From Hyphobacterium sp. CCMP332 (lineage in GTDB: Bacteria; Pseudomonadota; Alphaproteobacteria; Caulobacterales; Maricaulaceae), in the NCBI RefSeq assembly GCF_014323565.1, contig NZ_CP058669.1, positions 1,701,501-1,765,500 on the forward strand: DNA of 64,000 bases, in the 5' to 3' direction. Of the stretch, positions 1 to 64,000 are shown in pieces (position 1 is the first letter of the stretch; each line of letters opens with the position of its first letter). The position numbers were made by a program, and so were the translations under genes. A model generated the notes under the pieces. That model saw only the letters and a list, made by a program, of their open reading frames with translations. It ran no database searches and was not told the DNA's origin.

Positions 1-489
1 GCCGTACAGCTCCGCCAGCCCGCCAGCCTGTCGCCGGGCGCAGCACTCAGCCTCGCCCTCACCATCGGTGCCGCCGTATTGTCCGCCCTGCTTCATGGCC
101 CGGCCATCCTGCTGTTTGCCAGCCTGTGGATGCTGGACATCGTACCCGCCAATCTGCCAGCCGCCGGATTTCTGCTCATCGGCTATGCCGCGTCCATGCT
201 CTGCGGCGTCGTGGCCATTCGCCGTGCGGGCTTGCGCACACGCTGGCTCGACATTGCGCGCATGCCGCTTTATTGGCCACTTCAAACATTTGCAGCCATC
301 ACCGCTCTGGTGGAATTGCGCATCCGCCCCTATTTCTGGGCCAAGACCGAACATGGATTCACCAAGGCGCCGGAGCCGGAATGTCGCTTACCCTCACCCT
401 CATCCTCCAGGCCGTATCGATTGCCGCCCTCGCGTTCTGCTTCTTCAGAACCGGCGGCGAACCCAATCCGGCAAAAGGCCCGCGCCTGA
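1..489 (+). CDS. Glycosyltransferase, C-terminal part (truncated by window start)
   Basis: Frame 1 is open from the first base, so only the C-terminal 162 residues are visible. They hold two or three hydrophobic segments and then the motif ARMPLYWPLQTFAA followed by WAKTEHGF. This order (a P-L-Y-W helix, an arginine-rich amphipathic stretch, then W-x-K-T-x-H-G) is known from the C-terminal membrane part of processive GT2 glycosyltransferases of the XagB/cellulose-synthase type, which polymerise polysaccharide at the inner membrane. The catalytic DxD part lies upstream of the window. The last 40 or so residues are Ser/Pro/Arg-rich and coincide with an overlapping gene, so they may not be a folded part of the enzyme. 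Family assignment is by motif only. Confidence 0.7.
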   Translation, partial: AVQLRQPASLSPGAALSLALTIGAAVLSALLHGPAILLFASLWMLDIVPANLPAAGFLLIGYAASMLCGVVAIRRAGLRTRWLDIARMPLYWPLQTFAAITALVELRIRPYFWAKTEHGFTKAPEPECRLPSPSSSRPYRLPPSRSASSEPAANPIRQKARA

Positions 490-593
490 TCCCGTGGACT
501 CTTTTGACAATACTGCTGTTTGCATGGAATTTGATGGTTCTCGCTCACCTCGTCTCTTTTGTCGGGATCGAGACTGGAGGACGCTGGGGCTAA
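381..593 (+). CDS. Small two-helix membrane protein, unknown function
   Basis: A 70-residue protein starting at an ATG preceded by a good ribosome binding site (GGAG, eight bases upstream). It has two hydrophobic helices, roughly residues 3-22 and 37-58, separated by a polar loop with GGEPNPAKGPRLIPW. The pattern R-L-I-P-W before a second helix carrying L-A-H-L-V is reminiscent of small uncharacterised membrane proteins in Alphaproteobacteria. It overlaps the end of the glycosyltransferase by about 109 bases in another frame, so the two are probably translated from the same message. No function can be assigned. Confidence 0.6.
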   Translation: MSLTLTLILQAVSIAALAFCFFRTGGEPNPAKGPRLIPWTLLTILLFAWNLMVLAHLVSFVGIETGGRWG

Positions 594-719
594 TATGCCG
601 CCAGGCCTGCCGATGGCCGCTTTCTGAACACGAATTCACTTGAAGCTGGCGTTAACTGCGTCATGTAGGACGCAATACACGGTCGGAATGCGTTTCCGGC
701 GAACAAATCGGGGCACACA

Positions 720-2176
<1,457 letters not shown>

Positions 2177-2180
<4 letters not shown>

Positions 2181-2860
2181 GTTCATCCCTGATCCACTGC
2201 CGGGATCTGACCCGCGTCTACAAGATGGGCGACAATGAAGTGCATGCGCTTCGCGGCGTCAGCGTGGATATCCAGCGCGGCGAATATGTTGCCATCATGG
2301 GCTCTTCCGGGTCCGGCAAGTCGACCTTCATGAACATGATCGGTGCGCTCGACCGGCCGACCTCCGGCAAGCTGGAGATCGATGGCGAAAAACTCGAGGG
2401 CATGAAGCCGGACGAACTGGCGGCCTTTCGGGGACGCCGTGTCGGCTTTGTCTTCCAGCAATTCAACCTTTTGCCGCGAACCGCGGCGGTCGATAATGCC
2501 GCCCTGCCGCTTGTCTATTCGGGTATTTCCGCTGCCGAGCGCAAACAGCGCGCCGAAGCACGCCTGAAACAGGTCGGCCTCGGCGAGCGCATGGATCACC
2601 ACCCCTCGCAGCTCTCCGGCGGTCAGCAACAGCGCGTGGCGATTGCCCGCGCCCTCGTCAATGATCCGACCATTCTCCTGGCGGATGAGCCCACCGGCGC
2701 ACTCGACACCCAGACGTCCGAGGAAATCCTGCAAATCTTCGACGCGCTGAACCGCGACGGTATGACCATTATCCTTGTCACCCACGAACAGGATGTCGCC
2801 GACCATGCGCGGCGGCAGATTGTTTTCCGTGACGGGAAAATCATCGAGGACCGGACATGA
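2177..2860 (+). CDS. ABC transporter ATP-binding protein (MacB/LolD type)
   Basis: 227-residue ATPase of the MacB/LolD class. It has a Walker A motif GSSGSGKST, Q-loop FVFQQFNLLPR, signature [15 protein letters not shown], Walker B ILLADEPTGALD and an H-loop histidine in VTHEQD. This family energises mechanotransmission-type permeases that move lipoproteins, peptides or toxins through a periplasmic adaptor. The ATG overlaps the stop of the adaptor gene (ATGA) and the stop overlaps the start of the permease, so the three subunits are almost certainly translationally coupled. In classical MacB the ATPase and permease are fused; here they are separate polypeptides. Confidence 0.95.
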
Positions 2861-4089
2861 ATATCTTTGCCGCCATTCGCGTTGCCCTGACCGCCTTGCG
2901 CGTCAACGCCCTGCGATCCGCCCTCGCCATGCTGGGCGTGGTGATCGGCGTTTCCGCCGTCATCGTCATGGTCTCGGTCACCGAAGGCGCCAGTAACGCC
3001 ATCGAGGAACAGATTGCCTCTTTCGGCGCCAACCTCCTCATCATCCGCCCGGGCTCCAGCGCCTTTGGCGGACGCCGCGGCGGGGCCGGCACAGCCACCT
3101 TCATGAATGATGAGGACGTGGAAGCGATCCGCAATGAGATCGACGGTATTGCCGCCGTGGCGGGCGAGATGTCCGGCACATCCACATTTGTCGCCGATGG
3201 CGTGAACTGGTCGACCCGGATCCAGGGCGTCCATGCCGAATATTTCGAGACACGGGACTGGTTCCCGTCATCCGGCCGCAGCTTCTATCCCGAGGAAGTC
3301 AGTTCCGGCGCGCGGGTCATCCTGATCGGTCGAACGCTCGCACGTGAACTCTACGGAGCCTCTGACCCGATCGGACAGATCATCCGGGTCGGGTCCACGC
3401 CGATGGAGATTATCGGCGTCATGTCCGAAAAGGGTCAATCCAGCTGGGGGCAGGACCAGGACGATGTGGCTCTGGCGCCGATCAACACCGTGCGTGACCG
3501 CATCCTCGGTTATGATCTGGGCGTCCGTGATCCGGTCTTCACCATCTATGCCGAAATCGACGCGTCCGCGAACGCCGACATGGTGACCGCCGATATCGAG
3601 GATCTGATGCGTCTGCGGCGCAATATCCAGCCGGGCGCGGAAGACGATTTTTCCGTCAACAATCTGGGCGAATTCATCCGCGCCCGAAACGAGACCGAAA
3701 GCCAGCTCGGCCTGCTCCTCGCCGCTGCCGCGGGCATATCCCTTCTGGTCGGCGGGATCGGCATCATGAATATCATGCTGGTCTCCACCACCGAACGCAC
3801 GCGGGAAATCGGCCTGCGTCTGGCCGTCGGCGCCAAGCGCGCGGACATCCGCAACCAGTTCCTGATTGAAAGCGTCGTTCTGTGTTTCACCGGCGGACTT
3901 CTGGGTCTGCTGATCGGGATTGGCGGTGCCGCCTATATTGAATCGCTGGACCAATTCCCCATCGAAATCCAGCCAAGTGTGGCCTTGATCGCCATCGGGG
4001 CGTCGGCGTTTGTGGGCGTTTTCTTTGGCTTTTATCCCGCACATAGGGCATCAAGACTGGATCCGATCGAGGCCCTGCGCTTCGAATAA
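2857..4089 (+). CDS. ABC transporter permease (MacB/FtsX type)
   Basis: 410-residue permease with one N-terminal transmembrane helix (about 20-45), a large periplasmic domain of the MacB_PCD type (about 50-265) and three C-terminal helices forming the FtsX-like domain. The sequence GGIGIMNIMLVS followed by TREIGLRLAVGAKRADI is the hallmark of MacB-family permeases, the latter being the coupling helix that contacts the ATPase. It is the last of three coupled genes. The predicted role is to transmit ATP-driven movement across the inner membrane to the adaptor and an outer membrane channel encoded elsewhere. Confidence 0.95.
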   Translation: MNIFAAIRVALTALRVNALRSALAMLGVVIGVSAVIVMVSVTEGASNAIEEQIASFGANLLIIRPGSSAFGGRRGGAGTATFMNDEDVEAIRNEIDGIAAVAGEMSGTSTFVADGVNWSTRIQGVHAEYFETRDWFPSSGRSFYPEEVSSGARVILIGRTLARELYGASDPIGQIIRVGSTPMEIIGVMSEKGQSSWGQDQDDVALAPINTVRDRILGYDLGVRDPVFTIYAEIDASANADMVTADIEDLMRLRRNIQPGAEDDFSVNNLGEFIRARNETESQLGLLLAAAAGISLLVGGIGIMNIMLVSTTERTREIGLRLAVGAKRADIRNQFLIESVVLCFTGGLLGLLIGIGGAAYIESLDQFPIEIQPSVALIAIGASAFVGVFFGFYPAHRASRLDPIEALRFE

Positions 4090-4108
4090 CGGCCACAAGG
4101 AGCCGAAC

Positions 4109-4813
4109 ATGATCCATCGCCGCCACTTCCTGACCGCCGCGGCGGCCGCCCTGATTGCGCCCGCCGCCGGGCACGCGCAAGGTGCCGCCCCGGGCATCCG
4201 CTCCATGCTGGTGACGGCCACACGACAGGCCACACAGCGTCTGGGCCAGCGCGACGGATTTTTTGGCGACCGTCTGGTCCGTATCCCCTTGCCGGGCCTG
4301 CTGAACACCACCCAGCGCCAGCTTCAGCCTCTGGGCCTGTCCGGCCCGCTGGATGATCTCGAATTGCGGATGAACCGCGCGGCGGAAGCAGTGATGCCGC
4401 AGGCGCGCGATCTCGTCATCAATGCGATCCGGTCGATGTCGATTTCAGATGGTCTGGGTATTCTGCAAGGCGGCGATACCGCCGCCACGCAATATCTGCG
4501 GTCCCGCACCGAAGCGCCGCTTAATGGCCTCTTGCACCCGCCCATGGAATCCACCCTCGCCGCATCAGGCGCTTACGGCGCGCTCGACAGCGCCGCCGGA
4601 CTGGTGGATCGTCAGTCCGGTATCGGCCAGCTCTTCGGCCGCAACCGCAATGCCCGGTCAACCGCACAGGATTTTCGAGGTGAGGTCACCGACTTTGCGG
4701 TTGAAAAAGCCCTTGATGGCGTATTCCATTATGTCGGCGAAGAAGAGCGCGGCATTCGCAGTAATCCGGCGGGACGTACGCGCGACATCTTGAGAGGCCT
4801 ATTCGGCCAGTAG
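4109..4813 (+). CDS. DUF4197 domain secreted protein
   Basis: 234-residue exported protein. The N-terminus has a twin-arginine-like signal (HRRHFL followed by an Ala-rich hydrophobic stretch ending AGHAQ), suggesting possible Tat export. The start was set at the ATG behind an AAGGAG ribosome binding site, which gives a complete signal peptide. The C-terminus, with VEKALDGVFHYVGEEE and a terminal RDILRGLFGQ, matches the hallmark end of the DUF4197 family, an uncharacterised periplasmic alpha-helical family of Proteobacteria. It follows the permease gene by 19 bases and could share its transcript. No biochemical function is known. Confidence 0.82.
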   Translation: MIHRRHFLTAAAAALIAPAAGHAQGAAPGIRSMLVTATRQATQRLGQRDGFFGDRLVRIPLPGLLNTTQRQLQPLGLSGPLDDLELRMNRAAEAVMPQARDLVINAIRSMSISDGLGILQGGDTAATQYLRSRTEAPLNGLLHPPMESTLAASGAYGALDSAAGLVDRQSGIGQLFGRNRNARSTAQDFRGEVTDFAVEKALDGVFHYVGEEERGIRSNPAGRTRDILRGLFGQ

Positions 4814-4833
4814 AATTAAACCGGGGGGTTACA

Positions 4834-5865
4834 ATGGCGCAGGTTCTTGTCACAGGCATCAGCGGCTTTATCGCCAAACACGTCGCGCTCCAGCTTTTAC
4901 GGGCCGGCCATGATGTGGTCGGCACGGTTCGCGATGCATCCAAGGCCGGACCGGTGAAAGATACCCTGGTACGGCATGGCGCCGATCATAACAAAATCCG
5001 CTTTGTCGAAGCTGATCTGACCGGCGATGACGGCTGGGCAGACGCGGTCGCCGGGTGTGATTACATCCAGCACCTCGCCTCGCCCTTTCCGCTGGCCCAA
5101 CCCGAGGATCGCGAAGCTCTCGTGCCCGAGGCCCGCGACGGCATGTTGCGTGTTGTGAAAGCGGGTCTGGACGCAGGCGCCAAGCGCATTGTCGTGACCT
5201 CCTCGCTGGCTGCGGTAATGTATCATCCGAAATTCAAGGGCGAGTTTGAAGCCGGGCCGGAAGCCTGGTCCGATCCCGAATGGAAAGCGCTCTCGCCCTA
5301 TATCATTTCAAAGACCCGGGCCGAGCAGGCCTTGTGGGCCTTGCTGGACGAGCGCGGGGAACGCGACCGCGCCACTGTGATCAATCCGGGTCTGGTATTG
5401 GGGCCGTCGCTCGACGAACGGATCGGCACCTCGCTGTCCGTCGTCGAAATGCTCCTGAAAGGGGCCTATCCGGCCTCGCCGCCGCTGCGCTTTCCAACGG
5501 TGGACGTGCGCGATCTGGCTGCCCTTCACGTCGCCGCCATGGACTCACCGAATACGGGCGGGCAGCGCCTGCTGGCTGCGGCGGACACCGTCTCCATGCA
5601 GGAGATGGCGCTCATCCTCGCCGATGCTTTCCCGGCTTTCGCCAAGAAAATTCCGACGAAGGAATTGCCGGCCTGGGTCGTGCGTTTGATGGCAATCTTC
5701 GACAAGAATCTGAAATCCATCACCGCCGACCTTGGCCGCAAGCGCATCGCCAAAACCGCCTATGTAACCGAGAAGACCGGCATTGCCTTCCGTCCCGCGA
5801 AGGAGGCCATCGAAGCCGCCGCGGAATCCCTGATCGAGTACGGCGTGGTGAAACCGCCGCGCTAG
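4834..5865 (+). CDS. NAD(P)-dependent extended SDR (epimerase / dihydroflavonol-reductase-like)
   Basis: 343-residue Rossmann-fold enzyme. The N-terminal dinucleotide-binding motif is TGISGFIAKHVA (GxxGxxA/G type) and the catalytic Tyr/Lys pair is in SPYIISKTRAEQAL (YxxxK). The following acidic stretch and the TVINPGLVLGP region match the dihydroflavonol-4-reductase / aldehyde-reductase branch of extended SDRs, which reduce carbonyls with NADPH. The exact substrate cannot be read from sequence. The gene ends in a 4-base overlap with the convergent TauE-family gene. A GGGGG ribosome binding site precedes the ATG. Confidence 0.88.
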   Translation: MAQVLVTGISGFIAKHVALQLLRAGHDVVGTVRDASKAGPVKDTLVRHGADHNKIRFVEADLTGDDGWADAVAGCDYIQHLASPFPLAQPEDREALVPEARDGMLRVVKAGLDAGAKRIVVTSSLAAVMYHPKFKGEFEAGPEAWSDPEWKALSPYIISKTRAEQALWALLDERGERDRATVINPGLVLGPSLDERIGTSLSVVEMLLKGAYPASPPLRFPTVDVRDLAALHVAAMDSPNTGGQRLLAAADTVSMQEMALILADAFPAFAKKIPTKELPAWVVRLMAIFDKNLKSITADLGRKRIAKTAYVTEKTGIAFRPAKEAIEAAAESLIEYGVVKPPR

Positions 5866-6665
5866 CCCGGTGGCATGGCGTGATAGAGGGTCCGCAACCC
5901 GTCCACGGCGACCATCACACCGACCGATATGACGATGCCGGAAAAGACGTAATTCAGGGCCCGCTTGCGTACGGAGAGGGCTTTCGACGCCCAGCTGCCG
6001 GCGATGCCGCCCAGCACGCCGCCGAGAATGAACAGTATGGCAATACGCCAGACGATCAGACCCGAGACCGCATAGCTGGCCGCAGTGGCAGAACCGAACG
6101 CGGTCACCGAGACCAGCGAAGATCCGATGGCGTTCAGGAGCGGCATGGACGTCGCCACGATCAGTCCGGGCACGACCAGAAAACCGCCGCCAATGCCGAA
6201 AAAGCCCGACAGCCCGCCGACCACAAATCCGGACCCGGCGAGGCGCGGCGCAACCTTCCAGGTCAGGCGCACATCACCATTTCCGCCCGAGCGCGGCCGC
6301 AACATCAATACGCCAACGACAATCATCAGCAGACCAAACAGCCCCAGCAGCAATTCACCGTCCACCTGCTGGCCAAGAAAGGCGCCTGCTGCGGCTCCGA
6401 AAACACCGGCCGCCGCAAACACCAGCGCGCATTGCCATTTCAAATTCCCCGCCCGGGCATGGGTGAGGAGATTGAAGAGCGCACTCGCCGCAACGGCCAG
6501 AGCCCCCGTCCCGATGGCGAGGTGCGGACTGCCAATACGGACCACATAGACCAGAAGCGGCACGGCGAGGATCGACCCGCCACCGCCGATCAGGCCGAGG
6601 ATGAATCCGACCAGCGTGCCGGAAAAGACCGAAAGAATGTCCTGAAGCATGTGCGGATCAGCCAC
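5862..6665 (-). CDS. TauE/SafE family anion exporter
   Basis: 267-residue polytopic membrane protein with about eight hydrophobic helices. The Gly-rich motif FILGLIGGGGSILAVPLLVY at the N-terminus and the repeat-like FFGIGGGFLVVPGLI in the second half are the signature of the TauE/SafE (DUF81) family, whose members export sulfite, sulfoacetate or related anions. The first possible start is a GTG that overlaps the stop of a short upstream ORF by eight bases; an ATG five codons downstream is an alternative. The neighbourhood gives no substrate. Confidence 0.9.
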   Translation of the reverse strand: MADPHMLQDILSVFSGTLVGFILGLIGGGGSILAVPLLVYVVRIGSPHLAIGTGALAVAASALFNLLTHARAGNLKWQCALVFAAAGVFGAAAGAFLGQQVDGELLLGLFGLLMIVVGVLMLRPRSGGNGDVRLTWKVAPRLAGSGFVVGGLSGFFGIGGGFLVVPGLIVATSMPLLNAIGSSLVSVTAFGSATAASYAVSGLIVWRIAILFILGGVLGGIAGSWASKALSVRKRALNYVFSGIVISVGVMVAVDGLRTLYHAMPPG

Positions 6666-6735
6666 CGAACATCACCGGCATGTTCAGCCCGTTGATAGAA
6701 ACGTCATTTGTGATCAGGTCGCTCGCGGCTTTCAT
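6658..6735 (-). CDS. Short ORF (25 codons) overlapping the TauE-family start
   Basis: An ATG with a strong ribosome binding site (GGGGGA, five bases upstream) opens a 25-residue ORF with sequence beginning MKAASDLITND and ending NMPVMFGG. Its stop lies across the GTG start of the TauE/SafE gene, with an eight-base overlap. This geometry is typical of translational coupling, either as a leader peptide or a genuine microprotein. There is no recognisable domain and no transmembrane helix. The case rests only on the ribosome binding site and the overlap. Confidence 0.4.
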   Translation of the reverse strand: MKAASDLITNDVSINGLNMPVMFGG

Positions 6736-6765
6736 GCATCCCCCACTGATTGAACTTCTGTCATT

Positions 6766-7650
6766 CTAGTGGCTGCGGTCCAGCAAGTCTTTCAGATATT
6801 TCTGGTATTCGGTTTTCGGGCTTTCATCGACCAGCTCGGCCAGTCCCGCCCGGTCGATAAAGCCCATGCGGAAGGCGATCTCTTCCGGACAGGCCACTTT
6901 CAGCCCCGTGCGTTCTTCAACGACCTTGATGAATTGCCCGGCTTCGAACAGGTCGGCATGGGTGCCGCCATCCAGCCAGGCCACGCCCCGCCCGATGGTT
7001 TTCACATTCAGATCCCCGCGCTCCATATAGGCGCGATTGACGTCGGTGATTTCCAGCTCGCCCCGGCCGGACGGCTTCAGCTCCCAGGCAATGTCGAGCA
7101 CATCGGGATCATAGAAATAGATACCTGGCACGGCGAGTTTCGATTTTGGCTTCTCCGGCTTTTCCTCAAGCGAAATGGCGCGGCCATCCTCACCCAGTTC
7201 AACCACACCGAAGGCCGAAGGGTCAGCGACTTCATAGCCGAAAATCGTGGCGCCCTTTTCCTGCGTCGCGGCTTCCTTGATGCGCTTGGACAAGCCATCG
7301 CCATAGAAAATATTGTCGCCGAGAATGAGCGCAATATTGTGCCCCTGAAGCTCGTTGGCAGCGACCCGGAAGCCTTCGGCGATGCCGCCGGGCTTGTTCT
7401 GGGCCACATATTCGAATTTGAGACCCCATTTTTTGCCATCCCCCAAAAGGGATTGGATTTGCGGAATCGATTCCGGATTGGAGACGATAACAAATTCGCG
7501 CACACCGCCCAGCATCAGCGTGGTCAGCGGATAATAGATCATCGGCTTGTCGAAAACCGGCAACAAGTGCTTGTTCACGGCATGCGTCAGCGGATAGAGG
7601 CGGCTGCCTGTGCCGCCGGCCAGAATGAGGCCTTTCCACTTCGATGTCAT
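6766..7650 (-). CDS. rfbA: Glucose-1-phosphate thymidylyltransferase
   Basis: 294-residue nucleotidyltransferase that joins glucose-1-phosphate to dTTP to give dTDP-glucose, the first step to dTDP-rhamnose and related sugars. The N-terminal nucleotide-binding loop is LAGGTGSRLYPLT, followed by VFDKPMIYYPL and the Mg-binding ALILGDNIFYG; the length is normal for RfbA/RmlA. The start at the ATG behind GGAGAC gives the conserved N-terminus. It lies 13 bases downstream of rfbB and is surely cotranscribed with it. rfbC and rfbD, needed to reach dTDP-rhamnose, are not in this window. Confidence 0.96.
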   Translation of the reverse strand: MTSKWKGLILAGGTGSRLYPLTHAVNKHLLPVFDKPMIYYPLTTLMLGGVREFVIVSNPESIPQIQSLLGDGKKWGLKFEYVAQNKPGGIAEGFRVAANELQGHNIALILGDNIFYGDGLSKRIKEAATQEKGATIFGYEVADPSAFGVVELGEDGRAISLEEKPEKPKSKLAVPGIYFYDPDVLDIAWELKPSGRGELEITDVNRAYMERGDLNVKTIGRGVAWLDGGTHADLFEAGQFIKVVEERTGLKVACPEEIAFRMGFIDRAGLAELVDESPKTEYQKYLKDLLDRSH

Positions 7651-7663
7651 GGCGTGTCTCCTG

Positions 7664-8704
7664 TTAGCGCCCAAGTCCGAGCCGGGCGATTTCCGCCGGA
7701 TCACGCGACAGCCAGTCCGGGTTGGCCAGATACCAGTCAACCGTTTCCGACAGGCCCTTGTCCAGTGTGACGCTCGGTGCCCAGCCAAGTTCTGACTGCG
7801 CGCGCTGGCTGTCGACAGCATACCGCAAATCATGGCCCGGACGATCGGCGACGAAGCGGATCTGGTCTTCATACGCATTGGCCGCAGGGCGCTTCTCGTC
7901 GAGCAGGCGGCAGAGCGTGCGGACAAGGTCGATATTCGTGCGCTCCGCATCGCCGCCGAAATTGTATTTGCGACCGATCTCGCCTGAATCGGCGGCCACC
8001 ATCAGGCCGGCGACATGGTCGGCGACATAGAGCCAGTCGCGAATGTTCTCGCCCTTGCCGTAGACCGGGATATCACCACCGGACAATGCTGTGCGGATGA
8101 CCGTCGGGATCAGCTTTTCCGGATGCTGGTACGGCCCATAATTATTCGAGCAATTGGTGATGATCACCGGCAGGCCGTAAGTCTCGACCCAGGCCCGGGC
8201 GAGGTGATCCGCTCCGGCCTTTGACGCCGCATAGGGGCTGTTGGGCGCATAGGGCGTGTCTTCGGCAAAGGCCGGATCGCCAAAGCCGAGTGTGCCATAG
8301 ACCTCGTCAGTGGAGACATGGATAAAGCGAAAGGCCGCGCGCGCCATCTCGTCCAGCCCGCGCCAGTGCATCAGTGCGGCATCCAGCATGATCGAGGTGC
8401 CGACAAGATTGGTGGTCACGAAAATGCCCGGCCCGTCGATGGAGCGGTCGACATGGCTTTCCGCCGCAAGATGGAAGATACGGTCCGGATTGAAGCCCGA
8501 CATCGCGGCACCGACAATGTCGGCATCGGCAACATCGCCCCGGCGGAATTGATAATTGGGAAGGCCTGCAACCGCGGCGACGGACCGCTCGTCCCCGGCA
8601 TAGGTCAGGGCATCGAGGTTCAGAACGTCATGCCCCTCGGCCACCAGCCTGCGAACCAGTGCCGACCCGATGAAACCGCAACCGCCCGTTACAAGAATGC
8701 GCAT
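7664..8704 (-). CDS. rfbB: dTDP-glucose 4,6-dehydratase
   Basis: 346-residue extended SDR that converts dTDP-glucose to dTDP-4-keto-6-deoxyglucose, the common precursor of rhamnose and other deoxysugars. It has the NAD-binding motif VTGGCGFIGSALV at the very start, the active site THVSTDEVYG-like element (here HVSTDEVYG), and the catalytic SPYAASKAGADHL with Tyr and Lys. The start chosen puts the Rossmann motif four residues from the N-terminus, as in the family. It is the first gene of the rfbB-rfbA pair. The products probably feed surface polysaccharide synthesis. Confidence 0.96.
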   Translation of the reverse strand: MRILVTGGCGFIGSALVRRLVAEGHDVLNLDALTYAGDERSVAAVAGLPNYQFRRGDVADADIVGAAMSGFNPDRIFHLAAESHVDRSIDGPGIFVTTNLVGTSIMLDAALMHWRGLDEMARAAFRFIHVSTDEVYGTLGFGDPAFAEDTPYAPNSPYAASKAGADHLARAWVETYGLPVIITNCSNNYGPYQHPEKLIPTVIRTALSGGDIPVYGKGENIRDWLYVADHVAGLMVAADSGEIGRKYNFGGDAERTNIDLVRTLCRLLDEKRPAANAYEDQIRFVADRPGHDLRYAVDSQRAQSELGWAPSVTLDKGLSETVDWYLANPDWLSRDPAEIARLGLGR

Positions 8705-8819
8705 ATACAGCTGTCCCCGTGACCTGCTGCAGGCAGAAAACAGGCCCGCGCCCGAAAGGCAACCGCCCACTGCATTTTTGATATCAGGCGGACGTCGGTC
8801 AACGTCTCGATTCTGCGCC

Positions 8820-8848
8820 AAAAAAAGGCCCGGCGCAGCGGCCGGGCC
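8820..8848 (-). terminator. Intrinsic terminator of the first M13 peptidase gene
   Basis: On the minus strand an 8-bp GC stem (GGCCCGGC with GCCGGGCC, six-base loop) is followed directly by seven T residues. It lies 22 bases after the peptidase stop codon and shields rfbB from read-through. Confidence 0.92.
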
Positions 8849-8869
8849 TTCTTCAGCGTTGAGTTTCGC

Positions 8870-10999
8870 TTACCAGATGCTGACCCGTTCTTCCGGCGGC
8901 AGGTAGAGCTCGTCATCCTCGGAGATGTTGAACGCCTCATACCAGGCATCCATGTTCCGCACGACGCCATTGGTCCGATACTGGTTCGGGCTGTGAACGC
9001 CCGAGATCAGGCGCGAGCGCATGGACTCCTCCGTGCGCAGACCGCGCCAGACCTGGGCCCAGGCGAGGAAGAAGCGCTGATCGCCCGTAAAGCCGTCCAG
9101 AACCGGGGCTTCGCCGTTCGAATGATCGGCGAGATACATGTGATAGGCGTGGCGGGCGATGGAAAGTCCGCCGAGATCGCCGATATTCTCGCCCATTGTC
9201 TGGTTGCCACGAACGCACTCGCCTTCCACCGGACAGAAGCTGTTATATTGCCCCTCGAGCACAGAGGTCCGCGCTTCGAATTCATTGCGCGCAAACTCGG
9301 TCCACCAGTTGCGTTGCAGCCCGGTACCGTCCGAGCGGCTACCCTGATCGTCAAATCCGTGGCCCATTTCGTGGCCGATCACGCCGCCAATGGCGCCGAA
9401 ATTGACCGCCGGATCGGCGTTCGGATCAAAGAAGGGCGGCTGCAGGATAGCGGCCGGGAAAACGATCTCGTTACGCTGGGAGGAATAATAGGCATTCACC
9501 GTTTGCGGGCTCATGAACCATTCCCACTGGCGGATTGGACCGCCCAGACGCGACCGTGAATCGTCGCGATACCATTCGGCAATCCGGTGCGAATTGCCGA
9601 TCAGATCACCTTCGACGATGTTGATCGAGGAGAAGTCACGCCACACTTCCGGATAGCCGATCTTCGGCAGAAAGGCTTCCAGCTTGTCGAACGCTTCAGC
9701 CCGTGTCTCGTCATCCATCCATTCGAGGGTTTCCAGACGATCGGCGAAAGCGCGGCGGAGATATTCCACCAGCTCGGTCATCTGGTCGCGATAATCGGCC
9801 GGGAAATACCGCTCGACATAGACCTGCCCGAGCGCTTCACCGAAGCTGCCATTGACCATCTGAACCGCCCGCAATGCACGCGGACGCTGTTCTTCCGTGC
9901 CGTTCAGCTGGCGGGAATAGAACTCCCATGACGCCTGATCATAGGCCTGCGGCAGCATGGCTGTATGATTGTCGATGTAATGGAAGGTCAGATAGGACTG
10001 CAGCGTCTCGACCGGCGTTTCGGCAAACAGCTGGGACAGGCTCTGAACCGCCGTGTTCTGGCCGACGATGATCTCTGCCTGACCGGCACCGCCACCGGCT
10101 TCGATGAAGGTCTCCCACGGGAAGCCGGGCGCGTAGGACATCAACGCGTCGACCGTCTGCAAATCGTAATTCGCGATCCGGTCACGCACCTGGTCCAGCG
10201 GCCAGTGGATATCCGCAATCGCGGTTTCGAATGCCAGAATGGCTTCAGCCCGCTCGCGGCCATTTTCGATACCGGCGCGGTCAAACAGACCGGCCATGTA
10301 ATCGACATAGGCAGCGCGGTGTTCCGGGAAGGGCTCTTCATCGCGCAGATAATAGTCGCGGTTGGGCAGACCCAGGCCCGCCTGACCGGTGGAAATCACA
10401 TAACGCGTGGGGTCGCCCGGATCGATGGTCACGCCAAACGACATGATGGACGGATAGTTCAGCGCGCCCATCAGGCGGGCAATGTCCTCATGCGTGGATG
10501 CTGTCATCGCGGCATCAATGCCGTCTTCGAGCGGCTCAAGGCCAAGGGCTTCGATCCGGTCGGCATCAAGATAGTCATTGTACAGAGTGGCGATCTGGTA
10601 TTCCGGTGTGCCTTCGGCGTTATCGGTTTCCGACACTTCCTGAATGATGCCCTCGATACGCGCCTCGGTCTGGAGATAGAGTTCGGTGAAGCCGTTCAGG
10701 CTGGAAAAGCCCGGCGGGAATTCAGCCGTTGCGAGCCAGCCTTCATTGACATAGCGGAAGAAGTCATCGCCCGGCTCGATCGTGTCGGAGATGTGCTGTG
10801 TCTCCACACCCCAGTCGCCGAGAATGGCCTCACCCGATGCTGTCTGTTCCGGCGAATCCGCTGCGCCGGAAGTCTCCGCGGCACCCTCTTCCATGGTTTC
10901 GGTTTCTGTCGACGTATCGGTATCGTCGGTCATCTCGGTCGGGCTGCACGCCGCGACGAGAGCAAAAGCGCTGGATGCCAGCAATAGTTTCCTGATCAC
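8870..10999 (-). CDS. M13 family (neprilysin-like) zinc metallopeptidase, lipoprotein
   Basis: 709-residue predicted lipoprotein: start GTG behind a GGGGAG site, signal peptide and lipobox LVAAC at residues 14-18, then an acidic Thr/Glu-rich linker. The catalytic zinc motif is HEMGH (His at about residue 543) within GGVIGHEMGHGFDDQG, and the third ligand is the Glu of GENIGD (about residue 604). The family degrades oligopeptides; a lipoprotein anchor places it in the periplasm or outer membrane. The typical C-terminal region with SPNQYRTNGVVRNMDAWYEA is present. A paralogue lies immediately upstream. Confidence 0.95.
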   Translation of the reverse strand: MIRKLLLASSAFALVAACSPTEMTDDTDTSTETETMEEGAAETSGAADSPEQTASGEAILGDWGVETQHISDTIEPGDDFFRYVNEGWLATAEFPPGFSSLNGFTELYLQTEARIEGIIQEVSETDNAEGTPEYQIATLYNDYLDADRIEALGLEPLEDGIDAAMTASTHEDIARLMGALNYPSIMSFGVTIDPGDPTRYVISTGQAGLGLPNRDYYLRDEEPFPEHRAAYVDYMAGLFDRAGIENGRERAEAILAFETAIADIHWPLDQVRDRIANYDLQTVDALMSYAPGFPWETFIEAGGGAGQAEIIVGQNTAVQSLSQLFAETPVETLQSYLTFHYIDNHTAMLPQAYDQASWEFYSRQLNGTEEQRPRALRAVQMVNGSFGEALGQVYVERYFPADYRDQMTELVEYLRRAFADRLETLEWMDDETRAEAFDKLEAFLPKIGYPEVWRDFSSINIVEGDLIGNSHRIAEWYRDDSRSRLGGPIRQWEWFMSPQTVNAYYSSQRNEIVFPAAILQPPFFDPNADPAVNFGAIGGVIGHEMGHGFDDQGSRSDGTGLQRNWWTEFARNEFEARTSVLEGQYNSFCPVEGECVRGNQTMGENIGDLGGLSIARHAYHMYLADHSNGEAPVLDGFTGDQRFFLAWAQVWRGLRTEESMRSRLISGVHSPNQYRTNGVVRNMDAWYEAFNISEDDELYLPPEERVSIW

Positions 11000-11081
11000 A
11001 ATCAAGCTCCCCAAAGTCAATTCAATGGAGATACCTAGCGTAGATTGCGGCAGGCTCAACTGAATTTCCTGTCATTTTCGC

Positions 11082-11117
11082 AAAAGAAAACGGCCCCGCA
11101 CGGAATGCGGAGCCGTT
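11082..11117 (-). terminator. Intrinsic terminator of the second M13 peptidase gene
   Basis: Minus-strand hairpin with arms AACGGCTCCGCA and TGCGGGGCCGTT (one mismatch, short loop) followed by a T-rich run (TTTTCTTTT). It is 23 bases downstream of the stop codon, between the two tandem peptidase genes, so the two are probably separate transcription units. Confidence 0.88.
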
Positions 11118-11140
11118 ATCCAGTCAAAGTCTGTCTCTAT

Positions 11141-13234
11141 TTACCAGATCCGGACGCGTTCTTCCGGCGGCAGGTAGAGGGCATCATCCTCGGTCACTTC
11201 GAACGCCGCATACCAGGCATCGAGGTTACGGACGACGCCATTCGTGCGGTATTGCGACGGGCTGTGCGGGTCCGTGACCAGACGCTGGCGCAGATTGTCC
11301 TCACGATAGAGACGGCGCCAGACCTGCGCCCAGGCGAGGAAGAAGCGCTGATCGCCGGTCAGACCGTCCAGCACTTCGGCTTCACCGTCGCAGCAGGCGG
11401 CGAGATGGCGTTGATAGGCGGAATAGGCCATCTGAACACCGCCGAGATCGCCAATGTTTTCGCCCATGGTGAAAGTGCCGTTCACGAACTCGCCCTCGAT
11501 CGGTGAATATCCGTCATACTGGATCCCCAGACGTTCAGCACGCTCGTTGAACGCGTCATTGGTCGCTTCCGTCCACCAGTTGCGATACAGGCCGGCTTCG
11601 TCGAACTCGCGGCCCTGATCGTCAAAACCGTGGCCGATTTCATGACCGATCACGGCACCGATCGCCCCGTAATTGATCGCCGCATCGGCATTCGGGTCAA
11701 AGAAGGGAGCCTGCAGAATGCCGGCCGGGAAGGTGATCTGGTTCATCAACGGATTGTACGACGCATTCACCGTTTGCGGCGGATACGGCCACTCATTGCG
11801 ATCGACCGGACCGCTCAGGTCTTCGACCTGCTGGTTCCAGTTGAATGCATTGATCCGTTGCAGATTACCGAACAGATCATCAGCGTCGATTTCCAGCGAG
11901 GAATAATCGGTCCATTCGTCGGGATAGCCGATCCGCGGCTCGAAGGTCGACAGCTTGAGCAGGGCCTGCTCGCGCGTTTCATCGTCCATCCAGCTGAGAT
12001 TTTCCAGACGCTCGGCAAAGGCCGCCGTCAGATTGGCCACCAGATCTTCCATCTGATCCTTGGATTCCGGCGGGAAGTGGCGGTCGACATAGACCTGACC
12101 GACAACCTCACCGAGGGATCCGCCTACCAGATTGACGCCGCGGCGATCACGCGGCCGCTGTTCTTCCGTACCGTTCAGCGTCCGGCCAAAGAAGTCGAAG
12201 CTGGCAGCGTCGAAGGCCGTCGGCAGGGCATTCGTGTTCGAATTCAGAGCGTGGAAGGTCATGTAATCGCGCAGAATGTCGATCGAGGTGTCCGCGAAAA
12301 CGGCTGCCGATCCTTCGAGCGCGCTCGGTTGCGCCACGATGTAGGTCTCGAGACCGCCAATACCCAGCCCGTCAAAACCGGCCGTGAAGTTGAACGCCGG
12401 GGCCAGCTCCGCCAGTTGCTCCGCTGTCATCGGATTGAGGATTTCGGAAATGATCCGGCTACGATCCTGTGTCCAGTGGGTCTCCGCAATGCGGGTTTCC
12501 AGCGCCAGAATGGCCTCTGCCTTTTCCGCACCGCCGTCGATACCGGCAAGATCAAAGATCTGTGAGATGTAGGCGACATAGGCTTCGCGATATTCCTGAT
12601 AGCGCTCGCCTTCATTGAGGTAGAAATCCCGGTCCGGCAGGCCCAGACCACCCTGACCGACGAAAACGGTATATTCTGCCGTATTCGCGGGGTTCGGGAT
12701 AATGCCGACACCGAACATCGACTGATGGTGGAGCGACGAGAACAGCGCAGCAAAATCGTCATGGTTTTGCGCCGCATCGATTTCAGCCAGCAGCGGCTGG
12801 ATCGCTTCGAGACCGCGCGCATCCAGCGCTTCTGTGTTCATCCAGCTGGCATAAAGATCGCCAACCTGCTGTTCCGGGGATCCGGCTTCGCCGTCGGTCT
12901 CGGCCAGCTCGACGATAATCGCCTGGACCTGCTGTTCAGCTTCCAGCGCGAGCTCGGTGAACATGCCGTAATTGGAAAGGTCAGCCGGAATTTCGGTCGT
13001 GTCCAGCCACTCGCCATTGGCATAGCGGAAGAAGTCATTGCCCGGGTCGACCGTGGTATCCATACCATCAAGATCAAAGCCCCACTCGCCAATTTCGGCA
13101 GCGGCCATTTCTGTCTGGCCGCCATCCATGGTCGCGCCGTCGGTCGGATCAACAGTGGTGGTGTCCGTGGTCTGCGGCTCGCTGCACGCGGCCAGCAAGG
13201 CCAGACATGCGCTGCCCAATAGCAGTTTCTTCAT
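11141..13234 (-). CDS. M13 family (neprilysin-like) zinc metallopeptidase, lipoprotein (paralogue)
   Basis: 697-residue predicted lipoprotein with start MKKLLLGSACLALLAAC (lipobox LAAC) followed by an acidic Thr/Asp-rich linker. The zinc motif HEIGH sits in GAVIGHEIGHGFDDQG, and the third ligand is in GENIGDLGG; the C-terminus YLPPEERVRIW is nearly identical to that of the downstream copy. The two proteins align along their whole length, so they arose by tandem duplication, but they have diverged substantially. The role is probably periplasmic oligopeptide hydrolysis for nutrition or envelope maintenance. Confidence 0.95.
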   Translation of the reverse strand: MKKLLLGSACLALLAACSEPQTTDTTTVDPTDGATMDGGQTEMAAAEIGEWGFDLDGMDTTVDPGNDFFRYANGEWLDTTEIPADLSNYGMFTELALEAEQQVQAIIVELAETDGEAGSPEQQVGDLYASWMNTEALDARGLEAIQPLLAEIDAAQNHDDFAALFSSLHHQSMFGVGIIPNPANTAEYTVFVGQGGLGLPDRDFYLNEGERYQEYREAYVAYISQIFDLAGIDGGAEKAEAILALETRIAETHWTQDRSRIISEILNPMTAEQLAELAPAFNFTAGFDGLGIGGLETYIVAQPSALEGSAAVFADTSIDILRDYMTFHALNSNTNALPTAFDAASFDFFGRTLNGTEEQRPRDRRGVNLVGGSLGEVVGQVYVDRHFPPESKDQMEDLVANLTAAFAERLENLSWMDDETREQALLKLSTFEPRIGYPDEWTDYSSLEIDADDLFGNLQRINAFNWNQQVEDLSGPVDRNEWPYPPQTVNASYNPLMNQITFPAGILQAPFFDPNADAAINYGAIGAVIGHEIGHGFDDQGREFDEAGLYRNWWTEATNDAFNERAERLGIQYDGYSPIEGEFVNGTFTMGENIGDLGGVQMAYSAYQRHLAACCDGEAEVLDGLTGDQRFFLAWAQVWRRLYREDNLRQRLVTDPHSPSQYRTNGVVRNLDAWYAAFEVTEDDALYLPPEERVRIW

Positions 13235-13309
13235 CGTCAGTTTCCCTTCTGAGACCGGTTCCCCACCGGCATTTCGAAATTTGATAATGGCTTATACGCC
13301 AAGCGAGGC

Positions 13310-13344
13310 GGGCTGACCAATCCGCAACGCGGACGGGTCAGCCC
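13310..13344 (-). terminator. Two-part hairpin after the RND operon (possible terminator)
   Basis: A 9-bp outer stem (GGGCTGACC with GGTCAGCCC) encloses a 5-bp inner stem (TCCGC with GCGGA, loop AAC). It lies just after the RND pump stop codon. There is no T run, so it may be a factor-dependent end or an RNA stability element. Confidence 0.5.
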
Positions 13345-13352
13345 GGCCTGCA

Positions 13353-16300
13353 CTATTCGGCCGGCTGAATGGTGCCGACATCGGTCTCCGGCGCGCCGCT
13401 TTCGGTCTCGTGATAGGTCGAGCCGATCCCCGGCAGCTTCTGACCGGTCCACATGCCGACCACACCGCGCTTGATATCAACGCCGATGGCATAGAGTGCC
13501 GGTACCAGAAGCAGGGTCAGGAAGAGGGCAAAGACAACGGCAAAGCCCAGAGACACGACCATCGGCTTGAGGAATTGCGCCTGCGTCGAGGTCTCCGCCA
13601 TCATCGGCAGGATGCCGAGGAAGGTGGTGACCGAGGTCAGGATGATCGGCCGGAAACGCTGCACGCCGGCATCCACCAGAGCCTGGAAGGCCCCGACGCC
13701 ATTGGCCCGCAACCGGTTTACAAAGTCGACCAGCACCAGGTTGTCATTGATCACCACACCGGCGGCCGCACCGACCCCGAAGAAGGAGAAAAGCGCGAAC
13801 GGCATGTCGAATAGCAAGTGCCCGAACACAGCGCCGGCATAGGCAAACGGGATGGCGATCATGATCAGCGCCGGCTGGGCATAGGACCGGAAGGCAATCG
13901 CCAGCAGAATGTAGATGCCGCCCAGAACCAGGATCACCAGATTGAACAGCTCGGCCATGAACTCGGCCTCACCCTGCGCCTGGCCGAATTCCTGACGGCT
14001 GACATTGGGGTGGCGCTCCGACCAGGCCGGCCAGAAATCCGCATCCATGCTGTCCATGACCTCACCGCGCGCGGTCGGATCCGTCAGCTCTGCGGCCACC
14101 GTAATCGTCCGCATGCGGTCGCGGCGATTGATACGGTTGAGGCCCGGGGCGAATTCCACATCAGCCACAGCCGACAGCGGTACTTCGCGTCCATCTGCCG
14201 TGCGGATGCGGAAATCGCGCAGCGTATCCAGAGACCGGCGCGCATCTTCCGGGAAGCGCAGCATGACGCGCACATCCTGTCCGTTGCGGGGCAAGCGAAC
14301 CACTTCCTCGCCATAGAAGGCCTGCCGCACCTGACGCGTAACATCCGCAAGCGTGATGCCCAGCGCCTGTGCGTCCGGCCGCAGGGAGAATTGCAGTTCC
14401 TCGGCAGAAGACTGCAGGTTATCGACCACGTCATAGAGCGTGTCATAGGAGCGGAGTTGTTCTTTCAGCTCATTTGCCGCAAGCCGCAACTCGTCAAGGT
14501 CCTGACCGGAAATCGCAAAGCGGAGCCCGTTACCACCATTGTTGAGCGTGGTGTCGAGACGAACCTCCTCAGCATCCGGAATCGGTCCGAGGAAATCGCG
14601 AATCTGCTGTGCCACTTCTCGCGTCGTTAGACCGCCGGGCCGGACTTCCGGCTCGGCCAGCGTGATCCACGCTCGCACACGGCCATCCGTGGCCAGTGTC
14701 GAGCGGCTTTCGATCATGTCGCCCTCGCCCGGATAGACCTCGCGATAATGCTCCAGCGTCAATTCCTCGGCACGCTCCAACTGCTGACGCACCGCTTCGG
14801 TTCGTTGCCAGGGTGTGCCTTCAGCCAGCTGGATGCTGGCCTGAATGGTCTCGTTCTCGATTTCCGGCATGAAAACGCTGCCGACCCTGTTGGTCGTCTG
14901 CAGGACAATCGCGACCGCAAAAAGGCCGGTGAAGAAGATCAGGGTCGAATAACGGCGCTTGATCGCAAAGACAACGGCATGCCGGTAAATATGCCGGGCA
15001 AACCAGATCATTGTATCGGCGATTGCACGCTGCAGCTTCAGCAACGGGCCGAAGAAGCCGTCCATCTTTTCCGGCTTCATGTGCGACAGGTGGGCCGGCA
15101 GGATCAGGAGCGATTCAATCAGAGAGAAGGTCAGAGCCGCGATCACGACCAGCGATATCTGACGGGTGAACTGGACTTCCGGACCGGACAGCATCATCCA
15201 GGGTGCAAACATCAAAATGGTGGTGATCACCGCAAAAATCACCGGCTTGGCTACCATCTGGGTTCCCAGCACGGCTGCCGTCAGGCCGGTTTCCCCGCGC
15301 TCCACCCTGTTATGTATGTTCTCGCCGACGATAATCGCGTCATCGACCACAATCCCGATCACGATCAGGAAGGCGAACAGCGACAGCATATTCAGCGTCA
15401 CGCCCCACAATGGCAGCAGCAGGAAGGCGCCCAGAAAGGCCACGCCAATTCCCACCGTCACCCAGAAGGCCACGATGGGACGCAAGAAGAGCACAAGCGC
15501 GATCAGCACAAACAGCATGCCCCATGTCGCACTGCCGACCACGGTATCCACCCGCGCCTCATACATTTCGGCATTATTCCACCAGAGCGACATGGAGACG
15601 CCCTCTGGCAGGGTCGCTGACCGGCGTTCGATGAATTCCTGAACGCCGTCCGAGACATTCACCACATCCATGCCGGGACTGGAGATGATAACGACCAGCG
15701 CCATCGGCTCGCCATTATAAGTCCCGACCAGATTGGCATCGACGAATCCGTCCGTGACATCGGCAATGTCGCTGATGCGAATCGTCCCGCCGGCCGATGT
15801 CTGGCGCACAACGATATTCTCGAAATCCTCTGCGGAATCGCCCAATTGGCGCGCGGTCAGAGAGACATCGCCGATATCCGTCCGAACCTGTCCGGCCGAG
15901 GCATTCAGCGATGAACTCCGCAGCGCGCGGGCCACTTCGTCAAAGGTCAGATTATAGCGGCGCAGGTCGCTTTCATTGACCTCGATCGCGACTTCCTCAT
16001 TCAGCGTTGCCCAGATCTGAACCAGAGAAACGCCGGGCACATCAGCGGCGACTTCATCGCGGATTTCGCGCGCAATACGCTGCAAATCGCGGCGCGGAAC
16101 GTGCCCGTGTACGGCAAATCCGACGACCTGATCTTCATTTCGCCACTGGCTGACAATCGGACGATAGGCGGAAGGCGGCAGGTTGTTGACGGAATTCACC
16201 TGCTGCTCGATTTCATTGATGAAGGTGCGCATATCGACAGATCGCGACCCTTCGATATTGATGAAAGCCGCCCCTTCACGCGCCGTCGAGGTCATGTTTT

Positions 16301-16562
16301 CAATGCCATCGACGGAGGACACGGCCTCCTCGATGCGGACAACAATCTGCTCTTCCATCTCCTGTGGAGACGCGCCCGGCCAGGTCACCTGCACGGTTGC
16401 GCCGGCAAAGCTGGCCGTTGGAAACACCTCGCGGTTCATGGTCATCAGACCCATAATGCCGCCGACAATGGCGACCAGCATCAGGAGGTTGGCGGCCACG
16501 CCATTGCTGGCCCACCACGCAAGAATGCCCTTATGCTCTGTTTCCTGTTTCGGGTCCGTCAT
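13353..16562 (-). CDS. RND efflux transporter permease (AcrB/HAE1 superfamily)
   Basis: 1069-residue inner-membrane pump with the two-fold RND architecture: helix 1 (about residues 19-39), a large periplasmic porter domain, six helices around 340-560, a second periplasmic domain and five final helices around 870-1040. The helix-4 proton-relay region reads IVIGIVVDDAIIVGENI, with the expected adjacent Asp residues; the periplasmic N-terminal repeat has TWPGASPQEMEEQ. It belongs to the AcrB/MdtB-like HAE1 class or its close relatives. The adaptor and outer membrane factor are encoded just upstream on the same strand, so this is a complete tripartite efflux operon. Substrates are not predictable. 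Confidence 0.95.
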   Translation of the reverse strand: MTDPKQETEHKGILAWWASNGVAANLLMLVAIVGGIMGLMTMNREVFPTASFAGATVQVTWPGASPQEMEEQIVVRIEEAVSSVDGIENMTSTAREGAAFINIEGSRSVDMRTFINEIEQQVNSVNNLPPSAYRPIVSQWRNEDQVVGFAVHGHVPRRDLQRIAREIRDEVAADVPGVSLVQIWATLNEEVAIEVNESDLRRYNLTFDEVARALRSSSLNASAGQVRTDIGDVSLTARQLGDSAEDFENIVVRQTSAGGTIRISDIADVTDGFVDANLVGTYNGEPMALVVIISSPGMDVVNVSDGVQEFIERRSATLPEGVSMSLWWNNAEMYEARVDTVVGSATWGMLFVLIALVLFLRPIVAFWVTVGIGVAFLGAFLLLPLWGVTLNMLSLFAFLIVIGIVVDDAIIVGENIHNRVERGETGLTAAVLGTQMVAKPVIFAVITTILMFAPWMMLSGPEVQFTRQISLVVIAALTFSLIESLLILPAHLSHMKPEKMDGFFGPLLKLQRAIADTMIWFARHIYRHAVVFAIKRRYSTLIFFTGLFAVAIVLQTTNRVGSVFMPEIENETIQASIQLAEGTPWQRTEAVRQQLERAEELTLEHYREVYPGEGDMIESRSTLATDGRVRAWITLAEPEVRPGGLTTREVAQQIRDFLGPIPDAEEVRLDTTLNNGGNGLRFAISGQDLDELRLAANELKEQLRSYDTLYDVVDNLQSSAEELQFSLRPDAQALGITLADVTRQVRQAFYGEEVVRLPRNGQDVRVMLRFPEDARRSLDTLRDFRIRTADGREVPLSAVADVEFAPGLNRINRRDRMRTITVAAELTDPTARGEVMDSMDADFWPAWSERHPNVSRQEFGQAQGEAEFMAELFNLVILVLGGIYILLAIAFRSYAQPALIMIAIPFAYAGAVFGHLLFDMPFALFSFFGVGAAAGVVINDNLVLVDFVNRLRANGVGAFQALVDAGVQRFRPIILTSVTTFLGILPMMAETSTQAQFLKPMVVSLGFAVVFALFLTLLLVPALYAIGVDIKRGVVGMWTGQKLPGIGSTYHETESGAPETDVGTIQPAE

Positions 16563-16595
16563 GACCGTCTCCCTGGTCTTGTTCTGTTGGCTGAT

Positions 16596-17891
16596 CTAGT
16601 CAGCACTGGCGACTTGAGCGGCCTGATCCTCGCCACCATTTTCGGCAGCGTCGTCATCGGCTTCATCGTCGTCGCGATCGGTTTCAATCACTGCAGACCG
16701 CTCTGCGATCAGCTCGCCGGCCTGATCGAAAGTCCGGATGCGCATGCCATCGCTGGCAGCACGGATCGGGCTGGTGATCACCATGTCGTCGGCTTCAACA
16801 CCGCCTGAAATTACCAGACGATCCGGATCGGACGTAATCACACTGACGTTACGAATGCCGAGCGTACCGCCTTCCTGAGCGACATACACGCTATCGGAAC
16901 CCCGCAGAGCCGACCGCGGCAGGACATAGGCATCGGCCACTTCGCGGCCCTGCACCTCGGCATCCACAAAGAGGCCGACCGGCAGCGGCGAACCGCCCGC
17001 CTCTGCGGCAGCACCATACGGATCATTGACCTGCGCAATGGCATAGAGCACGCGCGTCTGGGTATCAATCGAACTGTCGGTCCGCACCAGTTGGGCCTCC
17101 CATTCGCGATACTGGCCGGCCAGAACCGCCGAAATCCGCACACTGGGTCCCGGATTGGCTTCAGTCGCCTGAAAGGCCACCGGAATATTGAGCATCGACA
17201 ATTCATTGTCGGTCAGCGGCAAGCGGATTTGCACAGCCTCGGTACCGAACACTTCACCCAGAGGCGTGCCGGGTGACACGAACTGGCCGACATCAACGCT
17301 CTTGACGCGGACGCGGCCGGCGAACGGCGCGGAAATCCGTGTACGCTCCAACCCGAGACGAGCTTCCTGAAGCTGGGCATTGGCCGCCGCCAGCGAGGCC
17401 CGTGCTTGTGCCAGTTGAGGCTCACGCAACGTCAGAGCCGAAGCCTGGCCTTCGCCCAGCTCTTCCCATTCGGCTTCGGCCAGATCGGCTTCCGCCTGCT
17501 CGCGCACCAGCGCCTGCTGGGCCTGAGCGACTTGCGCCTGGGCCCGCGTGACAGCAAGACGGTAGTCGGCATCATCCACCTGGATCAGGGTTTCACCAGC
17601 TTCGAAAAAGCCACCTTCGATGAAGTTGGGGTTCACATAAACGATGCGTCCGGACACCTGCGGCACCAGATTGATCTGCACCAGAGGACGGACTTCGCCC
17701 TGCGTGGTGACCGTCAACGTCACATTGGTATTTTCAACGGGCGCCGCAAAGACCGCGACCGGCCGGGGCTCGGCGCTCGCGCGCTCGGGTTGGGGCGCGG
17801 TGGCGACCATCATAAAAATCAGAGCGCCAAAGCCCAGGATCACTAGCAATGGCAAACCCACAAGCAGGCCTCTTCCCAAAGATTTTCTCAT
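16596..17891 (-). CDS. RND efflux periplasmic adaptor subunit
   Basis: 431-residue membrane fusion protein. It has an N-terminal anchor helix (about 7-30), a barrel-sandwich hybrid split by a coiled coil rich in Gln/Ala/Glu (about 105-180), and beta-barrel and membrane-proximal domains. The lipoyl-type element ISAPFAGRVRVKSVDVGQFV is characteristic. The last 40 residues form an unusually acidic, Asp/Glu-rich tail, which is likely disordered. It lies 33 bases upstream of the pump and 9 bases downstream of the outer membrane factor, so the three are one operon. Confidence 0.94.
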   Translation of the reverse strand: MRKSLGRGLLVGLPLLVILGFGALIFMMVATAPQPERASAEPRPVAVFAAPVENTNVTLTVTTQGEVRPLVQINLVPQVSGRIVYVNPNFIEGGFFEAGETLIQVDDADYRLAVTRAQAQVAQAQQALVREQAEADLAEAEWEELGEGQASALTLREPQLAQARASLAAANAQLQEARLGLERTRISAPFAGRVRVKSVDVGQFVSPGTPLGEVFGTEAVQIRLPLTDNELSMLNIPVAFQATEANPGPSVRISAVLAGQYREWEAQLVRTDSSIDTQTRVLYAIAQVNDPYGAAAEAGGSPLPVGLFVDAEVQGREVADAYVLPRSALRGSDSVYVAQEGGTLGIRNVSVITSDPDRLVISGGVEADDMVITSPIRAASDGMRIRTFDQAGELIAERSAVIETDRDDDEADDDAAENGGEDQAAQVASAD

Positions 17892-17900
17892 AACGGTTTC

Positions 17901-19289
17901 CTATCCCTCTATGCCGCGCAGATCGGGAGCGTCGAAGCTTCCGCCGATTGCGAGGTAAATATCAACACGATTGGTGGCCCGCTCACGGCGGGCGGCGATG
18001 TACTGACCTTCTGACGCAAATCTACGACTCTGAGCGTCCAGCAGTTCAAAAACAGTGGCGAGGCCCGATCCGTATTGGCGGATCACGAGCTCTTCGGCGG
18101 CGGCGGCCTGTTCATAGGCATCGCGCAGCGCTTCCACGCGCGCGGCCAGAATGCCGTCGGCATAAATGGCATCTTCCGCTTCACGCCAGGCCGACAGAAC
18201 CGTCGTCGCATAAGCGGCCAGCTGGGCTTCCGCAGCTGCTTCGGCGCGGTCGCGTTCGGCGCGCAGGGCACCGCCATTGAAGATCGGTGACGTCAGCGAG
18301 CCGATGGCGGTCGCAATATAGGTGTCGATGTCGAAAATATCGGCCGGATCGGTCCCGCCCGTATCCAGCGTGCCGCGCAGCGTCAGGCTGGGCAGCAGAG
18401 CGTCCCGGGCAATTTCCGCCTGCAGGCCAACGGCCTGAAGCCGCGCTTCGGCGGCGCGCAAATCGGGACGGCGAACGAGCAACTCACCCGGCGCACCGAT
18501 CCCAGCCAGAGCGTCGAACTCCGGCAGATCGGCATTATGTTCAATCGCGCCCGCCGGATAACGACCGAGCAGGATTTCAAGACTGCGGGCGGCAGAGGCT
18601 TCCGCGCGTTGACGTGACGCCAGAACCGCCTGGCTCGACGCCAGAGCCGAGCGGAATGTCCGCACATCGGACGAGCGCGACACGCCAGCGCCAAAACGGC
18701 GTTCGATCAGGCCGAGCGAGCGCTCCTTGGCCTGCACATCGCGCTCGGCCAGATCTGTCTGAAGGCGCGCTTCAACCAGAAGGAACCAGGCGCGGGCGAC
18801 CTGTCCGGCCACCGACAGGCGGGCGCCATCATAGTCAGCATCCGTGGCCTGATATTCCAGAACGCCGGCTTGCGCACGGGCCGCCAGCCGGCCCCAGAGG
18901 TCCGCTTCCCACGATACGCCGATCCCGGCACCATAGCTGGTGGTGCTCGCCGGATCGGTTTCGCGCTGGGTGATACCCAGATCGGCATTGACGCTCGGCA
19001 AACGGCCGGCATTCGCTGCGCGGGCACTGGCGCGTGCCGCCCGGATGCGGGCTTCAGCGGATAAAATGCCGGGGTTTTCGACAACCGCTTCATCAATCAG
19101 AGCAGCCAGCCTGACATCGTTGAACGTCGCCACCCAGTTATCGATCCGGGTGGTATCGGCATCACCGCCAGACGCCCAGATCATGGGCGAGGAGGGCAGC
19201 GCATCGCCACCGCGCAGAGCCGGGCCCGTGGAAGCACAGGACGCCACAGCAAGGGCGGTAACGGAGAGGAGGAGGCTTTGTTTGATCAT
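17901..19289 (-). CDS. Outer membrane efflux lipoprotein (TolC/NodT family)
   Basis: 462-residue outer membrane factor. The start was chosen at the ATG giving MIKQSLLLSVTALAVASC, a signal peptide with lipobox VASC, as in the NodT branch of the TolC family. The protein has the two-fold repeat of long helices typical of these trimeric channels, including EADLWGRLAARAQAG in the first half and the Ala-rich region ending DIYLAIGGSFD at the C-terminus. It is the first gene of the efflux operon, which is less common than adaptor-first order. It supplies the outer membrane exit duct for the RND pump. Confidence 0.94.
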   Translation of the reverse strand: MIKQSLLLSVTALAVASCASTGPALRGGDALPSSPMIWASGGDADTTRIDNWVATFNDVRLAALIDEAVVENPGILSAEARIRAARASARAANAGRLPSVNADLGITQRETDPASTTSYGAGIGVSWEADLWGRLAARAQAGVLEYQATDADYDGARLSVAGQVARAWFLLVEARLQTDLAERDVQAKERSLGLIERRFGAGVSRSSDVRTFRSALASSQAVLASRQRAEASAARSLEILLGRYPAGAIEHNADLPEFDALAGIGAPGELLVRRPDLRAAEARLQAVGLQAEIARDALLPSLTLRGTLDTGGTDPADIFDIDTYIATAIGSLTSPIFNGGALRAERDRAEAAAEAQLAAYATTVLSAWREAEDAIYADGILAARVEALRDAYEQAAAAEELVIRQYGSGLATVFELLDAQSRRFASEGQYIAARRERATNRVDIYLAIGGSFDAPDLRGIEG

Positions 19290-19327
19290 ACTGGACTCTT
19301 GATGCCGGGGGCGGCGGATTTGGATGC

Positions 19328-19373
19328 ACCCTAGATTCAGCTTTTCGAAAGTCAACAAACTTTTATCGAAAAA
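19328..19373 (-). promoter_or_regulatory. Promoter with palindromic operator of the RND operon
   Basis: On the minus strand, TTGACT and TAGGGT, separated by 16 bases, resemble -35 and -10 boxes. The -35 lies inside a palindromic AT-rich element: TTTTCGA and TCGAAAA arms 17 bases apart, plus a local TTTCGAAA palindrome. Such geometry is typical of TetR/AcrR-type operators that repress efflux pumps. No regulator gene is adjacent. Inference from sequence only. Confidence 0.45.
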
Positions 19374-19534
19374 CAGTAATTTTTTAGCGATGATCATCAA
19401 AAAACTCTCGAATATCACTATGATAGTTGGTGATATCGGTGACGGCTCACGTCACGAGGATGTCCCAGAAGCGGTTGATTACCATCTGAATTATGGCCCT
19501 TATGAGTCGCAGAACAGCAGAAGGCGAATGAATT

Positions 19535-20923
19535 TTGAGCAAGGATTCCCCATCCGAGCTGGAGGGTCATCGCCTCCGGCGGCGCGATACACTCGCCCTG
19601 ACCGTGTTATCTGTCGCGGTCCTGCTCGTTCTGGCGATGTCCGGTGCGGTCACATTATGGGTCGCGCTCTCGGCTGCCATCGCCATCGGCGCCCTATCCT
19701 TTATCTATTTTCTTCTGATCACCACCGTGTCCGCTCCGCGCGCGCAAACGGCCTCGGCCAGTCCGAAAGCCATCGCCACAGGCACGGCGTCGCCGGCGCG
19801 CGAAATTCTTGAACAACTTCCCCTGCCCGTTCTGCTGGTCGGTCGCGGCGGCCGTATCGAACAGGCCAACCCGGCCGCGCATGAATTTCTGGGCCTCGGC
19901 AATGAATCTGGCCTGCTGTCGGCATCGCTACGCCAGCCCAAAGTGCTGGAAGCCGTCAGCGCCGTCTTGCAGGGCGACAAGGCGCGTATCGTCGAATATT
20001 CAACGCTAGCCCCCATAGAGAGCCATGTCCGTGTCCACGTCATGCCGCTGAAAGCCGAAGAACCCGGAAGTTATCCCTGGCGGGCGCTGCTGGTCCTGGC
20101 GGATGAAACCTCCAGCAAGCGCGCCGAACGCATGCGCGCCGACTTTCTGGCCAATGCCAGCCATGAATTGCGCACCCCCCTCGCCTCGCTTGCCGGCTTC
20201 ATCGAAACGCTGCGGGGCCATGCGCGGGACGATATGGCGGCGCGGGACAAATTCCTGTCCATCATGCAGGATCAGACCGAACGCATGCGGCGCCTGATCA
20301 ACGACCTCTTGTCACTGAGCCGCGTGGAAATGGACGAGCACGTACCGCCCAGCGGCGAAGCTGATTTCGCGGCCATGACGCAGAACACGATCGATTCTGT
20401 GCGTCCGCTGGCCCAGCCGAAAGATATCCGGATCGAGTTTGAAGGCGACCGGAATGCCCCGGTCATCGGCGAACGGGACCAGTTGTTCGAAATTGCCCAG
20501 AACCTGATCGAGAATGCGATCAAGTATTCCGCACCCGGTTCGCGAATCGTCTGCGATATTCACGCAGATATCGGCCGTGAAGACATTGACCGCCTGACCG
20601 GCAGTCTCGGCCCCGATGCCGGCCGCCTGACCATCGCCGCGCCGGGCCGCGCGGCTGGAATGCGGTTCGCGATGTTGCGGGTACGCGATGCCGGCAAGGG
20701 GATTGAACGCCGTCACCTGCCGCGTCTGTCCGAACGCTTCTATCGCGTGGATGGTCAAAAGAGCGGACCGAGAGAAGGCACGGGCCTGGGTCTCGCTATC
20801 GTCAAGCACATCGTCAGCCGGCATCGCGGAGGCTTCTTCGTCGAAAGCTTGCCTGGCGAAGGCAGCGTCTTCGCAGTCAGCATTCCGCGGCAAGTCGTGG
20901 AAGCGGTGCCCTCTGACACCTGA
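19535..20923 (+). CDS. phoR: Phosphate-regulon sensor histidine kinase
   Basis: 462-residue membrane kinase: two helices near the N-terminus (about 22-68), a PAS-like region (about 90-175), a HisKA domain with the phospho-accepting His in ASHELRTPLASLAGF, and an ATPase domain with N-box NLIENAIKY and G-boxes GTGLGLAIVKHI. It senses phosphate status through the Pst transporter and PhoU and phosphorylates PhoB. An in-frame stop lies directly before the TTG, so TTG is the earliest possible start; AAGG lies ten bases upstream. The gene heads a phoR-pstC-pstA-pstB-phoU-phoB cluster, the order described in Caulobacter, which supports the PhoR call. Confidence 0.92.
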   Translation: MSKDSPSELEGHRLRRRDTLALTVLSVAVLLVLAMSGAVTLWVALSAAIAIGALSFIYFLLITTVSAPRAQTASASPKAIATGTASPAREILEQLPLPVLLVGRGGRIEQANPAAHEFLGLGNESGLLSASLRQPKVLEAVSAVLQGDKARIVEYSTLAPIESHVRVHVMPLKAEEPGSYPWRALLVLADETSSKRAERMRADFLANASHELRTPLASLAGFIETLRGHARDDMAARDKFLSIMQDQTERMRRLINDLLSLSRVEMDEHVPPSGEADFAAMTQNTIDSVRPLAQPKDIRIEFEGDRNAPVIGERDQLFEIAQNLIENAIKYSAPGSRIVCDIHADIGREDIDRLTGSLGPDAGRLTIAAPGRAAGMRFAMLRVRDAGKGIERRHLPRLSERFYRVDGQKSGPREGTGLGLAIVKHIVSRHRGGFFVESLPGEGSVFAVSIPRQVVEAVPSDT

Positions 20924-20975
20924 CGGCCGTTATCAGCTGCAGACGAGAACCGTGTTTCCGGGCCGCCCTCGGGTG

Positions 20976-21006
20976 GCGTCATTAAACTGTTATGAAAATG
21001 ACATAA
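20976..21006 (+). promoter_or_regulatory. Pho-box repeats upstream of pstC
   Basis: Three related 7-mers spaced exactly 11 bases apart: GCGTCAT, CTGTTAT and ATGACAT, with A-rich spacers (TAAA, GAAA). PhoB binds direct CTGTCAT-like repeats at 11-bp periodicity. The site is about 85 bases before the pstC start and after phoR, so it should give phosphate-starvation control of pstCAB-phoU-phoB. Confidence 0.72.
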
Positions 21007-21089
21007 GCGCGCCGTGAACCGCCTGCTAGGGGTCGCGGAAGCTCTACTTTGGCAGCCTTGGCCGCATGACGTAAATCGACGGGACTTAA

Positions 21090-22691
21090 ATGCCGATCAA
21101 CGCCCTCATTCTGTTGATGATGCTCGTGCTCATCTCGGCGGCATTCTATGTCGGCCGGACGCGGGCCTTGCGGTCAGCCGGACGCGAAGCCATCAATCTG
21201 CATTCACTGCCAAATTACCATGGCTATTTCGTTGCGCTGTGGACCGGCACGCCGGCACTCCTACTGATGGCGGCGCTCGCCATGTTCGGGCCCAGCCTGA
21301 CCGAAACCGTTGTTGAATCGCGCCTCAATCAGGCTGCCGCACCGCTTATCCAGGACTTCGAAACGCGTCAGGAAAACGATTCGCTGATCGCGTCCGCGCG
21401 GCGCACGCTGGAGGCATCGGACAATGTAAACGCCGCGACCGAAGCCCGCGCCACACTTCAGAGCCGGCGGACCGCGATTGCGGCCGAGATCACGGCATCT
21501 GCCCGGCAGAACAGCGCATCGCCTCTGTCGCTCGCCGGTTTCGAATATGCCAATCTGCCGCCCGAACGCCGGGGTCTTTTCATCAACGACGCCCGCGCGC
21601 TCGCCTTTGACAGCCAGCCCAGCGAAATCACGCCCGCCATTGAAGCTACCGCTTCGGCTTTCCGCCCGGTCGATCAGGCGATTCGATATGGCGGAGCGGT
21701 TCTGGCCATTCTTCTGGCGCTGGCCGGACTGGTGTGGTCGCGATCGCGAGTGAAAGCCGGCTTCCGCGCCCGCAACCGGGTCGAGAGTGCCTTCATGGGC
21801 TTCCTGATGCTGTGTTCCGGAATCGCCATCCTGACCACAATTGGCATCGTTGCCTCGCTATTGTTTGAATCGCTGCGCTTCTTTGAAGCCATCAACTGGC
21901 GGCTGGACCAATTCCTGTTCGGGACGCAGTGGAGCCCGCAGACCGCCATCCGCGCAGAGCAGATAGGGCAGACGGGCGCCTTCGGCGCGGTGCCGCTATT
22001 TGCCGGCACCTTCATGATCACCATCATCGCCATTCTGGTGGCCGGGCCGATCGGCCTCTTTGCCGCCATCTACCTGTCGGAATATGCCGGCAAGCGCACC
22101 CGCAACATCGTAAAACCAGTCATGGAAATTCTGGCCGGTATTCCGACGGTGGTGTATGGCTTTTTTGCCCTCCTGACTGTCGGCCCGGCCATCCGGGCGG
22201 CGGCCCAGTTTGTGGGCTTTGAAAGCGCCGTCACCCAGTCTGCCCTGTCCGCCGGACTGGTCATGGGCGTGATGATCATCCCCTTTGTGTCCTCCCTGTC
22301 CGACGATGTGATCAACGCCGTGCCGCAAACCCTGCGCGACGGTGCCTATGCGATGGGCGCGACCAAATCGGAAACCGTCAAACAGGTCATCCTGCCCGCC
22401 GCCCTTCCGGGCATTGTCGGCGCCTTCCTGCTGGCGATCAGCCGCGCGGTCGGCGAAACCATGATCGTCGTCATGGCCGCCGGTCAGGGGGCCAATCTGA
22501 CGGCCAACCCGCTGGAATCCGTGACCACCATCACCGTGCAGATCGTCATGCTGCTGACCGGCGACCAGGAATTCGACAGTGCCAAGACATTGTCCGCCTT
22601 CGCCCTCGGCCTTGTACTTTTCATCTTCACGCTGGCGCTGAACGTGATCGCGCTGCGCGTCGTGCAGAGATATCGGGAAAAATATGATTGA
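21090..22691 (+). CDS. pstC: Phosphate ABC transporter permease PstC, long form
   Basis: 533-residue permease, much longer than the roughly 310 residues of E. coli PstC. The C-terminal half has the six-helix MetI-like domain with the coupling motif TLRDGAYAMGATKSETVKQV. The N-terminal half adds further membrane helices and a helical extracytoplasmic region (about 65-195), as in the DUF3708-type extension of alphaproteobacterial PstC. It pairs with PstA to form the high-affinity phosphate channel and feeds phosphate status to PhoR. Its end overlaps pstA by eight bases. No pstS (phosphate-binding protein) is in the cluster. Confidence 0.95.
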   Translation: MPINALILLMMLVLISAAFYVGRTRALRSAGREAINLHSLPNYHGYFVALWTGTPALLLMAALAMFGPSLTETVVESRLNQAAAPLIQDFETRQENDSLIASARRTLEASDNVNAATEARATLQSRRTAIAAEITASARQNSASPLSLAGFEYANLPPERRGLFINDARALAFDSQPSEITPAIEATASAFRPVDQAIRYGGAVLAILLALAGLVWSRSRVKAGFRARNRVESAFMGFLMLCSGIAILTTIGIVASLLFESLRFFEAINWRLDQFLFGTQWSPQTAIRAEQIGQTGAFGAVPLFAGTFMITIIAILVAGPIGLFAAIYLSEYAGKRTRNIVKPVMEILAGIPTVVYGFFALLTVGPAIRAAAQFVGFESAVTQSALSAGLVMGVMIIPFVSSLSDDVINAVPQTLRDGAYAMGATKSETVKQVILPAALPGIVGAFLLAISRAVGETMIVVMAAGQGANLTANPLESVTTITVQIVMLLTGDQEFDSAKTLSAFALGLVLFIFTLALNVIALRVVQRYREKYD

Positions 22692-24420
22692 TCGCACCGA
22701 TATTCAGGCCGCTGTTCAGGCCCGCCTCGCCAAGCGCTATCGCGCCGAAGGCCGGTTCCGCATGTTCGGCATTCTGGCCATCATGTCGGCCATCGCCGTC
22801 CTGATCCTGCTGATCGGCTCCATCGCCAGCCAGTCGATTCCGGCGTTTCGCGTCCACGAGCTGACCCTGCCGGTAACGCTGGAGGGTTCCCGGGTCGATC
22901 CTGCCGGTGATCGCAGCGAAGCCTCGCTCCGCCGGGGACCATATAACAGCCTGTTGCAGGAAGCCCTGCGCGCCGAATTCCCGCATATCCAGGAGCGCGA
23001 CGAACTGCGCGAACTCTTCGGCCTCTATACGCCGCTCAATTCGGCCCGGCTCCAGAACCATGTGCTGGATAATACGGATCTGGTCGGCCAGACCATCGAC
23101 TTCACCTTTCCGATTTCCGACGATGCCGACCTCTATCTTCAGGGGCTGACCACGACCTCCAGCGAGGCCGCACCCGGCCTCGTCGCGACTCCGTCCGGCA
23201 GAACCGGCGATATCAGTATTTTCGCGAATGCCAATGTGTTCTCGCCGATTGTTGCGGATATTCGCGCCCAGCTGACAAGCGAGGCCGAAGAGCTGGAAGA
23301 CCGGGCCGCACGATATGAAGCACGCGCAGCAAACTCGTCCGGGGACGAGGCCGCCGCAAGCCTGACGCGCGAGGCCGAACAGGCCCGGACCCAGGCCGCC
23401 AGCCGCCGCGAACTGGCCGCACCGGGCGGCGACGGCATCAATATGTCACCGGATTTGCCCAGCCGTCTCGTCCGCATGAATGGGGGCATCATCCAGATCG
23501 ACCGGATCAGTGATGGCGGCCGCACCGCCGAAGGCCGCGTCCTCGTGGCGCTGGACAGCACGGAGGCCGGCAGTGAATGGACCATCTGGACGCTGGACGT
23601 ACCGCAGGCCGAACGCCGCATCACCGACGCACAGATCGCATGGGCCGAAACCCTGCTGGCGCGCGGCCGCGTGGTTCAGGGCTTCAACACCTATCTCTTC
23701 ACCAATGCCGATAGCCGCGAACCGGAACTGGCGGGCGTGCTGGGTGCTGTCATCGGCTCGGGTCTGACCATGCTGGTCACAATGCTTCTGGCCGTCCCCA
23801 TCGGCGTGGCGACTGCAGTCTATCTGGAAGAATTTGCGCCCAAGAACCGCATCACCGGCTTCATCGAGGTCAATATCAACAACCTCGCCGCCGTCCCCTC
23901 CATCGTCTTCGGCCTGTTGGGACTGGCGGTGTTCATCAGCCTCTTCGGCCTGCCGCGATCCGCCCCGCTGGTCGGCGGCATGGTGCTGGCCCTGATGACC
24001 TTGCCGACCGTGATCATCTCCTCGCGCGCCGCCCTGAAAGCCGTGCCGCCTTCCATCCGGGAAGCCGCGCTCGGCGTGGGCGCATCGCGCCTGCAGACGG
24101 TCGTACACCACGTTCTGCCGCTGGCCGCGCCGGGTATTCTGACCGGATCGATTATCGGGTTGGCGCAGGCCATGGGCGAAACCGCGCCGCTATTGATGAT
24201 CGGCATGGTCGCCTTTGTCGCCGACACGCCCAGCCTCTCGGCCGCCGGACTGACCGAGCCGGCGACGGTCATGCCGGTCCAGATTTTCTTGTGGTCCGAC
24301 GGTGCCGAGCGCGCTTTCGAACCCCGCACGGCCGCCGCCATTCTGGTGCTGCTGGCCCTGATGATTGTGTTTAATGCGGTCGCGGTCCTGCTGCGCCGCC
24401 GGTTCGAGCGGAGATGGTAG
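22684..24420 (+). CDS. pstA: Phosphate ABC transporter permease PstA, long form
   Basis: 578-residue permease. After the first helix (about 27-50) comes a long periplasmic insert (about 60-350), the DUF3333-type region found in alphaproteobacterial PstA, containing a charged Glu/Arg/Ala coiled coil around residues 198-245. The MetI-like transmembrane domain occupies the C-terminal 230 residues, with [17 protein letters not shown] as the ATPase-coupling motif. E. coli PstA is about 296 residues, so the insert nearly doubles the protein. It overlaps pstC and directly precedes pstB. Confidence 0.95.
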
Positions 24421-24422
24421 GT

Positions 24423-25235
24423 ATGGCGGATTCCGGTAGCCGGACCTCAACGGTTTATCACGACATTGCCAGGAGCATTAAGGGCAAGATTACCCTTGAT
24501 GGCGTGAATGTCTTCTATGGCCCCAAACAGGCCATTTATGACGTCTCCATGGAAATTGCCGATCGCTCGGTGACCGCCTTCATCGGCCCGTCCGGCTGTG
24601 GCAAATCCACCATTCTGCGCACCATCAACCGTATGAATGAAACGATCGATATTGCCCGCACGGATGGCTCCATCCGCATTGATGGCGAAGAGATCAATTC
24701 CAAGGCCGTAGATCCGGTCATCCTGCGTGCCCGCGTCGGCATGGTGTTCCAGAAACCCAACCCGTTTCCGAAATCCATCTTCGACAACGTCGCCTATGGC
24801 CCGCGCATTCACGGTCTCGCCTCGTCCAAGAGCGAGCTTGCCGATGTCGTCGAGACCAGCCTGCGCAAGGCCGGCCTGTGGGACGAGGTCGCCGACCGTC
24901 TCGACCAGCCCGGCACCGGCCTCTCCGGCGGTCAGCAACAGCGCCTCGTGATTGCCCGCGCCATTGCCGTCAGCCCGGAAGTCATCCTCATGGATGAACC
25001 CTGCTCCGCACTCGACCCGATCGCCACCGCCAAGATCGAGGAGCTGATCGACGAGCTGCGCGAGAATTACTGTATCGTCATCGTCACCCACTCCATGGCG
25101 CAGGCCGCGCGTGTTTCGCAAATGACCGCCTTCTTCCACATGGGCGATCTGGTCGAATACGGCCCCACAGAAGAGATTTTCACCAATCCACACGAACCCC
25201 GGACACAGGACTACATCACCGGACGTTTCGGCTAG
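24423..25235 (+). CDS. pstB: Phosphate ABC transporter ATP-binding protein
   Basis: 270-residue ATPase with Walker [11 protein letters not shown]-loop [12 protein letters not shown], signature [16 protein letters not shown] and Walker [10 protein letters not shown], all diagnostic of PstB (the FQKPNPFP and DEPCSALDP motifs in particular). It powers phosphate import by PstC-PstA and takes part in signalling through PhoU. The start is placed at the ATG nine bases after GGAG; an earlier ATG overlapping the pstA stop is too close to that site. Confidence 0.97.
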
Positions 25236-25255
25236 GCCACTGAAAGAGCAAAGCC

Positions 25256-25957
25256 ATGAATAGCCAACTCCCCTCCCACACGGTTCGCGCCTATTCCGAC
25301 GAACTCAACGCGCTGTCCGATGAAATCGCGCGCATGGGTGGCCTGTGCGAAAGCCAGGTGACCGATTGCATCGCCGCCGTCATGCGCCGCGATCCGGAAT
25401 TGGCGAAACAGGTGGCCGAGAGCGACCACCGGGTCGATGAGCTGGAAACCGCCACGGAAAAGCGCGTCATCCGCATGCTCGCCCTGCGCCAGCCCATGGC
25501 GTCTGACTTGCGCGCCACCATCGCCGCCTACCGGATTTCCGGCGATCTCGAGCGCATCGGTGATCTCGCCAAGAATATCGCCCGCCGGACCCACGAACTG
25601 AACAAGTCCGAACCGCTGGAGCTGACCCGCAGCGTCGAGCGCATGGGCAAGATGGTCGTCAGCAATCTGCACCGCGTGCTGGATGCCTTCTCAGCCGGTT
25701 CGGCAGAGGAAGCCGTTGCCGTCTGCCGCTCCGACGAGGAAGTCGACGAGCATTATAACAGCCTGTTCCGCGAGCTCCTCTCCTTCATGATTGAGGATCC
25801 GCGCACCATTACGGCCAGCGCTCACCTGTTGTTCGTGGCCAAGAATCTCGAACGCATTGGCGATCACACCACCAATATCGCCGAAATGATTCACTACCTC
25901 GTCACCGGCGCGGAACTGCGCCGTGATATCCGCCGCGACTCCAACGACGCGGCCTGA
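25256..25957 (+). CDS. phoU: Phosphate signalling protein PhoU
   Basis: 233-residue all-helical protein made of two three-helix bundles, with the repeated metal-binding type motif seen as SGDLERIGDLAKNIARR and KNLERIGDHTTNIAEM. PhoU connects the Pst transporter with PhoR and keeps PhoB inactive when phosphate is plentiful. It lies 20 bases after pstB and 14 bases before phoB, in the same operon. Confidence 0.97.
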   Translation: MNSQLPSHTVRAYSDELNALSDEIARMGGLCESQVTDCIAAVMRRDPELAKQVAESDHRVDELETATEKRVIRMLALRQPMASDLRATIAAYRISGDLERIGDLAKNIARRTHELNKSEPLELTRSVERMGKMVVSNLHRVLDAFSAGSAEEAVAVCRSDEEVDEHYNSLFRELLSFMIEDPRTITASAHLLFVAKNLERIGDHTTNIAEMIHYLVTGAELRRDIRRDSNDAA

Positions 25958-25971
25958 GCCCGGAGATCAAG

Positions 25972-26663
25972 ATGGACCCGCATATTCTGGTCGTTGAAGA
26001 CGAGGACGCGCTGGCGACCTTGCTTCAGTACAATCTGGAAAAGGAAGGCTATCCGCGTATCCGTGGTGGCCGGCGACGGCGAGGAGGGGCTGGTGCTCAG
26101 ATCGACGAGCGCCTGCCCGATCTGGTGCTGCTGGACTGGATGCTGCCCAAGGTGTCGGGCATCGAGGTGTGTCGGCGCATCCGCGGCCGGCCGGAAACCC
26201 GCAATGTGCCGATCATCATGCTGACGGCGCGCGGCGAGGAAGCCGACCGGATTCGCGGTCTGGACACCGGCGCCGACGACTATCTGACCAAGCCCTTCTC
26301 GATGACCGAGCTGATCGCCCGCATCCGGGCGGTGCTGCGCCGCATCCGTCCCGGTCTGGCCGACGACCGGATCAACCACGGCGACATCGTCATCGACCGG
26401 GTGGCCCACCGGTGCGCCGGGCGGGCAAGGAAATCCACCTCGGCCCGACCGAATTCCGCCTGCTGGACCACTTCATGCAGCACCCGGGGCGGGTGTTCAG
26501 CCGCGAGCAGCTACTGGACGCGGTTTGGGGCTCGGACGTCTATGTCGAGGCGCGCACGGTCGATGTGCACGTCGGCCGCCTGCGCAAGGCCCTGAACGTT
26601 GAAGGGACCGCCAATCCCATCCGCACGGTGCGCTCGGCGGGATATTCGCTGGACGCGAAATAG
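25972..26663 (+). pseudogene. phoB: Response regulator PhoB, reading frame broken by three indels
   Basis: The product would be the OmpR-type regulator of the Pho regulon: receiver domain (VVEDEDALA, phospho-acceptor Asp in VLLDWMLPK, TARGEEADR, YLTKPFS) and winged-helix DNA-binding domain (EIHLGPTEFRLLDH, TVDVHVGRLRKALN). These parts are in different frames. The frame moves after the codon ending at 26052 (apparently an extra C at 26053), returns near 26095-26100, and shifts again near 26412 (apparently a missing G after CCACCGG). As read, the protein has a scrambled stretch in the receiver and no DNA-binding domain. Valine codons are mostly GTG here (12 of 22), whereas phoU uses mostly GTC. 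It could be a true pseudogene or an assembly error. Confidence 0.88.
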
Positions 26664-26666
26664 CCC

Positions 26667-27182
26667 CTAGAAATTCACGCGCCGTGTGGCTTGCAGCGCG
26701 TCCAGAGCGGCTTGCGCGTCGGAGACTTTCCGCTTGCGCTTCTGCTGCGGCTGGTAGGCGATCTGGGCGTGGGCCTCGCAATAGGCATCCCCGGCTTTCG
26801 TGCGGTGGCCGCAGAAACGGAAATCACCGCTGGCCGGATCACCGATGGGCCATTTGCACATCGAATCCTTCAGCGTCAGCACGGTGGCGAATTCACCATT
26901 CGGCAGGCGCTCCGGCGCAGGCGCTTCAATCGCCGGCTCCATGACCTTGCGCGTAACGGGCGCTTTCGCCTTCACCGGTGTGACGACGCGCGGCTTGGGC
27001 GTACGCGCCGGACGGCTGGACGGGCGCGACGGTGCGGCGCGGCCGGACAGGCCGAGACGGTGCACCTTGCCGATGACGGCATTGCGGGTGACGCCGCCAA
27101 TCTTCTTGGCGATCTGGCTAGCGGAAAGGCCTTCGGCCCACAGCTTCTTCAATTCTTCAACGCGATCGTCAGTCCAGGCCAT
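26667..27182 (-). CDS. gcrA: Cell-cycle regulator GcrA
   Basis: 171-residue protein with the GcrA N-terminal helix-turn-helix (MAWTDDRVEELKKLW, then SASQIAKKIGGVTRNAVIG), a basic Pro/Arg-rich linker and a C-terminal Cys-rich domain (CKWPIG, FCGHRTKAG, YCEAHA). GcrA binds sigma-70 holoenzyme and activates promoters carrying methylated GANTC sites, coupling transcription to CcrM methylation and replication. The ATG is preceded by GGAG six bases upstream. It converges on phoB with only three bases between stop codons. Its presence is a strong marker of an alphaproteobacterium. Confidence 0.96.
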   Translation of the reverse strand: MAWTDDRVEELKKLWAEGLSASQIAKKIGGVTRNAVIGKVHRLGLSGRAAPSRPSSRPARTPKPRVVTPVKAKAPVTRKVMEPAIEAPAPERLPNGEFATVLTLKDSMCKWPIGDPASGDFRFCGHRTKAGDAYCEAHAQIAYQPQQKRKRKVSDAQAALDALQATRRVNF

Positions 27183-27306
27183 TTTTCGCTCCACCAGCTT
27201 TGCGGTGATACTATGGGCGGTAGCCCCGCCTTCGTCATCCGCAATATGTTGTGTCTTGTCCGAGATACAGTATCCAGAACGCCCCGCACCACAAGATGCG
27301 CTCGCT

Positions 27307-27330
27307 GATTCGCCTGTGGAAAGCTGATTC
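27307..27330. promoter_or_regulatory. Pair of GANTC methylation sites between gcrA and the ABC-2 permease
   Basis: Two GATTC pentamers start 19 bases apart in the divergent intergenic region, about 125-150 bases before gcrA. GANTC is the CcrM methylation target, and GcrA-dependent promoters usually carry one. They could sense hemimethylation for either gene. Confidence 0.4.
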
Positions 27331-27393
27331 GGATGCAGTTGACCGCCATCATCCGGCTCGCCCGAAAGCCCGGTGCGTGCTAGTTGGCTGGCT

Positions 27394-28209
27394 ATGACAG
27401 AGACTCACACCACCCGCCCCGCTCCCGTGCCGCGCCGCTTCGGAGCGCTCAACACGCTTGGCCTGTGGACGCTCTACCGCAAGGAAGTCCACCGCTTCGG
27501 CAAGGTGATCATCCAGACCGTATTTGCACCGGTCGTGACCACATTGCTGTTTTTCGCAGTGATCAATCTGGCCTTCGGCGAGCGCCGCGGCGATGTGGCG
27601 GGTATTCCGTTTTCCGATTTTCTGGCCCCCGGCCTCATCCTGATGGGACTGTTGCAGAACGCCTTTGCCAATTCCTCGTCCTCCATTCTGGTGTCGAAGG
27701 TGCAGGGCAATTCGGTGGATTTCCTGATGCCGCCCCTGTCCGCGCTGGAGCTGATGATTGCCTTCATCGCCGGCGCGGTGACGCGCGGCGTGGTCGTGGC
27801 CGCGGCCACGGGTATCGTCATGGCCTTCTTCGTCGATCTGACGCCCGCGCACATCTGGGCGATCGTCTTCTACGCCATCACCGGTGCATCGCTCCTGGGC
27901 ATGGTCGGGCTGATCGGCGGCGTCTGGGCGGAGAAGTTTGACCACATCGCGGTGATCACCAACTTCATCATCACGCCACTGACCTTCCTCTCGGGCACCT
28001 TCTATTCCATCGAGGTCCTGCCCGAGCCGTTTTACACGCTCAGCCACATCAATCCCTTCTTCTACATGATTGACGGCTTCCGCTATGGCTTCACCGGGCA
28101 TGCCGACGGCAGCATTCTGGCAGGCGTACTGATCATACTGGCGCTGAATGCCATCCTGATCGCAATCTCCTATCTGGTATTGCGCTCCGGCTGGCGCTTG
28201 AAGAGTTAG
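27394..28209 (+). CDS. ABC-2 type transporter permease
   Basis: 271-residue permease with six hydrophobic helices. The region FLAPGLILMGLLQNAFANS and the late NPFFYMIDGFRYGFTG are typical of the ABC-2 membrane family (YadH/NodJ type), which exports polysaccharides, lipids or drugs with a separate ATPase. No ATPase gene lies next to it, which is unusual. The ATG giving MTETHTTRPAP was chosen; an upstream GTG seven codons earlier is possible. Confidence 0.88.
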   Translation: MTETHTTRPAPVPRRFGALNTLGLWTLYRKEVHRFGKVIIQTVFAPVVTTLLFFAVINLAFGERRGDVAGIPFSDFLAPGLILMGLLQNAFANSSSSILVSKVQGNSVDFLMPPLSALELMIAFIAGAVTRGVVVAAATGIVMAFFVDLTPAHIWAIVFYAITGASLLGMVGLIGGVWAEKFDHIAVITNFIITPLTFLSGTFYSIEVLPEPFYTLSHINPFFYMIDGFRYGFTGHADGSILAGVLIILALNAILIAISYLVLRSGWRLKS

Positions 28210-28266
28210 CGAGACAGGCCTAGACGGCTTCTGGAATAACACCACACATTCAAGGGAGATCACTTC

Positions 28267-29448
28267 ATGCCTGCACCGCTTATGGACACCTATGCGCCGC
28301 CGGATCTTGTTTTCGAGCGCGGAGAAGGCGTCCGCCTCTATACGGCTGAAGGAAAATCCTGGCTCGACTTCATTTCCGGCATTGCGGTCAACGCGCTGGG
28401 TCACCACCATCCCAAAGCCGTCGCCGCTCTGAAAGAGCAGGCCGACAAGCTCTGGCATCTCTCCAACATGTTCCAGGTGCCGGGCCAGATCGAACTGGCG
28501 AAGAAATACACGGACGCCACCTTTGCCGACCGCGTCTTCTTCACCAATTCCGGGACCGAGGCCATCGAATGCGCGCTGAAGACGGCGCGCCGCTATTTCT
28601 ACGACAAGGGCGAGCCGCATCGCTATCGCATCATCACCTTCACCGGCGCCTTTCACGGGCGCACCTATGGTGCCATCAATGCTGGCGGCAACCCCGCCTA
28701 TCTCGAAGGCTTCGGCCCCCGGATGGAAGGCTTTGATCAGGTGCCGTTTGGCGATCATGACGCGCTGAAAGCGGCTATCACCGAGGAAACCGCCGCCATT
28801 CTGGTCGAGCCGGTCCAGGGTGAAGGCGGCGTTCGCGCCATTCCCGAACATTGCCTGCGCGGCCTGCGCGAGATGTGCAACGAGCACGGCCTCCTCCTGA
28901 TGTATGATGAAGTCCAGTGCGGCGCAGGGCGCACCGGCAAGCTGTTCGCGCATGAATGGGCCGGCGAGGCCCGGCCTGACATCATGGCTGTGGCCAAGGG
29001 CGTTGGCGGCGGCTTCCCGATGGGCGCCTGCCTGACCACCGAAGAGGTCGGCAAGGGCATGGTCGTCGGCACCCACGGATCGACCTTTGGCGGCAATCCG
29101 CTGGCCATGGCGGTCGGCAATGTCGTTTTTGACGAACTCACCGCGCCGGGCTTCCTGGATAACGTCAACAAGGTCTCCAACTTCATGCACCAGCAGCTGA
29201 CCGGCCTCGCCGATCGCCATTCCGGCGTCGTGACCGAAGTGCGCGGCAAGGGCTTGCTGATGGGTCTGAAACTCGTTGACGGCGTCGTCGCCAAGCAATT
29301 TGCCGGCATGGTCCGCGATCGCGGCCTGTTGATCGGGGCTGCGGGCGACAATGTCGTGCGCATGGCACCGCCGCTGGTGATTGACGAAGCCGATGCCAGC
29401 GAAGCCATCGGCATCCTGGATGACACGCTGAGCGACGTGGCAAAGTAG
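28267..29448 (+). CDS. argD: Acetylornithine / succinyldiaminopimelate aminotransferase
   Basis: 393-residue class III PLP aminotransferase. The PLP-binding Lys is in IMAVAKGVGGGFPMGA, with the phosphate-binding TNSGTEAIECALKTAR and the Asp of LLLMYDEVQCGAGRTGK. ArgD makes N-acetylornithine in arginine synthesis and commonly doubles as DapC in lysine synthesis, which fits the presence of dapD and dapE in this window. It starts behind AAGGGAGA. hslO follows after five bases; the argF gene usually found between them in many Alphaproteobacteria is absent. Confidence 0.93.
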   Translation: MPAPLMDTYAPPDLVFERGEGVRLYTAEGKSWLDFISGIAVNALGHHHPKAVAALKEQADKLWHLSNMFQVPGQIELAKKYTDATFADRVFFTNSGTEAIECALKTARRYFYDKGEPHRYRIITFTGAFHGRTYGAINAGGNPAYLEGFGPRMEGFDQVPFGDHDALKAAITEETAAILVEPVQGEGGVRAIPEHCLRGLREMCNEHGLLLMYDEVQCGAGRTGKLFAHEWAGEARPDIMAVAKGVGGGFPMGACLTTEEVGKGMVVGTHGSTFGGNPLAMAVGNVVFDELTAPGFLDNVNKVSNFMHQQLTGLADRHSGVVTEVRGKGLLMGLKLVDGVVAKQFAGMVRDRGLLIGAAGDNVVRMAPPLVIDEADASEAIGILDDTLSDVAK

Positions 29449-29453
29449 GCCTC

Positions 29454-30353
29454 ATGTCGGATCCACTGGGTGAAGCAGACGATCTGGTGGCCGCCTTTCA
29501 GGTCGACGGTCACGCGGCGCGTGGCCGCATCGTCCGCATGGGCGCGGCGCTGGACGACATCGTGTCGGCCCATGATCATCCCCCGGCGGTAAAACGTCTG
29601 GTCGGCGAAGCCGTGCTGCTGGCGGCCCTTGTCGGTGACTCGCTCAAATTCGACGGCCGTCTGATCGTCCAGGCCAATGGCAATGGGCCGGTGAATTTCG
29701 TTGTCGCCGAGTGGAATTCCGGCGGAGCCGTGCGCGGCTTCGCCCAGTATTCCGGCGAGCCGGTCAGCGATGATGCCGGCGTGGCGCAATTGCTCGGCAC
29801 CGGCTCTTTTGCGATGACGATTGATCCGGGCGGCGAGATGGAACGCTATCAGGGCGTCGTGGCGCTGGAAGGCGACCGGTTGAGCCATTGCGCCGAGCGT
29901 TATTTCGAGCAATCGGAACAGACCCCGACCCGCATCAGACTGGCCGTTGGCGAGAACGTCCAGACCGGCGGAAAGTCGAACTGGCGCGGCGGCGGTGCCA
30001 TCCTCCAGCAGATTGCCGGCGATGAGGCGCGCGGCGATGCCTCTGCCGACTGGGACCATTGCCGGGCCCTGTTTGAAACCATCGCCGATGACGAGCTGAT
30101 CGACCCGGATATTTCAGCGGCAACGCTGATCTACCGCCTCTTCCATGAAGACGGCGCCCGTCTGTTCGAACCGCGCACGCTGACCAGGCACTGCCCGTGC
30201 AATCGCGAACGGCTGGTGGAAATCCTCGCCCGCTTTTCCGAAGACGAGCAGGCGGAGATGGAAAAGGACGGCAAGATCGGCATGACCTGCGAATACTGCA
30301 ATCGGCTGTTTGAATTCACGCCGGAAGATATCGACACCGCCAAGGCCTCATGA
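29454..30353 (+). CDS. hslO: Redox-regulated chaperone Hsp33
   Basis: 299-residue chaperone activated by oxidation. The C-terminal zinc centre is CPC (in HCPCNRERL) and CEYC (in MTCEYCNRLF), the expected CxC plus CxxC pair about 30 residues apart. Under oxidative stress these cysteines release zinc, and the protein becomes an ATP-independent holdase in the cytoplasm. It is cotranscribed with argD and overlaps the end of the convergent trkH by six bases. Confidence 0.96.
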   Translation: MSDPLGEADDLVAAFQVDGHAARGRIVRMGAALDDIVSAHDHPPAVKRLVGEAVLLAALVGDSLKFDGRLIVQANGNGPVNFVVAEWNSGGAVRGFAQYSGEPVSDDAGVAQLLGTGSFAMTIDPGGEMERYQGVVALEGDRLSHCAERYFEQSEQTPTRIRLAVGENVQTGGKSNWRGGGAILQQIAGDEARGDASADWDHCRALFETIADDELIDPDISAATLIYRLFHEDGARLFEPRTLTRHCPCNRERLVEILARFSEDEQAEMEKDGKIGMTCEYCNRLFEFTPEDIDTAKAS

Positions 30354-31805
30354 CTGCCAGAAGCGCGGCGTAAACAGGATCAGCACGGTCAGGACCTCCA
30401 GCCGGCCAATCAGCATATTCGCGGACATCACCCATTTGGCGGCATCCGGCAAAGGCTGGAAAGTGCCCGAAGGACCGATGATGTCGCCCAGCCCCGGACC
30501 GACATTGGCCAGCGTCGCCGCCGCCCCCGACAGCGCTGTAGTCGTATCCAGACCGATTGCCCCGAGTATCGCCGCTGACAGCGTGAAAATGGCGATGAAG
30601 GCAAACAGGAAGCCCAGCACGGAATAGACCGTTTCCGGCGACACCGGGCGCCCGCCATAGCGCAGCGGCGTGATGGCGCGCGGATGTGCGAGCGAGACGA
30701 CATGCTGGCGGATCGCCAGTATCGCGATCTGATAGCGGAAAATCTTGACCGAACACGTCGTCGATCCGGCACACCCCCCGGCAAACATCAGGACGAAAAA
30801 GGCCGCCGTTGCCGGCGCGCCCCAGACCCCGAAATCGGCCGTCGCATAGCCTGTGCCCGTGATCACCGAAATCGTGTTGAAGGCGGCGGCGCGTATGCCC
30901 GCTTCGGGGGCATAGAGGTCGGCGGCAACGACAAAGACCGACATCGCCACAATGGCCGCGACGACCAGCGTGAAAAAACCCTGAACCTGCGGGTCGCGCC
31001 ACAGGGCCGCCGGGTGTCCCCGCACCAGCATCAGATAGGCGGCGAATGGCAGGGCCGCCATCAGCATGAAGACCATGGCGACATAATCCGCGCCGCCCTC
31101 GGTAAAGGCGCCCATGGATGCATCGCGGGTGGAATATCCGCCGGTGGCCACCGTCGTCATGGCATGGGCCATGGCATCAAATCCGTTCATGCCGGTGGCG
31201 GCATAGGCCATGGCGCAGATCAGCGTCAGTGCCAGATAGATAAGCGATATCGCGGTCGCAATCTCGGCGGCGCGCGGCAGAACCTTTTCCGACGACGAAT
31301 CCGACGATTCCAGACGGAAGAGCTGCATACCGCCCACGCCCAGCATCGGCCAGATCGCCATCGCCGTGACGATGATTCCGATGCCGCCAATCCATTGCAG
31401 GATGGCGCGCCACATCAGGAAACCCGGAGGCCGCGCATCCAGCCCCGTCACCACGGTCGCGCCGGTCGTGGTCAGCCCGGAAATCGCCTCGAACAGAGCA
31501 TCGGTCCAGCCCAGCTCATGGCCGCCGAACCGCATCGGCAAGGCCGCAAAAATCGCCAGCACCAGCCACGACCCCGCCGTCACCAGAAACGCCGAACGGG
31601 TGGTCAGATTGCGGTCTTCGGTGCGAACGCCAAGCGCCACGGCCATGCCCAGAAATCCGCCCACAGCAGACGACCAGAAAAACGCCGACGCGCTGTCCAT
31701 CGCGCCCGCATTCATATCCATGAAGGCCGGAATCAGCATGGCCAGGGAAATACTGGCGACCATGATGCCCAGAACGAAGAGGACGGTTCGGACCGATGCG
31801 CTCAT
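30348..31805 (-). CDS. trkH: Potassium uptake protein, TrkH family
   Basis: 485-residue membrane protein with four repeated M1-P-M2 units of the Trk/Ktr/HKT superfamily. The selectivity-filter-like loops include SGLTTTGATVVTGLD, TTVATGGYSTRD, ITGTGYATADFG and the last near ANVGPGLG. It forms the membrane pore for K+ uptake with the NAD-binding TrkA protein, which is not encoded here. The gene lies between hslO and apaG, neighbours that are adjacent in many Alphaproteobacteria. Confidence 0.94.
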   Translation of the reverse strand: MSASVRTVLFVLGIMVASISLAMLIPAFMDMNAGAMDSASAFFWSSAVGGFLGMAVALGVRTEDRNLTTRSAFLVTAGSWLVLAIFAALPMRFGGHELGWTDALFEAISGLTTTGATVVTGLDARPPGFLMWRAILQWIGGIGIIVTAMAIWPMLGVGGMQLFRLESSDSSSEKVLPRAAEIATAISLIYLALTLICAMAYAATGMNGFDAMAHAMTTVATGGYSTRDASMGAFTEGGADYVAMVFMLMAALPFAAYLMLVRGHPAALWRDPQVQGFFTLVVAAIVAMSVFVVAADLYAPEAGIRAAAFNTISVITGTGYATADFGVWGAPATAAFFVLMFAGGCAGSTTCSVKIFRYQIAILAIRQHVVSLAHPRAITPLRYGGRPVSPETVYSVLGFLFAFIAIFTLSAAILGAIGLDTTTALSGAAATLANVGPGLGDIIGPSGTFQPLPDAAKWVMSANMLIGRLEVLTVLILFTPRFWQS

Positions 31806-31823
31806 CAGATGTTATCCAGCCAG

Positions 31824-32240
31824 TTAATGGACCGACGTCCGGTCATAGGGGCTGTCGAGCGAAAAGGCCGGTATCACCGCGTCAAACCGACTGCCCGACG
31901 CCAGCGACATTTCAAAACTGCCGCGCATGAAACCCGACGGCGTCTTCAGCGGCGAGCCGGATGTGTAGGAATAGCGCTGACCGGGCTCCAGCACAGGCTG
32001 TTCGCCGACCACGCCCGGACCGCGCACGGTCTCGATCTTGCCGGTTCCGTCCGTCACCAGCCAGTAACGGGAGACAAGCTGCACCGTTTCATCACCCCTG
32101 TTTTCGATCTCGATCGTATAGGCCCACATATAGAGCTGGCGATCCGGGTCGGACTGGTCGTCCAGAAATTCCGGCGTCACCCGCACGGCAACCCCGCGGG
32201 TTTCGCATTCATAACGGGCGATTTCATGTGTCTTGACCAT
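31824..32240 (-). CDS. apaG: ApaG domain protein
   Basis: 138-residue beta-sandwich protein of the ApaG/DUF525 family. Family motifs are WAYTIEIENRGDETVQLVSR, YWLVTDGTGKIETVRGPGVV and SGSPLKTPSGFMRGSFEM. ApaG is linked to Co2+/Mg2+ resistance in enterobacteria, although its molecular role is unclear. The ATG giving MVKTHEIARYEC matches the normal family length of 125-140. It lies 18 bases upstream of trkH on the same strand. Confidence 0.95.
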   Translation of the reverse strand: MVKTHEIARYECETRGVAVRVTPEFLDDQSDPDRQLYMWAYTIEIENRGDETVQLVSRYWLVTDGTGKIETVRGPGVVGEQPVLEPGQRYSYTSGSPLKTPSGFMRGSFEMSLASGSRFDAVIPAFSLDSPYDRTSVH

Positions 32241-32342
32241 GCCGGGATGATCCCCTCGAATGCCGGAGGCTTCAAGTCCCGCATTCTGCTCTTTCTCGCA
32301 AGCGCATAATCCCGTAACCAAGGAACCGACTCTTTTACGGTA

Positions 32343-33368
32343 ATGGACGCCCTCATGAGCATTGCAGGCATTCTGCCCGATACCGAAATCACCGACCTGG
32401 CAGCCCGCGGTGCCATCAACTGCGACCTGCCCTTCGTCGACACCCAGGTCCAGCCCGCCAGCCTCGATCTTCGCCTCGGCCATACCGCCTATCGTCTGCG
32501 CGCCAGCTTTCTTCCGGGCCGGAGCCGGACGGTGCAGGACGTGCTCGGCAGCGGGCTCGTCATGCACGAGCTGGATCTGACCGGCGGAGCCGTGCTGGAA
32601 ACCGGATGCGTCTATCTCGTACCGCTGATGGAGACACTCGCGCTCAACGGCGATGTCAGCGCTGCGATGAACCCGAAGAGCTCGACCGGCCGGATCGATG
32701 TCTTCACGCGCGTCATCGCCGATCAGGCCACAACCTTCGACCATGCCCCCGCCGGATATACCGGACCGCTCTATGTCGAGATTTCGCCGCGCACCTTCTC
32801 CATTCTCGCCCGGCCGGGTGACCGTCTGGTGCAGGCGCGCTTCCGGCGCGGCCTGCGGCAGGCCACCCGCGAAATCACCGTCTCGGTGGATCTCGAAGGG
32901 TTTGACGGCAAGGTCGGCTATCGCGCCCGGCGCCATTCCGGCCTGATTGATCTGGCAAAGATCGGCCAGCACGATCCACGCGATTTCTGGGAAGAGATTG
33001 ATGTGCGCCAGGGCCGCATGATCCTCGATCCGGGTGAATTCTACATCCTCGCCTCACGCGAACCGGTCATCATTCCGCTGGATGAAGCCGCCGAAATGGC
33101 CCCCATCGCGCCTGAGATTGGCGAGTTCCGCGCCCATTATGCCGGCTTCTTTGATCCCGGCTTTGGCGTCGCAGAGGCCGGCGGCACAGGTGGCCGCGCC
33201 GTGCTGGAAGTCCGGGGCCGCGACGTGCCCTTCTTCCTCGAACACAGCCAGGCCGCCGCCCGTCTGGTCTATGAGCCGATGGCCGCCCGCCCGGCCCGGC
33301 CCTATGGCATGCAGGGCTCGAACTATCAGGCCCAGAAGCTGAAACTGGCGAAATATTTTTCCGGCTAG
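32343..33368 (+). CDS. dcd: 2'-deoxycytidine 5'-triphosphate deaminase, long form
   Basis: 341-residue protein of the alphaproteobacterial long-form DCD family, nearly twice the length of E. coli Dcd (193 residues). The dCTP deaminase/dUTPase signature is visible in AAMNPKSSTGRIDVFTRVI, and a second related half follows in which EISPRTFSILARPGDRLVQ is typical. It should convert dCTP to dUTP for thymidylate synthesis. A second ATG four codons in (MSIAGILPD) is an alternative start. The gene diverges from apaG and precedes tRNA-Gly. Confidence 0.87.
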   Translation: MDALMSIAGILPDTEITDLAARGAINCDLPFVDTQVQPASLDLRLGHTAYRLRASFLPGRSRTVQDVLGSGLVMHELDLTGGAVLETGCVYLVPLMETLALNGDVSAAMNPKSSTGRIDVFTRVIADQATTFDHAPAGYTGPLYVEISPRTFSILARPGDRLVQARFRRGLRQATREITVSVDLEGFDGKVGYRARRHSGLIDLAKIGQHDPRDFWEEIDVRQGRMILDPGEFYILASREPVIIPLDEAAEMAPIAPEIGEFRAHYAGFFDPGFGVAEAGGTGGRAVLEVRGRDVPFFLEHSQAAARLVYEPMAARPARPYGMQGSNYQAQKLKLAKYFSG

Positions 33369-33418
33369 GGAAAGGCGCTTGCGTACCCGGCGCACGCCGA
33401 CTTAAATTCCGCCACGAT

Positions 33419-33492
33419 GCGGGTGTAGCTCAATGGCAGAGCAGAAGCTTCCCAAGCTTACGACGAGGGTTCGATTCCCTTCACCCGCTCCA
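33419..33492 (+). tRNA. tRNA-Gly (anticodon CCC)
   Basis: 74 bases folding as a full cloverleaf: acceptor GCGGGTG paired with CACCCGC, D arm GCTC/GAGC, anticodon loop TTCCCAA giving CCC, T arm with GGTTCGATTCC, discriminator T and encoded CCA. The 27-43 pair is a G-A mismatch. Confidence 0.96.
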
Positions 33493-33605
33493 GCCATTCC
33501 TCAGCTTTGAAGCTATTAGATTTTCCACCGGGTGGAGAGGTTCTCTGATAGGCTCGTCCCGCACGAACCTCGGTCGCCGAGGTCCGACAGGCTCGGAGGG
33601 CCATC

Positions 33606-34586
33606 ATGAAATCGCTTCTATCCATCGCTATCCTGGCATCTGGTCTTGGCAGCGCTGCGGCGCTTGCGGACTCACCTCTGACGGACGCGTTCTCCGACTA
33701 TCTCGGCGCTTGCTGGGCCAATCATCAGGACGGCCAACCGGCACCCGAAGTCTATTGCTTCGAGCGTCTGGAGAGTGATTTCGTCCGCATCGTCCGTCAG
33801 AATCCGGGCCCGCATGGCATGTTCTACAATGAAGAACACCTGTTCTGGGATGCTCAGGCCGAACGCATTCTGTCGGCCATGTACACGTCCGGCGGTCATG
33901 TGATCGAGAACGATGGTGCAATCGAAAATGGTCAAGCCACGCTGTTCGCGTATCGCGAGTCCGGCGAGATGAATCTGCGTATGCATTGGGGCGCGGTGAC
34001 AGGCGATTTCGCCAGCTTCATCCGCGAACAATATCTCGGCGAGGATTATGGCGGCTGGAATACCGAGGCCGAACGTGTGTTCACTCGCCAGCCCGCCACC
34101 ACAGGCGAGGAGCTGGCCGCTGAAATGTCGGGCGATGCCATATTTGGTGAAGCGATTGAGGCCTTTGGCCCATTGATGGGGGCCTGCTGGTCGGCATCCT
34201 TCGACGACTCGGCGGCCGTCGATACGCACTGCTTTACCGATCTGCTCGGCCGGTATGTCAGGGACCGCCATATTGTTCCCGGCAACCCGGACTATTCCGG
34301 CGAAACCGTTTTTCACTATAACCGGGAATTGGACGGACTCGTCTTTCGCTATGTGAACTCCATCGGTGGCCGGTCGATCGGCTCTGCTACAATTTCGAAC
34401 AATGGAATTGAATTTGGCGAGGAAACCTACACATCCCCGGACGGCGAGGAACAGACCTTCCGCGGGCGCTATTATGACATGTCAGATGCTGGCTATTCCA
34501 GCCAGACAGAACAACTTGTCGATGGCGAATGGGTCGTCGTCTCCGAACAGCGTTTCACCCGCGCCGGTGGACCGAACGCAGAATAA
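33606..34586 (+). CDS. Secreted protein with internal duplication, unknown function
   Basis: 326-residue exported protein with a signal peptide (MKSLLSIAILASG... ending ALA before DS). Two related halves of about 140 residues follow. Matching elements in order are LGACW and MGACW, VYCFERL and THCFTDL, FYNEEHLFWD and FHYNRELDGL, GGHVIENDGAIENG and GGRSIGSATISNNG, and the ends ERVFTR and EQRFTR. Each half keeps two Cys residues, which could form a disulfide in the periplasm. No known domain was recognised. It stands alone between two tRNA genes. Confidence 0.72.
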   Translation: MKSLLSIAILASGLGSAAALADSPLTDAFSDYLGACWANHQDGQPAPEVYCFERLESDFVRIVRQNPGPHGMFYNEEHLFWDAQAERILSAMYTSGGHVIENDGAIENGQATLFAYRESGEMNLRMHWGAVTGDFASFIREQYLGEDYGGWNTEAERVFTRQPATTGEELAAEMSGDAIFGEAIEAFGPLMGACWSASFDDSAAVDTHCFTDLLGRYVRDRHIVPGNPDYSGETVFHYNRELDGLVFRYVNSIGGRSIGSATISNNGIEFGEETYTSPDGEEQTFRGRYYDMSDAGYSSQTEQLVDGEWVVVSEQRFTRAGGPNAE

Positions 34587-34750
34587 CGCCCGCTTCGCGG
34601 CCCGAGGATGCAAATATCAGGTGACTCATGCACAAGGATATCAAACCCGCCCACACCCCAGCTCTGAGCGCGCTTAATGCGAGCACCGGCGTATTGCAAA
34701 CTTCGATGACGAAAGCCGCGCCGGGCGGAGCGGAAGCAACAAGGAAAGAA

Positions 34751-34827
34751 TGGCGCACCGGGGAAGATTCGAACTCCCGACCCCCAGATTCGTAGTCTGG
34801 TGCTCTATCCAACTGAGCTACCGGTGC
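34751..34827 (-). tRNA. tRNA-Arg (anticodon ACG)
   Basis: 77 bases on the minus strand: acceptor GCACCGG paired with CCGGTGC, D arm GCTC/GAGC, anticodon stem CCAGA/TCTGG with loop CTACGAA (ACG, probably deaminated to ICG), T arm GGGAG/CTTCC with TTCGAAT loop, discriminator G and encoded CCA. Confidence 0.97.
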
Positions 34828-34903
34828 AGACCGACCGGGACAGCTATCCAGCCCCCGGGAAGGCGCGGAAACTAGCCGCGCGATTTTGTAATAGCAAGAG
34901 CCC

Positions 34904-36763
34904 TTATCCGTCTTTTTCAGGGTCTGCAGAAACGTCTTTTCCGCCATAGAATTCGGCCTGCTCGCGGAACAGATCGCGATAGGCGCCGGGCGCGGATGCG
35001 AGGTGTTCCGGCGTACCGGACTGGACGATCCGGCCCTTCTCCAGAACCACGATACGGTCGCACCAGCGCAGGGTGGACAAGCGGTGGCTGATCACAATCA
35101 ATGTGCCGTCCTTTTCCTTCAGGGCGCGCACGAAATCGGCCTCGGTGGCGGGATCCAGCGCCGCGGTCGGTTCGTCGAGAATGAGGATATCCGCGCCCTC
35201 GCGCAGCATCGCCCGCGCCAGTGCCAGCCTCTGCCACTGGCCGCCGGAGAGTTCCCGCCCGTCGAGGAATTGCTTCGAAAGCTTTGTGTCCAGCCCCTCA
35301 GGCAGATCGTCAAGCACGGCCCCGGCCAGCCCGGCTTCGGCGGCGGCGGCCCAGCGGTCACGATCAGTCACACGAAGCCCCTCGCCCATGGCGATGTTTT
35401 CACCTGCCGTCAGGCTGTAACGCTGGGACGGCTGGAAGACGGCCGCAGTGCGCGCAAACAGGGCGGACTTGTCCCATTCGCGAATATCCAGTCCGTCGAG
35501 CGTGGCCTGCCCGGATTGCGGCAGGTAGAGCCCCGTCAACAGCTTGACCAGCGTGGATTTGCCCGAGCCATTGGCCCCGACAATGCCCAGCTTCTGCCCG
35601 GACGGAATGGTCAGAGAGATATCGCGCAACGCCGGCCGGTTCCCATTGGGATAGTGAAAGCTGACATCGGTCAGTTCATACCCCTTGCCCGCTTCCGGTC
35701 CGCCTGCGTTCCGGCCGCGCGCAACGCCGCTATCCCGGCCCAGCAAGGCATAGAGATTGGAAACATAGAGCAGGTCCTCATATCCTCCGCTCAGTGTCGC
35801 CAGCAGAGTAGTGACGGAATTCTGCCCCTGTTTGAGTACGGCGGCATACATCGTCATCTGGCCCAGCGAGATTGCGCCCAACACGGTCGCCCACACCACC
35901 CAGGCCTTGCCGCCGAGAAAAAAGGCCGAGCTGACCAGAAGCAGGATGACGCCGAATATCGTGCGTCCGGTTTGCAGGCGCATGTCCTCGCCAAACAGCC
36001 AGCGGAACAGGCCGGCATAGCGGTCGCGGATGGCCGGGCTCGAATCCGCGTGCAGACGCTCGACCGCAGCGCTGTCACTCGTCATCAGGCCTTCGAGATA
36101 ATTACGCTGGCGTATCTCCGGCGTCCGTCCGGTATAAAACCGGAAAGCTGTGCCGGAAAAGCGCAATTCCGCCAGAAACAGCGGTACACCGCCCGCCAGT
36201 ATGATCGCGACAGCCCACGGCGAGAACGTCCACAAGACCACGGCGAGCGAAACGAGCGTCAGCGTATGCTGGCCGCTTTCGATGACGCGGTTGGCGAGGT
36301 TATAGGGCCGCGCACTGGCATGCTGGCGCGCCAGCAGGATTTGTTGCTGCACGTCCGGCCGTTCGATGGTTTCCAGATCAAAGCGGCTGGTCTTGTCGAA
36401 GATTTTTGTGCTGACGGCGAAGCCCAGCTCGGCATGGAGCAGGCGTTTGAGGTGCACCAGAATGCGCCGCAGCGCCATGCCCACGCCCAGAATACCGGCC
36501 TCGGCGGCCACCCAAATCAGCGCCTGCTGACGGTCCGCTTCTGTCCCGGTATCGATCGCCAACAGCACCGTATCCACGATCAGCTTGGCGACATAGGCGG
36601 CAAGCGCCGGCACCAGCGCCACAAGGACGGTGGTCGCGGCAATCGCCAGCGTCAGGCGCGGCGCGGTCTGCCAGACCAGCGCCAGCGTCCGTCCGGCAAA
36701 CCCCAGCGACTGCCGGAAGCCGGGGGCTTCGATGTCGCTGAAAGGGTTGTCGGACGCGGCCAT
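34904..36763 (-). CDS. ABC exporter, fused membrane and ATPase domains
   Basis: 619-residue half-transporter of the type I exporter class (MsbA/lantibiotic-exporter-like). Six helices occupy about residues 20-330. The ATPase domain has Walker A VGANGSGKSTLVKLL, signature ELSGGQWQRLALARAM, Walker B ILILDEPTAALDP and the H-loop VISHRLSTLRW. It works as a dimer exporting lipid-linked glycans, peptides or small molecules. It follows the sulfotransferase-fusion gene by 12 bases and is the third gene of that operon, so its substrate is plausibly the sulfated product made by the two upstream enzymes. Confidence 0.93.
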   Translation of the reverse strand: MAASDNPFSDIEAPGFRQSLGFAGRTLALVWQTAPRLTLAIAATTVLVALVPALAAYVAKLIVDTVLLAIDTGTEADRQQALIWVAAEAGILGVGMALRRILVHLKRLLHAELGFAVSTKIFDKTSRFDLETIERPDVQQQILLARQHASARPYNLANRVIESGQHTLTLVSLAVVLWTFSPWAVAIILAGGVPLFLAELRFSGTAFRFYTGRTPEIRQRNYLEGLMTSDSAAVERLHADSSPAIRDRYAGLFRWLFGEDMRLQTGRTIFGVILLLVSSAFFLGGKAWVVWATVLGAISLGQMTMYAAVLKQGQNSVTTLLATLSGGYEDLLYVSNLYALLGRDSGVARGRNAGGPEAGKGYELTDVSFHYPNGNRPALRDISLTIPSGQKLGIVGANGSGKSTLVKLLTGLYLPQSGQATLDGLDIREWDKSALFARTAAVFQPSQRYSLTAGENIAMGEGLRVTDRDRWAAAAEAGLAGAVLDDLPEGLDTKLSKQFLDGRELSGGQWQRLALARAMLREGADILILDEPTAALDPATEADFVRALKEKDGTLIVISHRLSTLRWCDRIVVLEKGRIVQSGTPEHLASAPGAYRDLFREQAEFYGGKDVSADPEKDG

Positions 36764-36775
36764 ATCGGGGTCTGC

Positions 36776-38203
36776 CTACTCCGCCACTTTCGCGGCGATC
36801 CGGGCCGCTTCCACCCGCTGCGACATGATATTGCCCTTGTGCGGGAAGGGCTCGGCCGGTTTCGGCACACCCATGAAGGGGGCCAGTTTATCAAAGCCTT
36901 CGCCTTCGCAGATATTGAGGATCAGGAGATCGTCCGGACGGTCCCTGAAATAGGCCTTCACCTCGGCAACGTGCTTGTCATAGACCCAGCTGAACCGCTC
37001 CGGCTGGTAGTTGTAACAGCCATAGACCGCCGCCCGCAAAAGCTGGCGCATCAGCAGATGGGTCTCTTCATCGGGATCATCCGTATGCTTGAAGGCCGGC
37101 CGGTTGAACCAGTGATTCTGGCAGGAGCGCAGCCAGCTCTCCCGGTCGCGCACGGTCAGGACGAATTTCGAACCGGGATATTGCTTGTCAAGCTGCTGGT
37201 AATACGGCACCGTCGTGATGTCGGTCAGCCCGTCATGATATTTCAGCAGGGTCAGATCGTACTGACCATAGGCCAGCTCGGTATAGGTGTCTTCGTCGAT
37301 CGGGTAATGCGACGTATCCCAGCCCAGCATCTGCAGACCGGCGGTCAGCGAGCGCGTCCCGGTCCGCGACAGGCCCAGACCGAAGACTTTCGGCTTGTCG
37401 CCGGCCGACCCATAGACATGCCGCTGATCATTCCTCTCCAGCCAGCTTTCCAGATCCGCCAGCGTGAAGGCGTCCTTTTCCTCAATCCCCAGCCGGGTCA
37501 GCTCGCGTTCGGCATGCTGCGGCAGGTTTTCGATGAAGGCATGGGTCTCCGCCGCGCTGGCATTCTTTGAAACATGTTCACGCGCATAGCGGACGGCATG
37601 TTGCGCAATGACATAGTCATCGACCGGCCCGGAAATATCCGGCCAGTGCTTCATCGCCGAGGACAGGCGCTTCAGCTGCACCTGCGTCCGGCTGCGCAAT
37701 TCGCGCAGCGCGTATTTCATGAAGACGTGGCGGTAGTACTGGAAATAGTCGTGCAGGATGTCGAAATTGCGAAACTGCTTGCTCATCCGCAACGGCTTCA
37801 TCGCCAGATTGCGCAGGCGTGATTCCGGCCGCAGCACGTATTTTAGATCATCCAGCGGCGGATCGATGGCGGCCATGGCCCGCACCAGATCAATCCGCGT
37901 GATATGCACGCCGCAATGCAGCCGCCCGCGGAAACGGTCGGTGACATAGGCATCGACATAGGCGGCATCGGTCTGTTCGATAAACTCGCGCATCTCCTCG
38001 AGGATCAGACAGTCGGCATCCAGATAGACGACATAGTCGCAATCATGATCAATGCGCAGCATCTGGTTCACGCACTCGGTAAAGGGCCGCACATCATCAA
38101 TGATATGCACCGCATCCGGGCGGATATGCTTCCTCGCCAGCTCCAGCGACACGTCCCGCGTGCGCTCGTCGATTTGGCGGAAGACCAGATCAATCTTCGT
38201 CAT
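36776..38203 (-). CDS. Two-domain protein: glycosyltransferase-like N-terminus and sulfotransferase C-terminus
   Basis: 475 residues. The N-terminal half (about 1-120) resembles a GT-A nucleotide-sugar domain, with CDYVVYLDADCLIL carrying a DxD-type Asp-Ala-Asp and a following GRLHCGVHITR. A helical linker spans about 150-265. The C-terminal half (about 270-460) is a PAPS-dependent sulfotransferase of the Sulfotransfer_4-like class: the 5'-phosphosulfate loop is FGLGLSRTGTRSL and the 3'-phosphate region is KFVLTVRDRESWLRS. Both domains appear complete in their key motifs. The gene overlaps the upstream sulfotransferase by four bases. The exact reaction is unknown; a combined sugar transfer and sulfation role is inference. 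Confidence 0.78.
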   Translation of the reverse strand: MTKIDLVFRQIDERTRDVSLELARKHIRPDAVHIIDDVRPFTECVNQMLRIDHDCDYVVYLDADCLILEEMREFIEQTDAAYVDAYVTDRFRGRLHCGVHITRIDLVRAMAAIDPPLDDLKYVLRPESRLRNLAMKPLRMSKQFRNFDILHDYFQYYRHVFMKYALRELRSRTQVQLKRLSSAMKHWPDISGPVDDYVIAQHAVRYAREHVSKNASAAETHAFIENLPQHAERELTRLGIEEKDAFTLADLESWLERNDQRHVYGSAGDKPKVFGLGLSRTGTRSLTAGLQMLGWDTSHYPIDEDTYTELAYGQYDLTLLKYHDGLTDITTVPYYQQLDKQYPGSKFVLTVRDRESWLRSCQNHWFNRPAFKHTDDPDEETHLLMRQLLRAAVYGCYNYQPERFSWVYDKHVAEVKAYFRDRPDDLLILNICEGEGFDKLAPFMGVPKPAEPFPHKGNIMSQRVEAARIAAKVAE

Positions 38204-39051
38204 TTGCTATCGTGCTCCCAGGCCATATCGGCATTGAAGTCGCCGGCCATGTCATTGAACAGCGCCAGGTGCGGCGCGGACATTTCGGTTTTCCAGCGAA
38301 GGTCCAGGCGGATGTCGCCGGAATGCTTCGCGTAATAATCATGCGTGCGCGGGGTCAGCTTCAGGATCGCATCGGGATCGCCTTCCACCTTGTCACGCGC
38401 CGCGACAAATTGTGTGCCGGTATTGCCACCCATCGGATGGGACTCGCCTTCATTGAAGGCCAGCATGTCGGGGTGATAGGGCAACCCCGCCACTTCGCAG
38501 ATGTTACGAACCATGGCTTCAGGTCTTGTCGCCAATTCCTCATACCGAACGATCAGCTTTGGCCCCTCAAAGGCGTCATAGGCTGTCTGACTGGCGGAAA
38601 TCTGATCCATCCATGAGCGGATCTGTTCGGCCGCATCGCGATCTGGATATTTCCGGAAGCGGGAATTCAGGACGGCGCGGCCATCACGCTGCAGGAAGAT
38701 CAGCGCACCCTCATCCCCGGCGGCCGTCAGCTCGTCAGAGCGGGCCCGTATCCATGCCGGATTCTTGGTCGAATCGACGATGATGTGGGCACCGGTAAGG
38801 GCCGCGACCTCGCGGTAGAGCGGCTTTACCTGATCCCAGTGAAAATCCGACCAGACGGGGCAATCGTCGCCGCATACCTTGCAGGCGCGCTTACGCAGCG
38901 GCTTGTTTAGATCGTGGAGATACCGGATTTTCGCGCCTTCCCCGACATAGAAAGCGCCTTTAGCCCGACCTAAAATCAATCCCAGCAGGGTTGATCCGGA
39001 ATGCCCGGCCCCGCAAATCATCACGCCCTTGATGGGCGATCCCGTTTTCAT
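38200..39051 (-). CDS. Sulfotransferase family protein
   Basis: 283-residue PAPS-dependent sulfotransferase (Sulfotransfer_3-like). The 5'-phosphosulfate loop is ICGAGHSGSTLLGLILG and the 3'-phosphate motif is LIFLQRDGRAVLNSR. A CKVCGDDC cluster near residue 60 could bind metal or form a disulfide. The start was placed at the ATG just before the conserved beta-strand; a longer form is possible. It is the first gene of the operon with the glycosyltransferase-sulfotransferase fusion and the ABC exporter. The acceptor could be a glycan, a lipid or a small molecule. Confidence 0.86.
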   Translation of the reverse strand: MKTGSPIKGVMICGAGHSGSTLLGLILGRAKGAFYVGEGAKIRYLHDLNKPLRKRACKVCGDDCPVWSDFHWDQVKPLYREVAALTGAHIIVDSTKNPAWIRARSDELTAAGDEGALIFLQRDGRAVLNSRFRKYPDRDAAEQIRSWMDQISASQTAYDAFEGPKLIVRYEELATRPEAMVRNICEVAGLPYHPDMLAFNEGESHPMGGNTGTQFVAARDKVEGDPDAILKLTPRTHDYYAKHSGDIRLDLRWKTEMSAPHLALFNDMAGDFNADMAWEHDSK

Positions 39052-39151
39052 TTTACAGCCTGCCTGTCCCGCGGAGTGTTCCGGGCGTCTGAAGCCCACA
39101 CGGAATACTCACCCCCTCGCAAAAACCTTCATGCCGCCTTTCATGCGAAAA

Positions 39152-39188
39152 GCGCAAGCAAATAGCGCGGCATTGCTGCCGCGCTATT
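39152..39188 (-). terminator. Intrinsic terminator of the metzincin protease gene
   Basis: A perfect 12-bp stem (AATAGCGCGGCA with TGCCGCGCTATT, four-base loop) lies 33 bases downstream of the stop codon on the minus strand, followed by a weak T-rich tail (TTTGCTTGCGCTTTT). Confidence 0.78.
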
Positions 39189-39221
39189 GCCGGTTATTGC
39201 AGTTGGCCGTCGAAGGCCGGA

Positions 39222-41351
39222 CTATTGCGTACGGACCGCCACACTGGTGGCGCCGCGCGCATTCGCGCCCTCATTGAAGCGGACAAAGACGCGGTTCTGG
39301 GCCGGGTTGTTGTCAATGGCCTGGCCGTTGCCGCGAACGAAGACACCGAATGTGGCCGTGCCATTGGCACCCACATTCACCTGTGCCGTAGCGGCCCGCG
39401 GCGATGTGCATGCGCCGGTACCCGGATCAGTGGGGCAGACCTCGATGTTCTGGATGGCGAGCACCCGTCCGCCCGTATCGGCAGAAGCCGTAATCGTACC
39501 GGCGGCACCGACATTGGAAATCGCCACGGCAAACACGCCGACCTGATTGCCGGTTGTCGGCACATTCACCCGTCCCGGATCGCCCGACGCAGCAAGGGCG
39601 ACGATGTCCGGAACCGGTGTCGGCGAGGAGCTGAAGATCAGCGAATTCAGGCCCAGCGTGTATTCACCGGAGCGGCGATTGGAACAGAAGGCCTCGATGA
39701 ACAGATGGGTTTCGTTATTTGTCGACGCTTGGGGCAGGCCCTGATTGTCGGCAAAATCCGTCGCACTCGTGACCGAGAACACAAAGTTCTGGGCCCCGCC
39801 GGCAGCGATATCCGCTGGTGTGTTGGCCGCGCCCGACAAGGCATTGGCCGGTGTGGTGGTCTGATACGAAAACTGCGCCGGTGTGGTCCCGGCCAGCCGC
39901 AGGCCGCAGCCCGTCGCCGTGGAGCCGGTTGCCGCCGGATTGATGATCGTCGCGAAGGCCGTCGCGGCCGTTCCGTTCTGGACCGAACGTGTGATCGGCA
40001 GAACCGAAGAGACAACGCGCGGCGCTTCAGGGCGGAAATTCACGACATTCCGGCTTTCCTCACGGGCGGCACGCGCCACATCCGCTGGATCCGGATCATT
40101 GAAAGGACGCCCGCACGCACCCGTGCCGTTTGGCGGACACCGCAGTATCTCTGGGTTGGAGAAGAAAAAGGCCGTCGTTTCACCGCCAATTCCATTGGGC
40201 GATCCCGCCGGGCAGGCCTGAATTTGGGCATTCGTGGACGGGTAAGCCATGATCGTGCCGAAGTTGCAATCGACCCGGTGACCATGTGCGAAATTGCGAA
40301 CGCCGCCGCCAACCTGGCCTTCCTGTTCCACATTGTGCACGAAGCCCATATTGTGGCCAATCTCGTGCGCAAAGGTCGCAGCCCCGCAAATGGAGGTTTG
40401 ATCCGGCGTCAACCAGTCCGCCGACACCGAATAACCGAAGGGCAGATTAGACGCGTCCATCGTCCCGTTGGTCCCATTGGTCCAGGCCACACCGCAGGAC
40501 ACCTGATTGGGCAGCGCCCGCTGGATAATGCCAACAAGGTCAGCGCCATAGGTGACGCCTGCAGCGCGCAATGCACTCAGATCCTGCGTCACTTGCGCAT
40601 TGCCGTTTGGATTGCCGGACAGATTTTCGAGCGTCACGCCTTGGTCCGCATCATCCGTCGTCAGATTTACGCTATCGAGATGAACCAGACGCGCGCGCAA
40701 ACCGGTATCACTGTCGACCAGTGCGGTATCAAGCACAGCCATCAGATATTGAACGCGCCCGCCTGTCGCGAGTCCCCAATGCGCGGACATGCTCTGGGAA
40801 TAGAAAACCGCGATATCAATTATGCCATTCGATCCGACCGGAACGGCTTCAGCGATGTCTTCGGAGAAATCCAGCTGCCCGGCTTCTGCGCGGGCCGCGA
40901 GCGCCATCGGGTCGGGAAACCGCATGTCATTGGCACTGAAACGCGGCTGAGCCGTCGCCGGCATCTGCATGATACGGTGGCCGCTGCCGTCGGGAATGAT
41001 GTGCCAGATGCCCTCGTCAGTGACGATCCGGCCAAATGTGTAGCCGTTGGTTTCCGTGATCAAAATCCGGTCCAGCAGACTTCCGCCCTCAAGCCGGCCG
41101 ACCCAGACCTGCGCACCCATCGACTGGGTGGTCACCCGGTCCATTTCGGCGACATAGCCTGATCCGAAATTCAGCGCGATCGTCTCACCGGGAGACATGC
41201 GCATCACATCCGGCGATAGCGAATCAAACCGGATGATATCCGGCCCGCCCTCGGCGGCCGAAATGGTTTGAACATTCGAGAACATGTCCTGGCCAAAAGC
41301 CGCAAAGGACACAGCAATAGTGGCGGCAACGCCGACAAAAACTAACTTCAT
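39222..41351 (-). CDS. Secreted metzincin zinc metalloprotease (reprolysin-like)
   Basis: 709-residue secreted protease. The ATG follows GGGGAG and gives a signal peptide ending near AAFGQ. After a propeptide-like region (about 20-170), the catalytic domain has the extended zinc motif HEIGHNMGFVH (HExxHxxGxxH) and a Met-turn in TIMAYPS, diagnostic of metzincins. About 300 C-terminal residues form beta-rich domains with paired cysteines and Asn/Thr/Ala-rich composition, probably for adhesion or surface binding. It may degrade extracellular protein as a nutrient source. An intrinsic terminator follows. Confidence 0.9.
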   Translation of the reverse strand: MKLVFVGVAATIAVSFAAFGQDMFSNVQTISAAEGGPDIIRFDSLSPDVMRMSPGETIALNFGSGYVAEMDRVTTQSMGAQVWVGRLEGGSLLDRILITETNGYTFGRIVTDEGIWHIIPDGSGHRIMQMPATAQPRFSANDMRFPDPMALAARAEAGQLDFSEDIAEAVPVGSNGIIDIAVFYSQSMSAHWGLATGGRVQYLMAVLDTALVDSDTGLRARLVHLDSVNLTTDDADQGVTLENLSGNPNGNAQVTQDLSALRAAGVTYGADLVGIIQRALPNQVSCGVAWTNGTNGTMDASNLPFGYSVSADWLTPDQTSICGAATFAHEIGHNMGFVHNVEQEGQVGGGVRNFAHGHRVDCNFGTIMAYPSTNAQIQACPAGSPNGIGGETTAFFFSNPEILRCPPNGTGACGRPFNDPDPADVARAAREESRNVVNFRPEAPRVVSSVLPITRSVQNGTAATAFATIINPAATGSTATGCGLRLAGTTPAQFSYQTTTPANALSGAANTPADIAAGGAQNFVFSVTSATDFADNQGLPQASTNNETHLFIEAFCSNRRSGEYTLGLNSLIFSSSPTPVPDIVALAASGDPGRVNVPTTGNQVGVFAVAISNVGAAGTITASADTGGRVLAIQNIEVCPTDPGTGACTSPRAATAQVNVGANGTATFGVFVRGNGQAIDNNPAQNRVFVRFNEGANARGATSVAVRTQ

Positions 41352-41427
41352 GAAACTCCCCGTGGCGCGAATAAAGATGCGCCGAACGACGGATGCTAGA
41401 CTTTCGGACGAACCAATGCCAGCGAAA

Positions 41428-42411
41428 TCAGACCTTTGCCGCTTCGAAAACGCCGCGGGCAACCGCCCGTGTCAGACAATCCGCGGCCAGCGAGCCCAGC
41501 CGGGACAGGGTTAAGGCGGTCGGCTCTGCCAGCGCGCGCTGCCCGGTGGACAGGGCAAAAACGACATCGCCATCGAACGGCGTAAAGACCGGACGAATAG
41601 CGCGGGCAAATCCGGCCGACGCCATCTGCGCCAGCCGCTTGGCCTCTGCCGAAGTCAAAACCGCATCGGTGGCTATGACCGCAATCGTCGTATTCGTACC
41701 CGGAGCGGGATTGAGCTTGGCCGCACCCCAGTTTTCGGCATCAAAGGCCCCATCAGCGGAAATGGGCACACCGCCAAATTCACCGCCGATTTCGAACGGG
41801 GCCGCCCAAAAGGCCTCTGTGCCCGGCACCTTCACCGCACCAAAGCAGTTCACGGCAACAATGGCCCCGATGGTATAGCCGTCGCCGGTCTGAATACTGG
41901 CCGAGCCGATCCCGCCCGGCAGCGTCCCGGCGCTCGCGCCATATCCGGCGCCGGCCCGGCCCAGTGTCACCGCGCCGCTCGCCGCCTGAACCGCCGCGCG
42001 TCCCAGCGATGCATAGGGCGGAAGCTCGCCCCAATGCTTGTCCCCGCCATTGGCGAGATCATAAAGGATCGCAGCCGGCACAATCGGCGAAACCGGCACA
42101 TCCGGACTGGACATCAATTCAAACCCGCGCCGCTGTGCGCCCAGCACACCGGCCACGCCGTCCGCCGCCGCCAGCCCGTATGAGGAGCCGCCCGACAGCA
42201 CGAGTGCATCCACGGCATCGACGAGCGTATGCGGCTGCAGCGCATCGGTTTCGCGCGTCCCCGGTCCACCACCGCGCACATCCACGCTGCACACCGCACG
42301 ATCATCGGGGAGGATCACGGTCACGCCTGTCCGGACGTGTTCGTCCTGCGCCTGACCCACTTTCAGGCCGGGGACATCCGCGATCGTGTTATTCGGGCCG
42401 GGTTTTGCCAT
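41428..42411 (-). CDS. P1 family peptidase (DmpA/NylC-type N-terminal nucleophile hydrolase)
   Basis: 327-residue member of the DmpA/P1 family, self-cleaving aminopeptidases or amidases. The N-terminus NNTIADVPGLKVGQ and the region LVLSGGSSYGLAAADGV (read here as VLSGGSSYGLAAADG) are family marks. The predicted autoprocessing site and nucleophilic Thr are in GTNTTIAVIATDA, as in NylC-like members. Substrates of relatives include D-amino-acid amides, beta-peptides and nylon oligomers, so the natural substrate is uncertain. It diverges from the gamma-glutamyltransferase gene with a 62-base intergenic region. Confidence 0.88.
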   Translation of the reverse strand: MAKPGPNNTIADVPGLKVGQAQDEHVRTGVTVILPDDRAVCSVDVRGGGPGTRETDALQPHTLVDAVDALVLSGGSSYGLAAADGVAGVLGAQRRGFELMSSPDVPVSPIVPAAILYDLANGGDKHWGELPPYASLGRAAVQAASGAVTLGRAGAGYGASAGTLPGGIGSASIQTGDGYTIGAIVAVNCFGAVKVPGTEAFWAAPFEIGGEFGGVPISADGAFDAENWGAAKLNPAPGTNTTIAVIATDAVLTSAEAKRLAQMASAGFARAIRPVFTPFDGDVVFALSTGQRALAEPTALTLSRLGSLAADCLTRAVARGVFEAAKV

Positions 42412-42473
42412 AATCAGGACTTTCGCTGTTGCCGCTTCACGTTATGGTGCCATCGACTGGACCGGGAGCAAGT

Positions 42474-44132
42474 GTGTTGATCCGTTTTTTAAGCCTGACT
42501 CTGTTTGGCCTCGCCACCGCTGCCTGTTCGGCGCAAGAGTTCGAGCCCGGCCCCGCCATGGTCGCCGCGGCCAATCCTCATGCGGTCGAGGCCGGCCTTG
42601 AAGCCCTGCGCGACGGCGGCAGTGCCGTTGACGCCGCCATCGCCATCCAGACCACGCTTTCGCTTGTCGAGCCGCAATCGAGCGGAATCGGCGGCGGTGC
42701 CTTCATGGTCTATTACGATGCCGGGACCGGCGAAACCACCGTCTATGATGGCCGCGAAATGGCCCCGGCGGCGACAACAACAGAACACTGGCTGGACGAA
42801 AACGGTGAACCTCTGGGCTTCATGGCGGCCTGGACAAGCGGGCGCGCGGTCGGCGTGCCCGGCGTCATCGCCATGCTGGCGCAAGCCCATGCCGATCACG
42901 GCGATCGGGACTGGGCGGACAATTTCACCTTTGCCGAGGCGCTCGCCGAGGACGGCTTTGAAATCAGCCCGCGCCTCCATTCCCTGATCGTGCGGGTAGG
43001 TCAGGCGCGCGATGTCTCGACCACGCCGGACCTTCGCGACTACCTGTTCGACGACGCGGGCACTGCCCATCCCGTAGCCCATGTTCTCGCCAATCCGGAC
43101 TATGCCGGCAGCTTGCGCCTCATTGCCGATGACTGGCGCAATTTTTATGAAGGCCCGCTGGCCGAAGACATCGTCGAGGCGGTCGCTGCCGGACCGGTCC
43201 CCGGTCAGATGACGCTGGAGGATCTGGCCAATTATCGGCCCGAAGTCCGCGCGCCGATTTGCCGGGAATACCGGAGCTGGAATATCTGCTCGGCCCCGCC
43301 ACCCTCATCCGGCGGCGTCATCGTCAACGAGATCATGGGCATGCTCGAGCCCTTCGACATGGCGGCCACCGGGCCGGACACGGCCGAAGGCTGGCGCCGT
43401 TTCATCGAGGCCAGCCGCCTCGCCTATTCCGATCGCGACGCCTTTATCGCCGACACGGCCTTTGTCGATGTGCCGGTCGAGGCACTGTTGTCGGATGACT
43501 ATATTAATACGCGCTCGGCCCTGATCGACCGCGACACCGCCATTCCCTCCATCCCCGCGGGCGAGCCGGATCTGCCCGGCACCAGCCATTTCGTCGTCGT
43601 CGATAGCGCCGGCAATGTCGTTTCCATGACGACGACGGTCGAATTCCTCTTCGGCTCCAACCGCATGGCGGGCGGATTTTTCCTCAATAACCAGCTCACA
43701 GATTTCAACTTCAACCCACTGAATGCCGATGGCAGCCCGGCGGCCAATGCGCCAACCGGCGGCAAACGCCCGCGTTCCTCCATGTCGCCGACGATTGTGT
43801 TCGACGCGGATGGCGCGTTCGAGCTCGCCACCGGTTCACCAGGCGGCGCATCCATCATTGCCTATGTCTCGAAGACGCTGGTCGGCATGCTCGATTGGGG
43901 TCTGACACCTCAGGAGGCGATCAATCTGCCGAATGTCGTCGGGCGCGGCGATATCATCCGCATCGAAGACAGCTTCCCGGCTGAGCTGGCGGACGAGCTG
44001 CGCGCCATGGGCTTCACACTCGATGCCAATCGCACGGAAAATTCCGGCCTCCACATCATTCGCCGTCTGGAAGATGGCTCGCTGACCGGTGGGGCCGACA
44101 CGAGGCGCGAGGGCGTCGTGGGAGAACCCTAG
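42474..44132 (+). CDS. ggt: Gamma-glutamyltransferase, lipoprotein-type signal
   Basis: 552-residue Ntn hydrolase that cleaves gamma-glutamyl bonds, for example in glutathione, in the periplasm. The predicted autoprocessing point and nucleophilic Thr is in LPGTSHFVVVDSAGN; other marks are SSGIGGGAFMVYY and SGGVIVNEIMGML. A GTG behind GGGAG gives MLIRFLSLTLFGLATAAC with a lipobox, so the protein may be lipid-anchored. A Thr-Thr-Val segment (VSMTTTVEFLFGS) agrees with the family. The end shares a small palindrome with the convergent histidine kinase gene. Confidence 0.94.
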   Translation: MLIRFLSLTLFGLATAACSAQEFEPGPAMVAAANPHAVEAGLEALRDGGSAVDAAIAIQTTLSLVEPQSSGIGGGAFMVYYDAGTGETTVYDGREMAPAATTTEHWLDENGEPLGFMAAWTSGRAVGVPGVIAMLAQAHADHGDRDWADNFTFAEALAEDGFEISPRLHSLIVRVGQARDVSTTPDLRDYLFDDAGTAHPVAHVLANPDYAGSLRLIADDWRNFYEGPLAEDIVEAVAAGPVPGQMTLEDLANYRPEVRAPICREYRSWNICSAPPPSSGGVIVNEIMGMLEPFDMAATGPDTAEGWRRFIEASRLAYSDRDAFIADTAFVDVPVEALLSDDYINTRSALIDRDTAIPSIPAGEPDLPGTSHFVVVDSAGNVVSMTTTVEFLFGSNRMAGGFFLNNQLTDFNFNPLNADGSPAANAPTGGKRPRSSMSPTIVFDADGAFELATGSPGGASIIAYVSKTLVGMLDWGLTPQEAINLPNVVGRGDIIRIEDSFPAELADELRAMGFTLDANRTENSGLHIIRRLEDGSLTGGADTRREGVVGEP

Positions 44133-44146
44133 GGTCCTGACCCTAG
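44129..44146. terminator. Palindrome spanning two convergent stop codons
   Basis: CTAGGGTC and GACCCTAG flank a two-base centre and include the TAG stops of both ggt and the histidine kinase. It may act as a weak bidirectional end signal; there is no T run. Confidence 0.35.
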
Positions 44147-45591
44147 TCCACCCCCGGCAGCGTAACCGCGAACACCGTCCCGCCTTCACCTGTCCTCACC
44201 AGCACGATATCCCCGCCATGAGCGCGGGCGAGTTCCCGGGCCGTGGTCAGGCCCAGTCCCGTGCCTTCCCGGCGCGTGGAGGAGGTAAACGGCTGGAAGA
44301 GATTGTCCTGCGCCTTTGATGGCAGGCCCGGCCCGCCATCAGTCACCTCGATCCGGATGAAGCCGTCATCTTCACGGCTGCTCACCAACAGGCGTATCTC
44401 CCGCTCCACCAGCGTCATCGCCTGGATTGCATTGCGGAACAGGTTGAGGAAAATCCGGTGCACATGGTCCGGATCGGCTTCGATGGCCGTGCCCTCGGCG
44501 ATCTCGTTGTTCCAGACCCCCTCGCCTTCCGTCGCCATGGCATCGGCGGCGGCTTCATCCAGCGCGAGCCGGAGATTGAGCCGCATCGTCTGCGGCGGGC
44601 TTTCCTCGGCGCGTCCATATTGCAGCGTTGCCTCGGTTAGGCGAATGCCGCGCCCGACCGCCCGCACCATGCGCGCGCCCATCTTGCGCACGCGCTCATC
44701 CTCGAACGAGACCAGCCGGTCGGAGACCAGCTGCGCCGCGGCCAACACATTGCGCAGATCGTGATTGATCTTCGCCATCGCCGCGCCCAGCGCGGCCAGC
44801 CGCTCGCGCTGTTTCAGGGCTGCCCGCACATCTTCCTGCATCGCTGCCAGCGCCCGTTGTGCCTGGCCGATCTCGTCCTTGCGCGTGTCCGGCACAATGG
44901 CGCGTTTGGGGTCCATCGGGTCTTTCTGGAAACGCGCCATGGCCGCCGCCAGCTGTCGCATCGGCCGCACAAAGGCATAGAGCAATGTCACATAGAGCAG
45001 GACCCCCGTGACCACAGCGATGAAGAGCGAGAGCTGTAACAGCCCTACGGAATAGTCCAGGAGGGCCGCCTTCAATGGAGCCTCCGGCACAATCACATCA
45101 ATAATGTCGGCGGGCCGCGCCTGCGGATTGGCGATAATGCGGATAAAGCGCTCTTCGGTGATGGTGAAGGTGCGCGCGGCACGGGTAATACTGCCCCACC
45201 AGGTTTCGCGCCGCAGATCCGCTTCGATCAGGCGCGCATCAATCGGCCCGCCATAAAGCACCAGCTCGTTGCGGCCTTCCGTCACCCGCGCCACAGCGAC
45301 CGCATCGGAAGCCTCCAGCAACTGGCTCACCTCCACATCGCCCAGCGTGCCGCCTTCGGCGACATCGGCCGCCAGCGCCGCGATAAAAGCGGTCTCGGCC
45401 TGGTCGGAGAGCCAGTTGGTGCGAAATTGCGCTGCCAGCGGCAGGAAGATCAGAAGCTGGGCCAGCATGACAAAGCCGAGCGTGAACAATAAAAGCCGCC
45501 CCGGCAGGCTTTCGACTGTCGCCCGGCAGACACCGATCATAACGTTCATTATACGTTGAGCGGCTGAGGGGGGAGGTAGATGTTCGTTCAT
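44143..45591 (-). CDS. Sensor histidine kinase (HAMP-containing), orphan
   Basis: 482-residue membrane kinase: helix 1 (about 27-50), a periplasmic sensor region (about 50-175), helix 2 (about 176-200), a HAMP-like segment, a HisKA-type domain with the His in KINHDLRNVLAAAQL, and an ATPase domain with FRNAIQAMT, VTDGGPGLP and GTGLGLTTARELA. The start at the ATG behind AGAAGGAT is favoured. No response regulator gene is adjacent, so its partner must be elsewhere. The signal is unknown. Confidence 0.9.
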   Translation of the reverse strand: MNEHLPPPSAAQRIMNVMIGVCRATVESLPGRLLLFTLGFVMLAQLLIFLPLAAQFRTNWLSDQAETAFIAALAADVAEGGTLGDVEVSQLLEASDAVAVARVTEGRNELVLYGGPIDARLIEADLRRETWWGSITRAARTFTITEERFIRIIANPQARPADIIDVIVPEAPLKAALLDYSVGLLQLSLFIAVVTGVLLYVTLLYAFVRPMRQLAAAMARFQKDPMDPKRAIVPDTRKDEIGQAQRALAAMQEDVRAALKQRERLAALGAAMAKINHDLRNVLAAAQLVSDRLVSFEDERVRKMGARMVRAVGRGIRLTEATLQYGRAEESPPQTMRLNLRLALDEAAADAMATEGEGVWNNEIAEGTAIEADPDHVHRIFLNLFRNAIQAMTLVEREIRLLVSSREDDGFIRIEVTDGGPGLPSKAQDNLFQPFTSSTRREGTGLGLTTARELARAHGGDIVLVRTGEGGTVFAVTLPGVD

Positions 45592-45652
45592 ATCCTTCTT
45601 CGTTCTAGGCGATAGCCCACACCGGGCCGCTGAACAAGCAGGCCGTACGCCC

Positions 45653-45681
45653 TTGACGACCCCTATTTGGTCGCGTAATGA
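45653..45681 (+). promoter_or_regulatory. Promoter of rpmH-rnpA
   Basis: TTGACG and TAATGA are separated by exactly 17 bases, a near-consensus sigma-70 pair, about 40 bases before the rpmH start. Confidence 0.7.
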
Positions 45682-45721
45682 CCGCGCCTCTTGAGATTTG
45701 CCCATGTAATGGAGCGCGCCC

Positions 45722-45856
45722 GTGAAACGTACATTCCAACCGTCCCAGCTCGTCCGCAGCCGCCGGCACGGATTCCGCGCACGTATGGCCACCAAAGCCG
45801 GCCGTCAGGTTCTGGCCCGCCGCCGCGCCAAAGGCCGCAAGCGGCTGTCAGCCTGA
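45722..45856 (+). CDS. rpmH: 50S ribosomal protein L34
   Basis: 44-residue very basic protein beginning [18 protein letters not shown] and ending GRKRLSA, the complete L34 sequence. It is part of the large ribosomal subunit near the exit tunnel. The start codon is GTG, five bases after GGAG. It heads the rpmH-rnpA-yidC-engB cluster, conserved in bacteria. Confidence 0.97.
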
Positions 45857-45876
45857 TCCCTTCTGGCGATACGGAA

Positions 45877-46233
45877 ATGAAGATATCCCGCCTGCGCGTC
45901 AGGCGGGATTTTCTGTTTGTGGCACAAGGCCGCAAAGCGGTGCGCTCCAGCGTTGTTGTTCAGGCCCGCGAAGGCCATTGCCCTCCTGACGAGATCCGCG
46001 CCGGCTTTACCGCCACCCGCAAGATCGGCAATGCCGTTGTGCGCAACCGGGCCAAGCGCCGCCTGAAAGAGGCTGCGAGGCTGCTATTGCCCCTCCACGG
46101 ACAGGCCGGAACCGACTATGTGTTCATCGCCCGCGTGACAACTGGCGCAAAGGCATGGACGCGCTTACTTGACGATGTGCAATCGGCGCTGCAAACCCTC
46201 GCCCGCCCGGCCTCGGGCGACAAGAACGACTAA
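45877..46233 (+). CDS. rnpA: Ribonuclease P protein component
   Basis: 118-residue basic protein that assists the RNase P RNA in removing tRNA 5' leaders. The RNR motif region NAVVRNRAKRRLKEAARL is the hallmark of RnpA. The ATG giving MKISRLRVRRDFLFV fits the family N-terminus; it follows rpmH by 20 bases. In many bacteria a small yidD gene lies between rnpA and yidC; here only 21 bases separate them. Confidence 0.96.
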   Translation: MKISRLRVRRDFLFVAQGRKAVRSSVVVQAREGHCPPDEIRAGFTATRKIGNAVVRNRAKRRLKEAARLLLPLHGQAGTDYVFIARVTTGAKAWTRLLDDVQSALQTLARPASGDKND

Positions 46234-46254
46234 AGCGGATCGGGACACCCTCTC

Positions 46255-48024
46255 ATGGGCGACAATCGCAATATCATCCTCGCCATCGTGATCTCGGCGG
46301 CCATTCTGATTCCCTATCAGATTTTCGTTCTGGGGCCGATGAATGAGCGCCAGCAGGCGGCGCGCCTCGCCGAGCAATCCACGGCCGTACAGACCGAACT
46401 GACCGGCCTCGCCGCCAACGCCAATGCCGCGGCACCGGACGGCAGCGGCCCTGCAGAAGAACAACGCATCGAAATCGTCAGCGAAGCCGTCACCGGCTCG
46501 CTCTCCCTGACCGGAACGCGAATCGATGAATTGCGGCTGCAGCGTTACGACACCGAGGTTGATGATGATACGCCGGTGGAGTTTTTACGCCGCCGCGACG
46601 GTGCCAATGCGTTTTACGCACAGGATGGCTGGCAGGGGCTGGGTTCCGGCCCGACCGACGCGCCCGGCTTCAACGCCAACTGGACCCTCGTCTCCGGCAA
46701 TCAGCTGACGCCGGAAACGCCGGTCGTGCTGGAATATCGCGGCAGTGACGGCCTTGTCTTCCGCCGCACGATTTCGCTCGACAACGACTATATGTTCACC
46801 TTCGCCGACGAGATCGAGAACACGTCGGGCCAGACCGCCAGCCTGTCGCGTTTCGCGCGCGTGCGCCGCGATGGCGAACCGCCGGCCCCCTGGTCGCCTT
46901 TCTTCATTCTGCATGAAGGCCCGATCGGCGTGGTCGGCACCACGATTCTGGATGAAAAATACCGCTCCATGAATCCAGGTGACGAAACCGATCGCTCTGG
47001 CACGGGCGGCTGGATGGGCATTACCGACAAATACTGGATGGCCGCCGTCATTCCCGATCAGTCCATGGAATTCGAAGGCTCGATGCGCCTGATCGGCCGT
47101 CAGGGGGAAGACACCTTCCAGTCCGGCTATGTCACCCAGCCGGTAGATCTTGCGCCGGGCGCGACCCTCGCCACAACAGCGCGCATCTTTGCCGGTGCCA
47201 AGCGGGTCGATCTCCTGCAGGCATATGAAGAAGACCTCGGCATTTCCCGTTTCGACATGGCCGTTGACTGGGGCATGTTCTGGTTCCTCACCCGCCCCTA
47301 TTTCTGGCTATTGCACACCCTGTCCGGCTTCCTTGGCGGCATCGGCTTTGCCATTCTGGCCGTCACCGTTCTGGTCAAGATCCTGTTCTTCCCGCTGGCC
47401 AATCGCGCCTATGTCTCGATGGCGAAGATGAAGAATCTGCAGCCGAAAATGCAGGAGCTGCGCGAGAAATACGCCGACGACAAACAGAAGCAGCAACAGG
47501 AAACCATCGCGCTTTATCAGCGGGAGAAGGTCAATCCGCTGGCCGGCTGTCTGCCCATATTGTTCCAGATCCCGGTCTTCTATGCGCTCTACAAGACGCT
47601 GTTCGTGACTCTGGAAATGCGCCATGAGCCCTTTCCGGGGTGGATTCAGGATCTGGCTGCGCCGGACCCGACCAGCCTGTGGAATCTGTTCGGCCTCCTG
47701 CCCTATGACCCGTCCGGCCTGCCGCTCATCGGCACGACGCTGGCCATCGGGGCCTGGCCCATTCTCATGGGGATCACCATGTGGGCGCAGCAATCGCTGA
47801 ACCCGCCCCCACCGGACAAGATGCAGGCCCGGATCTTTGCCTTCCTGCCGCTGGTCTTCACCTTCATCCTCGCGAATTTCGCCGTCGGACTGGTGATCTA
47901 CTGGGCCTGGAACAACTTCCTGTCCGTGGTCCAGCAATACATCATCATGCGGCGTCAGGGGGTCGAAACCCAACTCGACAAGCTGGTTAAAAGACTTGCC
48001 AATCGCGGTGGAGAAGCAAGCTGA
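46255..48024 (+). CDS. yidC: Membrane protein insertase YidC
   Basis: 589-residue Gram-negative type YidC. It has an N-terminal anchor helix (about 4-24), a periplasmic beta-supersandwich (about 55-335) and the conserved Oxa1-like core with five helices (about 350-575). The core includes the cytoplasmic hairpin [20 protein letters not shown] and [21 protein letters not shown] (shown here in part). It inserts small inner-membrane proteins alone or with SecYEG. Its stop codon overlaps the start of engB. Confidence 0.97.
48010..48013 (+). promoter_or_regulatory. Ribosome binding site supporting a CTG start for engB
   Basis: GGAG lies seven bases before CTG at 48021, which overlaps the yidC TGA as CTGA. 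The usual coupled arrangement would be ATGA. No ATG, GTG or TTG in the engB frame lies between here and the ATG at 48132, which is too late for the family N-terminus. Confidence 0.6.
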
Positions 48025-48668
48025 CCGCCGAGCCCGGACGCTCCAGCTCCGGGCGCGGCCGTGCGCTTTTCGTCCGCCCCTGCGAGTTTATCAAAGGTGC
48101 CGTCGATCTCGCCGGACTGCCGCCGGCCGACATGCCCGAGATTGCCTTCTGGGGCCGGTCGAATGTCGGCAAATCCAGCCTGATCAACGCCCTGACCAAT
48201 CGCAAGCAGCTGGCCCGCTCCTCAGGCGAGCCCGGCCGCACGCGAGAGCTCAATTTCTTTGATCTGGGCGGCGCGATCCGCCTTGTCGATCTGCCGGGTT
48301 ATGGCTTCGCCAAGGCACCCAAGAAGACGGCCCAGGTCTGGACACGGCTGACCGAGGCCTTCCTCAAGGGACGCCCGAATCTCAAGCGCGTCTATTTGCT
48401 GATTGATGCCCGCCACGGCCTGAAACCCACTGACGAGACAATGATGGACGGCCTCGACGAAGCCGCCGTCAGCTATCAGATCATTCTGACCAAGGCCGAC
48501 AAGTTGAAGCCGGGCGAGCTGGCGAAAATGGAAGCCGATACGCTGAAGCAGATTGCCAAGCGCGCCGCGGCTTTCCCCGAGCTGATCCCGACCTCGTCGA
48601 CCAAAAAATCCGGCCTTGATGATCTTCGCGATGCGATTGCCGCGTTTACGCCGGAATTTTCCGGATAA
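48021..48668 (+). CDS. engB: Ribosome biogenesis GTP-binding protein EngB (YsxC/YihA)
   Basis: 215-residue small GTPase needed for large-subunit assembly. Motifs are G1 [11 protein letters not shown]2 region [10 protein letters not shown]3 DLPGYGFA and G4 TKADKL. The ORF is open upstream to a CTG at the yidC stop. The 37 residues before the first ATG include [20 protein letters not shown], which matches the conserved N-terminal strand of EngB. The protein would otherwise begin only three residues before the GTPase strand, so a CTG start is favoured. Confidence 0.9.
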
Positions 48669-48677
48669 GGTGAAACA

Positions 48678-49691
48678 ATGATGTTTCGCGCTGTTCTATT
48701 TCTGAGCTTGCTGATCCCGGCCATGCCCGCGCAGGCCGCGGATATCTGCAATGAAACCAGCTTCATCGTTGAGGCCGCCTTGGGCTGGGCCACGCCGGAT
48801 CGCGAGATCGCGGTCGAAGGCTGGACGCGCATTCGCCCCGGTGAATGCGTGGAGACCGGCCCGAGCATCGATCCGGACAGCGACGAACCGCTTCTCTTCT
48901 ATGCCCGCTCAACCGCCGCCTATCTCGGCGGTGTGCGCGAATGGGGTGGCCAGCTCGATCTCTGCGTCGGTGCCTCCGACTTCGCCGTCGAGGGTGTCAG
49001 CGATTGCGACGCTCTGGGGCTGGACCGCCGGGGCTTTGATATTCTGCGCGGCGAGCATCGTTTCCGCACGATCCTGGTCGAACCCGCAGATTTCGGCGAA
49101 GACGCGCAGGAGGCCGGCACACAGCGCCTGCTGCGCGATGCCGGATATGATATTCGCTCCATAGACGGGCTGGAAGGCCGCCGCACAACCCGCGCCATAT
49201 CCGCCTTCGTGCAGGCCGAAAGCCTGCCACGCACACCGCCACGCCCGGAGCTGATAGACGCGCTGGAAGCCGCCGCCTTGCGCCGCAATGCCGAGGCCGG
49301 GCTCATCCTGTGCAACGAAACCGAAGGCCGGATCGCCGTCGCGCTCGGGCGCGAACGTGACGAGGTGTGGGAAGCACGTGGCTGGTGGCGGCTCGATGCC
49401 GGCGGCTGTGCGCGCCTGATCGCCGATCATCTGACGCAAGCCAATGCTTTCTACTATGCCGAACGCACCGGCGAGTTGGGCGGCACCCTGCAAGGTGGGA
49501 CGGAGGAATTCTGTTTTTCACCATCGCGATTTGTGGCCGAGGGCCGCGATGACTGCGCCGGCCGCGGATATTCCAGCGCCGGCTTCCGGCAGATACCTGA
49601 ACCGCTTGACGGAACCAGCCGTATAGAACTGACCATTGCCGATTTCAGAATACCGGCACAACAAGCAACGCCGGAGCCTGAACAGCCATGA
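48678..49691 (+). CDS. Secreted protein with two DUF1036 domains around a peptidoglycan-binding-like domain
   Basis: 337 residues with a signal peptide ending AQA. Two DUF1036-type modules are seen, at about 22-125 (ICNETSF, GWTRIRPGEC, LCVGASDF) and about 205-310 (LCNETEGRIAVALG, GWWRLDAGGCARL, FCFSPSRF). Between them, residues 135-190 (QRLLRDAGYDIRSIDG, RRTTRAISAFVQ) look like a PG_binding_1 fold. DUF1036 proteins are small periplasmic proteins of unknown role in Alphaproteobacteria. This one occupies the engB-HAD interval where argB is often found, and it overlaps the next gene by four bases. Confidence 0.78.
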   Translation: MMFRAVLFLSLLIPAMPAQAADICNETSFIVEAALGWATPDREIAVEGWTRIRPGECVETGPSIDPDSDEPLLFYARSTAAYLGGVREWGGQLDLCVGASDFAVEGVSDCDALGLDRRGFDILRGEHRFRTILVEPADFGEDAQEAGTQRLLRDAGYDIRSIDGLEGRRTTRAISAFVQAESLPRTPPRPELIDALEAAALRRNAEAGLILCNETEGRIAVALGRERDEVWEARGWWRLDAGGCARLIADHLTQANAFYYAERTGELGGTLQGGTEEFCFSPSRFVAEGRDDCAGRGYSSAGFRQIPEPLDGTSRIELTIADFRIPAQQATPEPEQP

Positions 49692-50386
49692 CGCCGCCCG
49701 ATCTGTCACACATTTCCAACTGGGTCTTCGATCTCGACAACACGCTCTACCCGTCCGACGCCGAGGTGATGTCGCAGGTCGACCGCAAGATGACGGAATA
49801 TGTCGCCCGCGAACTCAATCTCTCTCGTGAAGATGCCCGCAAGGTACAAAAAGACTACTGGCGCGAATACGGCACCACGCTGAACGGGCTGATGGCCAAT
49901 GGACAGGTCCGCAATGGCCGCGAATTTCTGGATTTCGTGCACGATATCGATCACAGCGTCATCACGCCGGACCCGCAGCTGGCGGCACATATCCGTGCCC
50001 TGCCGGGCCGACGCTATGTCTATACCAATGGCTCGATGAAGCATGCCGAGGATATCTGCCATCATCTCGGCCTGACCGATTGTTTCGATGACATGTTCGA
50101 TGTCGAGGCCGCCGACTTCAAACCCAAGCCGCACCGCTCGGGCTATGATCTGTTTTCCTCGCGCTTTGACATCAAGGCACCGGAAAGCGCCTTCTTTGAA
50201 GATTCGATCCGCAATCTGAAAACCGCGCACGACATCGGCTGGACCACGATTCTGGTTCGGGCCAGACCGGGTCCGCGCGATGAAGAAAGCGCCGGGCCGG
50301 ACGATCATCCCGACCATGTCCATTTCGCCGTGGATTGTCTCAAGACCTTCCTCTCGACCGCCAAGACGAAAGACAAAGCCGCATGA
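49688..50386 (+). CDS. HAD-superfamily pyrimidine 5'-nucleotidase
   Basis: 232-residue HAD hydrolase of the SDT1/YjjG-like class. Motif I is [13 protein letters not shown] with the nucleophilic Asp, motif II is YVYTNGS, the Lys is in DFKPKPH, and motif IV is [10 protein letters not shown]. Homologues in this neighbourhood of alphaproteobacterial genomes are annotated as pyrimidine 5'-nucleotidases and clear nucleoside monophosphates. The start overlaps the previous stop, and its own stop overlaps the dapD start (ATGA). Confidence 0.9.
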
Positions 50387-51210
50387 CCGATCTCGCCGCG
50401 CTCGAAGCCACCATCAACACCGCCTGGGAGCATCGCGATCAACCGGACGCGCTGAATGCTTCTGTCGCCGACGCCGTGGCAAAAGCGGTGGGCCTGCTGG
50501 ATGCCGGCAAGGCGCGCGTGGCGGAAAAGACCGGCGGCGAATGGGTCGTCAATCAATGGCTGAAAAAAGCCGTCCTCCTCTCCTTCCGCCTTAATCCGAT
50601 GGGCGTGATCGGGGGCGGCATTGGCGGCGCAAAATGGTGGGACAAGGTCCCGTCCAAATTCGAGGGCTGGGGCGAAGCCGAATTCAGGGCCGCCGGTTTC
50701 CGCGCCGTGCCGCCCTGTGCGGTGCGCCGCGGGGCGTTTATCGCGCCGGGCGCCGTGTTGATGCCGTCCTATGTCAATATCGGCGCTTATGTCGGTGAAG
50801 GGGCGATGGTCGATACCTGGGCCAGTATCGGCTCGTGTGCGCAGATCGGGAAGAATGTCCATGTCTCTGCCGGGGCGGGTATTGGAGGCGTGCTGGAGCC
50901 CCTACAGGCCAATCCGACCATCATCGAGGACGGGGCCTTCATCGGCGCGCGTTCCGAAGTCGTCGAAGGCGTCATCGTCCGCGAAGGCGCGGTGCTGGCC
51001 ATGGGGGTCTTCATCTCCGGCTCGACCAAGATCGTTGATCGCGCCACCGATGCCATCACCTATGGCGAAGTGCCGCCCTATGCGGTTGTTGCACCCGGCA
51101 CCCTGCCCGACCCCAAGGGCGGCCCGTCCCTCGCCTGCGCCGTCATCGTCAAGACCGTCGATGAGCGCACCCGCGCCAAGACCGCCATTAACGAGCTTCT
51201 GCGGGATTGA
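50383..51210 (+). CDS. dapD: 2,3,4,5-tetrahydropyridine-2,6-dicarboxylate N-succinyltransferase
   Basis: 275-residue left-handed beta-helix acyltransferase of lysine/diaminopimelate synthesis (succinylase branch). The hexapeptide repeats run through [38 protein letters not shown] and the [20 protein letters not shown] region, all typical of DapD. Its product is processed by DapC (probably ArgD) and DapE. It is translationally coupled to the HAD gene and is separated from dapE by one base. Confidence 0.97.
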
Positions 51211-51211
51211 G

Positions 51212-52354
51212 ATGTCCGATCCGATCGATCTCGCTCAGGCCCTGATCCGCGCGCCCTCGGTTACGCCGAAGGATGAGGGGGTCATGGACGTCTTGCAGGG
51301 CGCACTGGAACAGCTCGGCTTTACCGCGCAGCGCTATCCCTTCGAGGAGGTCGACAATCTCTATGCCCGGTCGGGCACGGACGGGCCCGTTCTGGGTTTT
51401 GCCGGCCATGTCGATGTCGTGCCGCCCGGCGATGAGGCGAACTGGACCAATGGCCCGTTCGAGGCCCGCATCGAGGACGGCGTCCTCTGGGGCCGCGGCG
51501 CGGCCGACATGAAGGGCGCGCTGGCCGCCATGGTCGCGGCCGTTTCGCAGGTAAAGGCCGGACATGACATTCCCGGCTCCATCGTCTTCCTGATCACGGG
51601 CGATGAAGAAGGCCCGGCCGTCAACGGCACCAAGCGCCTGATGGAGGCCCTGCACGAGGCAGGCGAACGCTTTGATCATGTCCTCGTCGGCGAGCCGACC
51701 AATCCGCACAAGATGGGCGAGACCATCAAGGTCGGCCGCCGTGGCAGCCTCAATGGCGTGATCCGCGTCATCGGCCGGCAGGGTCATGTCGCCTATCCCG
51801 AACTGGCCGACAATCCCGTCCCGAAACTGATCGAACTTCTGAACCGCCTGCTGGCGCGCACCCTGGACGACGGGGCACCGCATTTCCAGAAGAGCAATCT
51901 GGAAGTCACCTCCGTCGATGTCGGCAATGAGCCGCACAATGTGATCCCTGGCGAAGCGCGCGCGAAATTCAATATCCGCTTCAACACGGCCCACACGGGC
52001 GATGATCTCAAACGCTGGATCGAGGGTGAGGCCAGGGCGGCCGGGCTCGGTTTTGAAGGCCGGATCGAGCTCGATCTGAAAGTCACCGGCGAGGCCTTCC
52101 TGTCCACGCCCGACCATTTCACCGAAGCCCTGAAAGCCGCCGTCGAAGCCGAAACCGGCCTGACACCAGCGCTGACCACAGGCGGCGGCACCTCCGATGC
52201 GCGCTTCATCCGCAATTACGCGCAGGTCGCAGAATTCGGCCTTGTGGGCGCCACCATGCACCAGGTCGATGAGCGCGTGGACACAAGCGATATCGAAACC
52301 CTGACCCGCATCTATGCGCGTCTGATCAAATCCTATTTCGGGCTGACCACATGA
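51212..52354 (+). CDS. dapE: Succinyl-diaminopimelate desuccinylase
   Basis: 380-residue di-zinc M20 hydrolase that releases LL-diaminopimelate. Zinc and catalytic residues are in GFAGHVDVVPPGD, WGRGAADMKGALAAM, ITGDEEGPAVNGT and the late TTGGGTSDARFI. The length is normal for DapE. It follows dapD immediately and overlaps the next gene by four bases, so lysine and peptidoglycan precursor synthesis is coupled here. Confidence 0.97.
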   Translation: MSDPIDLAQALIRAPSVTPKDEGVMDVLQGALEQLGFTAQRYPFEEVDNLYARSGTDGPVLGFAGHVDVVPPGDEANWTNGPFEARIEDGVLWGRGAADMKGALAAMVAAVSQVKAGHDIPGSIVFLITGDEEGPAVNGTKRLMEALHEAGERFDHVLVGEPTNPHKMGETIKVGRRGSLNGVIRVIGRQGHVAYPELADNPVPKLIELLNRLLARTLDDGAPHFQKSNLEVTSVDVGNEPHNVIPGEARAKFNIRFNTAHTGDDLKRWIEGEARAAGLGFEGRIELDLKVTGEAFLSTPDHFTEALKAAVEAETGLTPALTTGGGTSDARFIRNYAQVAEFGLVGATMHQVDERVDTSDIETLTRIYARLIKSYFGLTT

Positions 52355-52923
52355 TCCGCCTGTTGACCGATACGATGCAGGGCGTGAAGGCCGTCGGGCG
52401 GGCCCTGTCCTTTCGCGAAGACTGGGCCGAAACGCTCGATCTGTCGGCGAGCGGACTGATCCGCAGCTTCTTTGCAGCGATTGTATCCCTGCCCATTCTG
52501 GTTTTTGTGCTGCTCGGTCTGCAGCAATTGAATATCGACAATATCGAGGGCTTCGAAAGCCGCCTGACGGCGCTCGACCTGATCGGAACGCTGGCGCGCA
52601 TCTGGCTGGTTTTCCCCGTGCTCGCCATCTTCCTGACGCGGCTGACCGGTACCAAGCATCGCTTCGTGCACTGGGTAGTCCTGCATAACTGGGCGGTTGT
52701 GGTGCTATTGATGGTGCCGGTCTTTCCGGTGGCCTTCTACCTTCTGGGCCTGACCAGCGCGGCCGGTGTCGCCTTCTCGATCGGCTTTCTCTACGAAGGT
52801 TTTCGCTATTTCGTGCATTTCCGCGTCGCGCAACTGGCGCTCGGCCTGCCCCTGCTCTGGACCATCCCCATCGCCATGATCCCGGTGATTGTGAACATGG
52901 TCCTCGCCTACGGGCTCAACTGA
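52351..52923 (+). CDS. Inner membrane protein, unknown function
   Basis: 190 residues with about four hydrophobic helices (about 38-60, 78-98, 108-135, 160-185). It has an amphipathic N-terminus (MIRLLTDTMQGVKAVGRALSF) and a GFLYEGFRYFVHFRVAQLAL element between helices 3 and 4. Similar membrane proteins lie after dapE in some Alphaproteobacteria, but no characterised relative is known to me. Its ATG overlaps the dapE stop (ATGA), so it is probably cotranslated. Confidence 0.72.
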   Translation: MIRLLTDTMQGVKAVGRALSFREDWAETLDLSASGLIRSFFAAIVSLPILVFVLLGLQQLNIDNIEGFESRLTALDLIGTLARIWLVFPVLAIFLTRLTGTKHRFVHWVVLHNWAVVVLLMVPVFPVAFYLLGLTSAAGVAFSIGFLYEGFRYFVHFRVAQLALGLPLLWTIPIAMIPVIVNMVLAYGLN

Positions 52924-52945
52924 CGCGTCCGGAAAAGCCAAAAGG

Positions 52946-53683
52946 CTAGTAATCCACCCGTTCCAGATAGAGGCCGTCCGCGGGCGCGACCGGCCCACAG
53001 GCGGCGCGATCACGCGCCTCCAGTGCCGCTTTCAGATCCTCCGGGGCCCATTTTCCGCGGCCGATTTCCACCAGCGAACCGGTGATCGACCGCACCTGCC
53101 GATGCAGGAAGGAGATGGCGGAACAGGTCAGCTCGACCTCATCCGCCACCCGCCGGACGGCAATCTTTTCCAGTGTCTTGACCGGTGATTTCGCCTGGCA
53201 CTGGATATCCCGAAAGGTCGAGAAATCATGCGTCCCGACGAGGCATTGCGCGGCGGAATGCATGGCATCAACGTCCAGCTTTTGCGTCACCCGCCAGATC
53301 TTGCCCTTGTCCAGCGTCAGCGGCGGGCGGCGATCGATCATGCGATAGATATAATGGCGCTTGGTCGCCGAATGACGGGCGTGGAAATCCTCGTCTACTT
53401 CCTCGCACGACAGGACCGCAATCGGCTCGGGACGCAAATGCTGGTTGATGGCATCGCGCACCGTATCGGTCGGCAAATCCTTGTCGAGATCGAGATGAGC
53501 GACCTGCCCCAGCGCATGAACGCCACTATCCGTGCGCCCCGCCCCGTGAACTTCCACGGGTGATCCGTTCAGCTTTGTCGCGGCACGCTCCAGACTGCCC
53601 TGCACGCTGGGTCCGTGATCCTGCCGCTGCCAGCCCATGAAGGGCCCGCCATCATATTCCAGCGTCAGCTTGTAACGCGGCAT
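52946..53683 (-). CDS. truA: tRNA pseudouridine(38-40) synthase
   Basis: 245-residue pseudouridine synthase for positions 38-40 of the tRNA anticodon arm. The catalytic Asp is in [17 protein letters not shown], and MGWQRQ and [18 protein letters not shown] are conserved. Length is normal. It shares one base with the end of fmt (TGATG). It converges on the dapE-linked membrane gene with a 22-base interval. Confidence 0.96.
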
Positions 53684-54615
53684 CAGTCCAGCACCGTTCC
53701 GGCCGCCAATGTATTGCCGCGCAGGAAATCATCTGCATCCATCGCCGCCTTGCCTTCGCGTTGCAGCCGGGTCAGGCGCACAGCCCCCGAACCACACGCG
53801 ATCAGCAGCGCCTCATCCAGCACCGTGCCGGGCGCGCCCGCACCGTCCCCGGCTCTGGCGAAATGGACTTTCACCCGCACGGGCCCCCTGGCGGTTGGCA
53901 ATTCGAACCAGGCCCCGGGAAAGGGCGACAGGCCGCGAATCTGGTGGGCGACAACCATCGCTGGCTGCGACCAGTCGATGCGCGCCTCATCATTGGTGAT
54001 CTTCTTCGCGTAGGTCGCGCCCTCGCCGCTTTGCGGGACCGCCTCCAGCGAACCTCGCTCCAGCGCCGCGAGTGCGCGCGGCCACATCTGTGCGCCTGCA
54101 CCCATCAGCCGGTCATGCAGGCTGCCCGCCGTATCATGCGGGAAGATGCGCACCGTTTCCGACAACAGGATCGGCCCGGTATCGAGCCCCGCCTCCATCT
54201 GCATGATCTGCACACCGGTCAACTCATCCCCGGCCATGATGGCCCGCTGGATCGGCGCGGCTCCGCGCCAGCGCGGCAGAAGCGAGGCGTGCAGGTTGAG
54301 ACAGCCCAGACGCGGCGCGTCCAGCGCGGCCTGCGGCAGGATCTGTCCATAGGCGACGACGGCGGCGAGATCGAGATCGAGCGATGCAAAATCCGCCAGC
54401 ACAGCCGGATCGCGAAAGCTGTCCGGCGTGTGCACATCCAGCCCCAGTGTTTCGGCCAGCGCATGGACCGGCGTCTTCTGCTCAGACTTGCCCCGCCCCT
54501 TGCGGCGCGGCGGCTGGGTGTAGACGCGGACAATCTCGTGGCCGGCAGCGGCTATCTCCACCAGAGAGGCGGCGGCAAAATCGGGCGTACCCATGAAGGC
54601 AAGGCGAAGTGTCAT
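53683..54615 (-). CDS. fmt: Methionyl-tRNA formyltransferase
   Basis: 310-residue enzyme that formylates initiator Met-tRNA. It has the N-terminal FMGTPDFA, the formyl-folate catalytic region [18 protein letters not shown] and the GLDTGPIL motif, with a C-terminal tRNA-binding OB domain. It normally follows def directly; here two lipoprotein genes and a GNAT gene separate them. It is translationally coupled to truA. Confidence 0.96.
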
Positions 54616-54663
54616 GGCGGCGTTTCAACCAATCCCGCCGCCAAGATCAAGGACTATCCGCAA

Positions 54664-55275
54664 TCAGTCCTCAAAACCCCACGGCGCGGGCGGGGCCTCG
54701 ACCGGATTGGAGAGGTCGAATTCCATTCTCAGATATTGGTCCGGATTATACCACTCATACACAAACCACTGGCCGTCGAATTCCAGTCCCCAGATGTTTT
54801 CAGTCGATGAATTGAGGCTTTGCTGCTCGAAAAGGTCCAGACTGTGCGCGTCCGCGGCGAATTCGATCCGAAGGCGATCACTGATCCATGCATCCCCACC
54901 ATAACCGCTCAGCGCGAGCGATGAACCGTCTTGATGGTGTTGATCATGCCTGAGATGAAAACCCAGCTCTGTACGAGATAGTACCCAGATTCGTGAGCGG
55001 TCGTTCCCGGCATGAATCGCGATGCCGATTTCATCGGCCGAGCAGTCGCGAACATGCATAATCAGCGATTGCCCGGCCCAATCTCCCGCCGGCGGACCAT
55101 TACTTGTGATTCTGCCTGCGAAGGCAGCTCCACAGAACTCCAACAACGCCTCAAATAGATTAATAGGCTCGGCATTCTCACCAGGTATGGAGCGGTCTTC
55201 AGAACAAGCGCAAAGCGCCAGACACAGGGCACCGGCAAATCCCGCCAACACTATTTTTCGTACTCGAACTGGCAT
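54664..55275 (-). CDS. Predicted lipoprotein, paralogue of the upstream gene
   Basis: 203-residue protein with a signal peptide and lipobox (LALCAC). It aligns with the neighbouring gene over its whole length. Shared elements are FCGAAFAGRI, GQSLIMHVRDCSADEI, the His-rich RHDQHHQDGS and the last residues FDLSNPV, then APPAPWGFED. Two Cys residues (about 49 and 77 in each protein) could form a disulfide. No known domain was recognised. The ATG was used; a TTG one codon upstream is possible. AT content is slightly higher than in the surrounding genes. Confidence 0.68.
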   Translation of the reverse strand: MPVRVRKIVLAGFAGALCLALCACSEDRSIPGENAEPINLFEALLEFCGAAFAGRITSNGPPAGDWAGQSLIMHVRDCSADEIGIAIHAGNDRSRIWVLSRTELGFHLRHDQHHQDGSSLALSGYGGDAWISDRLRIEFAADAHSLDLFEQQSLNSSTENIWGLEFDGQWFVYEWYNPDQYLRMEFDLSNPVEAPPAPWGFED

Positions 55276-55289
55276 CAATGCCGCCGCAA

Positions 55290-55898
55290 TCAGTCCTCAA
55301 ATCCCCACGGTGCAGGCGGTGCATCAACCGGATTGGAGAGGTCAAATACGGCGCGGAAGCTCCGGCCCGGACGGTCCAGCCCGTAAGTGAACGTCTCGCC
55401 CTCAACCTGCATCAGCCAGGTATTCTGCGCGGAATCGGGAATGCCCTCAGCCACAAACAGGTCGCGGCTGAATTCATCGGCCGGAAACTCGATCCGGGAC
55501 GCGGTCACGACAGAGCTGTCACCGCCATATTGCGTCAGCACGTCTTCGGACCCGTCCTCATGCCGGTGATCATGTTTCAGGCGGTAGCCGTCTTCCGTGC
55601 GTGTCACCACCCAGGTCCGCGAACGATCCTCGCCAAGATGTAGCGGGATGCGGATTTCGTCTTCCGAGCATTCACGCACATGCATGACCAGCGTCTGGCC
55701 CACCCATCCGGCATCGCGCGGATCCTCGCTATCGACGCCGCCTTCAAAAGCCTGCCCGCAATAGGCAGAAAGTGTCGCAAACAGACTTTCCGGCGCCGCC
55801 GTGCTCGGCGTGTCCGCAGCTTGCGGTGCCGAACCTTCCATTGAGCATGCCGACACAAGTGCAGCCGTGCTGGCAATAATTCCAAATCGGATATTCAT
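55290..55898 (-). CDS. Predicted lipoprotein (first of a tandem pair)
   Basis: 202-residue predicted lipoprotein (lipobox VSAC) with the same architecture as the downstream copy: YCGQAFEGGV, GQTLVMHVRECSEDEI, KHDHRHEDGS and the C-terminus FDLSNPV followed by APPAPWGFED. The last ten residues are identical in both. The His/Asp-rich stretch could bind metal, but this is inference. The ATG overlaps the stop of the GNAT gene (ATGA), so it is cotranslated from the def operon. Confidence 0.7.
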   Translation of the reverse strand: MNIRFGIIASTAALVSACSMEGSAPQAADTPSTAAPESLFATLSAYCGQAFEGGVDSEDPRDAGWVGQTLVMHVRECSEDEIRIPLHLGEDRSRTWVVTRTEDGYRLKHDHRHEDGSEDVLTQYGGDSSVVTASRIEFPADEFSRDLFVAEGIPDSAQNTWLMQVEGETFTYGLDRPGRSFRAVFDLSNPVDAPPAPWGFED

Positions 55899-56422
55899 GT
55901 CTCAGTTTCCTCCCATTGCGCCCGGCGCAATTCCATCACCTGACACGCATCATCGCCGAAACGGCGCTCTCCGACATCAACAAAACCCAGCCGCCGGTAA
56001 AAACGGATGGCCGCGGTGTTGATCATCAGGGGATCAATCAGGATATTGGCGACTGTCAGATCGGCAAAACAGCGAGCAATCGCCAGCCGCATCATCTGTG
56101 TGCCGAAACCTCGCGCGAGGTCACTTTCCTCGCCGATCCAGATGTCGATTGCCCGCTGGTTCGGGGCGCATGTCCCCCAGTAATGGCTTTCTTCCAGATG
56201 CGGGTCGATGATCTGCACCACGCCAATGGCGCGCCCCTCCACCTCACCGATCAGGATATCCAGCCAGTCAACGTCCCGCGCAATCTGGGCCGCCCAGTCC
56301 TCGCGCGCCTCATCAGGCAAGGGCAGGTCCGGATCAAAACCCGTACACCATTTCACATGAGGTTTTTCATCCCAGGCGGCCAGTAGCGGCGCATCATCCT
56401 GCGTCGCCGGACGCAGGATCAA
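55895..56422 (-). CDS. GNAT family N-acetyltransferase (AAC(6')-like fold)
   Basis: 175-residue acetyl-CoA-dependent transferase. The N-terminus [12 protein letters not shown], the acetyl-CoA loop [13 protein letters not shown] (R-G-x-G-T) and [13 protein letters not shown] are GNAT marks. The arrangement with [15 protein letters not shown] and [13 protein letters not shown] resembles aminoglycoside 6'-N-acetyltransferases and RimJ-like enzymes, but the substrate cannot be read. It overlaps def and the first lipoprotein gene by four bases at each end. Confidence 0.85.
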
Positions 56423-56946
56423 GCCGCGTCGTCCTGCTCGCGGAGTTTGACCAGCTTCTTCACCTTCTGGACCGCGCGCTGACGCTTCAGGCGCGAGAGG
56501 TGATCAATGAAGAGCACGCCCTCCAGATGGTCCATCTCGTGCTGGATGCAGACCGCAAACATGCCCTCGGCAATCTCGGTTTTCGGCTTGCCGTCATAAT
56601 CGAGATAATCGATCCGGATGCGGTCGGGCCGCTCGACCTCGTCAAAATAGGTCGGCACCGAAAGACAGCCCTCTTCATAGGGCAGGGTATTCTCGGACGG
56701 GTCGGACAGGACCGGATTGACGAAATAGCGCGGATTGCGTTCGCCCTTGCCCCAGTCCAGATCCATGACGATGACCCGCTTGGGCACGCCGATCTGGATG
56801 GCGGCCAGGCCGATCCCGTCCGCCGCATACATGGAATCGAGCATGTCATCCATCAACGAGCGAAGCTCTTCATCGACGGTGGCGACAGGCTTCGACACCT
56901 CTTTGAGGGTCGGATTGGGAACGGTGAGTATTTCGCGTACGGCCAT
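56419..56946 (-). CDS. def: Peptide deformylase
   Basis: 175-residue metalloenzyme that removes the formyl group from nascent proteins. All three motifs are present: [17 protein letters not shown] and QHEMDHLEG, with the Cys and two His metal ligands. The ATG giving [12 protein letters not shown] is the family start. It is the first gene of a run leading through a GNAT and two lipoproteins to fmt-truA. Confidence 0.97.
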
Positions 56947-56977
56947 GGCGCTTAAGTATGCGAGGGGATGGAAATCT

Positions 56978-58348
56978 TCAAGTCTCGTCTTTGCCGGGGC
57001 CAGTATCCAGCGCAGGCAGGTCCGGGTCGTCCGCGTCCGCCGCAGCCTCCAGATATCCGGCCGGCAAGGACTTCTTCGTCTGCGCACCCAGTTCTTTCAG
57101 CATCTCGGTCTGGCGGATCACATTGCCGCGCCCGGAGGACAAGCGCCCCTTTGCGGTCGACCACGCATCATGGGCCTGATCCAGCCTTTGCCCCACCGTG
57201 TCCAGCTCCTCCACAAAGCCGACCAGCTTGTCATAGAGCTGCCCGGCGCGGTCAGCGATTTCGCGCGCATTCTGGTTCTGGCGGTCAATCGTCCAGAGAT
57301 TCTGCACCGTGCGCATGGCCATCATCAGATTGGTCGGCGTCGCGATCATGATATCGCGCTCCCACGCATAGCCGGACAGGCCCGGATCACTCTGGAAGGC
57401 CAGGCTCGCCGCCCCTTCCAGCGGAATGAACATCAGGGTGAAGCTGACGCCTTCATAAAGCTTGGGATAGTCCTTCTCGTGCAAACTCTTGATATGGGCC
57501 CGGATGGAGGCGAGATGCTGTTTCAGCGCGGCTTCGCGGTCCTCGTCCGTGTCGGCATTCACGCACGCCTCGAAAGCTTTCAGGCTGACCTTGGAATCGA
57601 TGACCAGACGCTGATTGCCCGGCATGTCGACAACCACGTCTGGCCGCAGGCGCGCGCCCTCGGAATCGGTCTCGCTCTGCTGGGTGTGAAACTCCTGGCC
57701 TTCGCGAAGCCCGGCCTTTTCCAGAATACTGGTCAGGATCAATTCGCCCCAATCGCCCTGCATTTTCGACGATGACCGCAGCGCATTGGCCAGATTGGTC
57801 GCATCCTCGGACATTTGCTGCGCATTCTTGTGCAGGATCTGCACCATACGATCGAGCGAGGACGTCTGCTCCACGCGCTTGTGGGAATCGATTTCCACCT
57901 TCTCGCGGAATTCCTTCAACTGGTCGCGCAGCGGATTGAGCATCTTGTCGAGCGATTCCTTGCTGGATTTGCTCAGCTCCTCGCCGCTGGTTTTGAGGAT
58001 CTCGCTCGCTGTGACCTTGAAGGTCTCTTTCAGCTGCTCGCGCGCCTTCTCCAGGTCCGCCAGTTTCTCGGCATGATGCCGCTCGGCGGATTTCAGCTCG
58101 CTTTCCATCCGCGCCAGCCGGGTTTCGGCATTTTCGCGCGCCTGATTGGTCAGCTTCAAGTCCGCCTCCGCCTCGGCGAGTTTCGCTTCCAGCCGGTCGG
58201 CAATCGCAGCCCGGCCCTGCAAGTTCGACAGCTCCTTCTCCAGCCGGGATTTGGCGCGGCTGGTCACCAGCCACAACACCAGCAGGCCCAGCGTCATCAC
58301 GGGGGCAGAAACAATCAGAACGGTCTCAAGGGTCAGCGTATCGAGCAT
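56978..58348 (-). CDS. rmuC: DNA recombination protein RmuC
   Basis: 456 residues: an N-terminal membrane helix (about 8-27), a long charged coiled coil (about 35-125), then the RmuC nuclease-like domain (about 150-400), with [37 protein letters not shown] and MFIPLEGAA. RmuC limits inversions at short inverted repeats in E. coli. It lies 31 bases upstream of def on the same strand. Confidence 0.94.
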
Positions 58349-58417
58349 CGAATCATCCAGTCATTGATGCGCCAGCCTACTGTCTCACCGCGCGGCCCGA
58401 AACCGGCATCCTTCTTG

Positions 58418-58438
58418 CTTTCTCCTGTTACGAGAAAG
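58418..58438 (+). promoter_or_regulatory. Short hairpin next to a strong ribosome binding site
   Basis: CTTTCTC and GAGAAAG (7-bp stem, 7-base loop) directly precede the GAGGAG ribosome binding site of the following gene. It could modulate translation; evidence is structural only. Confidence 0.3.
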
Positions 58439-58451
58439 AGGAGCGGAAAGA

Positions 58452-59585
58452 ATGCGCGTAAAAAGCGTTTCGATACGGGACTTGAGCAGCGCCGAACTCG
58501 GCAAGTGGCGGGATTGGGCGTATCAGGATGGTCAACTGGTCAGCCCCTACCTTCTGCCGGATTTCGCAGCAGCGGTCGATCGCGTGCGCTCCGATGTCCG
58601 CGTCGCCGTAATCGAGCAGGATGAGCAGACCGTTGGGTATTTCGCTTTTCATGCGCCGCGGCACTTTGCGTTGCGCCCGGTCGGCGCGCCGATGTCGGAT
58701 TATCAGGGCATCGTGTCAAAACCCGGCGTGTCGATCTGCCCGAATGAATTCCTGACCCGGCTCGGGGCCGGTTTCATGGCCTATGAAAACTGGTGGAATG
58801 GCGCTGGCTGCAAGGTCGAGAAGGCGCGCGAACGCGATGGCTCCGTTATTGTCGATCTCTCCGATGGCTCTGACGCCTATTTCGCCGAGCGCATGGCCAC
58901 GCACAAATCCCAGTTCAAGAAAATGGATCGCCGCCTGCGCAATGCCGAGCGCGATTTCGGCCCGGCCCGTCTGGTCGTCGGAGACGGCGACGGTCAGCTT
59001 CTTGCCACCTTGAATCGCTGGAAATCCGAGCAGTACAACGCGACCCGCAAGCTGGATGTGTTCGACATCGACTGGGCCCGCCAGTTGCTCGTCAATCTGA
59101 ACGCCTCGAACGATGCCGGTTTCCAGGGTCTGACCTTCGCGCTCTATTTCGGTGACGAACTGGCCGCGGTCGAGTTTGGCCTGCGCGCCGGTGACGTCTA
59201 CCATTCCTGGTTCCCGGCCTATGACGAGCGCTTCGCAAAGGTCTCGCCCGGCCTCCTCCTGCTGCACGAAATCTTCAAGGCCGCACCGGAGCTGGGCCTC
59301 AATCGCGTCGATCTCGGCAAGGGTGGCGCGCATTACAAGACCTATTATGCCTCTTACGAGGTTCCGCTGGATTCCGGCCGCGTCATCGCGCCCAGCTTTT
59401 CGGCTCTGGGCCTGCGCTCCTGGGATGTCGCGGAACAGTGCGCCAGGATTCTGCCCGGAAAACTCTCCGAATTGCCGGTCCGCGCCCGTCGCCGCTGGTC
59501 ACAGGTCAGTGCCTTCGAACCAGACATGGCAGCGCGCCTGCGGACCTTCTCGAAATTCTTCCGGTCACCGACCAAAGCCGCGTAA
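58452..59585 (+). CDS. CelD/BcsL-type GNAT acyltransferase (polysaccharide-associated)
   Basis: 377-residue protein with the double GNAT fold of the Acetyltransf_6 (BioF2-like/CelD) family. Visible elements are a basic helix HKSQFKKMDRRLRNAERD, the acyl-CoA half with LYFGDELAAVEFGL, YHSWFPAYDERFAKVSPG and VDLGKGGAHYKTYYAS. Relatives act in exopolysaccharide, cellulose or holdfast modification (HfsK in Caulobacter). The gene stands alone on this strand with a strong GAGGAG site. Its stop codon abuts that of recR with no gap. Confidence 0.85.
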   Translation: MRVKSVSIRDLSSAELGKWRDWAYQDGQLVSPYLLPDFAAAVDRVRSDVRVAVIEQDEQTVGYFAFHAPRHFALRPVGAPMSDYQGIVSKPGVSICPNEFLTRLGAGFMAYENWWNGAGCKVEKARERDGSVIVDLSDGSDAYFAERMATHKSQFKKMDRRLRNAERDFGPARLVVGDGDGQLLATLNRWKSEQYNATRKLDVFDIDWARQLLVNLNASNDAGFQGLTFALYFGDELAAVEFGLRAGDVYHSWFPAYDERFAKVSPGLLLLHEIFKAAPELGLNRVDLGKGGAHYKTYYASYEVPLDSGRVIAPSFSALGLRSWDVAEQCARILPGKLSELPVRARRRWSQVSAFEPDMAARLRTFSKFFRSPTKAA

Positions 59586-60191
59586 TCAGGCCGGCCGGCG
59601 CGATTTGAACGCCGCGGTCAGCGTGCCGTCGTCGAGGTAATCGAGCTCGCCGCCGACCGGCACGCCGCGCGCCAGGCTGGTAATCTCTACGGCCGCCCCT
59701 TCGAGACGATCGGAGAGGTAGTGCGCCGTGGTCTGGCCATCGACTGTCGCATTCAGCGCCAGCACGATCTCTTTCACGACCGGGTTTTCAGCCCGCTCCA
59801 GCAGACCACCAATATTGAGATCATCCGGCCGCACACCGTCCAGAGGCGACAAAACCCCGCCCAGCACATGATAGCGCCCCTTGAACGCCGCTGCGCGTTC
59901 CAGTGCCCAGATATCGCCGACCGTCTCGACCACGCAAATGACAGACGGGTCACGCCCCGGCGCCGCGCAGATGGCGCACGGATCGGTCACGTCCATATTC
60001 CCGCAAGTCGAACAGGCCGTGATCTTGTCGGCCGCCTCTGCCAGCGCTTCGGCCAGCGGGCGCATCAGCGCATCGCGCTTTTTCAGCAGATGCAGCGCCA
60101 CGCGACGCGCCGAGCGCGGCCCCAGCCCCGGCAGCTTGGCGAGCAACGCGATCAGGCGTTCGATTTCAGGTCCGGCAGAGTGGGTCGACAC
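59586..60191 (-). CDS. recR: Recombination protein RecR
   Basis: 201-residue protein of the RecFOR pathway that clamps DNA and helps load RecA. It has the N-terminal helix-hairpin-helix ([18 protein letters not shown]), the zinc finger [16 protein letters not shown] and a Toprim domain ([17 protein letters not shown]). The C-terminal tail after [19 protein letters not shown] is normal. It is last in dnaX-ebfC-recR, a conserved order. Confidence 0.97.
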
Positions 60192-60197
60192 GCTGGG

Positions 60198-60521
60198 TTA
60201 TCCCGGAAATGAAAAGCCGGGCGGCAGCGGCAGACCGCCCGCCGCGTCTTTCATCACCCGCGCCTGGACCTCTTCAATCTTGCCGCGCGCATTGGTGAAG
60301 GCCGCCTTGATGAGGTCCTCGACGACTTCCTTCTCGCTGGCGACCAGTATGGACGGATCCAGCTGGATATCCTTGATATCGCCCTTGCCCGACAGGGTGA
60401 CGCGGACCAGTCCGGCCCCGGATTCGCCGGTGACGGATTCCGCTGCCAGCTTTTCCTGCGCTTCCTGCATACGGGCCTGTAATTCCTGCGCCTGCTTCAT
60501 CAATCCCATCAGGTCTTTCAT
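60198..60521 (-). CDS. ebfC: YbaB/EbfC family nucleoid-associated protein
   Basis: 107-residue helical DNA-binding protein that forms dimers with tweezer-like arms. The N-terminal MKQAQELQARMQEAQEKLA and the central VRVTLSGKGDIKDIQLDP are family marks. The start overlaps the end of dnaX (ATGA), and the gene is followed by recR after six bases. Confidence 0.96.
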   Translation of the reverse strand: MKDLMGLMKQAQELQARMQEAQEKLAAESVTGESGAGLVRVTLSGKGDIKDIQLDPSILVASEKEVVEDLIKAAFTNARGKIEEVQARVMKDAAGGLPLPPGFSFPG

Positions 60522-62296
60522 GATCGGCCCTTTGCGGTTTCGACGGTGTCATCCGGCTCCGACGAGGCCGGACGGCGCACTTCGACAATTTCGGCACCGG
60601 GGAAAATCCGCAGCGCCTGCTGCACAACCGGATCGCGCGCCACTTGCTGGGCGTGTTCGCGCTCTTCCCGCTTCTGCCGTTCGCGAATGGTTTCACCGCC
60701 GCGGCTGTCATGTGTGGCCATCACCGCCCAGGTCACCCCGGTCCAGTCCTGCAGGCGTTTGGCAATCCGTTGCGCCAGATCAGCCGGTGCATGCTCGGCG
60801 GGCTCGAAGACGATCCGCCCCGGCTTGAACGACACCGGACGAATAAAGCGCATCATATCGGAGCGGAGCGCCGCATCAGCGCGGTCCGTCATCGCCTCGA
60901 TCATGGCATCCAGAGATGTGGGCGCATCCTGAATATCCGGAACCGGCACGGCGTCCTCATGGACATCCTCGACGGCAGGCGGCGGTGTTTCGGCCTGCGC
61001 AACAGGGGCCTCGACCGGCGCTTTGGCCGGCGGTGCCGGCTCAGGCTTTGGGGCGGAGGGCGCGGCCCCCTCGTCGCCGCGCAACAGTCTGGCCGCATCT
61101 TCCGGCGAAGGCAGGGATGCGGCAGAGCCCAGACGCAGAAGCGTCATTTCTGCCGCCGTCAGAGGATCCGGCGCACGGCGCACATCATCGAGCCCCACCA
61201 GCAGGATTTTCCAGAGCCGTGTCAGTTGCGCAATCGAGAGGTTTTCCGCAATGGCAACGAGCCGCTGAATTGTTTCTTTTGCCTCGGCCAGATCGGCATC
61301 GGGCCCGGCCGCCTTCACGCGGGTCAGCGCATGCACATAATCCAGACAGTCACGGGTAATGATGGCCGGATCCCCACCTGCATCATAGAGCGATGCAATC
61401 TCGGCCAGCGCCTTGGCATGGTCGCCCTGCAATGCCGCTTCAAGAAGATCAAGCACGCGCGCGCGGTCGGCCAGTCCCAGCATGTCTCGGATCTGCAAGG
61501 CGGTCACAGGTCCGTCTGAGGCTTCGCCCTGTACAATCGCCTGATCGAGCAGGGACAGCGCATCGCGCACCGAGCCTTCGGCGGCGCGGGCAATCAGCGC
61601 CAGCCCGTCCGCGGCCACCGCGGCACCCTCTTTTTCACAGATGGCGGAAAGGTGTTTCGCCAGTTCGTCGCGGTCGACGCGCTTGAGATCAAACCGCTGA
61701 CAGCGCGACAGGATCGTCACCGGGACCTTGCGGATTTCGGTCGTCGCGAAAATGAATTTGACGTGGGGCGGCGGCTCTTCCAGCGTTTTCAGAAGCGCAT
61801 TGAAAGCCGCATTCGACAGCATGTGCACTTCGTCGATCACATAGACCTTGTAGCGCGCGGAGACCGGCGCATAGCGCACGCCTTCGAGAATTTCACGGAT
61901 ATCCCCGACACCGGTGCGGGATGCCGCGTCCATCTCCATCACATCGACATGACTGCCCTTCTGGATGGCATCGCAATGCACACCGGGCGGATCAAGCGTG
62001 ATGGACGGCCCATCAATGTCATCGGTGAGGTAATTAAGCGCACGCGCAATCAGCCGCGCCGTCGTCGTTTTACCGACACCGCGCACACCGGTCAGCATGT
62101 AGGCATGGGCAATCCGGCCCGACTTGAACGCATTAGTCAGCGTCCGCACCATGGCGTCCTGACCGATCAGCTCCTCAAAACGCAGCGGGCGGTATTTGCG
62201 GGCCAGCACCTGATAGCCAGCGCCGGACTCCGCGACGTCGAGCCCCAGAGACGGGCCCGGATCGGTGTCCGTCATTGGTTCGGGAGCGTCGTCCAT
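60518..62296 (-). CDS. dnaX: DNA polymerase III subunits gamma/tau
   Basis: 592-residue clamp-loader ATPase. Motifs include LARKYRPLRFEELIGQ, Walker A GVRGVGKTTTARL, Walker B DEVHMLSNAAFNALL and the SRC motif ILSRCQRFDLKR. Part of the usual zinc-binding Cys cluster after Walker A is replaced (GVHCDAIQKGSHVD keeps only one Cys), as in some alphaproteobacterial forms. A Pro/Ala-rich linker (about 425-490) leads to the tau-specific C-terminus. The start is placed downstream of the SRP RNA; an alternative ATG lies seven codons later. Confidence 0.95.
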   Translation of the reverse strand: MDDAPEPMTDTDPGPSLGLDVAESGAGYQVLARKYRPLRFEELIGQDAMVRTLTNAFKSGRIAHAYMLTGVRGVGKTTTARLIARALNYLTDDIDGPSITLDPPGVHCDAIQKGSHVDVMEMDAASRTGVGDIREILEGVRYAPVSARYKVYVIDEVHMLSNAAFNALLKTLEEPPPHVKFIFATTEIRKVPVTILSRCQRFDLKRVDRDELAKHLSAICEKEGAAVAADGLALIARAAEGSVRDALSLLDQAIVQGEASDGPVTALQIRDMLGLADRARVLDLLEAALQGDHAKALAEIASLYDAGGDPAIITRDCLDYVHALTRVKAAGPDADLAEAKETIQRLVAIAENLSIAQLTRLWKILLVGLDDVRRAPDPLTAAEMTLLRLGSAASLPSPEDAARLLRGDEGAAPSAPKPEPAPPAKAPVEAPVAQAETPPPAVEDVHEDAVPVPDIQDAPTSLDAMIEAMTDRADAALRSDMMRFIRPVSFKPGRIVFEPAEHAPADLAQRIAKRLQDWTGVTWAVMATHDSRGGETIRERQKREEREHAQQVARDPVVQQALRIFPGAEIVEVRRPASSEPDDTVETAKGRS

Positions 62297-62325
62297 GGCC
62301 ACTTTCTGGGCTGATTCCGGAGGTA

Positions 62326-62426
62326 AGTGGAAGACCGGACAGCGACCCGGAGCAAAACTCGTTACGGCTGCTTCCTTCCGGACCTGACCGGGTTGGCGAG
62401 GCGTCCGTCCGCGCCGATCTTCCACT
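62326..62426 (-). ncRNA. ffs: Signal recognition particle RNA (4.5S, small type)
   Basis: The minus strand contains GGTCAGGTCCGGAAGGAAGC, the universally conserved domain IV core with GGAA tetraloop and asymmetric loop. Flanking sequences close a long stem (GTGGAAGATCGG with CCGGTCTTCCAC). Length is about 100 bases; ends are estimated from the stem. It binds Ffh to target membrane proteins, and its place before dnaX is usual in Alphaproteobacteria. Confidence 0.94.
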
Positions 62427-62430
62427 GACC

Positions 62431-62459
62431 AATATCGGACGTTGGATGCCGCATGACAA
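62431..62459 (-). promoter_or_regulatory. Promoter of the SRP RNA
   Basis: On the minus strand TTGTCA and GATATT are 17 bases apart, ending five bases before the estimated RNA start. Confidence 0.5.
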
Positions 62460-62469
62460 GGCTTGCGAC

Positions 62470-64000
62470 TCAGCCGGGAGTCACACGGAGCTCATAGCGG
62501 CTGTGACGCGATGCCAGACGCGGCTCCTGTGTAGAGATTTCGACGATGAAGGGCGCGGCTGCCTCAACCGTGAATTCATGGCTTCCCGGATCAGGCCGTT
62601 CGCGCTGAATGCGACGTCCCGTCTCCGCATCATAAACGATAATCCCGTAGCGCATGTCATCGCTTTCAAGAGTCACGGTCAGATCAACACGCCCTGTCAC
62701 TTCAATGCGCCAGAGATCTGTCAGATCATCATGGCCGACGAGGCCGTTGCCCGTCTCGCCAGCGGCGAGCTCGGGATAGTCACCGTCGCGTTCGGAATCG
62801 GCGTCACCGCCACCGGTATCCGAGGCATCCTCGATGGCAATTTCGAACAGGCTCAGCGGCGTGACGGTTTCATAATTATCGCCGACGCCGATAATGAATC
62901 CATTGCCCGTCGTATCGACATAATAGCCGACCAGGCTCTCGCCCGGCAGATTGCGTTCGCGCGGGAAGCCGGACCCGGCCCGCTCCCCGTCCGGCCCCAG
63001 CATCCGGATCGTCATCGCGCCCAGCGAGGCTTGCGTTTCCACCGCATCCTCACCGTCGCCGGAATACGCATAGCTTTGCAACAGGCCGCGCACGACACCC
63101 ATCTCGCCTTCATCCGTGTCGACCCGGAAATAGCGATACTCTCCCTCGGGGACGAGCTCGCCAATCGTGTAGATGCCGGGTTCGAGCAGAACGGCGGATT
63201 CAGGCGACAATCCGCCCTGCACCGGGTTTTCACAGCGGATCAGTTCGCGCGACGAACGACTGACCGTCATGCCCGCCACTTCCCGCATTGCATCGGCAAG
63301 CGCATCGCCATCCGGAGCCGGGATATACCGGCCGCCCGCGGCTTCCGCGACGGCGCGCATCTGTGCTTCCTGTGCTGGATCAAGATCAAAACCGACCACG
63401 TAGGCGGAAACGTTTATGTTTTCGGCCCGCAGAGCGGCGGCTGCCGCCACCGGATCGCCACTGCAGGTCTCCTCCCCGTCAGAGAGGAGAACGATCAATC
63501 GCTCCCTCGCTTCAATCGCTTCAAGGTCTGCGGCCGCCGCCTCCAGGCTCGCGGCAATCGGCGTATATCCATAGGGTGACAGGCCCGAAGCCGCATCGCG
63601 CAAAGCGCCGAGATCATCGCTCAGAAAATCCGTCAGTTGCTGCGTGTTCGGGCAGGAGGCTTCGGCGGTATGTTCGACGCTGGCATCAAAGCCATAGGCA
63701 CGAAGCGACGCCGCGATGTTCGCCGCCTCGATCACATCCAACGCATTGATGAAAGCGGTGCGGGCCACATCCATCTTGGAACGGCCGCCGGCATCTCCAG
63801 CCATGGATCCGGATGCATCGAGAATGAACTGCACCGCCACCGGCCCTTCCCCCTCAGGCGCAACTTCTTCGCTGCCCTCGAAGGACACGCCGCGCACGAC
63901 CTCCAGAAGGCGTTGCTGGATGACATCAAAGGCCGGACAGGCGTCGACGCCGTTTTCCGCTTGCGAAACAGATGTTTGCGCCATCGCCGCACTGGCCGTC
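62470..64000 (-). CDS. Secreted von Willebrand factor A domain protein (start outside the window)
   Basis: At least 510 residues are visible; the frame stays open to the window edge. The sequence before the first ATG reads TASAAMAQ, which looks like the end of a signal peptide, so the true start is probably beyond the edge. The vWA domain (about 45-225 from the ATG) has a MIDAS motif FILDASGSMAGD and LLSDGEETCSGD. Two beta-rich regions follow that resemble PPC-type domains (EGEYRYFRVDTDEGE; DLTDLWRIEVTGRVDLTV). The role may be envelope adhesion or calcium-dependent binding; function unknown. Confidence 0.85.
   Translation of the reverse strand, partial: TASAAMAQTSVSQAENGVDACPAFDVIQQRLLEVVRGVSFEGSEEVAPEGEGPVAVQFILDASGSMAGDAGGRSKMDVARTAFINALDVIEAANIAASLRAYGFDASVEHTAEASCPNTQQLTDFLSDDLGALRDAASGLSPYGYTPIAASLEAAAADLEAIEARERLIVLLSDGEETCSGDPVAAAAALRAENINVSAYVVGFDLDPAQEAQMRAVAEAAGGRYIPAPDGDALADAMREVAGMTVSRSSRELIRCENPVQGGLSPESAVLLEPGIYTIGELVPEGEYRYFRVDTDEGEMGVVRGLLQSYAYSGDGEDAVETQASLGAMTIRMLGPDGERAGSGFPRERNLPGESLVGYYVDTTGNGFIIGVGDNYETVTPLSLFEIAIEDASDTGGGDADSERDGDYPELAAGETGNGLVGHDDLTDLWRIEVTGRVDLTVTLESDDMRYGIIVYDAETGRRIQRERPDPGSHEFTVEAAAPFIVEISTQEPRLASRHSRYELRVTPG

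Follow-up and report, generated by a model that had tools for sequence, protein, structure and literature searches.

PhoB, the phosphate-starvation master regulator, belongs to the OmpR/PhoB regulators, in which a receiver part is joined to a DNA-binding part (NCBIfam TIGR02154). A second kind of system that resembles the locus described here is residual or mis-polished error in long-read assemblies, where frame-breaking indels occur at places to which short reads map ambiguously; short-read alignment is described as unreliable in repeats, with errors persisting there (Polypolish, PMC8812927), and errors that fragment genes are described (Kastor, PMC12007338). The phoB gene deposited for Hyphobacterium sp. 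CCMP332 resembles both. Like described PhoB proteins, it is matched end to end in its receiver and DNA-binding parts and lies beside phoU, but it does so in more than one frame, with each piece scoring below the family cut-off. It also closely resembles the phoB copies of g21, a Caulobacteraceae genus, although the deposited copy differs from these in its indels and in its terminal codons, which are of the Hyphobacterium type. Unlike the long-read errors described for repeats, ambiguity here would stem from conserved genes common to the species of one culture, and phoB bears a nearly complete foreign tract.

The analysis is based on the deposited consensus sequence, which was compared with relatives, and on the published assembly methods. 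The window, i.e., the whole 64,000-nucleotide stretch that was analysed, corresponds to positions 1701501-1765500 (G000:C1:1701501-1765500) of a genome that consists of one contig of 2,690,927 bp. This record (CP058669, contig 298 of its project) derives from DNA of a non-axenic diatom culture and was assembled from MinION reads with Flye and Racon, followed by three Pilon rounds in which BWA-MEM served to map the Illumina reads; the same paper lists, in its Table 1, 99.63% of bases as Illumina-confirmed, a BUSCO score of 94.6% and 56 pseudogenes, and the raw reads are deposited under PRJNA628076 (PMC7661000). The confirmed fraction implies that about 10 kb are unconfirmed. Mixed source DNA and a consensus built from long and short reads, the setting in which a consensus artefact would be expected, are thus both documented in the methods (PMC7661000). 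The paper gives two genome sizes (2,691,501 in the abstract; 2,690,927 in Table 1) and 103 tRNAs, compared with 6 found by ARAGORN in the 664 kb surveyed here, and it reports that a second genome was mislabelled at NCBI (PMC7661000).

The gene order at the locus is phoR, pstC, pstA, pstB, phoU and phoB, all on the forward strand, followed by gcrA on the opposite strand. phoR (19535..20923) is an open frame whose best match, TIGR02966, scores 283.6 bits and stays below the cut-off of 334.2; pstC (21090..22691; TIGR02138), pstA (22684..24420; TIGR00974), pstB (24414..25235; TIGR00972) and phoU (25256..25957; TIGR02135) are intact, with scores above their cut-offs. phoU, the left flank of phoB, is of the Hyphobacterium type, as is the right flank, gcrA (26667..27194, reverse strand), an open frame that matches NF050816 with 208.6 bits (cut-off 280). 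An initial reading made from the sequence alone (hereafter the sequence-only reading) had described the Pho locus apart from phoB as intact, and this holds: the frames are open, their families are matched with phoR alone below its cut-off, and comparison with H. indicum showed no frame breaks in the other Pho genes. phoB adjoins the pst-phoU genes and has phoR at the same locus, which is the genomic context of a genuine PhoB. The same reading had placed a Pho box at this locus. Two overlapping matches on the forward strand (20976..21004), each with 3 mismatches to the motif that we take to be the Pho box, do precede pstC, but they are weak, and the 4 matches in the window, two of them in this gap, are at chance level (3.59 expected).

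The phoB gene (25972..26663, forward strand; 1,727,472-1,728,163 in genome coordinates) is chimeric and frame-broken as deposited. Reading from the ATG at 25972, the frame shifts near 26053, is regained near 26096 and is lost again after 26411; the open reading frame stops at 26595 (207 aa), while the DNA-binding domain runs on to 26663 in another frame and is therefore lost in translation. The positions of the three frameshifts proposed by the sequence-only reading were right, as was the loss of this domain. Relative to 30 aligned g21 phoB copies (loci L118-L147, out of the 131 genomes with a match), the deposited sequence has 4 extra bases at 26054..26057, which cause the first break, 2 extra bases at 26095..26096, where the frame is regained, and 1 base fewer at 26411..26412, which puts the DNA-binding domain out of frame. 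Each of the three indels is absent from 30/30 of these copies and also from 7 other aligned sequences. The suggestion that the indels lie in short C or G runs applies to the third alone, where a single base is missing from a short G run; the other two each insert several bases. Two pieces in different frames match TIGR02154: the first scores 202.6 bits and covers profile positions 1-145, the second scores 130.5 bits and covers 146-226. Together they span profile 1-226, and neither alone reaches the cut-off of 296.2 bits, so the deposited gene encodes no single, full-length member of the family. g21 copies of phoB from three genomes (G037, G041 and G057) are open and free of stops. The search for a second intact phoB that had been proposed, using the receiver and the DNA-binding domain, found no other copy; after phoB itself, the best receiver match in the genome reaches 48% identity.

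Comparison with relatives gave most of this gene a different ancestry from its neighbors. At the DNA level phoB shares 93.9% identity with G093 and G135 (674 aligned positions), the closest among the 131 g21 genomes in the search, each of which gave a match, and 80.5% with H. indicum; the DNA-binding part is 98.8% identical in amino acids to that of G037 (genus g21, family f3) and 82% identical to that of H. indicum. Protein identities to H. indicum 2ED5 (L038) are 91.4% for PhoU, 91.9% for GcrA, 91-92% for PstB and 84% for PhoR. (In another relative, G007, the phoB locus L013 has a run of N near the 3′ end, which makes its lower C-terminal identity uninformative.) Followed in 100-base steps, identity to G093 ranges from 52 to 75% across phoU and from 83 to 98% across phoB. 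The positions at which the window differs from G093 and from H. indicum delimit a Caulobacteraceae-like tract at 25996..26641 (forward strand), whose left edge falls within 25996-26009 and whose right edge falls within 26639-26642; phoB begins and ends with codons of the Hyphobacterium type. The tract occupies nearly all of the DNA that can be aligned between the two species (positions 11-683 of 692) and includes no flank. As far as the deposited sequence goes, phoB is a chimera with a g21-type middle and genus-type ends, and a foreign tract between genus-type flanks is what would be expected of an artefact and of an allelic replacement alike.

Phylogeny and codon usage agree with this ancestry. 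In a tree of 26101-26640, built from 48 sequences that we selected among the available loci, the window phoB falls within g21 (support 100/99), which in turn lies in a wider clade with named Caulobacter and Phenylobacterium (support 99/98); in a PhoU tree (40 sequences, quick method), the window PhoU groups with Hyphobacterium. When 20 kb around the gene (17001-37000) were compared with three g21 genomes, matches longer than 300 bases were 65-72% identical, a merged pstB-phoU-phoB piece being excluded; shorter matches were higher; two of them (89-96%) coincide with the genes for tRNA-Gly and tRNA-Arg, and the rest are mostly small fragments of phoB or of conserved genes. The valine codon GTG makes up 10/19 in phoB (read in frame by pieces, with the segment between the first two indels omitted), 4/24 in H. 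indicum phoB, 15/24 in the phoB of G093 and 4/15 in the window phoU, so the valine codons of phoB are consistent with a g21 source. The difference in valine usage between phoB and phoU, noted from the sequence alone as a hint of a different recent history, is thus confirmed in kind, and so is the different history itself: most of phoB is Caulobacteraceae-like between Hyphobacterium flanks. The 34 aligned substitutions relative to G093, the nearest g21 copy, fall at 29 third, 5 first and 0 second codon positions, which implies that selection acted on this allele up to a very recent time; the relaxed selection expected of a pseudogene is not seen, although a very recent loss would leave no trace yet.

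Frame breaks of this kind are rare in most of the genome that was surveyed. Over 664 kb that include the window, 532 genes could be compared with H. indicum; 14 of them lay in more than one frame, and of these only phoB and groEL were judged to contain internal breaks. Four of the flagged genes that were inspected (gcrA, o_408916, o_199415 and o_529841) proved to be start extensions or antisense-like frames; the other eight, which had a low-identity or short piece, were set aside uninspected, so a few single breaks may have been missed. Within the window, where 53 frames were compared with colinear H. indicum DNA, two were flagged, phoB convincingly and gcrA as an upstream extension. The background of the method, estimated by searching frames of the window's genome against H. 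indicum DNA, was 4/205 and 4/443. Earlier gene choices (2/53, 7/196 and 11/423 flagged) were replaced when antisense frames were seen to have entered them, and counting gaps on DNA alignments was dropped for its excessive noise. With 14/532 genes flagged and two judged to be internal breaks, random error across the assembly is ruled out for most of the sample.

Outside the window, several genes that a growing cell cannot do without are broken in the same record. groEL, present as a sole copy (G000:C1:1638824-1640423), is in 4 pieces, where 6/6 relatives searched have one whole copy; over about nt 375-750 it leaves genus-type sequence. A search for a donor of this stretch in 385 genomes of the class (353 matched) yielded no clear source, the best segments being 81% identical, and a g21 origin is not supported. 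rpoC, also a sole copy, gives 3 family matches and lies in 4 pieces. Of the two tuf copies, one is whole, whereas the other is split into 4 pieces and contains 2 TGA codons; in six adjacent bins of 75 columns (about nt 300-750) this broken copy is 2-7 points closer to g21 than its intact twin, and the remaining 11 bins comprise 5 that are farther from g21, 4 that are equal and 2, both end bins, that are closer. A 16 kb block (G000:C1:1247259-1263530; L268) that carries genes for translation and transcription, namely tuf, fusA, rpsL, rpoC, rpoB, rplL, rplJ, rplA, rplK, nusG and secE, is riddled with frame-breaking indels, mostly single-base losses. Indels were found in 10 of the 11 genes compared (all those from fusA to secE in this list); the eleventh, which we take to be rpsG, is free of breaks, as are the presumed rplB, rplC and rplD just outside the block, dnaK and one tuf copy. 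All 20 indels in fusA, rpoB and rpoC are losses, 16 of them of one base, and no g21-like stretch was seen in rpoB-rpoC, where the sequence is of the genus type; the damage in rpoB, rpoC and fusA has the appearance of long-read error left uncorrected. Both insertions and losses occur in phoB, groEL and the broken tuf, and multi-base changes are seen in groEL and tuf too. Growth is impossible when RNA polymerase beta-prime or GroEL is missing; since rpoC and groEL are broken, the record must contain false frameshifts. The breaks in groEL, rpoC, rpoB and tuf are what an assembly artefact predicts, namely damage to genes that cannot be lost.

The genus-type ends of phoB, its g21-type middle, the indels found in no other aligned copy and the broken essential genes together point to an artefact, and the break in phoB probably arose as a consensus error when DNA of the mixed culture was assembled. 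A Caulobacteraceae bacterium present in the culture would have contributed reads to the pile-up where phoB is conserved, either during long-read correction or during the three rounds of short-read polishing; these foreign reads may then have shifted the consensus to their own allele, with mis-joined bases left behind as the indels. Reads of other culture members may have entered the consensus of groEL and of the broken tuf as well. The foreign tract, too, probably derives from mixed reads. Against mixing stand several observations. A read mapper is hard pressed to polish across 20% divergence; rpoB and rpoC lack a g21 stretch, groEL lacks a clear donor, several conserved genes are unbroken, and the tuf bins outside the six are mostly not closer to g21. 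In addition, a Caulobacteraceae partner is undocumented in the available part of the diatom genome paper, in which Caulobacter and Brevundimonas have 0 occurrences; 1,974 scaffolds had been removed from the metagenome assembly of the culture (PMC7466962).

The strongest alternative is that the cell holds a real g21-type phoB, acquired by homologous exchange within the gene, with the frameshifts as sequencing errors and PhoB functional. The tract has clean, sharp edges in conserved stretches at both gene ends and is itself clean except for the indels; the 94% DNA identity to G093 and G135, the firm placement within g21, the bias of the differences toward third positions and the absence of breaks in the other Pho genes would all suit such a replacement. 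However, a tract supported by the organism's own reads should have been polished clean like its neighbors, two of the three phoB indels are multi-base insertions as opposed to the losses seen in fusA, rpoB and rpoC, and exchange of nearly a whole gene at about 80% identity is unusual, so that a real replacement seems unlikely, if still worth entertaining.

That phoB is really broken, with a recent loss of PhoB and retention of phoR, pst and phoU, appears very improbable. The breaks are present in the deposited sequence, no second copy was found in the genome, and a phosphate-rich culture would make the loss tolerable. However, with rpoC, rpoB and groEL broken in the same record a frameshift there is weak evidence, and the substitutions relative to the donor clade still bear the signature of purifying selection; decay would call for frame breaks that assembly errors do not explain, and here essential genes are broken too. 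Of the two origins offered by the sequence-only reading, sequencing error is thus favored by the broken essential genes and recent decay is opposed by the codon positions of the substitutions, and its suggestion that the strain would have lost PhoB control is unwarranted. Programmed ribosomal frameshifting that would yield PhoB despite the breaks, an idea which the recovery of the frame past the second indel might suggest, can be dismissed as scarcely credible, as more than one shift would be needed and none of the 30 aligned g21 copies has any of these indels.

Whether phoB was miscalled by mixing of reads or is a real foreign allele, it is very probably not lost from the cell; most likely, given the consensus error favored here, the living bacterium has a single intact phoB and normal PhoR-PhoB control. 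In the less probable case, a Hyphobacterium in a diatom community might have swapped about 640 bp of phoB for the allele of a Caulobacteraceae neighbor; the master regulator would then have been exchanged between families over nearly the length of its gene, at an identity of about 80%, with the first and last phoB codons, phoU and gcrA of the Hyphobacterium retained. The foreign tract and the wider pattern of broken genes, both absent from the sequence-only reading, are beyond sight from a single window. CP058669 is a single-contig genome rated 99.63% complete, yet it contains false frameshifts, and its rpoB-rpoC-fusA region, one tuf, groEL and phoB are unfit for claims on gene loss, transfer or phylogeny before the reads are rechecked. 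In genomes from non-axenic cultures, conserved genes may hold sequence of other species that mimics decay or transfer.
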